Shown here: piece by piece, positions 1 to 45,225 of the stretch
Numbering within the stretch: the first letter of the stretch is position 1
How the letters are laid out: every line of letters begins with the position of its first letter
The notes under the pieces: model-generated
The model's input: the letters and a program-made list of their open reading frames with translations, nothing else
What the model was told of the DNA's origin: nothing
Database searches by the model: none
Translations under genes and position numbers: made by a program
Origin: Bacillota bacterium
GTDB lineage: Bacteria; Bacillota; TC1
Length of the DNA stretch: 45,225 nt
Reading direction: 5' to 3'
NCBI GenBank assembly: GCA_024635955.1
Contig: JAGXHX010000047.1
Location: 1 to 45,225 of the forward strand

Positions 1-313
1 CCTTTACCCCTCTGCCATAATCATGAATATTGAAGATGAAATACCCTACTAATTGTCCTGGTCCGTGATATGTAACATCTCCACCACGATTTATATGTTC
101 CACTTGAAAGCCTTTTTCTTCTAAATATTTTTTAGGCACTAATATATTGTTAGTATTCCCTGAATTACCTATAGTTATGACTTTTTTGTGTTCTAGTAAC
201 AAGAAGGTATCTTCTATTTTTTCTTCACTTCTCATTTTTAAAAGGTTTGTTTGTAATTCAAAAGCTTGAGTATATGGTACTTCCCTGCCTAAATCAATTA
301 ATCTTGCCATCAT
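1..313 (-). CDS. lipB: Octanoyltransferase LipB (lipoate biosynthesis), 3' part cut off by window start
   Basis: Reverse-strand reading from ATG at 313: MMARLIDLGREVPYTQAFELQ...LLLEHKKVITIGNSGNTNNIL...INRGGDVTYHGPGQLVGYFIFNIHDYGRGVK; RGGDVTYHGPGQ is the LipB signature. RBS-like aggaaggtg upstream. Not in the ORF track. Confidence 0.92.
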   Translation of the reverse strand, partial: MMARLIDLGREVPYTQAFELQTNLLKMRSEEKIEDTFLLLEHKKVITIGNSGNTNNILVPKKYLEEKGFQVEHINRGGDVTYHGPGQLVGYFIFNIHDYGRGVK

Positions 314-430
314 ATGTCACCTTCCTAATCCAATATATTATAGCAAATTGAATGAATAAATAAAAGTTAATAGAATTAAACATTCTGTTGACTAAATAAA
401 GTTAAAAATGGTAAACTTAAAGGAAGTTAT

Positions 431-1102
431 GTGAAGGTAGGTATATTTATGCAAAAATTAAATATCAACAACCAGGATATTTTAGAAACTATATATGAAT
501 TGGAGAAAAATAAAGGTAAAGCCAGATTAACTGATATTGCCTTAAAGCTTGAGTTTTCCAAGTCTAGAACGAATCAGGAAATTAAAAAACTAATTTCTCT
601 AGGATTGGTAAATGAGGATAAATATGGTCCTATAGTACTTACTAAGCTTGGTATATTCGAAGCTGAAAGAGTAATGTTCACTCATCTACTAATAAAAACA
701 TTCCTAAAAAACCATCTTATGCTTGATGAGGAAACCTCAGAAAAAGATGCTTGTGCAATAGAACATATAATTAGCGAGGAAACAATTAAAGCTATAGTTA
801 AACACTTGGAAGCGAATCTAGATAATATTGGCAACTTCAACCTTAAAGAAGCTGAAGAATATCTGGTAAAGAAAAAAAGATTAAGTGAATTAAAAGTTGG
901 ACAAAAAGCTAAAATATTGAAAATAGAGGGCTTAAGAAGCATAAAAAAACGTATTATGGAATTTGGAATTATAAAAGATGAAACAATTCAACTAATTGGA
1001 GTTGCTCCCTTCGGAGATCCTCTAAGTTTTAATCTTAATGATTTTAATCTTTCTTTACGTATAAAGGAAGCCGATAATGTAATCGTAGAACTTATTGATT
1101 GA
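431..1102 (+). CDS. DtxR/MarR-like winged-helix regulator with C-terminal FeoA (SH3-like) domain; start may be 431 (GTG) or 449 (ATG)
   Basis: N-terminal wHTH (LTDIALKLEFSKSRTNQEIKKLISLGLV), middle helical DtxR-like dimerisation region, C-terminal FeoA-like LSELKVGQKAKILKIEGLRSIKKRIMEFGIIKDETIQLIG...DPLSFNLNDFNLSLRIKEADNVIVEL; immediately upstream of feoB. Confidence 0.8.
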   Translation: MKVGIFMQKLNINNQDILETIYELEKNKGKARLTDIALKLEFSKSRTNQEIKKLISLGLVNEDKYGPIVLTKLGIFEAERVMFTHLLIKTFLKNHLMLDEETSEKDACAIEHIISEETIKAIVKHLEANLDNIGNFNLKEAEEYLVKKKRLSELKVGQKAKILKIEGLRSIKKRIMEFGIIKDETIQLIGVAPFGDPLSFNLNDFNLSLRIKEADNVIVELID

Positions 1103-1113
1103 AGGGATATAGT

Positions 1114-3105
1114 ATGGTTAAAAAGGAAATTGATCTAATAGGCAATCCCAATAGCGGAAAGACTACAATATTTAATATCTTAACAGGTTCGAATGCCAAA
1201 GTTGGCAATTGGCCTGGTGTAACTGTAGAAAAAAAAGAAGGTGCGTTAATTAATCATCCTGATTTCCAGATAGTTGACCTGCCTGGCATCTATAGTTTAA
1301 GTGCTTATTCCGATGATGAAAAAGTTGCTAAGAATAGCCTATTAAAAAAACCATCGATAGTTGTTGATATTCTAGATAGCTCAAATTTGAAAAGAAATCT
1401 TTATCTAACATTACAGTTATTGGAAATGAATCAAAATGTTATTTTGGGTCTAAATATAATGGATGTTGCTAAGAAAAAATACTCAGAGATAAAACTGGAT
1501 GTCTTATCTGAGTTGTTAAATGTACCTATAGTTCCATTAATAGGTCAAAAAGGTGAAGGCATCAACAATTTGATTGATGCTATTGTCGAATACAAGCATC
1601 ATGAAACCGTTGAGTTTAGATTACCATACGGCGGTGAACTTGAAGAACATATAAAAAAGATAGAAGATTTATTAGCTGAAAAAAAAGTATCAATTTCAGG
1701 TTATACTTATAGAATGTTGGCTATCCAAGCACTTGAAGGGGATGAAATAGTTCGATCTTTGTTAATACCTTATGGTTTAGATGATTTTATTCAAAAAGAG
1801 ATTAATCATTTAAAAAGCATTTTCAAAGATGACTTAGAAATGATATTTATAGAGAAGAGATATGGTTTTATTGAAGGTTTATTGAAACAAGTTCTAATTA
1901 GGAGAAAAACGATTGAAAATTCTCTTGGTGCTTCGGATAAGGTTGATAAAGTTATTTTGAATCCTGTTCTAGGATTGTTGATTTTCTTTGGTGTTATGTT
2001 TGCTATTTTTCAGGTAACTTTCTTTTTCGGTGACTATATTAAGAGTTTTCTAGAATTGATTATAGCTAATATTAGTTCTTTTATTGGCACATCAGTTGAT
2101 AATAAAATATTATCATCATTCTTAAATGATGGATTATTAAGTGGTGTAGGAACAATTATAACTTTTCTTCCAAACTTAATTTTACTATTTCTGCTTCTTA
2201 CATTTTTAGAAGATATTGGATATATGGCTAGAGTAGCTTATTTGATAGATAGGTTTATGAGATTTTTCGGCTTACAAGGAAAGGCTTTCATACCTTTGAT
2301 TACAGGTTTTGGTTGTACTGTTCCAGCTGTTATGTCTACACGTACATTGGAGAGTAAATCTGATAGATTTACTACAATTATGATTGCTCCATTGATATCT
2401 TGTAGTGCTCGTCTACCTATTTATATTTTATTCATTTCGGCTTTTTTCCCTAATTATAAGGGGTCTATGTTGTTCTTGGTATATATGTTAGGTATTATTT
2501 TAGCAGTCAGTATGGCAAAATTGTTTAAAAGCGCTTTCTTTAGATCTGAAGCTGCACCATTTGTTTTAGAATTGCCACCTTATCGTATCCCAACAGCCAA
2601 GGCAACCTTTCTTCACACTTGGTATCGTGTTAAGGAGTTTTTATCTAGAGCAAGCACACTTATTTTAGCGATGGTTATAATTATTTGGGCTCTTTCCATA
2701 TTGCCTCTGGGTGTTGTTTATGGATCCAAAGATAGTATTATTGGAATTATTGGTTCGGTTATTGCACCTATTCTAAAGCCTGTTGGTTTTGGAACTTATG
2801 AGGCAGCTTCTGCTTTAATATCTGGTATTGTGGCTAAAGAAGTTGTGGTTTCTACTCTTAGTACTATTTATGGGGCACAGGGTGGTGGCTTAGTTCATGC
2901 TTTGGCAACACAGTGGACACAGTTGCAGGGCTTTTCCTTTATGTTGATGAGTGCAATTTATGTTCCTTGTCTAGCAACGCTTGCAACAATCAAGCAGGAG
3001 ACAAAAAGTTGGAACTGGATGTTTTTTGTTATAGCTTATACATCTGCCCTTGGTTATTTGGTTTCCTTTATAGTATATCAAGTTGGGTCATTACTTGGAT
3101 TTTAA
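1114..3105 (+). CDS. feoB: Ferrous iron transport protein B (FeoB)
   Basis: G1 motif GNPNSGKTTIFN, GNWPGVTVEKKEG, DLPGIYSL, Gate motifs and multiple TM helices; the ORF track begins at TTG 1099 but ATG 1114 follows the RBS-like gaaggga. Confidence 0.95.
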   Translation: MVKKEIDLIGNPNSGKTTIFNILTGSNAKVGNWPGVTVEKKEGALINHPDFQIVDLPGIYSLSAYSDDEKVAKNSLLKKPSIVVDILDSSNLKRNLYLTLQLLEMNQNVILGLNIMDVAKKKYSEIKLDVLSELLNVPIVPLIGQKGEGINNLIDAIVEYKHHETVEFRLPYGGELEEHIKKIEDLLAEKKVSISGYTYRMLAIQALEGDEIVRSLLIPYGLDDFIQKEINHLKSIFKDDLEMIFIEKRYGFIEGLLKQVLIRRKTIENSLGASDKVDKVILNPVLGLLIFFGVMFAIFQVTFFFGDYIKSFLELIIANISSFIGTSVDNKILSSFLNDGLLSGVGTIITFLPNLILLFLLLTFLEDIGYMARVAYLIDRFMRFFGLQGKAFIPLITGFGCTVPAVMSTRTLESKSDRFTTIMIAPLISCSARLPIYILFISAFFPNYKGSMLFLVYMLGIILAVSMAKLFKSAFFRSEAAPFVLELPPYRIPTAKATFLHTWYRVKEFLSRASTLILAMVIIIWALSILPLGVVYGSKDSIIGIIGSVIAPILKPVGFGTYEAASALISGIVAKEVVVSTLSTIYGAQGGGLVHALATQWTQLQGFSFMLMSAIYVPCLATLATIKQETKSWNWMFFVIAYTSALGYLVSFIVYQVGSLLGF

Positions 3106-3126
3106 TTATTAATTATATTAATATAG

Positions 3127-3166
3127 AAAGAGGGTAGAATCAAAATTGATTCTACCCTCTTTTAAA
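3127..3166 (+). terminator. Intrinsic terminator between convergent feoB and the minus-strand oxidoreductase
   Basis: AAAGAGGGTAGAATCA-aaat-TGATTCTACCCTCTTT perfect 16-bp stem followed by T-rich sequence. Confidence 0.9.
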
Positions 3167-3167
3167 A

Positions 3168-4235
3168 TTACTTAATAACTTTAATTGTTGAAATATTAGA
3201 TAACATTATCCATTTCCTGATTATTGGTGTATATAAGATTTTATTCTTCAGAATTTTTATAAATAATTTTTTTCTTAGGGGTTTAAGTAGTTTTGAATAA
3301 TATTTTATGTTCACTTTGTCATCATTAAAAACCTTAGCTAACAAATGTCCACTATCCATAGCGTAACTAATACCTTCAAGAGAGCTTGGACTAACAAAAC
3401 CTGCGGCTTCACCAATCAAGAAAGCTCCATTACCACCATAACACAACTCATTGACAGAACTAGGACATGAAACCTGACAAATCTCTCTATCATTCAATTC
3501 TCCAAATTCATGACCTTCATCAATCATTTTAGCCTTTAATTTTTCAAATCTATCTTTACTATCAGACATAGGAAAAGCAGCACCAAATATCTCTTGTTCT
3601 CCTTTATAATTTAACCAACCATAGGAGTTAGTAATTTCTTTATCAAAAATAGTCATATAATTAGAAGATTTCTTTTCACTTTGATACCACTCTTGTATAC
3701 ATACATACTGCCTGATTGGAATATTGCCAAAGAATTTTTTTCTTACCAGTGACTTAGACCCATCACCACCCACCAAAATTCTTCCTTTTATATTATATTC
3801 TTTCTCATCAAGAATGTAGCAGACTTCATAATAATCATTTATTTTGTTAATAGTTGTAACAACAGCTTTATCAATCAGTTTAATTTCATTTGAAATCTTA
3901 GATATCAGCCATTTATCAAATAAGCTTCTATCCATGTTCAAATAAAATCTCTGATAAAATCTCTCAATATTTGTTTCAATATCTCTGGCCTTAACCGAAA
4001 ATATTTGAGGATCAACTAGTACATCAAGAGGTAAAGATAAATTTAACTCAGCTAATTTTTTTTGAGCATCAGGAGCAAGTAATCCACCACAAGGTTTATT
4101 GAACCCTTCACCATTAAGAGCTTTTTTATCAATACAAATTGTTTTGTATCTATTAGCATTTAATTCTTTAAGAAATATCGAACTAGCTGGACCCATGCCG
4201 ATAACTATAATGTCATATACATTTTCACTATTCAT
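3168..4235 (-). CDS. FAD-dependent oxidoreductase, geranylgeranyl reductase-like family
   Basis: N-terminal dinucleotide-binding motif DIIVIGMGPASSIFLKEL, GGDGSKSLVRKK, and LIGEAAGFVSPSSLEGISYAMDSGHLLA typical of GGR-like flavoproteins. ORF ATG at 4247 contains the RBS GGAGGGG, so 4235 is the likely start. Confidence 0.8.
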   Translation of the reverse strand: MNSENVYDIIVIGMGPASSIFLKELNANRYKTICIDKKALNGEGFNKPCGGLLAPDAQKKLAELNLSLPLDVLVDPQIFSVKARDIETNIERFYQRFYLNMDRSLFDKWLISKISNEIKLIDKAVVTTINKINDYYEVCYILDEKEYNIKGRILVGGDGSKSLVRKKFFGNIPIRQYVCIQEWYQSEKKSSNYMTIFDKEITNSYGWLNYKGEQEIFGAAFPMSDSKDRFEKLKAKMIDEGHEFGELNDREICQVSCPSSVNELCYGGNGAFLIGEAAGFVSPSSLEGISYAMDSGHLLAKVFNDDKVNIKYYSKLLKPLRKKLFIKILKNKILYTPIIRKWIMLSNISTIKVIK

Positions 4236-4310
4236 ATTCCCCTCCATACTATACCCATATATATTCTACATTGTACTATATGATGATATAAAAAAACAAT
4301 ATAACTAACA

Positions 4311-4336
4311 TTTCCTACTATGTATATAGTAGGAAA
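4311..4336. repeat. 26-bp palindrome (10-bp arms TTTCCTACTA/TAGTAGGAAA, 6-nt centre)
   Basis: Direct reading TTTCCTACTA-TGTATA-TAGTAGGAAA, between the 3D-gene terminator and the minus-strand oxidoreductase promoter region. Confidence 0.85.
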
Positions 4337-4345
4337 AAATAATAC

Positions 4346-4380
4346 ATAAAAAAATTAGGTAGAGTTTCCTCTACCTAATT
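4346..4380 (-). terminator. Intrinsic terminator of the minus-strand 3D-domain gene, overlapping its stop codon
   Basis: AATTAGGTAGAG-tttc-CTCTACCTAATT 12-bp stem; on the minus strand followed by TTTTTT. Confidence 0.9.
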
Positions 4381-5118
4381 AACTATATATACATTTACTG
4401 TTCTACGTCCGTATTGAATAGCTTCATCATAAGTATCCATGTAAATATCCAATTGACTACCACTACCGATTCTATCCTTAACTACAAAATATCCATAACC
4501 TTCTATGTAGATTTTGGTACCTAATGGTACTAGATTACAAGCTACTGCACCTGCATAAGGTAATTCCCCATTAGCCATATTACTTCCTGTGGAAATATAA
4601 GCTGTACTGCTTAAAGCACCCAAGTATTTCTTAGTGCTAGTAACCGGTTCTGTCGGTTTAGTAGTTGTTGGTTTTTTTATTGGCGCTTTAATTGGCGCTT
4701 TAGTTGGCGTTTTAGTTGGAGTAGTTGTCGAAATCTTGGCAGTTGTAATGTTCTTAGCCAAAATATTCTTTTGAGCCGTTTCTATTTCTAGTCTTGCAGC
4801 TTCTTCAGCTGCTCTTTGAATAGCAATTTTTTCCTGTTCGGCAGCTTTTTCGGCTGCTTCCTTGGCATTTATATCTTCTAATTTAACTTGTTCCTCTGTA
4901 TTCTTTGCTACATTAAATTGCTTTTCTAATACCTTCAGCTTATTATTTTCAGCTTCCATATATTTCTGATTGGCTTCAGACGCGCTACTATAAGATAGGG
5001 CACCTACTAATGACAATGCTCCAAACAAAACAGTTAGCAATATTAATTTTATATGCTTTCTGTTCTTACCCGCCAAACGATATGATCGTTTGCGTAACAT
5101 CTTGGTCAAGTCCTCCAT
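4375..5118 (-). CDS. Secreted/anchored 3D domain-containing protein (YuiC/MltA-like 3D domain)
   Basis: N-terminal TM segment, Ala/Glu-rich coiled coil, Thr/Pro/Lys linker, and C-terminal LSSTAYISTGSNMANGELPYAGAVACNLVPLGTKIYIEGYGYFVVKDRIGSGSQLDIYMDTYDEAIQYGRRTVNVYIV with conserved Asp residues of the 3D domain. Confidence 0.85.
   Translation of the reverse strand: MEDLTKMLRKRSYRLAGKNRKHIKLILLTVLFGALSLVGALSYSSASEANQKYMEAENNKLKVLEKQFNVAKNTEEQVKLEDINAKEAAEKAAEQEKIAIQRAAEEAARLEIETAQKNILAKNITTAKISTTTPTKTPTKAPIKAPIKKPTTTKPTEPVTSTKKYLGALSSTAYISTGSNMANGELPYAGAVACNLVPLGTKIYIEGYGYFVVKDRIGSGSQLDIYMDTYDEAIQYGRRTVNVYIVN
4681..4716. repeat. 12-bp in-frame tandem repeat, about 3 units, encoding a (T/A)P(T/I)K linker
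   Basis: TGGCGCTTTAAT / TGGCGCTTTAGT / TGGCGTTTTAGT read directly; translates to TPTKAPIKAPIK on the minus strand. Confidence 0.8.
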
Positions 5119-5202
5119 TTTCCTAATAATCTATATGAACTTCTTGATTATAGCATTATTGAAATAATTTTGCAAAACTTGTTTCATAATGACTAATTAA
5201 CC

Positions 5203-5232
5203 TTGACATAAACGGTAAGATTTTTATATAAT
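5203..5232 (+). promoter_or_regulatory. Sigma-A-type promoter for rpmH-rnpA
   Basis: TTGACA (5203-5208), 18-bp spacer, TATAAT (5227-5232). Confidence 0.8.
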
Positions 5233-5319
5233 TGATGAGAGTATGCACACATATGAAATTATATGAACTTACAAAAGAGTTCATTTATTATTCAAACAGC
5301 TTAAGGAGGCTAAAAACTA

Positions 5320-5457
5320 ATGAAAAGAACATTTCAACCAAACAGAAGCAAACAAAGAAAAACAAGCGGATTTCTACTAAGAATGAGCTCTACCGCAGGT
5401 AAAAACGTAATCAAAAGAAGAAGAGCAAAAGGCAGAAAAGTACTAACTGTATCTTAA
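5320..5457 (+). CDS. rpmH: 50S ribosomal protein L34 (missed by the ORF track because of length)
   Basis: [48 protein letters not shown] aaggagg. Confidence 0.97.
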
Positions 5458-5458
5458 T

Positions 5459-5830
5459 ATGCTTAAAAGAGAGCTACGTTTAACAAAGAACAAAGAGTTT
5501 ATTTACATTTATAGAAAGGGTTGTAAAATTAAAGGCCGTTATTTTAGCATTTATGCCATAAAAGGTAGCAAAGAAATGAAAATCGGCTTTTCTCTTTCTA
5601 AAAAAGTAGGCAATGCTGTAATTAGAAATCTCTACAAGAGAAGACTACACGAAATATTTGGAGAATTTCTTCCCGTAATGAAACTAAATAAGTACGTTGT
5701 AGTAGCTAGTCCATATATTAAAGAGGCAAACTACCAAGATCTACGGGAAGACATTATGACAACATTGAATAAAAGTGATTTTTTTGTTCTGAAGGAGGGT
5801 AACGGTGAATATAACCGACATGCTGATTAG
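5459..5830 (+). CDS. rnpA: Ribonuclease P protein component
   Basis: LKRELRLTKNKEFIYIYRKGCKI...GFSLSKKVGNAVIRNLYKRRLHEIF RnpA signature; directly after rpmH. Confidence 0.96.
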   Translation: MLKRELRLTKNKEFIYIYRKGCKIKGRYFSIYAIKGSKEMKIGFSLSKKVGNAVIRNLYKRRLHEIFGEFLPVMKLNKYVVVASPYIKEANYQDLREDIMTTLNKSDFFVLKEGNGEYNRHAD

Positions 5831-6464
5831 TCTAATGGAGTTTTTTCATAATTTCTTTGGCAGTTATGGAATAGCCATATTCATGGTAATTCTAACAATT
5901 AAGTTAGTTTTATTTCCATTGACACTATACAGTCAGAAATCAATATTAAAAACTCAAAAAATTCAACCACTATTAAATGAAATACGTGAAAAATATAAAC
6001 ATGATATGGATAAACAATCAAAGAAAATAACAGAACTATATGCAGAACACAATCTGTCTATGTTTTCACCTTTGATGAGCCTAGTACCAATAATCTTGAC
6101 TTGGCCTGTAATCATAGCTATCTTTAATTTATTAAGAAATTATTTTAAAGATCTTGGAGCAGGTTTCCTTTGGATAACTGATATCTCACAAAAGGGACAT
6201 CTTGAAGTTGCAATACTAGTAGCATTGATCCAAATATTTTCTATGTATATAAACTCAAAAACAATGAATACAAACCAACCTAAATCAATGCTTTATGTAA
6301 CAATGGGATTATCAGTCTTCATTGGTTATCTAGCATATACTTACCCAGTTGCTTTAGGAATATACTGGTTTTCATTTAGTTTAATCGGTATTGTTGAACA
6401 ACTACTTATAAAAAAAGTGTTTTTAAGAAAACACGTTGAAGAGGCTAACTCTTTAAAAAAATAA
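5805..6464 (+). CDS. yidC: YidC/Oxa1 family membrane insertase
   Basis: SYGIAIFMVILTIKLVLFPLTLYSQKSILKTQKIQPLLNEIREKYK, typical YidC; GTG start with strong RBS aaggaggg; overlaps rnpA by 26 nt. Confidence 0.94.
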   Translation: MNITDMLISLMEFFHNFFGSYGIAIFMVILTIKLVLFPLTLYSQKSILKTQKIQPLLNEIREKYKHDMDKQSKKITELYAEHNLSMFSPLMSLVPIILTWPVIIAIFNLLRNYFKDLGAGFLWITDISQKGHLEVAILVALIQIFSMYINSKTMNTNQPKSMLYVTMGLSVFIGYLAYTYPVALGIYWFSFSLIGIVEQLLIKKVFLRKHVEEANSLKK

Positions 6465-6484
6465 ATAGAATCTAGGTGAATTAA

Positions 6485-7192
6485 ATGAACTTTAAAGGTA
6501 AAACTGTTGATCAAGCAATAGAAACAGCCTTAAATTCCCTCGGTGTAAGTAAGGATGAATTGGATATAAAGATTATCCAGGAACCTAGCAAGGGAATACT
6601 AGGAATTGGACAAAAGGAAGCTAAAATAGAAGTTTCCCTAAAGGAGACACCTATTGATTTTACAATAGAAGATGTAGTAAGGATAGAACCTGAAACAGAA
6701 GAAATATCAATAGACTTCGAACAAAGCCCTGAGAAGAAGAAGAAAATAGATAAGGCAACTGGCTTTTTAAAAGAAATGATTAATACTCTAGGTTATCAGG
6801 TTGAATACTTCATAAGGGAAGACCAAAACTTTGTAATCATCAATCTTAAAGGTAAAAACGCAGGAAAACTTATTGGTAAAAGAGGAGAAACACTCTATGC
6901 AATACAATACATTGTAAATATTGTAGCCAACAGAAATGATGATACAAATCTAAAATTTCTTGTAGATATTGAAGATTTTAGAATTCAAAGAGAAAAAACA
7001 CTGACAAACTTAGCTAATAAACTTGCAAGGCAAGTGAAAACAGAAGGCAAACCAGTTAGTCTTGAACCTATGAATCCACTGGAAAGAAAAATTATCCATA
7101 TGGCTTTACAAAAAGATGACAGTATTCTTACCACCAGCGATGGTGAAGAAGGCCACAGACATATTGTAATATCATTAAAAGCTCAGGATTAA
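6485..7192 (+). CDS. jag: RNA-binding protein Jag/KhpB (Jag-N, KH, R3H)
   Basis: Jag_N MNFKGKTVDQAIETALNSLGVSKDEL..GILGIGQKEAKIEV; KH GKNAGKLIGKRGETLYAIQYIVN; R3H LEPMNPLERKIIHMALQ. Confidence 0.95.
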   Translation: MNFKGKTVDQAIETALNSLGVSKDELDIKIIQEPSKGILGIGQKEAKIEVSLKETPIDFTIEDVVRIEPETEEISIDFEQSPEKKKKIDKATGFLKEMINTLGYQVEYFIREDQNFVIINLKGKNAGKLIGKRGETLYAIQYIVNIVANRNDDTNLKFLVDIEDFRIQREKTLTNLANKLARQVKTEGKPVSLEPMNPLERKIIHMALQKDDSILTTSDGEEGHRHIVISLKAQD

Positions 7193-7205
7193 CTGAGCTT
7201 TTTTT
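7177..7205 (+). terminator. Short intrinsic terminator/attenuator overlapping the jag stop codon
   Basis: aaaaGCTCAG-gattaa-CTGAGCttttttt. Confidence 0.75.
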
Positions 7206-7219
7206 AAATGGAGAGAAAA

Positions 7220-8587
7220 ATGATGTTAAAAGAATATACTATAGCCAATATTATAACTCCACTAATTGAATGTGGTATTGGTATTATTAGAATAAGTGGA
7301 AAACAAGCTTTTGAAATTATCGATGAGATTTTCAATGCCTATAATCCTGCCTTCAAACAAAAAGAAAGCCATAAGGCATTTCTTGGAACCATCCATAATA
7401 GTAATGGAAGCAAACTTGATGAAGCATTAGTCCTAATTATGAAAGGACCACACTCTTTCACAGGAGAAAATACAGTCGAGATACACTGCCATGGAAATCC
7501 TTTCATTCTCAAAGAAGTATTGAAAGAAATTCTCAAGCAAGGAGCTACAAAAAGCGAAGCAGGCGAATTTACTAGAAGAGCTTTCTTAAATGGAAAATTA
7601 GACCTTACTCAAAGTGAAGCTATACTTGATACTATCCAAGCAAATAACCAAAAGGCACTTAGTCTTTCTTTAAATCAGTTGGAAGGCAGTCTTAAAAATA
7701 AAATTGGTCTTCTAAAAGAAGATTTAATTAGCATAATAGCCTATCTAGAAGCCTCAATAGACTTCCCAGATGATGAAATTGAAGAAAGCTACACTAACGA
7801 TGTAATCAACTCTAGAGTAAATAAACTACTAGATGAAATAAATAAACTCCTAAAATCATACAGTCAAGGTAAAATAATCAAAGATGGGATTATGACAGTT
7901 CTGATTGGCAGACCTAACGTAGGCAAATCATCACTATTAAACAACTTGTTAAATGAAGATAGAGCAATTATCACTCATCTTCCCGGAACAACAAGAGATG
8001 CAATTGAAGAACAAATCAATATAGGTGATCTTATATTAAATATTGTAGATACGGCAGGTTTTAGAGAAACAGAAGATATAATTGAAAAAATAGGCATTAA
8101 AAAAACCTATAATTACATTGATATTGCCCAACTAATATTATTTTTAGTCGATGCAAGACAAGGACTTACATCCGATGACCATTTGATGATAAACCATCTG
8201 AATCAAATAGGCAAAAACTTTATCATCATAATGAATAAAGTAGACTTAATAAAAAAAGAAAACATAAAATCCTCAAACGATATAATCTATATTTCAGCCA
8301 AAGAAGGTACTGGAATTGAAGGATTAAAAAGTGCAATCAAAGACTTATTTATAAAAGATGAGATAGAAGATTATTATATAAGCAATTTAAGATACTATGA
8401 ATGTTTAGTAAAGGCTAAAGAGGCTTTAGATGTATTCCAAGAAAGTATAGCCTCGGAGATAGTACCAGCAGATCTTTTGGCTATAGATTTAAAAGATGCC
8501 TATATTGCCCTAGCTGCAATAACAGGTGATGATTTTACAGAAGATTTATTGGACAACATATTCAGCAAATTTTGCATAGGTAAGTAG
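7220..8587 (+). CDS. mnmE: tRNA uridine-5-carboxymethylaminomethyl(34) synthesis GTPase MnmE
   Basis: GRPNVGKSSLLNNLLNEDRAIITHLPGTTRDAIEE, C-terminal FCIGK; RBS ggagag before ATG 7220/7223 (track start is 7208). Confidence 0.97.
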   Translation: MMLKEYTIANIITPLIECGIGIIRISGKQAFEIIDEIFNAYNPAFKQKESHKAFLGTIHNSNGSKLDEALVLIMKGPHSFTGENTVEIHCHGNPFILKEVLKEILKQGATKSEAGEFTRRAFLNGKLDLTQSEAILDTIQANNQKALSLSLNQLEGSLKNKIGLLKEDLISIIAYLEASIDFPDDEIEESYTNDVINSRVNKLLDEINKLLKSYSQGKIIKDGIMTVLIGRPNVGKSSLLNNLLNEDRAIITHLPGTTRDAIEEQINIGDLILNIVDTAGFRETEDIIEKIGIKKTYNYIDIAQLILFLVDARQGLTSDDHLMINHLNQIGKNFIIIMNKVDLIKKENIKSSNDIIYISAKEGTGIEGLKSAIKDLFIKDEIEDYYISNLRYYECLVKAKEALDVFQESIASEIVPADLLAIDLKDAYIALAAITGDDFTEDLLDNIFSKFCIGK

Positions 8588-8595
8588 GAGGAAAA

Positions 8596-10491
8596 GTGAA
8601 TTTCGTTGATAATTATAAAATAATAGTGATAGGTGGAGGACATAGTGGTACTGAAGCAGCATATGCAAGTGCTAAAATGGGTTTGTCAACTTTACTATTA
8701 ACAATTAGCCTTGATTCTATAGGACTTATGCCTTGCAATCCTTCTATAGGTGGACCTGCCAAAAGCCACTTGGTATTTGAAATTGATGCCTTAGGTGGTT
8801 TAATGGGTAAAATTGCTGACAGAACCTCAATTCAGAAAAAGATACTTAATAGAAGTAAAGGGCCCGCTGTTTATGCCTTGAGAGCTCAAATAAACAGATT
8901 TCTATATTCCAGAGAGATTATTAAAGAACTAGAGAATCTAGAAAACCTTGATATTGTTCAAGGTGAAGCTAAAGATATCTTAATTAACAACAATGGAAAA
9001 ATTATTGGGATAAGCTTAACTAATGGTTTGAATTATAGTTGTGAAAGTATAATTCTAGCAACAGGCACATATCTATCATCAAAAGTAATAATAGGTGATA
9101 TGGTAAAGGAATCTGGTCCTAATGAACTAAGTAATAGTAAATACCTGGCAAATTCATTGCATAATCTTGGCATAATGACACATTCATTTAAAACAGGTAC
9201 ACCTCCTAGATTACATAAGGGTAGCCTAAATATAGAAGAATTAGAATTACAGCCAGGTGATTCTCAAGATTATACCTTTAATTTTGAAGAAATTAAGGGC
9301 AATCTCCCTCAAGTGGATTGCTACCTGACATATACAACTGATAAAACTAAAAAAATAATAGAAGATAATATAAACAGATCACCTCTGTACTCAGGTCTCA
9401 TTACTGGAGTCGGACCAAGATATTGTCCATCGATAGAGGATAAAATAGTTCGTTTTCCTGAAAAAATAAGTCATCATTTATTTATTGAGCCTGAAGGTCA
9501 TGATGTAGAAGAAATTTACCTACAAGGATTTTCAACTAGTCTACCTGGAGATGTTCAAATAGAAATGGTTCACTCTATAAAAGGTCTTGAATCAGCCAAG
9601 GTTATGAAACTTGGCTATGCTATTGAGTATGAAGTTATCAATGCAACAGAACTAAAACTTACCCTAGAGTCCAAAAAAATAGCAAATCTATATTTTGCCG
9701 GTCAGATTAACGGAACTTCAGGTTATGAAGAAGCTGCAGCGCAAGGTTTAATAGCTGGAATAAATGCAGTATTAAAATTAAAAGATAAAGAACCGCTGAT
9801 ATTAGACAGATCTAATGGTTATATTGGAGTATTAATAGATGATTTGGTTACTAAAGGTACCGAAGAACCTTATAGAATGTTTACTTCGAGAGCTGAATAC
9901 AGATTACCGCTTAGGCAGTCTAATGCTGATAGACGTTTAACCAAAACAGGTTATGAAATTGGCTTAATTAAACAAGAGCGTTTCGAAAACTTCCAAAAGA
10001 AGATAGAAACTATAGACAAGGAAGTAAGTAGATTACAAAATCTGACCATTAATGCTGATGATGAAGCTGTTAAGCAACTTGTACAGATGTCTAAAAGTTC
10101 AGCCTTAGAACAAAATATTAAAGCGTCAGCCTTAATTAGAAGACCAGAGATAAGTTACTTAGATGTTACTAAAATATACCCACCAGAAGAGATTATCAGT
10201 TCAAGAGAAGGGGAAGAAGTAGAACTATTAATTAAATATGAAGGCTATATTAAAAAACAAATTGAACAAGTAGAAAATTATTCTAAAGGTGAAAAAAAGC
10301 TAATTCCAGAATGGCTCACTGACTATAGACTAGTAAAAGGACTTACTAGTGAGGCAATAGAAAAACTCAACACCGTAAAACCTTTATCAATAGGGCAAGC
10401 AAGTAGAATATCAGGTATTACGCCTGCAGATATTCATGTACTATTAATATATTTAGAACAAATAAAAAGACAGGAGAAAAATGATGTTTAA
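8596..10491 (+). CDS. mnmG: tRNA uridine-5-carboxymethylaminomethyl(34) synthesis enzyme MnmG
   Basis: YKIIVIGGGHSGTEAAYASAKMG, CNPSIGGPAKSHLVFEIDALGG, GTSGYEEAAAQGLIAGINA; GTG start with RBS taggagg. Confidence 0.97.
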   Translation: MNFVDNYKIIVIGGGHSGTEAAYASAKMGLSTLLLTISLDSIGLMPCNPSIGGPAKSHLVFEIDALGGLMGKIADRTSIQKKILNRSKGPAVYALRAQINRFLYSREIIKELENLENLDIVQGEAKDILINNNGKIIGISLTNGLNYSCESIILATGTYLSSKVIIGDMVKESGPNELSNSKYLANSLHNLGIMTHSFKTGTPPRLHKGSLNIEELELQPGDSQDYTFNFEEIKGNLPQVDCYLTYTTDKTKKIIEDNINRSPLYSGLITGVGPRYCPSIEDKIVRFPEKISHHLFIEPEGHDVEEIYLQGFSTSLPGDVQIEMVHSIKGLESAKVMKLGYAIEYEVINATELKLTLESKKIANLYFAGQINGTSGYEEAAAQGLIAGINAVLKLKDKEPLILDRSNGYIGVLIDDLVTKGTEEPYRMFTSRAEYRLPLRQSNADRRLTKTGYEIGLIKQERFENFQKKIETIDKEVSRLQNLTINADDEAVKQLVQMSKSSALEQNIKASALIRRPEISYLDVTKIYPPEEIISSREGEEVELLIKYEGYIKKQIEQVENYSKGEKKLIPEWLTDYRLVKGLTSEAIEKLNTVKPLSIGQASRISGITPADIHVLLIYLEQIKRQEKNDV

Positions 10492-11191
10492 AGAGATACT
10501 TATAAATTACTACAACAACATTACTCCTGAACAGCTAAATATGCTCAACGAGTATTATATATTGCTTTCGGAACATTCCAAACTTTATAACCTTACAGCT
10601 ATTAACGAAGAAGATGAAGTTGTTATCAAACATTTTTATGATTCGCTTATGTTCTATGATGCACTTGAATTAAATGATAATAAAAAACTAAAAATAGTAG
10701 ATATGGGGAGTGGCGCAGGCTTTCCAGGATTAGTTGCAGCTATAATGAATGATAGTTGTTCATTTACTCTGGTAGATTCAGTTGGAAAAAAAGTAAATTT
10801 CACAAAAATTGTTGCTGAAAAGTTAAAGCTTAAAAATCTCACTGCTATCCATGCAAGGAGCGAAACACTTGGACAAGACTTCAAATATAGAGAACAGTTT
10901 GATATCGGTGTTGCTCGAAGTCTGGCTTACCTGCCAGTACTAAGTGAATATCTACTACCTTTAATAAGGGTTGGCGGCAAAATGATAATCACAAAGGAAT
11001 ATCCAATTGAAGAGGAATTGAGTGTTAGTAAGAAGGCACTGAAGATACTTGGCGGTAAATTTATAAAGGATCAAGCTTACGAACTTCCTATTTTCAACAA
11101 CAAAAGAGCTTTTCTGACCTTTTCTAAAGAAAGAAAGACACCAGCTGAATATCCAAGAAGAGAAGGTATTCCTTCAAAAAAACCTATTTAG
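10481..11191 (+). CDS. rsmG: 16S rRNA (guanine(527)-N(7))-methyltransferase RsmG
   Basis: YNLTAINEEDEVVIKHFYDSL, IVDMGSGAGFPGLVAAI, GVARSLAYLPVLSEYLLPL; synteny mnmG-rsmG-parA. Confidence 0.95.
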   Translation: MMFKEILINYYNNITPEQLNMLNEYYILLSEHSKLYNLTAINEEDEVVIKHFYDSLMFYDALELNDNKKLKIVDMGSGAGFPGLVAAIMNDSCSFTLVDSVGKKVNFTKIVAEKLKLKNLTAIHARSETLGQDFKYREQFDIGVARSLAYLPVLSEYLLPLIRVGGKMIITKEYPIEEELSVSKKALKILGGKFIKDQAYELPIFNNKRAFLTFSKERKTPAEYPRREGIPSKKPI

Positions 11192-11193
11192 AA

Positions 11194-11209
11194 TGTTTCA
11201 CGTGAAACA
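11194..11209. promoter_or_regulatory. parS: parS centromere site 1 (perfect 16-bp consensus, within a perfect 22-bp palindrome 11191-11212)
   Basis: TGTTTCACGTGAAACA read directly; the extended palindrome is GAATGTTTCACGTGAAACATTC. Confidence 0.98.
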
Positions 11210-11270
11210 TTCTATTTATATTTTTATTATGTTATAATTTAAAATGCACAAATAAAATATAGAGGTAAAT

Positions 11271-12026
11271 ATGAAAACAATAGCAATAATTAATCAAAAG
11301 GGTGGAGTAGCAAAAACTACTAGCACTATAAATTTAGCAGCCTATCTGGCATTAGAGGGCAAGAAGACTTTGATCATTGACCTAGATCCACAAGGAAACG
11401 CCACTAGTGGTCTTGGTGTAAATAGATTTGATTTATCAAGATGTGTTTATGAGGCTATAATTGACGGTTTGTCTTATAAGGATATTCTCGTTAAAACTAA
11501 AATTAAAAATTTAGATTTACTACCTGCTACAATATCTTTAGCTGGCGCTGAGATAGAGATGGTGAATATGGAAAAAAGAGAATATTTATTAAAGAGATTA
11601 GTTGATGATATTAACGGATACGATTATATATTAATTGACTGTCCGCCTTCACTTGGACTACTTACTATAAATGCCTTAACTGCCTCGGATCAGTTTATTG
11701 TGCCAATTCAATGTGAATACTACGCATTAGAAGGCCTGGGCCAACTTCTTAAAACCATCGATCTTATAAAAAAGGGTTTAAATCCAGATTTAGAACTTAA
11801 CGGAGCTTTGATGACTATGTTTAATAGCACTCAAAACCTATCCTCGCAAGTTGTAGCTGAAGTTAGAGCTTTTTTTAAAGCTAAAGTTTTTGATACAGTA
11901 ATACCAAGAAGTGTACGATTATCAGAAGCTCCAAGCTATGGCGAAACAATATCGACCTATGCACCAACATCAAAAGGAGCTATCGCTTATGAAGCATTAG
12001 CTAAGGAGGTAATTAAACGTGGTTAA
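11271..12026 (+). CDS. parA: Chromosome partitioning ATPase ParA/Soj
   Basis: Deviant Walker A QKGGVAKTTSTINLA; LIIDLDPQGNATSGLG; YDYILIDCPPSLGLLTINAL. Confidence 0.95.
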   Translation: MKTIAIINQKGGVAKTTSTINLAAYLALEGKKTLIIDLDPQGNATSGLGVNRFDLSRCVYEAIIDGLSYKDILVKTKIKNLDLLPATISLAGAEIEMVNMEKREYLLKRLVDDINGYDYILIDCPPSLGLLTINALTASDQFIVPIQCEYYALEGLGQLLKTIDLIKKGLNPDLELNGALMTMFNSTQNLSSQVVAEVRAFFKAKVFDTVIPRSVRLSEAPSYGETISTYAPTSKGAIAYEALAKEVIKRG

Positions 12027-12870
12027 AAAAGGTTTAGGTAAAGGCTTGTCAGCTTTAATACCAGAAAATGAATCAACTGCTAGCACTGATGGTAAAATTA
12101 TGATGTTACCTATAGATATGATTAAAGCTAATCCTGATCAACCTAGGAAAAGATTCTCAACTGACTCTTTAAAAGAACTAGCTGAATCTATAAAAGAAAA
12201 CGGTATAATACAACCTCTTATTGTAACTAAAAAAGATGGAGTGTATTTTCTGATTGCAGGCGAAAGAAGGCTAAGAGCCTCTGCTTTAGCTGGTTTAACA
12301 GATGTTCCAGGGATAATAAGGAATATGGATGATGTCAATTCAGCTGCTGTGGCAATAATCGAAAATATCCAAAGAGAAAATCTTTCACCAATAGAAGAGA
12401 GTATTGCATATCAAAAATTAATTGACACTTATCTTCTTACTCAAGAAATGCTTGCTGTTAAATTAGGTAAAAGCAGAACCTATATAACTAATACCTTAAG
12501 ACTTTTACATCTTCCAGGTGAAGTAAAAACTTATATTGAAGAAAACTTAATTTCTTCAAGCCATGGCAGAAGCATACTAGCTGTTCCAAGTGAACATCAA
12601 CTAGAACTAGCTAACTATATAATAAAACATAAATTAAGTGTTAGAGAAACTGAAACTTTAGTTAAAGATTTTATTATTGATAAAATAAGACCACATAAAA
12701 TTGAAGTTCCTGCTGAAAAAGATGTTCATATTAAAGATGTCGAAAAAAGATTAGAAGGTTCTTTTGGCACCAAAGTTAGCATAAAAGGTAAAAATAAGGG
12801 GTCGATTACTTTAGAATACTATACAAAAGAAGATCTCATGAGAATAACTGACATTCTTTTATCCAAATAA
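12019..12870 (+). CDS. parB: Chromosome partitioning protein ParB/Spo0J
   Basis: KGLGKGLSALIP start; NPDQPRKRFSTDSLKELAESIKENGIIQPLIV; GERRLRASALAGL; ENIQRENLSPIEE. Confidence 0.95.
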   Translation: MVKKGLGKGLSALIPENESTASTDGKIMMLPIDMIKANPDQPRKRFSTDSLKELAESIKENGIIQPLIVTKKDGVYFLIAGERRLRASALAGLTDVPGIIRNMDDVNSAAVAIIENIQRENLSPIEESIAYQKLIDTYLLTQEMLAVKLGKSRTYITNTLRLLHLPGEVKTYIEENLISSSHGRSILAVPSEHQLELANYIIKHKLSVRETETLVKDFIIDKIRPHKIEVPAEKDVHIKDVEKRLEGSFGTKVSIKGKNKGSITLEYYTKEDLMRITDILLSK

Positions 12871-12886
12871 TGTTTCACGTGAAACA
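12871..12886. promoter_or_regulatory. parS: parS centromere site 2 (perfect 16-bp consensus)
   Basis: TGTTTCACGTGAAACA directly abutting the parB stop codon. Confidence 0.98.
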
Positions 12887-12898
12887 ATTGAGGTGAAC

Positions 12899-13945
12899 AT
12901 GCTTACACCATACTTATACTTAGAATATAAAAAATTAGTAGAAAACATAAGAACTATGTCCAATCTAGCTGAGAAAGCAAATATTGATTTAAGACCACAC
13001 TGCAAAAGTCACAAAACAGTAGAAATTGCCAAGTTGCAAATGCAATTTGGTGCATCAGGCATAACGGCATCTACTCTAAAAGAAGTTAAGATGCTAATTA
13101 ATGGTGGCGTTGATTCAATAACCTTAGCTTATCCACTTGTTAGTGAAGACAAAGTCAAATTATTTCAAGAACTAAAGAAGAAGGTAGACCTTAGATCAAT
13201 AGTTCTTGACTTTCAACATGCTAAATTTTTAAATGAATACTTTAGCAAGAAAAACCCTTTAATAGCCTACCTAAAAGTAGATTGTGGTTTAAATCGACTA
13301 GGAGTACAACCTGAAGCAATTGAGGATACAATTAAAAATATAAGTGAATTGGAAAATATCATTATTATAGGTCTTTTGACCCATGCCGGACAAAGCTATA
13401 GTGGACTGAATTCGTTAAAAGAAGTGGCTCGAATAGAAGCAGCTTCAGTATTAAGTAATAAAATTCCATCACTACTTGCGTCATGTGGCTCTACGCCCAC
13501 GGCAAAAGAATTGATGAAAATAGCTGGAATTGATGAAATTAGACCAGGAAACTATGTATTTTATGATAATACAATGATAAATCTTGGAGTTTGTAATATT
13601 GATAATTGTGCTTTATATATAAAATCAACAGTTTTAGCTATATACGCAGATTATATGGTTATTGATGCTGGCAGCAAGTCTTTATCAAGTGATAAAGGAG
13701 TTCATGGAAACAATACACTCAAGGGCTTTGGCCTTATACTTGAAGATCATAATTTAATAATAGATAGATTATCAGAAGAACATGGGATGGTTATTGGACA
13801 GATGATCTCCAAATTTAATATTGGAGATATTATAACAATTATTCCAAATCATGCTTGTACAGCTGTTAACTTATTTGATGAAATTAATGTTTTTGATGGT
13901 AATAAACTTTTTGATAGTTATAAAGTCAAGGGTAGGGGGCATTAA
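12899..13945 (+). CDS. PLP-dependent alanine-racemase-fold enzyme, D-threonine aldolase / D-serine dehydratase-like family
   Basis: LRPHCKSHKTVEIAKLQMQFGASGITASTLKEVKMLINGGVDSITLAYPLV; LLTHAGQSY; HACTAVNLFDE metal-site-like C-terminus; RBS gaggtg before ATG 12899. Confidence 0.85.
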   Translation: MLTPYLYLEYKKLVENIRTMSNLAEKANIDLRPHCKSHKTVEIAKLQMQFGASGITASTLKEVKMLINGGVDSITLAYPLVSEDKVKLFQELKKKVDLRSIVLDFQHAKFLNEYFSKKNPLIAYLKVDCGLNRLGVQPEAIEDTIKNISELENIIIIGLLTHAGQSYSGLNSLKEVARIEAASVLSNKIPSLLASCGSTPTAKELMKIAGIDEIRPGNYVFYDNTMINLGVCNIDNCALYIKSTVLAIYADYMVIDAGSKSLSSDKGVHGNNTLKGFGLILEDHNLIIDRLSEEHGMVIGQMISKFNIGDIITIIPNHACTAVNLFDEINVFDGNKLFDSYKVKGRGH

Positions 13946-15337
13946 ATGAAAGAATTATTCAGAAAAATCAAAAAAATAGATAAACTATTGCAATTACCTG
14001 AATTAGAAGGTCTTAGAGACCTATATAGTGATGCATATTTGATGGATTCTATTAAATATGCAGTTAAAATTGTTAGAAATAAAATAAATAGTAGCATGAT
14101 TACCATTGAAAATAATATTGATTCAGCTATCGTTTCTGAAACAATAAAACATATAACCTTGGAACAAAAGCCTAATTTGCAAAGAGTTTTGAACTGTACT
14201 GGCACTGTACTCCATACTAATTTAGGAAGAGCTATATTATCGAATAGAGCAAAAGAATCTTTATACTCACTAGCTGACCAATATTCTAATCTAGAGCTGA
14301 ATTTAAGTACTGGTAAAAGAGGTTCAAGATATGACCATATAACAAATTTACTTCAAAAACTTACAGGCTGTGAAGATGCTTTAGTAGTAAATAATAATGC
14401 TGCAGCAGTTCTATTGGTTTTAACAGCTCTAAGTAAAGGAAAAGAAGCTATTGTTTCTAGAGGTGAACTTGTAGAAATTGGTGGTTCCTTTAGAATACCA
14501 AATGTTATGGATTTCGGAGGAGCTAAATTAAAAGAAATTGGAACTACAAATAAAACTCATCTTTTTGATTATGAAAATGCAATAAATAAAGAAACAGGTT
14601 TATTAGTAAAAGTTCATAATAGCAATTACACTATTAATGGCTTTACTAAAACAATTCCTGCAGAGGAACTTGTTCCTTTGAGCAAAAAGAAAAGGATCCC
14701 CATTTATTATGATCTTGGTAGTGGTGCCTTATTTGATTTTAGTCCCTACGGTATTCAAGAACCAACCGTAAAGACTCTAATTAAAAGCGGTGTTGACATA
14801 TTATCATTTAGTGGAGATAAGCTCTTAGGTGGTCCTCAAGGAGGAATAATTGTAGGGAAGAAAAAATTAATAGATAAAATAAAAAAGAATCAATTATTGA
14901 GAGCTATAAGAGTAGATAAATTAACTTTATCTGCATTAGAAGGCACATTGCTAGAGTATCTGGACATGGATAAAGTAAAAACTGATAATCCTACTATTAA
15001 TATGTTAACAGTTGATTTAGATACATTAGAGAGAAAAGCGATAATATTAAAAAAAATGTTTGAAAAAGAAAATATATCTTTTAATATTAAAAATTTAAAC
15101 TCATTATCTGGTGGCGGTTCGTTACCAGATAAGAAGCTTCCATCCTTTTGCTTGATATTTGAGGTGGATGACAAAGTAAGTCTACCAAAATTAGTAGAGA
15201 ATATAAGACTTAATAGAATACCTATTCTTGTAAGAGTAAAAGAGAATAAACTGATTATGGACTTAAGAACTATAAAAGAAGAGGATTTTGAAGTGCTAGT
15301 AGAAGAATTTTCTAGAGTTTACAAAGGTACAATATAA
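13946..15337 (+). CDS. selA: L-seryl-tRNA(Sec) selenium transferase SelA
   Basis: RVLNCTGTVLHTNLGRAILS, ALVVNNNAAAVLLVLTAL, SFSGDKLLGGPQGGIIVGKK; followed by selB. Confidence 0.96.
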   Translation: MKELFRKIKKIDKLLQLPELEGLRDLYSDAYLMDSIKYAVKIVRNKINSSMITIENNIDSAIVSETIKHITLEQKPNLQRVLNCTGTVLHTNLGRAILSNRAKESLYSLADQYSNLELNLSTGKRGSRYDHITNLLQKLTGCEDALVVNNNAAAVLLVLTALSKGKEAIVSRGELVEIGGSFRIPNVMDFGGAKLKEIGTTNKTHLFDYENAINKETGLLVKVHNSNYTINGFTKTIPAEELVPLSKKKRIPIYYDLGSGALFDFSPYGIQEPTVKTLIKSGVDILSFSGDKLLGGPQGGIIVGKKKLIDKIKKNQLLRAIRVDKLTLSALEGTLLEYLDMDKVKTDNPTINMLTVDLDTLERKAIILKKMFEKENISFNIKNLNSLSGGGSLPDKKLPSFCLIFEVDDKVSLPKLVENIRLNRIPILVRVKENKLIMDLRTIKEEDFEVLVEEFSRVYKGTI

Positions 15338-17220
15338 TGAGCTTTTATATTGTAGGAACCGCTGGTCATATAGACCATGGTAAAACTGAACTATCAAAGG
15401 CTCTAACAGGTGTTCAAACAGACAGATTAAAAGAAGAACAACAAAGAGGAATGTCAATTAAACTTGGCTTTGCACCTCTAAAACTTAATGATGAAATAAC
15501 TTTAGGTCTAGTTGATGTGCCAGGTCATGAAAAATTTATACAACAAATGTTATCAGGTGCTTCAGGTATGGACTTAGTCCTCCTTGTTATCGCAGCTACA
15601 GAAGGGATTATGCCCCAAACAAAAGAACATATTGATATCATTTCTCTATTGGGTATTAAAAATATCATTGTGGCTTTAACCAAAAAAAGTCTGGTTGATG
15701 AAGATTTTCTAGAATTAGTAAAAGATGATATTGGAGAATATCTCAACAAAAGAGATTTTATAAATACACCAATTATTCCTGTAGACAGTATAACCCTAGA
15801 TGGAATAGATAAATTAAAAATAAAATTACAAGAAATGGTAGAAAATTTACCACCAAAATACCTAGGTAACTTTCCACGACTTCCAATCGACAGAGTCTTC
15901 ACACTACAAGGACATGGGACTATTGTTACCGGTACACTTTGGAGTGGAGAGATTTCTAAAGGAGATTTACTTAAAATATTTCCTATTGACCATAAAGTGA
16001 AAGTAAGGAATATACAAGTACATAATAAAAATGTAGAAACAGCTTATGCTGGACAAAGAGTTGCTCTAAATATACCTGATGTGACAATCAAAGAAATTCC
16101 ATCAGGAGCTGTACTATTAAAAGAAAATATAATCCAACCAACTTTCAAGGTTTCTGGAAATTTCAATTTACTAGAAGATAAACAAAGCATGCGTAATCTA
16201 GATAAAATTAGAGTTCACCTAGGAACAGGAGAAACAACAGGTAAACTAATACTTCTAGAAAATGATGAAATATATCCAGGTGAAGAACAACTTGCAGGTC
16301 TATATTTAGATAAAGCATTAGGAACTATCTTTGGAGATATTTTAATCATTAGAAAAGAAAATGGTAGTGAAACACTAGGTGGTTTTAGTGTTATAGAAGT
16401 TTTTCCTGATAAGTTTAAAAGAATGGATAATGATTTTATAACCGATCTAAGGAAAAAAGCAGAAGGCTCACTAGATGATAAGTTGCTATCAATTATTAGT
16501 AAATATCCATTTATTAACATTGATAACTTATCACTAAAAATGGCTATTTCTAAGAATGAAATTAAAGAATTATTGAAAAAAGAGATTGATATAGTAATTG
16601 AATTTGATAATCAATATCTTTTAAGTGAAAAGAAAATTAGTTTAATAGATGAGATTGTTGAATATATTAAATTTAAGTTGGAAAAAACACCACTTGTAGT
16701 TGGTGTTAGCAAAGAAGAAATAAGATCAAAATTCTTCAAAGACTGTAGTCAAAAAACCTTTAATGGTATAATAAAACTAGTAATTGGTGATAAACTTGAA
16801 ATAGTTGGAGATTTAATAAAAGAAACAGGACATGAAGTAAATCTAAATAAAGAAGATACAAAGATTATTGATAAAATTATTGAGGTTTATAACAAAGATG
16901 GTTTTAATACCAAAAACAATAAAGAAATGTCAGGATTTTTAAAGTTGTCAATTGATAAATATTTGAAATATTACAACTTTCTTATAGAAAATGGTAAACT
17001 GGTCAAAATAGATGAAAATATTTATCTTTCATTAATGGTATATGAGGATGCTATTAAAAAAATTAAAGACTATTGCTTAGTCAATGAATCTATTGATATA
17101 GGTAGTGCAAAGGACATACTTAATACATCCAGAAAATATATTGTTCCTTTTTTGGAACACTTGGATTACAAAAAGATTACAAAGAGATTAGAAAACAAAA
17201 GAGTATTAACAAGGAGGTAA
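15337..17220 (+). CDS. selB: Selenocysteine-specific elongation factor SelB
   Basis: MSFYIVGTAGHIDHGKTELSKALTGVQTDRLKEEQQRGMSIKLGFAPL; DVPGHEKFIQQMLSGASGMD; C-terminal winged-helix extension. Confidence 0.96.
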   Translation: MSFYIVGTAGHIDHGKTELSKALTGVQTDRLKEEQQRGMSIKLGFAPLKLNDEITLGLVDVPGHEKFIQQMLSGASGMDLVLLVIAATEGIMPQTKEHIDIISLLGIKNIIVALTKKSLVDEDFLELVKDDIGEYLNKRDFINTPIIPVDSITLDGIDKLKIKLQEMVENLPPKYLGNFPRLPIDRVFTLQGHGTIVTGTLWSGEISKGDLLKIFPIDHKVKVRNIQVHNKNVETAYAGQRVALNIPDVTIKEIPSGAVLLKENIIQPTFKVSGNFNLLEDKQSMRNLDKIRVHLGTGETTGKLILLENDEIYPGEEQLAGLYLDKALGTIFGDILIIRKENGSETLGGFSVIEVFPDKFKRMDNDFITDLRKKAEGSLDDKLLSIISKYPFINIDNLSLKMAISKNEIKELLKKEIDIVIEFDNQYLLSEKKISLIDEIVEYIKFKLEKTPLVVGVSKEEIRSKFFKDCSQKTFNGIIKLVIGDKLEIVGDLIKETGHEVNLNKEDTKIIDKIIEVYNKDGFNTKNNKEMSGFLKLSIDKYLKYYNFLIENGKLVKIDENIYLSLMVYEDAIKKIKDYCLVNESIDIGSAKDILNTSRKYIVPFLEHLDYKKITKRLENKRVLTRR

Positions 17221-17222
17221 AC

Positions 17223-17717
17223 ATGGCTAAAGATGCATCATTTGATATTGTCTCAGAGTTTGACATGCAAGAAATGGACAATGCAATCAACCAAACAAAA
17301 AAGGAAATTTTAACAAGGTATGATTTTAAAGGTTCAAAAGCAGAAGTGAATTTAACAAAAGAATCTATTACAATAGCTGCAGAAAATGATAGTAAAGTTA
17401 ATTCAATTGTTGACATACTACAATCAAAGGCTATAAAAAGAGGTTTATCATTAAAAGTTTTTGATTATGGCAAGATTGAAACAACAGCTGGTTCAATGGT
17501 TAAACAAACTATTACATTAAAACAAGGAATTAACCAAGATATAGCTAAGAAAATAGTTAAAGACATAAAAGAAAGTAAATTAAAAATTCAAAGCCAAATA
17601 CAAGGTGAAGTTGTAAGGGTAAGTGCAAAAAATATTGATGATTTGCAAACTATAATGGCAATGTTAAAAGAAAAGGATTTAGAAATACCATTGCAATTTA
17701 TAAACTTCAGGTCATAA
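17223..17717 (+). CDS. yajQ: YajQ family nucleotide-binding protein
   Basis: ASFDIVSEFDMQEMDNAINQTKKEILTRYDFKGSKAEV; VRVSAKNIDDLQTIMAMLKEKDLEIPLQFINFR. Confidence 0.95.
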   Translation: MAKDASFDIVSEFDMQEMDNAINQTKKEILTRYDFKGSKAEVNLTKESITIAAENDSKVNSIVDILQSKAIKRGLSLKVFDYGKIETTAGSMVKQTITLKQGINQDIAKKIVKDIKESKLKIQSQIQGEVVRVSAKNIDDLQTIMAMLKEKDLEIPLQFINFRS

Positions 17718-17727
17718 GGAGAATATA

Positions 17728-18270
17728 ATGGTTTTACTTATTGATATCCTATTACTAGTTATATATTTAGTAACTGTCTTAATTTGCTATAAAAGAGGTT
17801 TCTTCAGAGGACTTTTGGGTATAGCAAAAATTGTTTTTGCTATTATTGGTACCTACTATCTGCAAATATTATTAAGCCCTTTCTTTGATAGTTTTATACC
17901 AACGCATATAAAACTCCCAGATGCTATAAGTGGTAATTTAATAGATAATATTTTACAGACTCTTTTAAGCAGATTTGCAAGCTCAATCATTATCTTCATT
18001 GCTGTATATTTGATATTGAGTTTAATTAGCAATTTACTCTTAAATATACTGGAAGGTTTTATTCTAACCAAATGGCTTAATAGACTGGGAGGTCTAATAA
18101 TAGGCTTGGTTTTAGGTGTAGTAGTAGTTATTATTTCCAGCTACATTATTTCTCTAATACTATTATATAATAACTATACAACTGGTATAGTCATTATAAA
18201 TGAATCAAATATATTGAAACTATTTGTTGAAGATAACATTCAACTATTAGTACAAATTATTGGTAAGTAG
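17728..18270 (+). CDS. CvpA family membrane protein
   Basis: Four predicted TM segments with YKRGFFRGLLGIAKIVFAIIGTYY and a CvpA-like overall pattern. Confidence 0.78.
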   Translation: MVLLIDILLLVIYLVTVLICYKRGFFRGLLGIAKIVFAIIGTYYLQILLSPFFDSFIPTHIKLPDAISGNLIDNILQTLLSRFASSIIIFIAVYLILSLISNLLLNILEGFILTKWLNRLGGLIIGLVLGVVVVIISSYIISLILLYNNYTTGIVIINESNILKLFVEDNIQLLVQIIGK

Positions 18271-18279
18271 GTGAATACT

Positions 18280-19326
18280 ATGAAAAAAATCGGTATATTA
18301 ACCTCTGGTGGTGATGCACCAGGTTTAAATGCTGCTATAAGAGGTGTTGTTAAATCAGCAAAAGAATTACATAATATGGAAACCGTTGGCTTCTATTTCG
18401 GTTTTGGTGGTTTGATTGATAACAACTATACAACAATAAATGAAACTTCAGGTCTATTGACTAAAGGTGGTACAATACTAAAAACATCTAGAATTAAACC
18501 TTTTAAAGGTGAAGATAAAGATGAAAAAATAAAATCTATACTTCATAATTACAGGAATCATGATTTAAGTGCCTTAGTTATAATTGGTGGTAATGGTACA
18601 CAAAAAACCGCTTATAACTTATCAAAAGAATTAGGCCTGAATATTATAACCTTACCTAAGACTATAGATAATGATATTTCTGGTACTGATGTTTCCTTCG
18701 GGTTTTCATCTGCAGTTGATATAGCAACAGAAGCAATTGACAGAGTACATTCCACTGCATCCTCACATAACAGAGTCATGATAGTGGAAGTAATGGGCCA
18801 TAAGGCTGGTTGGATTGGCTTACACGCCGGTTTATCAAGTGGAAGCGACATAATACTGCTACCTGAAATTCCATTCTCTTTTAAGAAGGTTTATGAAGCT
18901 ATTAACAAAAGAGTTGAACAAAGAAAAAATTCTACAATAATCTGTGTTGCTGAAGGGGCATTTAGTCATGATGAAATAGAATTGTTACCTGCAGAACTAG
19001 CAAGTAAAAGAAAATTTAGAAGTATTGGACAACGACTTGCTAGAAAAATTGAAAAACACACACCATATGAAAGTAGACTTACAGTTTTAGGCTACGTTCA
19101 AAGAGGTGGTTCTCCTAATGCCTTTGACAGAAATTTAGCTACTATTTTAGGGGCCAATGTAGCCAATCTTATTGAGGCAAGAAACTTTGGTAATATGGTT
19201 GGATATATAGATAATGAGGCTAAAATTGTCCCTTTGATTGATGTTGCCGGATATCTTAAAACAGTAGAAAAGGATAATCAAGGACTAGTTGCCGCAAGAT
19301 CAATTGGCATATCTTTTGGAGATTAA
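18280..19326 (+). CDS. pfkA: 6-phosphofructokinase (PFKA family, mixed-substrate-like subgroup)
   Basis: MKKIGILTSGGDAPGLNAAIRGVV; VIIGGNGTQKTA; LPKTIDNDISGTDVSFGF; EVMGHKAGWIGL; GYVQRGGSPNAFDR. ATG 18280 preferred to track GTG 18271. Confidence 0.94.
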   Translation: MKKIGILTSGGDAPGLNAAIRGVVKSAKELHNMETVGFYFGFGGLIDNNYTTINETSGLLTKGGTILKTSRIKPFKGEDKDEKIKSILHNYRNHDLSALVIIGGNGTQKTAYNLSKELGLNIITLPKTIDNDISGTDVSFGFSSAVDIATEAIDRVHSTASSHNRVMIVEVMGHKAGWIGLHAGLSSGSDIILLPEIPFSFKKVYEAINKRVEQRKNSTIICVAEGAFSHDEIELLPAELASKRKFRSIGQRLARKIEKHTPYESRLTVLGYVQRGGSPNAFDRNLATILGANVANLIEARNFGNMVGYIDNEAKIVPLIDVAGYLKTVEKDNQGLVAARSIGISFGD

Positions 19327-19369
19327 TATATTTTTATTAAAAAATACTGTTAAAATTAATAAAAGATTG

Positions 19370-19375
19370 TATAAT
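19370..19375 (+). promoter_or_regulatory. Candidate -10 box (TATAAT) for gcvH
   Basis: tgTATAATgta about 40 bp upstream of the gcvH ATG; weak -35. Confidence 0.5.
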
Positions 19376-19415
19376 GTATGTATGTGTTTTAAATTCTATT
19401 AGATGGAGGAATAAA

Positions 19416-19787
19416 ATGGAAAACTTGAGATTTACTAAAAATCACGAATGGGTTCGTGTAGAAGGCAACAAAGGAACAGTTGGAATTAGCGATTATGCTC
19501 AACATGCAATGGGTGATGTTGTGTTTGTAGAACTACCAGAATTAGATGCAGTCTTCAAACAAGATGATAACATTGCAACTATTGAATCAGTTAAGGCTGT
19601 TTCTGACGTTTACTCACCAATATCAGGCAAAGTAGTTGAAGTTAATACTGACTTAGAAGATGAGCCAGCAGCTATCAACGAAGATCCTTATAAAAAAGGT
19701 TGGGTATTCACACTTGAACTTGAAGATGCTTCACAACTTGACTCATTAATGTCAAGCTCTGAATATGAAGAATTTATCAAAAAATAG
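19416..19787 (+). CDS. gcvH: Glycine cleavage system H protein
   Basis: MENLRFTKNHEWVRVEGNKGTVGISDYAQHAMGDVVFVELPELDAVFKQDDNIATIESVKAVSDVYSPISGKVVEVN; lipoyl-lysine context ESVKAVSD; RBS tggagga. Confidence 0.97.
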   Translation: MENLRFTKNHEWVRVEGNKGTVGISDYAQHAMGDVVFVELPELDAVFKQDDNIATIESVKAVSDVYSPISGKVVEVNTDLEDEPAAINEDPYKKGWVFTLELEDASQLDSLMSSSEYEEFIKK

Positions 19788-19809
19788 TTAATATTTAATT
19801 TTAAATTAT

Positions 19810-19843
19810 AAAAAAGAGCAGGTTTGTACCTGTTCTTTTTTTA
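19810..19843 (+). terminator. Intrinsic terminator after gcvH
   Basis: AAAAAGAGCAGGT-ttgt-ACCTGTTCTTTTTTT. Confidence 0.9.
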
Positions 19844-19999
19844 TAATTAATATAAAGTATTTTTGATAAAATATTTTTATGTTATTTTACATTAATTTTA
19901 TGTAAACTCAATATTTATCCCACCACTTAGTGTTTTCAGTTTTTGCAATACTTATTAAAAACTTTCCACATAAAATTACCTCTTTTTTTTAGTTGTAAT

Positions 20000-20008
20000 T
20001 GTGGATAA
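20000..20008 (-). promoter_or_regulatory. DnaA box (perfect consensus)
   Basis: TGTGGATAA on + (TTATCCACA on -). Confidence 0.9.
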
Positions 20009-20071
20009 ATTTTGTTATCATTTTTTATACACCCTAAGTAATGGGGTTGAACAACACTTCGAATTTTTAAT

Positions 20072-20080
20072 TGTGGATAA
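20072..20080 (-). promoter_or_regulatory. DnaA box (perfect consensus)
   Basis: TGTGGATAA on + (TTATCCACA on -). Confidence 0.9.
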
Positions 20081-20101
20081 CTATCTGCATAACTTGTATA
20101 C

Positions 20102-20110
20102 TTATCCACA
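20102..20110 (+). promoter_or_regulatory. DnaA box (perfect consensus)
   Basis: TTATCCACA. Confidence 0.9.
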
Positions 20111-20139
20111 GCCCTTAATAAATCACAAGGAGTTATACT

Positions 20140-21474
20140 ATGCCATTTGAATCAATCAATCATAATTTTACCAAACTTTTAAAAGAAAAAGTAATCAATA
20201 AAAGCACTTATGATGCATGGTTTAGAGAAACCAACATCATAAAGATTGAGTATGATAAGGCATATATCTCTGTTCCCAATAGCTTTGCAAAAAAGTTTTT
20301 GTCTAAAAGTTATTATCATTTAATAAATGAGGTTGTAAATTTAGCTTGTGAAAAAAAATTGGATCTTGAATTTGTGGAAAACTCATCAGAAGAGTATGTA
20401 AAAATTGTTAATAAAACAAGAAGTCATAATTTGTCTAAGAATAATTTAAATCCAAAGTATATTTTTGATGATTTTGTTGTAGGTGAAAATAATCGTTTTG
20501 CACATGCTGCAAGTCTTGCTGTAGCTGAAAATCCTGCCAAACTATATAACCCTTTATATATATATGGAGGTGTAGGTTTGGGTAAAACTCATTTAATGCA
20601 CGCAATAGGTCATCACTATCAAGAATTAAATCCTAAATCTAACGTATTGTATGTTTCTTCAGAAACATTTACAAATGATCTTATAAATTCTCTAAAAGAT
20701 GGAAAAATTGAAAAATTCAGAAATAAATATAGAAATATTGATTTACTACTGATTGATGATATTCAATTTTTAGAAAACAAAGAAAAGACACAAGATGAAT
20801 TTTTTCATACATTTAATACGCTAAAGGATTCAAATAGGCAAATAGTAATATCAAGTGATGAACCACCTTCAAAATTAAAAATTGAAGATAGACTTACTTC
20901 AAGATTCAGTTGGGGACTTACAACTGATATTAGTCAACCAGATTTTGAAACTAGGGTAGCAATCTTAAGAAAAAAAGCTAGTATGGATGGAATTAAACTT
21001 AATGATGAAATTTATTCTATGATTGCAAGTAAAATAACCTCAAACATCAGAGAATTAGAAGGCTCACTTTTAAGAGTTGATGCCTATGTGGCACTTCATA
21101 ATATAGATAAAAGAAAAATTGATGAAGCATTTATAGATGAAATATTAAAAGATATAACCAATAAACAAATAAAGATGAAGTTAAATGACCAAACAATTAA
21201 AAAAGCTGTAGCAACGTTTTATGGTATTTCAGTAGATGAAATGATTTCAAGAAGAAGATCAAGAAATATATCATTTCCAAGGCAAATTGCTATGTATTTA
21301 ATTAGAGAATTAACTGATTTTTCTCTTCCTAAAATTGGAGTTTCTTTTGGAGGAAAAGATCATACGACAGTTATGCATGCCTGTGATAAAATAGCTATAT
21401 GCATAGAAACTAATCCTGAAATTAAACAAGTTGTTAACCAAATCAAAGAATCTCTGGAAACTGGAAAATTTTAA
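20140..21474 (+). CDS. dnaA: Chromosomal replication initiator DnaA
   Basis: NPKYIFDDFVVGENNRFAHAASLAVAENPAKLYNPLYIYGGVGLGKTHLMHAIGHHY; SFGGKDHTTVMHACDKI. Confidence 0.99.
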   Translation: MPFESINHNFTKLLKEKVINKSTYDAWFRETNIIKIEYDKAYISVPNSFAKKFLSKSYYHLINEVVNLACEKKLDLEFVENSSEEYVKIVNKTRSHNLSKNNLNPKYIFDDFVVGENNRFAHAASLAVAENPAKLYNPLYIYGGVGLGKTHLMHAIGHHYQELNPKSNVLYVSSETFTNDLINSLKDGKIEKFRNKYRNIDLLLIDDIQFLENKEKTQDEFFHTFNTLKDSNRQIVISSDEPPSKLKIEDRLTSRFSWGLTTDISQPDFETRVAILRKKASMDGIKLNDEIYSMIASKITSNIRELEGSLLRVDAYVALHNIDKRKIDEAFIDEILKDITNKQIKMKLNDQTIKKAVATFYGISVDEMISRRRSRNISFPRQIAMYLIRELTDFSLPKIGVSFGGKDHTTVMHACDKIAICIETNPEIKQVVNQIKESLETGKF

Positions 21475-21484
21475 TTGTGTAAAC

Positions 21485-21493
21485 TGTTGATAA
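21485..21493 (-). promoter_or_regulatory. Near-consensus DnaA box TTATCAACA (minus strand)
   Basis: TGTTGATAA on +; one mismatch to TTATCCACA; inverted partner at 21559. Confidence 0.6.
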
Positions 21494-21558
21494 GATGTAC
21501 AAGTTCCTAACAAATGGTACACATGCTAGAAACCATGTAGCGTATAGTTTTTTTTGAC

Positions 21559-21567
21559 TTATCAACA
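21559..21567 (+). promoter_or_regulatory. Near-consensus DnaA box TTATCAACA
   Basis: TTATCAACA, inverted relative to the site at 21485; followed by a trinucleotide-like stretch and A/T tract. Confidence 0.6.
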
Positions 21568-21629
21568 ATATTAACAGTACTGATGACGACTATGACTAGT
21601 ATTTTAAAAAAAAGAAAAGAGGACAAGAG

Positions 21630-22748
21630 ATGAAATTCACTGTTAACCAAAAGGAATTATTAAACAATTTACTAATAGTTAACAAAGCTGTATCAAACAA
21701 AAATATACAACCATTGCTAAGTGGAATATATTTAGAAACTAAAGATGATAATAAATTAATCATTAGAGGTACTGATATGGAGTTAGGAATTGAAAGTGAA
21801 ATTGGAGCATTGGTCGATGAATCAGGAAAAATAGTTTTACCTTCAAAATATTTTGTTGAAATAGTAAGAAAATTACCAATGGTTGATTTAGAATTATCAA
21901 CTGAAGAAAATAATCAAATAAAAATTGTATATGGTTCATCAGAAATTAAATTAAATTATTATGATGGTAATGAATATCCTTCAATACATGACTTTGTAGG
22001 AGAATGTATATTGAAAATAAAAGGTGATGATTTAGTTAATGCAATTTCTTTGTCACAAGTTGTGGTATCAACTGATATGACAAGACCCATATTTACTGGT
22101 ATTTTATTAGAAATTAAAAATGATAAATTGAATTTTGTTTCATCTGACACACATAGATTATGTTATACCTATGTTGAAAATATTGAAAAAAATGTAGATA
22201 AATGGGAATCTATTGTACCAGCGAAGTCTTTAAAAGAAGTTGCATATATAATTCATGAAGATGAAGAAATTGAAATTCATATTACATCAAATAGAATTTT
22301 ATTTAAATCAAGAAATATAAAAGTAACATCAAGACTTATCGAAGGAAAATTTGTAAATTATGAACAAGTTATCCCAAAAGAATTTTCAACAGAAATTAAT
22401 ATTATTAAAAAAAGTTTATTAGACTCACTAGAAAGAGCTTTCGTTTTAACAAGAGATGAAATTAAATCAAAACTAAATACTGTTAAATTTAATATAAAGG
22501 AAAAAATATTAATTATTTCTTCAAGAGCTTCTGAAGTTGGTGATATTTATGAAGAAATACCAATTTATCTACAAGGAAATGAAATTGAATTAGGTTTTAA
22601 TGGAAAGTATTTAATAGAAATATTAAGAAATATTGATGGTGAAGAAATTTCAATAAACTTAAATGAGCCTCAAAGTCCAGGAATAATAAAAGGAACTCAA
22701 GGAAATGAAAAATTCATATATTTAATATTACCAGTAAGGTTACAATAA
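21630..22748 (+). CDS. dnaN: DNA polymerase III subunit beta
   Basis: MKFTVNQKELLNNLLIVNKAVSNKNIQPLLSGIYLE; YLILPVRL C-terminus; directly after dnaA. Confidence 0.98.
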   Translation: MKFTVNQKELLNNLLIVNKAVSNKNIQPLLSGIYLETKDDNKLIIRGTDMELGIESEIGALVDESGKIVLPSKYFVEIVRKLPMVDLELSTEENNQIKIVYGSSEIKLNYYDGNEYPSIHDFVGECILKIKGDDLVNAISLSQVVVSTDMTRPIFTGILLEIKNDKLNFVSSDTHRLCYTYVENIEKNVDKWESIVPAKSLKEVAYIIHEDEEIEIHITSNRILFKSRNIKVTSRLIEGKFVNYEQVIPKEFSTEINIIKKSLLDSLERAFVLTRDEIKSKLNTVKFNIKEKILIISSRASEVGDIYEEIPIYLQGNEIELGFNGKYLIEILRNIDGEEISINLNEPQSPGIIKGTQGNEKFIYLILPVRLQ

Positions 22749-22759
22749 TTGAGGTAGAG

Positions 22760-23848
22760 ATGATCTTAAAGAACATATCTTTAAAAAATTTTACAAATTA
22801 TGAAGATGCATATTGTGATTTTGATGAAAATATAAATATTTTTGTAGGAGATAATGCACAAGGGAAAAGCAATTTACTAGAATCAATATATTATATTTCC
22901 ACAATTTCTTCGTCAAGAAAAAATAAAGATAAAGAATTAATAAAATGGAGCAGAGATTATTTTAGTATTTCTGCCCATTTTTTCAATAAATACGGAGAAA
23001 ATAAGGTAACAGTAAAAGTTATAGGAAATAAAAAAGAGGTGTATTTAAATAATTATAAAATAGAAAAAAGGAAGGAATATATTGGATATTTAATAACAGT
23101 TATATTCAGTCCTGAAGATCTATATATAATTAAAGGAGAACCAGCCTTAAGAAGACAATATATTGATAATGAACTTTCTAAAACAGATGTTGAATACTTT
23201 GTTGATAATATAAAATATAAAAAAATATTAGAACAAAGAAATATTCTCTTAAAGGAATTTAAAAGAAGAAGTGTTAGTGATGCATTAATGGATATATGGG
23301 AAGAACAATTATCAAAATATGGAATTAAAATAATAAAAAAAAGATTAGAATTAATTGAACAATTAAAAGAAATTTCTAAAGAAATACATTATAGAATAAC
23401 TGATGATGCAGAAAATTTACAAATAAAATATCAAACTAATATTGATATTGAAAATATTGAAAATAGTTATAGAAAATTATTAAAAGAACATAGACAAAAA
23501 GATATAGATAAAGGCTATACATCAGTAGGACCACATAGAGATGATTTAGAAATTTTAATAAATGGTATTTCAGCAAAAAAATTTGCATCACAAGGACAAC
23601 AAAGAACAATATCTTTAAGTCTTAAAATATCAGAAATAGAATTTATAAAGAAAAAAACTGGAGAGTATCCTATATTATTACTTGACGATGTACTTTCAGA
23701 GCTTGATAAAAAAAGAAAACATAAACTTTTAGAAGAAATAGAAAATAAGGTACAAACTATCATAACGACAACAGATTTGAACGATATTGAAAATTTTTTT
23801 ATAGATAAAGGGAAAATAATAATTATACAAGATGGAAAGGTTTTATAA
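22760..23848 (+). CDS. recF: DNA replication/repair protein RecF
   Basis: FVGDNAQGKSNLLESIYYIS; GPHRDDLEILING; ASQGQQRTISLSLKISE; LLLDDVLSELDKKR. Confidence 0.97.
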   Translation: MILKNISLKNFTNYEDAYCDFDENINIFVGDNAQGKSNLLESIYYISTISSSRKNKDKELIKWSRDYFSISAHFFNKYGENKVTVKVIGNKKEVYLNNYKIEKRKEYIGYLITVIFSPEDLYIIKGEPALRRQYIDNELSKTDVEYFVDNIKYKKILEQRNILLKEFKRRSVSDALMDIWEEQLSKYGIKIIKKRLELIEQLKEISKEIHYRITDDAENLQIKYQTNIDIENIENSYRKLLKEHRQKDIDKGYTSVGPHRDDLEILINGISAKKFASQGQQRTISLSLKISEIEFIKKKTGEYPILLLDDVLSELDKKRKHKLLEEIENKVQTIITTTDLNDIENFFIDKGKIIIIQDGKVL

Positions 23849-25578
23849 TGGCATATATTTGCGAGAGTTGTGGGGAATTAACTGAAGATAATAAAATATG
23901 TAAGTGTGTTCTTACTTTAAAAAAAGATAAATTAAAAAAAAGAACAAAAAAATATTTTTTAAAAAAGAAAAAAGATGATAATATTGCAAATCAAATACTT
24001 AAAACAAGAAATATTGAGTTGGATTATAAAGATTTTATAGAAGTAAATTTCAATAAAATATACGAAGATAAATTTCTTAATCAAAATCTTGCAATAAAGA
24101 TTATAATGGAGGCTATAAAAAATAAAACTAAAATAGCCATTTATGGAGATTATGATGCAGATGGTATAACAGGAACAGCAGTAGGGTTAAATATATTAAG
24201 AGCTTTAGGAGCCGACACTACTTATTATATAAATAATAGGTTTACTGAAGGGTTTGGTATAAATACGACTGGAGTTATTGCATTACATAAAGAAAAAGTA
24301 GGCTTGATTATCACTGTAGATAACGGAATTTCTGGTATAGAAGGTGTTAAAAAAGCAAAAGAACTTGGTATTGAGGTTATAATAACAGATCATCATGAAC
24401 CAAATAGTACAGATTTACCAGAATGTTTAATAATAGATCCAAAACAACCAGGCTGCCCATCAATTAATAAAGAAATAACTGGGGTAGGAGTTTTATTTAA
24501 AATACTTTTAAATATTTGTAAAATTATGGATAAAGAGCTGATAGCTAAAAAGGAAATGGATTTAGTTGCTCTTGGAACTGTAGCAGACATGGCAATTCTA
24601 CTTGGAGAAAACAGATTAATAGTTAAGACAGGGCTAATGATCTGGAATCATACAAAAGGTAAATATGGTATAAAAAGACTTATAGAAAAAACAGGTATAA
24701 AAAAAGAGATTACTGCTTATGAGTTAGGTTTTATTTTCGCACCGATATTAAATGCTGAAAGTAGATTGAAAGGCAAACCAGTTAAGGGTATAACTATATT
24801 AACTTCTAATGATAAAAATGAAATAGATAAAGCAATAGATGAATTAATAGAAATAAATAATAGAAGAAAAGAAATGTTGGAAGAACAAATAAAAATTGGA
24901 GAAAATCTAATAGACCCAGACAAATATCTTTTCTTTATATTTGATAATAGAATTACTGAAGGTATAGCTGGATTAATAGCAAGTAGAATAATGGATAGTT
25001 ATAAAAGACCTACTATAGTTCTTGGAAAAACACAAGAAGGGTTCTATAAAGGATCAGGAAGATCAATAAAAGATTTTAATTTAAAAAAAGCTTTGGATAA
25101 AAACAACAAGTTATTGAAAAACTATGGTGGACATAAATTAGCTTGTGGATTAACTATAGAAAATGATAATCTTGATTTAGTAAAAAATCTATTAGAAACT
25201 GAAGGTAAAATTCAATTAGAAAATATTGAAACAGTTGATAATATATATATCGATTCAAAATTAACAGCTAAAGATTTGAATATGGAATTAATGGATTGTT
25301 TAAGTAAATTAGAACCATTTGGTAATGGATTTAATAAACCAATATTTTTAATTGAAAATGTAAATTTAGATAATATTATATATATGAAAGAAATTCACAG
25401 TAAATTTTTAATGGATGGTATAGAATTTATAGCATTTAATAAATTATTAGAAAAAGGCAATAAAAATTCATTTATTGGTATTCCGCAAATAAACAGTTAT
25501 AATGGAAGACAAAGCATTCAATTTGTAATAAAAGAAATTTTAGAGGAAGGTACTGTAATTTGCGAGTTAGAAAAATAA
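23848..25578 (+). CDS. recJ: Single-stranded-DNA-specific exonuclease RecJ family with N-terminal zinc-ribbon-like segment
   Basis: DHH/DHHA1 motifs: IAIYGDYDADGITGT, ITVDNGISG, VIITDHHEP, VALGTVADM, GSGRSIKDFNLKKAL, NYGGHKLACGLTI; N-terminus YICESCGELTEDNKICKC. Confidence 0.9.
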   Translation: MAYICESCGELTEDNKICKCVLTLKKDKLKKRTKKYFLKKKKDDNIANQILKTRNIELDYKDFIEVNFNKIYEDKFLNQNLAIKIIMEAIKNKTKIAIYGDYDADGITGTAVGLNILRALGADTTYYINNRFTEGFGINTTGVIALHKEKVGLIITVDNGISGIEGVKKAKELGIEVIITDHHEPNSTDLPECLIIDPKQPGCPSINKEITGVGVLFKILLNICKIMDKELIAKKEMDLVALGTVADMAILLGENRLIVKTGLMIWNHTKGKYGIKRLIEKTGIKKEITAYELGFIFAPILNAESRLKGKPVKGITILTSNDKNEIDKAIDELIEINNRRKEMLEEQIKIGENLIDPDKYLFFIFDNRITEGIAGLIASRIMDSYKRPTIVLGKTQEGFYKGSGRSIKDFNLKKALDKNNKLLKNYGGHKLACGLTIENDNLDLVKNLLETEGKIQLENIETVDNIYIDSKLTAKDLNMELMDCLSKLEPFGNGFNKPIFLIENVNLDNIIYMKEIHSKFLMDGIEFIAFNKLLEKGNKNSFIGIPQINSYNGRQSIQFVIKEILEEGTVICELEK

Positions 25579-26204
25579 AAGGCATTGAAGAAAAAATTGA
25601 AAAAGTAGCTGGTGATAAACTTATTTTAAAACCAGAAGACTATAAAGGAAAATGGCATAAAATATTTGGTAATTATAATCCTATATTCATTGAGATAGGG
25701 TGTGGAAAAGGACAATTTATTACTGGACTTTCTAGAATGAATAGAGATATTAATTATATCGCCATAGATAAAGTAGAAGAGATTCTATATAAAACTGCCC
25801 TTAAATTAAAAAATGACTATAATTTAAGATTGTTGCTAACTGATGGTAGATTATTAACTGAAATATTTGATGAAAATGAAATTGATGGAATTTATTTAAA
25901 TTTTTCTGATCCATGGCCAAAAAACCGACATCATAAAAGAAGACTAACATCAATAGACTTTCTTAATCAGTATGAAAAAGTACTGAAGAAGAAAGGTAGA
26001 ATAAATTTAAAAACCGATAATTCCATATTATTTGAATATAGTTTAAATACTCTTGCAAAGAGATGGAAATTAGAAAATATCACATTGAATTATTTGTACT
26101 CTGATGAAATTATCGATGTAGAAACGGAATATGAAGCCAAATTCAGAGAAAAAGGAAATTTAATATACAGACTCGAAGCTGTAAATACAAAAGAGGGTGA
26201 ATAA
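25560..26204 (+). CDS. trmB: tRNA (guanosine(46)-N7)-methyltransferase TrmB
   Basis: MRVRKIKG start (TTG), PIFIEIGCGKGQFITGLS, YLNFSDPWPKNRHHKRRLTS. Confidence 0.95.
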   Translation: MRVRKIKGIEEKIEKVAGDKLILKPEDYKGKWHKIFGNYNPIFIEIGCGKGQFITGLSRMNRDINYIAIDKVEEILYKTALKLKNDYNLRLLLTDGRLLTEIFDENEIDGIYLNFSDPWPKNRHHKRRLTSIDFLNQYEKVLKKKGRINLKTDNSILFEYSLNTLAKRWKLENITLNYLYSDEIIDVETEYEAKFREKGNLIYRLEAVNTKEGE

Positions 26205-26206
26205 TT

Positions 26207-26866
26207 GTGAGTGATACAATTTTAGTAGTTGAAGATGATAAAGATATTCAAGAACTTATATATGAAATTTTGAATTCTGAAGGGTATAAAGTGTTGACCG
26301 CTGGGAATGGTCTTGATGGATATCAAATATATAAAGAAGAAAAACTTGATTTATTAATTCTTGATATTATGATGCCAAAGATGGATGGATATCAACTGGC
26401 AAAACTAATACGAAAAAAAGATGATAAGTTGCCAATTATTATGCTTACAGCTTTAGAAGAAGAATATGATGAAATAAAAGGCTTTGAAATAGGAGCAGAT
26501 GACTATATTACTAAACCTTTTTCATTTAATGTCTTAATAAGAAGAGTTAATGCTATATTAAAAAGAACTAAAACTGAAAGAAAAGAAATCGAATACAAAA
26601 ATCTTAAACTTGATTTAGAATCCTATACAGTTATAATCGATGACAAAGAAATTGAATTAACAAACAAAGAATTTGATATTCTTCACTATTTAATGACTAA
26701 TCGGAATAAAGTTGTATTAAGACAAACACTTATGGATAATATATGGGGTTGGAATTTTAGAGGTGATTCTAGAGTTCTTGATACACATATTAAAAATCTA
26801 AGAAGAAAATTAAAGATTGATTATATAAAAACCTTAAAAGGAGTTGGCTATAAATTTGAAGACTAA
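26207..26866 (+). CDS. OmpR-family response regulator
   Basis: ILVVEDDKDIQELI, LLILDIMMPKMDGYQLAKLI, GADDYITKPFSFNVLIRRV; C-terminal wHTH. Confidence 0.93.
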   Translation: MSDTILVVEDDKDIQELIYEILNSEGYKVLTAGNGLDGYQIYKEEKLDLLILDIMMPKMDGYQLAKLIRKKDDKLPIIMLTALEEEYDEIKGFEIGADDYITKPFSFNVLIRRVNAILKRTKTERKEIEYKNLKLDLESYTVIIDDKEIELTNKEFDILHYLMTNRNKVVLRQTLMDNIWGWNFRGDSRVLDTHIKNLRRKLKIDYIKTLKGVGYKFED

Positions 26867-28307
26867 TTTTCAATTTTTGCACAGACTTAATAAAATACGA
26901 AGAGATATTAATCTAAAGAATTTCCTGTTGACTAGTTTTGTATTATTCTTTAGTTTAAGTATGATATTCATTAGTTTATTTATATTTATGCCTAATATAT
27001 ATGTATCCTATAAACAGAAAGCTCTTGTAGATAATTCGAAAAAAATAGTTGAACAAATCACCGAAAATGATCTTGGTTACAAAGAGGCCGTAGAAGTTTT
27101 TAGAGACTTTGCCATAAAAAAAGAAATATCAGTTATCTTGTTTTATCGTTCATCCCCAGTCTATATTGCATCTGCAAATTTAAAATTTACTAGTACGAAT
27201 AGTTCTTTGGACGGAAAAGATGATATTAAAGAAACAATAGATAATAGTAAGGATTATTATGAAAGTAAACTTAATCTTAAAGGTGTTGTTTATGACGCAT
27301 ACTTTAGAACATCTATTTCACAAGTTTCTGAAATTCGTGCAAGTTTAATTTCCTTGATACCTTATATTTTAATTATAATTAGTTTAACATCATTAATAGT
27401 TTCCTATATGTATTTTAGATTGGTAACAAAACCTTTGATTGAATTAAATAAGGTTGCTAAAAAAATGACGATGTTAGATTTTCAGACAAAGGCCAATATA
27501 AAAAGACAAGATGAACTTGGAGAATTAGGAACAAGCTTAAACACATTATCAACAAATTTAAAAAAATCTATGGAAGGATTTAAAAATGATATTGAAAGAG
27601 AGAAACTAAGAGACGAGCAACGTATTAATTTTATAGCTACAATGTCCCATGAGTTAAAATCACCTATTACAGCTATTAAAGGACAACTTGAAGGGATGAT
27701 TAATAAAATTGGCGTTTATCAAAATAGAGATAAATATCTTAAACGTTCTTTAGCAATTGCTGAAAATCTCGACAGACTGGTTAGGGAAATATTAGTTGTT
27801 TCGAAACTGGATACAGTAGATTTTATATTTAAAAAAGAAAAATTCAATCTAAGTCCAATATTAGAAGAAATAATAAAAGGACTGGATTATTTACAAATTG
27901 AAGGAAAAATTAAAACTGTTAAAAAAATAGAAAAGAATTTAAATATAGAAGGTGACGTAAGTCTATTAAAAAAAGCCTTTACTAATATAATTGAAAATGG
28001 GATGAAATATTGTCCTGAAAATGGTCTGTTTATTGTAGAAGCTATTAAATTAAAAGATAGGATATTAATTGAAATATTTAATGATGGAGAGAATATACTA
28101 GAAGAAGATTTAAATGATGGAAAAATATTCAATGCTTTTTATAGAACAGAGAAATCTAGAAATAGAGAAACAGGTGGTAGCGGACTTGGTTTACATATAG
28201 TGAAAAAAATACTTAAAATACATAAATTTGCTTATAAAATAGAAAACAAAGGAAATGGTGTAGTGTTTACTGTAGAAATACCAATACCTGAAAAAAACTT
28301 GAAATAA
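26856..28307 (+). CDS. Membrane sensor histidine kinase
   Basis: Two TMs, HAMP-like RLVTKPLIELNKVAKKMT, H-box TMSHELKSPITAIKGQLE, N-box NIIENGMKYC, GGSGLGLHIVKKIL. TTG at 26844 or 26856 is the likely start. Confidence 0.9.
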   Translation: MKTNFQFLHRLNKIRRDINLKNFLLTSFVLFFSLSMIFISLFIFMPNIYVSYKQKALVDNSKKIVEQITENDLGYKEAVEVFRDFAIKKEISVILFYRSSPVYIASANLKFTSTNSSLDGKDDIKETIDNSKDYYESKLNLKGVVYDAYFRTSISQVSEIRASLISLIPYILIIISLTSLIVSYMYFRLVTKPLIELNKVAKKMTMLDFQTKANIKRQDELGELGTSLNTLSTNLKKSMEGFKNDIEREKLRDEQRINFIATMSHELKSPITAIKGQLEGMINKIGVYQNRDKYLKRSLAIAENLDRLVREILVVSKLDTVDFIFKKEKFNLSPILEEIIKGLDYLQIEGKIKTVKKIEKNLNIEGDVSLLKKAFTNIIENGMKYCPENGLFIVEAIKLKDRILIEIFNDGENILEEDLNDGKIFNAFYRTEKSRNRETGGSGLGLHIVKKILKIHKFAYKIENKGNGVVFTVEIPIPEKNLK

Positions 28308-28388
28308 TGAAGTAAACATGCTACAATCTTCAGTGTCTGACTATAATTGGAAAAAAATTATAAATATAAATGAAAGAGGTGAGAAGTC

Positions 28389-28589
28389 ATGAAAAAAGGA
28401 ATTCACCCAGAGTACAAACAAACGACTATTACCTGTGCATGTGGTACAGTGATTGAAACTGGATCCACTAAAGAGAATTTAAAAATTGAAGTTTGTTCAT
28501 CATGTCATCCATTCTATACAGGAGCTAAGAGCAGAATGAGTGATAAAGGTGGTAGGGTAGAAAGATTTAAGAAAAAATACGAGAAATAG
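28389..28589 (+). CDS. rpmE: 50S ribosomal protein L31 (zinc-binding form)
   Basis: [64 protein letters not shown]. Confidence 0.97.
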
Positions 28590-28598
28590 AAATATATT

Positions 28599-28646
28599 CG
28601 TAGATGAAAAGGGAAGCACTTTTAGGGCTTCCTTTTACTTTTTTTA
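28599..28646 (+). terminator. Intrinsic terminator after rpmE
   Basis: aaGGGAAGC-acttttagg-GCTTCCTtttactttttt hairpin plus T tract. Confidence 0.8.
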
Positions 28647-28661
28647 AATAAAGGAGATAAA

Positions 28662-29732
28662 ATGATGCTGAATAAGCTTGAAGAAATAAAAATCAAATAT
28701 GAAGAAATCGGCAGGGAGTTAAGTACACCAGAGATTATTAACGATCAAAAAATATTTCAAAAGCTGATGAAAAAGCATAGTTCAATGGAAGAAGTGGTTA
28801 ATAAATATATTAACTACAAAAATTTATCCCAGTCAATCTCCGAATTAAAAGAAATATTGAATGAGGAAAATGACAGTGACATGGTAGAATTAGCTACTGA
28901 GGAACTTGCACAAGCTGAAAAAGACTTAATTAAAACGGAAGAAGACTTAAAAGTCCTATTAATACCAAAGGATCCAAACGATGACAAAAGTGTTATTGTT
29001 GAAATCAGAGGTGGGGCTGGCGGAGATGAAGCAGCTCTTTTTGCTGGAGATCTTTTTAGAATGTATAGCAGATTTGGTGAGACAAAAGGATGGAAAATAG
29101 ATATTCTGGATTCCCATGAAAATGATTTGGGCGGCTATAAAGAAATAATTTTCTCAATAGAAGGTTATGGAGCTTACTCAAAATTAAAATATGAAAGCGG
29201 AGTTCATCGCGTACAAAGAATACCTTCTACTGAATCTGGAGGGAGAATTCATACTTCTACAGTAACGGTAGCAGTTTTACCTGAAGCTGAAGAGGTTGAT
29301 ATCGATTTAGATCCTAATGATGTTAGAGTCGATTTGTTTTGTTCAAGTGGACCTGGCGGACAATCAGTTAATACTACAAAATCCGCAGTAAGACTTACAC
29401 ACGTGCCAACCGGTATTGTTGTTTCCTGTCAGGATGAAAAAAGCCAGATAAAAAACAAGGACAAAGCAATGAAGGTACTAAGAGCAAGACTTTACGAGAA
29501 AGCGATGGAAGAAGAAAATGCCAAAATGGCAAGTGAAAGAAAAAGCCAGGTTGGAACAGGAGATCGTAGTGAAAGAATAAGAACCTACAATTATCCTCAA
29601 AATAGAATAACTGATCATAGAATTGGATTGACACTTCATAAACTTGAAGCAATGTTGGAGGGTGACCTTGACGAAATGCTAAACGCAATCACCACAACAA
29701 AACAAGCTGAAAAGCTAAATAGCGACATCTAA
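28662..29732 (+). CDS. prfA: Peptide chain release factor 1
   Basis: [54 protein letters not shown] (GGQ); [12 protein letters not shown]. Confidence 0.98.
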
Positions 29733-30580
29733 TGAATATTTTCGATCTAATAAAAGAAGCCCAACTAAAACTAGGTAATACAAATTATGGAAGATTAGAA
29801 GCAGAAGTTATTCTGGCCAAATTACTAAATAAAGACAGAGTATATTTACATATTAATATTAAAGAGGAATTAAATGAAAATATTGTTAATGAATTCTTTA
29901 AAAATATTAACGAGCTATTAAACAATAAACCTCTTCAGTATATAATCGGTAATCAGGAATGGATGGGTTTAGATTTCATAGTAAATGATAAAGTCTTAAT
30001 ACCACGGGAAGATACAAGAATATTACTTGAACAATTACTTCTACTTAAGAAAAAAATAAAAGAACCAATAATGGTAGAGATTGGAACAGGTAGTGGCATC
30101 TTGCCGGTGCTAATAAAAAAGAACTGGCCTGAAACAAAAATATTTGCAACAGAAATTTCTTTTGAAACGCTAAATGTAGCAAGAGAAAATTTCAGAAAAC
30201 ATAATGTGGAAATAGAATCCTTTAATTGTGATTTTCTTGAATCAATTAAAAATAATCATATAAAAGCAGATATAATATTTTCCAATCCACCATATATTAG
30301 TGAAGAAGAATTCATGGAGCTAGATCCAGAAGTTAAAAGAGAACCATATAGTGCATTAGTTGGTGGAAAAGACGGATTGGACTACTATAGAAGATTAGCT
30401 GAAGAATATAATGAAGTAGTGGGAAATGTTGCCTATATACTTATTGAATTAGGTTATGAACAGTATGAAGTTGTCAGAAATATTTTTGAAAACAAAGGAT
30501 TAAAATTCATTGGAATTTATAAAGATGATGGAAATAGAAATAGAGTTTTAGTAATGGAGCATATAAATAATGAAAACTAA
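29732..30580 (+). CDS. prmC: Peptide chain release factor N(5)-glutamine methyltransferase
   Basis: LQYIIGNQEWMGLDFIV, VEIGTGSGILPVLI, IIFSNPPYI (NPPY). Confidence 0.96.
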   Translation: MNIFDLIKEAQLKLGNTNYGRLEAEVILAKLLNKDRVYLHINIKEELNENIVNEFFKNINELLNNKPLQYIIGNQEWMGLDFIVNDKVLIPREDTRILLEQLLLLKKKIKEPIMVEIGTGSGILPVLIKKNWPETKIFATEISFETLNVARENFRKHNVEIESFNCDFLESIKNNHIKADIIFSNPPYISEEEFMELDPEVKREPYSALVGGKDGLDYYRRLAEEYNEVVGNVAYILIELGYEQYEVVRNIFENKGLKFIGIYKDDGNRNRVLVMEHINNEN

Positions 30581-31619
30581 ATATTATGATTTTCGCGAAA
30601 TTATTAATGAAGCAGATCTAAATGAAATAATAAAAGCTTATAATAATGGAGAAATAATTGCTTTTCCAACTGAGACAGTCTATGGTTTAGGCGCAAATAT
30701 TCATGATGATGAGGCTATACTAAGAATTTATAAAGCTAAGAATCGACCTAGTGATAATCCTTTAATTGCTCATATAGGTAATATTGATCAGCTTGATAGT
30801 TTAGTAAAAGTAGTCCCAGAAAAGGCAAAGTTGTTAATGGATGCTTTTTGGCCTGGTCCATTAACTATAATTTTTAAAAAAAATAATGATATTTCTCAAA
30901 TTGCCACAGCTGGCTTGGAAGCTATAGGTGTAAGGATGCCTGATCATCCAGTAATAGAAACAATTTTAGTCAAAGGGAACTTGATTTTAGTGGCACCAAG
31001 TGCCAATTTATCAGGAAGTCCCAGTCCAACTACTATGAAACATGTTTCAGCAGATCTAGATAGTTTGATTTATGGTATTATAGATGGTGGGAATTGTGAG
31101 GAAGGAATAGAATCTACAATAATTGATTTAACCGATGAAATTCCTACCATACTAAGACCGGGGACTATTACAAAAGAAGATATAGAATATGAAATTGGCA
31201 AAATTAAATTTGATGAAAGTCTCATAGGAACATCAGCTTTGATTGCAAAAGCCCCAGGCATGAAATATAAACATTATGCTCCCAAAGCTAAAGTCTATAT
31301 AATTGAAAATAGAAACAAAACAGACCTAATTTTATTAGAAATAACTAAAAAGAAAATGAATATAAATAAATGTGCCTTAATATGTTTTGATGAAAATTTA
31401 AAAAATTATGAGAAGATAAATATACCTCATAAATTTTCATTAGGTAGTCTAACTAATCTTAAGTACGGAATTAGAAATTTGTTTCGTATACTAAGAGATT
31501 GTGATATATTAGGAATAGAAAATATTTTTATTGAAAGCTATAATGAAGTTGGATTAGGCTTTTCATATATGAATCGTTTAAAAAAAGCAGCCAATCAGAA
31601 TTATTTAAAGGAGATTTAA
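30570..31619 (+). CDS. sua5: L-threonylcarbamoyladenylate synthase (Sua5/YwlC)
   Basis: IIAFPTETVYGLGANIHDDEAILRIYKAKNRPSDNPLIAHI; PGMKYKHYAPKAKVY (Sua5 C-domain linker). Confidence 0.95.
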   Translation: MKTKYYDFREIINEADLNEIIKAYNNGEIIAFPTETVYGLGANIHDDEAILRIYKAKNRPSDNPLIAHIGNIDQLDSLVKVVPEKAKLLMDAFWPGPLTIIFKKNNDISQIATAGLEAIGVRMPDHPVIETILVKGNLILVAPSANLSGSPSPTTMKHVSADLDSLIYGIIDGGNCEEGIESTIIDLTDEIPTILRPGTITKEDIEYEIGKIKFDESLIGTSALIAKAPGMKYKHYAPKAKVYIIENRNKTDLILLEITKKKMNINKCALICFDENLKNYEKINIPHKFSLGSLTNLKYGIRNLFRILRDCDILGIENIFIESYNEVGLGFSYMNRLKKAANQNYLKEI

Positions 31620-31620
31620 T

Positions 31621-32079
31621 TTGAAGATACTTTTTGTATGTACTGGTAATACTTGTAGAAGTCCTATGGCTGAAGGTATTGCCAAAGATATGTTTTCCAA
31701 GAAAAACATAAGAAATCATTTTGTTCTATCAGCAGGAATACAAAATATTACTGGTGAAGCAGCAAGTGAAAACAGTATAGCTGCTATGAAAGAAATAGAT
31801 TTAGATATTAGTGAGCATAGAAGCACACTAGTAAGAAGAGAATTAATTGAAGAAGCTGATAAAATTTTAACTATGACGATTGCGCAAAGAGATTTATTGA
31901 CAATAGCCTATTATGATGTGGATAATATTGATAAAAAAGTACAAACATTAAGTTTTTTTTCTAATGGTGAAGATAGAGATCTTGAAGATCCTTTTTTTTG
32001 TGATCTGGATGTTTATAGAAGAACGAGAGATGAAATTAAAAGTTTGATTGAAAAAAGCAACTGGGAGGAAAATAAATGA
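31621..32079 (+). CDS. Low-molecular-weight phosphatase, probable protein-arginine phosphatase (YwlE-like)
   Basis: P-loop MKILFVCTGNTCRSPMAEGIA; TTG start; DPFFCDLDVYRRTRDEI. Synteny prmC-sua5-this-rpiB as in Bacillus ywlC-ywlE-ywlF. Confidence 0.87.
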   Translation: MKILFVCTGNTCRSPMAEGIAKDMFSKKNIRNHFVLSAGIQNITGEAASENSIAAMKEIDLDISEHRSTLVRRELIEEADKILTMTIAQRDLLTIAYYDVDNIDKKVQTLSFFSNGEDRDLEDPFFCDLDVYRRTRDEIKSLIEKSNWEENK

Positions 32080-32516
32080 AAATAGTAATTGGATCAGACC
32101 ATGGTGGTTTTGAACTTAAAGAAACAATAAGTGAATATTTATTAAAAAAAGGTTTAGAGATCCAAGATGTTGGTGTATTTGTGCCAGATTCAGTAGATTA
32201 TCCTGATTATGCCAAAAAAGTCGGAGTAGCAATTGCTTCAGGCGAAGGTGATTTAGGTATTTTAATATGTGGAACTGGAATTGGAATGTCAATTTCTGCA
32301 AATAAAATTGATGGCATAAGATGTGCCTTATGTAATGATGTATACTCAGCGAAGATGGCTAAAGGTCATAATGATGCAAACGTTATAGCCTTAGGTGGAA
32401 GAGTGATTGGTAAAGGTGTTGCGTTGATGATTATAGATACTTTCTTAAATACAAATTTTGAAGGTGGAAGACATAACACAAGACTTGGAAAAATCAAAGA
32501 TATTGAAGAGAGGTAA
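32076..32516 (+). CDS. rpiB: Ribose-5-phosphate isomerase B
   Basis: MKIVIGSDHGGFELKETI; DYPDYAKKVGVAIASGEGDLGILICGTGIGMSISANKIDGIRCALC. Confidence 0.97.
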   Translation: MKIVIGSDHGGFELKETISEYLLKKGLEIQDVGVFVPDSVDYPDYAKKVGVAIASGEGDLGILICGTGIGMSISANKIDGIRCALCNDVYSAKMAKGHNDANVIALGGRVIGKGVALMIIDTFLNTNFEGGRHNTRLGKIKDIEER

Positions 32517-32520
32517 TTAG

Positions 32521-33048
32521 ATGATTAAAGAACTGGTAGGAGTAGTTACCACATTTTTTGTTATGTTACCTTTTTTATGGATAAATATAATTATTTTTAA
32601 GATAAATGACCGAAAAAAGTTTGTTTTCCTATTTTTATTTATTAATATTATACAAGGAGCATTTTTATTTCTTTTAGCATATGGTTTATTTGTATTTGGT
32701 CAAGAAAGTCTTAAAGGCATGCTTATTGTATTTATGGTATACCTTTTCTTATTTCTTATTTTATTGTTTACATATAGAAGAAGAATTACAAGAATTAAAG
32801 AAGGTGAAGAATCAGAAGAAAATGAAGAAGATGAAGAAGAGGACGGACTTGCTGAAGAGGAACTTGCTGATGTGTTTTATGATGAGGAATTATTTGAAAC
32901 ACAAAAAATGGAAAAAACAGATAGTGTTTCTAATGAAAATATTCTAGAAGAAGATCAATATACAAGGTCAGTTGAAGAACCTGACTTTAGTAAAATAGAA
33001 AAAGAAGAAGTTTTAAAAACTTTAGATGATATATTCAAGGAGATATAA
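32521..33048 (+). CDS. Hypothetical membrane protein: N-terminal TM helices and highly acidic cytoplasmic tail
   Basis: About three hydrophobic segments followed by EGEESEENEEDEEEDGLAEEELADVFYDEELFE; start codon and stop tightly fitted between rpiB and the peptidase. Confidence 0.7.
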   Translation: MIKELVGVVTTFFVMLPFLWINIIIFKINDRKKFVFLFLFINIIQGAFLFLLAYGLFVFGQESLKGMLIVFMVYLFLFLILLFTYRRRITRIKEGEESEENEEDEEEDGLAEEELADVFYDEELFETQKMEKTDSVSNENILEEDQYTRSVEEPDFSKIEKEEVLKTLDDIFKEI

Positions 33049-34199
33049 TGGTAAAGAACATACTTTATAAACTGATAGATACAAAAAGTTATACAGGTGA
33101 TGAATTAAATATAGTAAATACTATTAACACCATTATGGAAGAACTCGGTTTTGACGAGATTTTTATTGATGTTGCTGGAAACATAATAGGAGCAATTCAT
33201 GGATATAGTGAAGGTGCTACTATACTTTTTGACGGTCATATTGATACTGTGGAAGCAGAAAATATTTTGGAGTGGAATAATCAAAATCCCTTTGAGGCAT
33301 ATGAAAAAGACGGTAAAATATATGGACTAGGAGCTTCGGATATGAAAGGAGCCTTTGCAGCTATGCTTCATGGCTTAAGTTTAGTGGATCGAAGTAAGCT
33401 TAAGGGCAGTATTTATCTTAGCGGAACAGTAAACGAGGAAGTAGCTGAAGGCTATACTGTTAGGGAAGTAACCAAAAGAGTTAATCCTGACCTAGTAGTT
33501 TTAGGTGAAGCATCAGAGTTGAAAATAAATATTGGTCAACGAGGTAGAGGAGAGATCTGCCTTACTACTTTCGGAAAAAGCGCACATTCATCAAATCCAG
33601 ATATTGGGATAAATGCTGTATTGAAGATGAATAAAGCAATAACTGCAATAATGGATAACTATAAACCAAATGAAGCTGTTCTAGGAAAAGGAATATTAGT
33701 ATTAACTGATATAATTTCTAGTCCTTATCCTGGAGAATCTGTTATACCAAGAACTTGTAAAGCTACTTTTGATAGAAGAATTATACTTAATGAAACAAAA
33801 GAAAGTGTCCTAGAATCAATAAGAAATATTTTAGAACCAATTAAACTTGAAGATAAAGAATTTGAATATACTTTAGAATATGCAAAGAATGATTTTACAA
33901 CATATATGGGATATAAAATAGAAGGGGATAAATTCTATCGACCTTGGAAAACAAACGAAAATAGTGAATTGTTAAATAAAATTTCAAAATCTTTCGAAAA
34001 GGAAGGATTAGAATATAAAACTGGATATTATTCCTTCTGTACCAATGGTAGCAGTACCTCTGGGATTGATGAGATTGAAACTATAGGCTTTGGGCCAGGC
34101 AGAGAAGCTGAAGCACATATAACTAATGAATTTATTGATGTTGAACAACTAATGCAAGCAGTAAAGGGTTATGAGGTCTTAGCTTACATTTTGAGTTAA
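33048..34199 (+). CDS. M20-family metallopeptidase/hydrolase resembling the YgeY selenium-metabolism-linked family
   Basis: ILFDGHIDTVEAENILEWNNQNPFEAYEKDGKIYGLGASDMKGAFAAMLHGL; GTVNEEVAEGYTVREV; TNGSSTSGIDEIETIGFGPGREAEAHITNEFIDVEQL. Confidence 0.82.
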   Translation: MVKNILYKLIDTKSYTGDELNIVNTINTIMEELGFDEIFIDVAGNIIGAIHGYSEGATILFDGHIDTVEAENILEWNNQNPFEAYEKDGKIYGLGASDMKGAFAAMLHGLSLVDRSKLKGSIYLSGTVNEEVAEGYTVREVTKRVNPDLVVLGEASELKINIGQRGRGEICLTTFGKSAHSSNPDIGINAVLKMNKAITAIMDNYKPNEAVLGKGILVLTDIISSPYPGESVIPRTCKATFDRRIILNETKESVLESIRNILEPIKLEDKEFEYTLEYAKNDFTTYMGYKIEGDKFYRPWKTNENSELLNKISKSFEKEGLEYKTGYYSFCTNGSSTSGIDEIETIGFGPGREAEAHITNEFIDVEQLMQAVKGYEVLAYILS

Positions 34200-34212
34200 A
34201 AAGGAGATTAAA

Positions 34213-35610
34213 ATGAAATTATGGGGTGGAAGATTTAGCAAGGATTCTGATCCATTGATGGAAGATTTTCATTCATCTATATCCTTCGATAAAAGACTAT
34301 ATAAAGAAGATATTGAAGGAAGTATAGCACATGCAACAATGTTGGGCACTATTGGTGTTCTTGAAAACCAAGAAAAGGAAAAAATAGTAGAAGGATTACA
34401 GACTATTCTTGACGAAATCAATAAAGGTGATATTGAGTTTTCTCAAAAAGCTGAAGATATTCATATGAATATTGAAACTATACTTATAGATAAAATAGGA
34501 GATGTAGCAAAAAAACTTCATACTGGAAGAAGTAGAAATGATCAAGTTGCTACAGACCTTAGACTTTACGGTAAAAAAGAAATAAATTTAATTAAAGAAT
34601 TGATTAAAGAGCTGATAGAAACATTAATTTCTATAGCAGTCATAAATACAGAAACTATAATGCCTGGATATACGCATATGCAAAAAGCTCAACCTATTAC
34701 TTTTGGCCATCATTTAATGGCTTATGTTGAAATGTTAAAAAGAGATTATGGTAGACTTGAAGATGCCTATAAAAGAATGGATGTAATGCCACTAGGATCG
34801 GGAGCTTTGGCAGGCACAACATTTCCTTTAGATAGAGAACTAACAAGAAAGTTATTAGATTTTGCTGATATTAGCAGAAATAGTCTTGACGGTGTAAGTG
34901 ACAGGGATTATGTTGTTGAAATTGAAAGTGCTTGTTCATTAATAATGATGCATTTAAGTAGATTATCTGAAGAAATAATTATATGGAGTACGGATGAATT
35001 TAAGTTTATAAATCTTGATGATGCATATTCAACAGGTTCTTCTATAATGCCTCAAAAGAAAAATCCAGATGTTGTTGAATTAATCAGAGGAAAAAGTGGT
35101 AGAGTATTTGGTCATTTAGTTGGAAGTTTGACTATGCTAAAAGGATTACCTTTAGCATATAATAAAGATATGCAAGAAGATAAAGAAGCTTTTTTTGATA
35201 CTGTTGATACAGTAAAGAAAAGTTTGTTGGTAATTAATCCAATGCTTTCAACTATGAAAGTCAATAAAGATAAAATGTTATATCAAGCAAACAGAGGCTT
35301 TACAAATGCAACTGATGCAGCCGATTATTTAGCAAAGAAAGGCTTGCCATTCAGAGAAGCGCACAGTATTATTGGGAAAATGGTAGCTTATTGTCTAGAT
35401 GAAAGTAAAGCTCTTGATGAAATGACTTTAGATGAATATAAAAGTTTTTCTAATTATTTTGAAAAAGATATATATAAAGCTATAGATTTAATTACATGTG
35501 TTAATGATAGAAGCGTTACAGGTGGACCTGCTACCTTTGAAGTGAAAAAACATATTGAAAGTATTAATAAGTGGTTAGAGGAGATAAATAATGGAAGAAA
35601 TAGTAATTAA
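34213..35610 (+). CDS. argH: Argininosuccinate lyase
   Basis: MKLWGGRFSKDSDPLMEDFHSSISFDKRLY; AEDIHMNIE; TGRSRNDQVATDLRLY; GSSIMPQKKNPDVVELIRGKSGRVFG. Confidence 0.97.
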   Translation: MKLWGGRFSKDSDPLMEDFHSSISFDKRLYKEDIEGSIAHATMLGTIGVLENQEKEKIVEGLQTILDEINKGDIEFSQKAEDIHMNIETILIDKIGDVAKKLHTGRSRNDQVATDLRLYGKKEINLIKELIKELIETLISIAVINTETIMPGYTHMQKAQPITFGHHLMAYVEMLKRDYGRLEDAYKRMDVMPLGSGALAGTTFPLDRELTRKLLDFADISRNSLDGVSDRDYVVEIESACSLIMMHLSRLSEEIIIWSTDEFKFINLDDAYSTGSSIMPQKKNPDVVELIRGKSGRVFGHLVGSLTMLKGLPLAYNKDMQEDKEAFFDTVDTVKKSLLVINPMLSTMKVNKDKMLYQANRGFTNATDAADYLAKKGLPFREAHSIIGKMVAYCLDESKALDEMTLDEYKSFSNYFEKDIYKAIDLITCVNDRSVTGGPATFEVKKHIESINKWLEEINNGRNSN

Positions 35611-36853
35611 AGGTGGAAATCGCTTAGAAGGCAAGGTTCTTATAAAAGGATCAAAAAATTCAATCTTGCCGATTTTAGCAGCATCTATATTGGCTACTGA
35701 AGGGAAGTCTGTTATTTATGATGTGCCTAATTTAAAAGACGTTGAAAATTTGATTGAAATTATAGAATATCTAGGAGTAAAAATAGATAGAGAAGATAAT
35801 ATGATTACAATAGATGCAACCTGTATGAACAGATATGATGCAACCATAGATTGTGTAAGTGAATTAAGAGCATCTCTGTTTCTACTTGGTCCAATTATAG
35901 CTAGATTTGGATTTTCAGAAATTAGCCAGCCAGGAGGCTGTGCGATTGGAATTAGACCAATTGATCTTCATTTAAAAGGTCTTGAAGCTCTTGGTGTAGT
36001 TTTTGATAAAAGCCATGGTGTTATTAAAGGTAAGGCTGATGGTCTTAAGGGCGCTAGAATATATCTTGATTTTCCAAGTGTAGGTGCTACTGAAAATTTA
36101 ATGATGGCTGCTTCAATCTCCGAAGGACAGACAATATTGGAAAATGTGGCTGAGGAACCTGAAATTGTAGACTTAGCCAACTATTTAAATAATATGGGTG
36201 CTAGAATTACTGGTGCAGGAACTAATATGATAAAGATACATGGAGTTACAAAATTAAAAGGAACAGTTCATACAGTAATTCCTGACCGAATTGAAGCGGG
36301 AACATATATGATAGCAGTTGCTGCGGCGGGTGGTAATGTTTTAATCGAGAATGTAATTGCAGATCATCTAAAACCAGTTTTAGCTAAATTAAGAGAAGCA
36401 GGAGTTTCGGTTGAAGAGGAATTTGAAGGTATAAGAGTAAAATCAGAAGGCAGTAGAGGGTGTAAAGGTATAACAATTAAAACTATGCCTTATCCTGGAT
36501 TTCCTACAGATATGCAAGCTCAGATGTTGGGAATGTTATTGTGTGCAGATGGCAGATCTTCTGTAACAGAGACTATTTTTGAAAGAAGATTTCAACATAT
36601 TGAGGAATTTAGGAAAATGGGTGCTGATATTATTATGGCAGGAAATACAGTTGCTCTAACAGGAACAGAAAAAATTGATGGAACAATCGTATATGCTTCT
36701 GATCTTAGAGCTGGAGCTGCTCTAATAATTGCAGGTCTTTATGCTGAAGGAGAAACTCGAGTAGGCAATGTGCACTTTATTGATAGAGGTTATGATAGAT
36801 TAGTTGAAAACTTAAGAAGTCTTGGAGCTGATATAAATCGTGTACAAAGATAA
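35591..36853 (+). CDS. murA: UDP-N-acetylglucosamine 1-carboxyvinyltransferase
   Basis: GGNRLEGKVLIKGSKNSILPILAASILA; ELRASLFLLGPIIARFGFSEISQPGGCAIGIRPIDLHL; YPGFPTDMQAQ; DLRAGAALIIAGL. Confidence 0.96.
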   Translation: MEEIVIKGGNRLEGKVLIKGSKNSILPILAASILATEGKSVIYDVPNLKDVENLIEIIEYLGVKIDREDNMITIDATCMNRYDATIDCVSELRASLFLLGPIIARFGFSEISQPGGCAIGIRPIDLHLKGLEALGVVFDKSHGVIKGKADGLKGARIYLDFPSVGATENLMMAASISEGQTILENVAEEPEIVDLANYLNNMGARITGAGTNMIKIHGVTKLKGTVHTVIPDRIEAGTYMIAVAAAGGNVLIENVIADHLKPVLAKLREAGVSVEEEFEGIRVKSEGSRGCKGITIKTMPYPGFPTDMQAQMLGMLLCADGRSSVTETIFERRFQHIEEFRKMGADIIMAGNTVALTGTEKIDGTIVYASDLRAGAALIIAGLYAEGETRVGNVHFIDRGYDRLVENLRSLGADINRVQR

Positions 36854-36915
36854 TTTGACTATAAATATAAATTCTGTTAAATTGTTAAGGTAATAATAAG
36901 ATTAGAGGTAAATAT

Positions 36916-38049
36916 ATGGGTCGTGTAGACAAATTGCATAAAAGTAAAAAAGAAAAGAATAAAGGTGCAGATAATGCATCGATGGATGATATATTAGGTA
37001 AAAAAGCTAGAAATATTAAGAATGGATCAAATAATAAAGGAAAAAAATTCAAAAAAAAGAAGAAGAATACTTTAAATAAATTTATAATAATCATGACAAT
37101 TATACTAGCAATATTTGCTGGTTCTTTTATGACTTTTCAATATATGACTTCTGGATCAATTTTTAAATCTATTTCATTTATACCAAAATCTGAAATGTTT
37201 AATAATGTTGAAGTCACTATTCTTATGTTAGGCACAGATGGAAGAGCAGATGTTGATGGTGACAGGTCAGATACGATAATATTAGGTAGATTTAATTTTA
37301 AAGAAGGTTATGCTAGAATGATTTCTATTCCTAGAGACACGAGAGTTGATATTCCTGGACATGGCAAAGATAAAATCAATGCAGCTTATGCTTTTGGTGG
37401 TGTTGATTTAACTCAAAAAACTATTGAAAATTTTTATGACATAAAAATTGATAGAACGATGGAAGTAAGTTTCGTTACCTTTACTGATGCAGTTGATAAA
37501 CTTGGTGGAGTTGAAATAGTATGGACTGGTGAACCATTAGTATCCAAGGGCTATGGATTGGATATTCAACCAGGAGTCAACAAATTAGATGCTGCAACAT
37601 CTTTGAATTTTGTTAGATTCAGACACACACCTACAGCAGATTTAGGCAGAATGGGCAGACAACAATTATTCATGAAATCTTTAGCACACGATATAAAAAA
37701 TAATGCTAACTTAATTCAACAAGTTGATATAATCAATAGCATTTATAAAGGGATTGAAACAGATTTATCACTTCCTGAAATGATGTATATGTTTAATAGT
37801 TATAAGGAATTGGACAACTTTAAAATTACAACTTGGATGTCTGTTGGCTACCTTGATAAAATAGATGGTATTTCTTATGTTATACCTGAAGATAATGTTG
37901 ATGAGCTAGCTCAAGGATTCTTGGATGGTGATTTAGTAACAAGTAATGATAAAGAAGGAGCAATCTTTCCAGAATTGATTACCGTTAAAGAAAAAGCAAT
38001 CGCTAAACAAGAAGAAGCCAAAAAAAATGCAGATGAAAATTCAAATTAG
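36916..38049 (+). CDS. LytR-CpsA-Psr (LCP) family cell wall glycopolymer transferase
   Basis: TILMLGTDGRADVDGDRSDTIILGRF; MISIPRDTRVDIPGHGKDKINAAYAFGG; LNFVRFRHTPTADLGRMGRQQ. Confidence 0.92.
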   Translation: MGRVDKLHKSKKEKNKGADNASMDDILGKKARNIKNGSNNKGKKFKKKKKNTLNKFIIIMTIILAIFAGSFMTFQYMTSGSIFKSISFIPKSEMFNNVEVTILMLGTDGRADVDGDRSDTIILGRFNFKEGYARMISIPRDTRVDIPGHGKDKINAAYAFGGVDLTQKTIENFYDIKIDRTMEVSFVTFTDAVDKLGGVEIVWTGEPLVSKGYGLDIQPGVNKLDAATSLNFVRFRHTPTADLGRMGRQQLFMKSLAHDIKNNANLIQQVDIINSIYKGIETDLSLPEMMYMFNSYKELDNFKITTWMSVGYLDKIDGISYVIPEDNVDELAQGFLDGDLVTSNDKEGAIFPELITVKEKAIAKQEEAKKNADENSN

Positions 38050-38059
38050 ATAAGTATTT

Positions 38060-38089
38060 AAAAGGTAAGGTAACACTTACCTTTTAGTT
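38060..38089 (+). terminator. Hairpin/probable terminator after LCP gene
   Basis: AAAAGGTAAG-gtaaca-CTTACCTTTT followed by agttt (weak U-tract). Confidence 0.65.
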
Positions 38090-38132
38090 TGTACATTGAT
38101 ATAATTAAAGATAGTAAAATATTGGAGGAATT

Positions 38133-39338
38133 ATGAAATACGTTGTTGTTTTAATAGATGGAGCTGCTGATGATAAAATAGAGGAACTTAATAATAAGAC
38201 TCCTTTAATGTCGGCCTATATGCCTACAATTAGAAAATTGGAAAAAAAATCTCAAATAGGCTTAGTTAAAACAGTGCCTGAGGGTATGACTCCAGGTAGT
38301 GATATTGCCAATTTAAGTGTAATGGGTTATGATCCTAAAATTTATCATACCGGCAGATCTCCACTAGAAGCTCTTTCGGTTGGAGTTAACATGAAAGTAG
38401 ATGATATTGCTATAAGAATGAATCTAGTTACTTTAAGTGATGAAGATAACTTTAATGATAAAAAAATGATTGACTATAGTGGTGGAGAAATTTCCACAGA
38501 AGAAAGCAAAGAACTTGTTGATGCTTTAATTGAGGGTTTTAAAGAGGAAAAGGATATTTCTATTTATCATGGAGTTAGTTACAGACATGTATTTATTTGG
38601 CATGAAGGTAGCCTGGATATTAATTTAATACAACCTCATAATATAACAGGAGAAAAAATATATAAATATTTACCTGAAGGTGCTAATAGTGCTTTCTTTA
38701 TAGATTTTATTAAAAAAGGTTATTTGATTTTTAAAGATCATCCTATTAATAAAAAGAGAATTAGTGAAGGTAAAAACCCAGCAAATAGTCCATGGCTTTG
38801 GGGTGAAGGTAAAAAACCACTACTAGATAAATTTAAAGATATTAATAATCTGAATGGTGGAGTAATAAGCGCAGTTGACCTAATTAGAGGTATTGGTAAA
38901 GGTGCTAGTATGGAGCTTATTAATGTTCCTGGTGCAACTGGTACAATTCATACTAATTTTAAAGGGAAGGGAGAAGCTGCTGTAAAAGCTTTGAATAAGG
39001 GACTTGATTATATTTATATACACTTAGAAGCTACTGATGAATGTGGGCATCAAGGAGATATTTCTGGCAAAGTAAAATCTCTAGAACTTATAGATGAACA
39101 TATAATTAAAAAGCTGACAAATGAAATAAAAGATGATTTTAGAATATTAGTTGTTCCAGACCACAGAACACCTTTAAAAACAAGGAAACATGATTCTCTT
39201 CCTGTACCATATTTACTTTTTGATTCAACAAAAGATTTGGGCATGGGTTTAAGTTATAATGAGGAGGATGGAGAAAAAGGCGTATTTATTGATTCTGGTG
39301 TTAAATTACATAACCTTCTTATTGAAAAAAAGGTCTAA
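38133..39338 (+). CDS. Cofactor-independent phosphoglycerate mutase, archaeal-type (ApgM-like; family also annotated as proposed homoserine kinase)
   Basis: MKYVVVLIDGAADDKIEELNNKTPLMSAYMPTIRKLEKKSQIGLVKTVPEGMTPGSDIANLSVMGYDP; GASMELINVPGATGTIHTNFKGKGEAAVKAL; EATDECGHQGD; VPDHRTPLKTRKHDSLPVPYLL. Confidence 0.88.
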   Translation: MKYVVVLIDGAADDKIEELNNKTPLMSAYMPTIRKLEKKSQIGLVKTVPEGMTPGSDIANLSVMGYDPKIYHTGRSPLEALSVGVNMKVDDIAIRMNLVTLSDEDNFNDKKMIDYSGGEISTEESKELVDALIEGFKEEKDISIYHGVSYRHVFIWHEGSLDINLIQPHNITGEKIYKYLPEGANSAFFIDFIKKGYLIFKDHPINKKRISEGKNPANSPWLWGEGKKPLLDKFKDINNLNGGVISAVDLIRGIGKGASMELINVPGATGTIHTNFKGKGEAAVKALNKGLDYIYIHLEATDECGHQGDISGKVKSLELIDEHIIKKLTNEIKDDFRILVVPDHRTPLKTRKHDSLPVPYLLFDSTKDLGMGLSYNEEDGEKGVFIDSGVKLHNLLIEKKV

Positions 39339-39384
39339 TAATGCTATATTTAACAAGATATATAAGTGCATTTCAAAGAGGCAT

Positions 39385-39747
39385 ATGATGATTCCAATAA
39401 AAATAATCCTAAGTACAGATGGAGTAAAACATTTCTATAAAGGCTTTCTTAAAGAAAATACCAATGACATTACTATACAATATCTTGATGAAAATCTAGA
39501 TATTGTAAATATTTATATTGCAGATATGGAAGTTGAAATTAAAAGAACTAATAGTATTATGAAATTTAATAAAGATGTTGAATGTGATTTTGCTTATGAA
39601 ACAGAGTTTGGGAAATTGGTGCTTAAACTTGTGACTAATAATATTGCTATTGAGAATAAATGTTTTAGAATAGAATATTCTCTATATGACGAATTAGATA
39701 TATTAGCCTATAAAAACAAACTAATACTAGAATATATAAAGGAGTAA
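39385..39747 (+). CDS. DUF1934/YwiB-like protein upstream of argS
   Basis: MMIPIKIILSTDGVKHFYKGFLKENTNDITIQYLDE...; track start 39259 lies inside apgM, while ATG 39385 follows aaagagg; ywiB-argS synteny known from Bacillus. Confidence 0.72.
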   Translation: MMIPIKIILSTDGVKHFYKGFLKENTNDITIQYLDENLDIVNIYIADMEVEIKRTNSIMKFNKDVECDFAYETEFGKLVLKLVTNNIAIENKCFRIEYSLYDELDILAYKNKLILEYIKE

Positions 39748-39751
39748 AATT

Positions 39752-41434
39752 TTGGGTATAATAATTAATCTTGAAAATAAAATTAAAGAAAACTGGAAAA
39801 AAGGGATTGCTTTAGGACAAGAAAGATCTTTATTATCCTTGTCAAAAATACCTGAATTTACTTTAGAAGTGCCAAAGGACAAGAAGAATGGCGACTATGC
39901 AACAAATATTGCTATGCTTTTAAGTAAGGCTGAGAAAAAAAATCCTAGAGAAATAGCAGTTGTTTTGATTGATTTATATAAAGAAGTTGATGTTACTAAT
40001 AATATTGAAAAGATTGAAATTGCAGGACCTGGTTTTATAAATATGTATCTTTCAGATAAGTACTTAGGGGAGATTGTTAATCAAGCATTAAATGAAAAAG
40101 ATAACTATGGTCATAACAATCTACTAAGTGATGAAAAAATAAATTTAGAGTTTGTAAGTGCCAATCCAACAGGATTACTACATATGGGAAATGCAAGAGG
40201 TGCTGCTATAGGTGATACCTTAGCAAATATTCTAAAAGCTCTTGGAGCTGAGGTTACTAAAGAATTCTATATTAATGATGCTGGAAATCAAATTGAAAAT
40301 TTTGGTAAGTCCTTAGATGTAAGATTTAGAGAAGCCTTAGGAGAAAAGGATATAGATTTTCCTGAGAATGGTTACCATGGTGCAGATATTATGGAAACTG
40401 TTAAAGGTTATATTGAAAAGAATGGTGACAGTCTGCTTCAGGTATCAGAAGAGGATAGAGTAGCTGAATTAATTAAATATAGCTTAAGTGAAAAGTTAGA
40501 TCATATCAAAACATATCTAGCTAAATTCGGTCTTATTTATGATGTTTGGTATAGAGAAAGTACAATTCACAATAGTGGAGCTATAAAAGAAATTATGGAT
40601 ACCCTTGCAGCAAAAGGTTATATATATGAGAATGAAGGTGCTGTCTGGTTGAAAACAACCAGTATGGGGGAAGAAAAAGATGAAGTTATGATTAGAAATA
40701 ATGGACATCCGACTTATTTCGCTGCTGATATTGCATATCATAAAAATAAATATGACAGAGGTTTTAATAAATTAATTAATATCTGGGGTGCTGATCATCA
40801 TGGTCACGTAGCCAGAATGAAAAGAGCTATGGAAGCGATAGACTATTCTGCTGAAGGTCTAGAAGTTATACTTATGCAATTGGTTCGTCTCTATAAAAAT
40901 GGAGAAGCTATAAGAATGTCAAAAAGAACAGGCACATATGTAACTTTAGAAGAATTATTGGATGAGGTTGGTAAGGATGCAGCTAGATATTTCTTTGTAA
41001 TGAGAAATCCTGATAGTCATCTTGATTTTGATATGGATTTGGCTAAAAGCCAGTCTGCTGACAATCCAGTTTTCTATATCCAATACGCATATGCGAGAAT
41101 ATCAAGTATTTTAAGACAGTTAGATAAAAATATTGAAGAATTCTTAGATGGTAAAGAGCCTGTTTTCAGGTTAGATATTGAAAAAGCTTTAGCTCTTAAA
41201 ATTGGTGAATTTGAAAAAGTAATTATTGATGCAGGTGTGAGAAGAGAACCATATAGGGTGGCAACTTATGCATTGGAACTAGCAACTTTATTCCATCAGT
41301 TCTATAGCAGTTGCAGAGTTTTAAATGAAGAAAACGATATTAAGAAAAATAGATTGAAGCTAATAGTAGCTACAAAATATACCTTAAAAAATGTATTGGG
41401 TATTTTAGGTGTAAGCGCACCTGAGAGAATGTAA
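39752..41434 (+). CDS. argS: Arginyl-tRNA synthetase
   Basis: FVSANPTGLLHMGNARGAAIGDTLANIL; YFAADIAYHKNKYDRGF; WGADHHGHVARMKRAM; C-terminal LGVSAPERM. Confidence 0.98.
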   Translation: MGIIINLENKIKENWKKGIALGQERSLLSLSKIPEFTLEVPKDKKNGDYATNIAMLLSKAEKKNPREIAVVLIDLYKEVDVTNNIEKIEIAGPGFINMYLSDKYLGEIVNQALNEKDNYGHNNLLSDEKINLEFVSANPTGLLHMGNARGAAIGDTLANILKALGAEVTKEFYINDAGNQIENFGKSLDVRFREALGEKDIDFPENGYHGADIMETVKGYIEKNGDSLLQVSEEDRVAELIKYSLSEKLDHIKTYLAKFGLIYDVWYRESTIHNSGAIKEIMDTLAAKGYIYENEGAVWLKTTSMGEEKDEVMIRNNGHPTYFAADIAYHKNKYDRGFNKLINIWGADHHGHVARMKRAMEAIDYSAEGLEVILMQLVRLYKNGEAIRMSKRTGTYVTLEELLDEVGKDAARYFFVMRNPDSHLDFDMDLAKSQSADNPVFYIQYAYARISSILRQLDKNIEEFLDGKEPVFRLDIEKALALKIGEFEKVIIDAGVRREPYRVATYALELATLFHQFYSSCRVLNEENDIKKNRLKLIVATKYTLKNVLGILGVSAPERM

Positions 41435-43071
<1,637 letters not shown>

Positions 43072-43072
<1 letters not shown>

Positions 43073-44343
43073 TGTTTAAAAAAGATGAGTTAGAAGAAAA
43101 AAAGCTTATAGAACTATATGAAATAGCAAAGACATTACAGATTCCTTCTTACTATAGTTTTCGTAAAAAAGAATTAATTTTCGAGATATTAAAGGTACTA
43201 TCAAAGAAGGAAGCTGATACTTTAACAGATGAAAACAGACCTCGTGCAGAGGGGGTATTAGAGATTCTTCCTGATGGTTTCGGATTTTTAAGAGCCTTTA
43301 AGTATACTCAAGGTCTAGATGACATTTATGTATCGCCATCTCAAATCCGAAGATTTAGTTTATTGACTGGAGATAAGATTTCAGGTGTGCTTCGACCTCC
43401 AAAAGATAATGAAAGATATTATGCACTGTTAAGAGTAGAGACAGTAAACGGTTTTGATCCAGAGCTTTCTGCTAAGAGAATCCATTTTGATGCACTAACA
43501 CCAATATATCCTACCGAAAGAATTAAGTTGGAATGTGTAGATCCTTCTATGAGAATGATTGATTTGGTTTCACCTATAGGTAAAGGTCAAAGAGGTCTTA
43601 TTGTAGCACCGCCTAAAGTAGGTAAAACTACTTTAATAAAAATGATTGCTAATTCAATTACTAAAAATCATCCAGAAATTGAGTTGATGATACTTCTAAT
43701 AGATGAACGTCCCGAAGAAGTTACTGATATTGAAAGATCTGTCAATGCAGAGGTAATTGCTTCAACTTTTGATGAACCTTCAGAAAATCATGTTAAAGTA
43801 ACTGATATGGTTTTGGAAAAAGCAAAGAGACAAGTTGAAATGAAAAAGGATGTTGTAATTCTTCTTGATAGTATAACTAGGTTGGCAAGAGCACAAAATT
43901 TAGTAACTCAGCCTAGTGGCAGAACTTTATCTGGTGGTGTTGACCCAGCTTCCTTATATAAACCTAAACGTGTTTTTGGCGCAGCTAGAAATATTGAAGA
44001 AGGTGGGAGTTTGACTATTTTAGCTACTGCTCTTGTTGAAACTGGTAGTAGAATGGATGAGATTATATTCGAGGAATTCAAGGGAACTGGAAACATGGAA
44101 TTAGTTTTAGATAGAAGATTGGCTGATAACAGAATTTTTCCTGCTATGGATGTTGTTCGGTCTGGAACAAGAAAAGAAGAATTGCTATTAAATGAATCTG
44201 AAAGAGAGTTTGTTTGGAATTTCAGAAAAGAAATTAATAATAAGTCAAATATGGAAGCTACTCAAATGTTGTTGGATGCAGTTTCTAAAACTAAAAATAA
44301 TGAAGAGTTAATTAAAGCTTTTAAATTGATTGTTAATAAATAA
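43072..44343 (+). CDS. rho: Transcription termination factor Rho
   Basis: [86 protein letters not shown] overlaps pyrG stop (TGATG). Confidence 0.98.
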
Positions 44344-44374
44344 AAAAAACGCTTGTCTAAACAAGTGTTTTTTA
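44343..44374 (+). terminator. Intrinsic terminator after rho
   Basis: AAAAACGCTTG-tctaaa-CAAGTGTTTTTT hairpin with T tract. Confidence 0.85.
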
Positions 44375-44388
44375 TTGGGAGCATAAGT

Positions 44389-44640
44389 ATGCCGAATGTA
44401 TATTATGAAGATAGTAGGTTAGTTGTGGATCTTCATCAACTTTTAGTAGATGAAGCGAAAATACTATTAATACAACAATTGGATATGTTGCCTACAAATA
44501 TTAAGGAAGTTAAGGTTATTCATGGATTTAATCATGGGAATGCCTTGTTGGATATGCTAAAAAAGGATTTCAAGCATAAACGTATAAGTCAAAGATATAG
44601 AGGAATGAATAAGGGAATTACTATTTTTTATTTAAAATAG
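44389..44640 (+). CDS. Stand-alone Smr domain protein
   Basis: MPNVYYEDSRLVVDLHQLLVDEAKILLIQQLDMLPTNIKEVKVIHGFNHGNALLDMLKKDFKHKRISQRYRGMNKGITIFYLK; DLH and IHG motifs. Track start 44353 lies inside the rho terminator; ATG 44389 follows ttggga. Confidence 0.85.
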   Translation: MPNVYYEDSRLVVDLHQLLVDEAKILLIQQLDMLPTNIKEVKVIHGFNHGNALLDMLKKDFKHKRISQRYRGMNKGITIFYLK

Positions 44641-45052
44641 TGATTTGTTTAAGAAAGCTATCATCTAGTTTTGATAGGATGTTAACCCCTTGTTTAATCA
44701 TTTCCAGGTCCTTGCTGTTAGTACCTTCAATTAGCATTGAGTAGCCTGATATTGTAGTTTTTAAATAATCATTAAATTGATTGTTGAATTTTATCATAGT
44801 AGATGGTGGATTGATGATGACTCCATCTCTTGCTGTTTTAATTATTTTTTCATATGTTGCTATTAGTTGTTCAGGATTTTTATTAAGGTCAATATTTTCA
44901 ATATCTAAAGAATAACTTTTAATTTCGTTAATAGTGGATTTTACACTTGCAATGTATTGTTCTTCATCGCTGTCCATAAATATTATTGAAAATAGTATTA
45001 GTGAAATTATTGCAAGAGCAACTATTATTTTTTTGCTTTTATGTATATGCAT
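44621..45052 (-). CDS. Hypothetical signal-anchored protein, predicted helical extracytoplasmic domain
   Basis: N-terminal KSKKIIVALAIISLILFSIIFMD; TTG 45064 overlaps the RBS (ggaggtag), so ATG 45052 is preferred; ends tail-to-tail overlapping smr. Confidence 0.75.
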   Translation of the reverse strand: MHIHKSKKIIVALAIISLILFSIIFMDSDEEQYIASVKSTINEIKSYSLDIENIDLNKNPEQLIATYEKIIKTARDGVIINPPSTMIKFNNQFNDYLKTTISGYSMLIEGTNSKDLEMIKQGVNILSKLDDSFLKQITILNKK

Positions 45053-45120
45053 GCCTACCTCCAAGTTAGCATTATTATTACATAATTAATATTATCTTGC
45101 AAATTATTAAGGAGTATTTC

Positions 45121-45225
45121 ATGGCTGTTAAAAAATTCTATGGTGTTAAATTTAATAATGGTTGTACAAAGATTTTTACTAATTGGTCTGTTTGTAAAGA
45201 AATGATCAAAGGTGAAAAGGGTGTA
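45121..45225 (+). CDS. Ribonuclease H family protein, N-terminal viroplasmin-like hybrid-binding domain (truncated at window end)
   Basis: MAVKKFYGVKFNNGCTKIFTNWSVCKEMIKGEKGV..., RBS aaggag; KFYGVK..IFTNW..CK...KG pattern of the RNase H1/viroplasmin N-domain. Confidence 0.75.
   Translation, partial: MAVKKFYGVKFNNGCTKIFTNWSVCKEMIKGEKGV

Follow-up and report, generated by a model that had tools for sequence, protein, structure and literature searches.

The window analysed here, a stretch of 45,225 nucleotides that is the whole of one contig (C86) from a Bacillota genome of 1.44 Mb (97 contigs, 77% complete), very probably carries a bipartite replication origin linked to dnaA and, beside it, a block of core genes that was reversed in the ancestor of this family of uncultured Bacillota and has been replicated head-on ever since. 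The observations that carry this reading are the order of the genes, the distribution of that order among relatives, the positions of the DnaA boxes and the strand composition of the genes on either side of dnaA.

Gene order around dnaA

Sixteen genes, called as open reading frames and matched to their families, form a single block of about 15 kb from rpmH (5320–5457) to gcvH (19374–19787), all on the plus strand and all to the left of the DnaA boxes and of dnaA (20140–21474, +), as an earlier note on this DNA had described. The first half (5320–11191, +) comprises rpmH, rnpA (from 5459), yidC (from 5805), jag (from 6485), mnmE (from 7208), mnmG (from 8596) and rsmG (from 10481), and is followed by parA (from 11271) and parB (from 12019), which together occupy 11271–12870 on the plus strand inside the head-on block. 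The second half (12893–19787, +), which adjoins dnaA in both the window's genus and its sister genus, holds a D-threonine aldolase/3-hydroxy-D-aspartate aldolase-like gene (DTA-like; from 12893), selA (from 13946), selB (from 15337), yajQ (from 17223), cvpA (from 17728), pfkA (from 18271) and gcvH, with every gene of both halves and parAB on the plus strand. The order rpmH-rnpA-yidC-jag-mnmE-mnmG-rsmG-parA-parB of the classical Bacillota origin region is present in the window, but the classical placement of rpmH, adjacent to dnaA and divergent from it, is absent: rpmH lies 14.8 kb upstream of dnaA on the same strand, in agreement with the distance of about 15 kb given earlier, and the gene adjacent to dnaA is gcvH. 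Inside the block parAB is bracketed by two perfect parS sites, one (TGTTTCACGTGAAACA, 11194–11209) conserved in all five genus members and the other at 12871–12886, so that the segregation locus remains 7–9 kb from dnaA.

To the left of the block, a gene for a 3D-domain protein (4375–5118, -) flanks the left junction, a 201-bp gap (5119–5319) between it and rpmH. Beyond it lies an FAD-binding oxidoreductase gene (3168–4247, -) on the leading strand of the left arm, which is absent at the corresponding place in G002, G003 and G004. An mntR-like regulator gene and feoB (431–3105, +), missing from the earlier note, are head-on too and stand left of rpmH in both genera; because they are also on the plus strand, the left side of the block is not cleanly marked by the 5.2-kb strand switch, and the rearrangement may extend further left than that point.

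The gap between gcvH and dnaA (19788–20139, 77% A+T) resembles an oriC1 region, with three perfect DnaA boxes (TTATCCACA) at 20000 (-), 20072 (-) and 20102 (+), out of only four perfect copies in the entire 45 kb, and a weaker box at 19962 (+). The spacing of these boxes is conserved in the genus, and the copies in the sister genus (G005) are degenerate. The gap between dnaA and dnaN (21475–21629) resembles an oriC2 region and contains two TTATCAACA boxes, at 21485 (-) and 21559 (+), the latter followed by a tract of period 3. The number of boxes in this gap varies among relatives (one or two); the tract is conserved and is clearest in G002, the copy in the window matching the Clostridioides difficile DnaA-trio only partly. 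DnaA boxes are found on both sides of dnaA, as in a bipartite oriC, which is predicted to lie in these two gaps.

Rightward of the origin region, dnaN (from 21630), recF (from 22760), recJ, trmB and a two-component pair (21630–28307, +) are leading-strand genes near the origin and served as the comparison set. In both genera alike recJ comes after recF (22760–25578 in the window); in Bacillus, recF is followed by gyrB and gyrA. The dnaN-recF-recJ-trmB stretch (22001–28000) is unusually rich in A+T, with a G+C content of 22–28% against about 31% around it and a very low GC3; G001 and G004 share the low GC3. The gap at 28.3–28.6 kb, considered as a second origin candidate, was rejected on finding by eye that it contains a small gene resembling rpmE (L31).

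Strand composition and the place of the origin

The raw cumulative GC skew of the window is lowest near 5 kb instead of 20 kb, and in G001 and G002 the skew changes sign at or just left of rpmH. These observations would favour an active origin at the strand switch near 5.2 kb, from which the block and dnaA would be replicated co-directionally, the boxes at dnaA being only autoregulatory. The earlier note had proposed cumulative skew as a check, and a minimum near 5 kb was indeed obtained; the meaning attached to it, a relocated origin or a recent inversion, was reversed by codon-based controls. As total skew follows gene orientation, the raw minimum does not locate the origin, and raw GC skew was dropped as an origin locator. 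In a gene-dense origin region the raw minimum can be 15 kb off the likely origin and may mislead origin predictors.

Measured on the coding strand in five genus members, skew ranges from +0.12 to +0.13 in the block, from +0.18 to +0.28 in leading-strand genes and from +0.08 to +0.15 in lagging-strand genes. Per-gene tests of total skew place the block below the leading genes (p 3e-6 to 2e-5; G000, G001 and G002); in G001 and G002 they find the block no different from the lagging genes. A classifier trained genome by genome to tell leading from lagging genes assigned block genes to the lagging strand in 13/13 cases in G001, 11/13 in G002 and 11/12 in G005, and genes near dnaA to the leading strand in six of seven cases in each of these genomes. 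Scored with the G001 classifier, the window itself has 10 of 13 block genes lagging and 19 of the 20 genes right of dnaA leading. Judged against the leading and lagging genes of its own genome, the block has lagging-strand composition.

Since amino-acid composition affects skew, a criticism raised in PMC9098844, the same genes were compared with those of classical genomes, and because four-fold sites are sparse and the near-origin right-arm genes intermediate, orthologues in classical genomes were taken as the control. Subtracting the skew of dnaA-dnaN-recF from that of the block leaves -0.04 to -0.11 for the family; the corresponding range for seven classical genomes is +0.08 to +0.19, with no overlap. 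On four-fold-site skew alone, the block and the right-arm genes near the origin were not told apart in G002 and G005 and not clearly in G003, and third-position skew in the orthologue comparison was mixed within the genus; given these mixed signals, total gene skew, two-fold codons and the classifier carry most of the evidence. The sister genus is represented by a complete chromosome, a single 1.586-Mb contig that starts at dnaA. Its skew is positive in all stretches sampled between 0 and 746 kb, and mostly negative in those between 820 kb and about 1575 kb, so that one switch falls close to dnaA and the other on the opposite side, in the interval 746–820 kb.

The lagging-like block, the leading-like genes to the right and the DnaA boxes at dnaA together argue for an origin beside dnaA and a head-on block, and replication forks in living cells would start at dnaA. 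This agrees with one of the two readings offered in the earlier note, with the codon composition, the flanking boxes and the skew of G005 as its basis. The other, an origin near 5.2 kb, is very improbable: the codon composition of the block is lagging-like in every genome of the family, the 201-bp gap has no DnaA box at 0–1 mismatch, and the rpmH block of G005 lies in the negative-skew arm, 115 kb from dnaA, with the overall change of skew still near dnaA.

Distribution and history of the reversed block

The block is contiguous and identical in gene order in G000, G001 and G002, with rpmH on the same strand as dnaA; in G001 and G002 rpmH lies 14.84–14.85 kb before dnaA and the intervening genes all follow the order of the window, and in G003 and G004 the block is present on contigs that end near gcvH. 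No 16S gene turned up in those genus members that were searched for one. In the sister genus it occurs in two pieces. The run parA-parB-DTA-selA-selB-yajQ-cvpA-pfkA-gcvH is on the plus strand at the far end of the contig, directly before dnaA if the chromosome is circular, and mntR-feoB-...-rpmH-...-rsmG is on the plus strand some 100 kb further to the left, the two halves being separated by other DNA; the displaced rpmH block is still head-on and in the same arm. The DNA between the halves (G005 C1:1494655-1527000) includes segments that in G001 and G002 are left-flanking or belong to the right arm, and several origin-region rearrangements separate the two genera. The pfkA-like match before gcvH in G005 (L023 13646-14425) lacks a full-length open reading frame, the match starting at 13646 and the frame, just 147 aa long, at 13982; the sister genus may have a broken pfkA.

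Misassembly or a chimeric contig, which comes to mind because the window derives from a fragmented metagenome-assembled genome, is almost certainly not the cause of the block's orientation. The same junctions are contiguous in other genomes of the genus (G001 and G002), and in G005 gcvH and dnaA occupy opposite ends of the 1.586-Mb contig and would be neighbours on a circular molecule; the misassembly that the earlier note had named as a possible refutation is contradicted by these assemblies, unless one error is common to them all.

Among 89 informative genomes, those with rpmH and dnaA both on one contig, rpmH is divergent from dnaA (the classical state) in 84, the five exceptions being four genomes of the window's family and G077. 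In 11 further loci with dnaA and block genes, dnaA is opposite to the block. The nearest outgroup, the other family of the order (G006–G009), has rpmH divergent from dnaA on the left arm in 4/4 genomes. This outgroup gene order upholds the earlier claim that the block runs opposite to the usual Bacillota arrangement, and the 84 classical genomes and the nearest outgroup speak against the orientation being ancestral in the clade. On gene order, the reversed state is derived and probably as old as the family. The reversal most likely predates the split of the genera, because the rsmG-parA adjacency is older and both halves in G005 are head-on; the proposal of a recent inversion finds no support, since the arrangement is common to the genus and, in two pieces, to the sister genus.

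In the route that we infer, rpmH-rnpA-yidC-jag-mnmE-mnmG-rsmG-parA-parB would have been reversed relative to dnaA in the family ancestor, and DTA-selAB-yajQ-cvpA-pfkA-gcvH would have been reversed together with it or joined later. The block would now be replicated from right to left, against its transcription, and this head-on arrangement would have persisted as the genus diversified and when it split from the sister genus. A single clean inversion is plausible. Un-inverting the block restores the classical rpmH-parB order beside dnaA, and to this extent the earlier proposal of a single inversion between 5.2 and 19.85 kb stands; for the rest it is no more than a possibility, as selAB-pfkA and gcvH lie elsewhere in the nearest outgroup (in G006, the right arm carries selA, selB, pfkA and gcvH in the same orientation as dnaA) and feoB, left of the 5.2-kb switch, is likewise on the plus strand.

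An inversion is not the only route to this arrangement: an oriC-dnaA module that moved past a block on the right arm would produce it as well. An ancestor with the block on the right arm would resemble G077, a phylum relative (L126-L127) in which dnaA-dnaN-recF is followed, about 23 kb rightward, by rnpA-yidC-jag-mnmE-rsmG-parA-parB-selA-selB on the plus strand, on the other arm yet co-directional with replication (leading). The right-arm genes of G006 and the plus-strand feoB left of the block also fit such a history, in which either the module or the block moved past without any inversion of the block. We consider it possible though rather unlikely, as it requires transposition instead of one inversion and the nearest outgroup, G006–G009, keeps rpmH divergent on the left arm. 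Returning to reversal in the family ancestor, the chances seem about even that the family stably keeps the genes for L34, RNase P protein, YidC, MnmEG and ParAB, with parS, head-on even after the later split of the block, the orientation being tolerated or even favoured rather than a passing accident.

Comparison with known origin regions

Few genes would be expected to tolerate a head-on orientation as poorly as core genes adjacent to the origin, and a head-on family beside a classical sister family offers a natural test of claims about the cost of head-on conflict and about mutation rates. The region is a natural case of moderate interest for the debate on head-on genes (PMC6220195; critique in PMC9098844). 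A limited literature search by title and abstract found no report of an inverted origin block. When an inversion stays within one replichore, its leading and lagging strands should change places (PMC5850607), and the swap proposed for the block is of the kind treated in studies of such inversions (PMC5850607; PMC6220195; PMC9098844); unlike those studies, the present case uses outgroup gene order together with skew, concerns origin-proximal core genes and is fixed in a family.

With the conserved Firmicutes origin region rnpA-rpmH-dnaA-dnaN (Ogasawara and Yoshikawa 1992, as cited in PMC7561715) the window shares the genes from rpmH to parB and their order, DnaA boxes flanking dnaA and a rightward dnaA-dnaN-recF; it differs in that the block faces dnaA, rpmH being neither adjacent nor divergent, and in that gcvH is in rpmH's place. 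Bipartite origins are described in C. difficile and Bacillus subtilis, and a DnaA-trio has been reported at the unwinding site of C. difficile (PMC7561715). The predicted origin of the window resembles these in its boxes on both sides of dnaA and, in part, in the period-3 tract of the dnaA-dnaN gap, but it has fewer boxes, and its upstream half is bounded by gcvH and dnaA, not by rpmH and dnaA.
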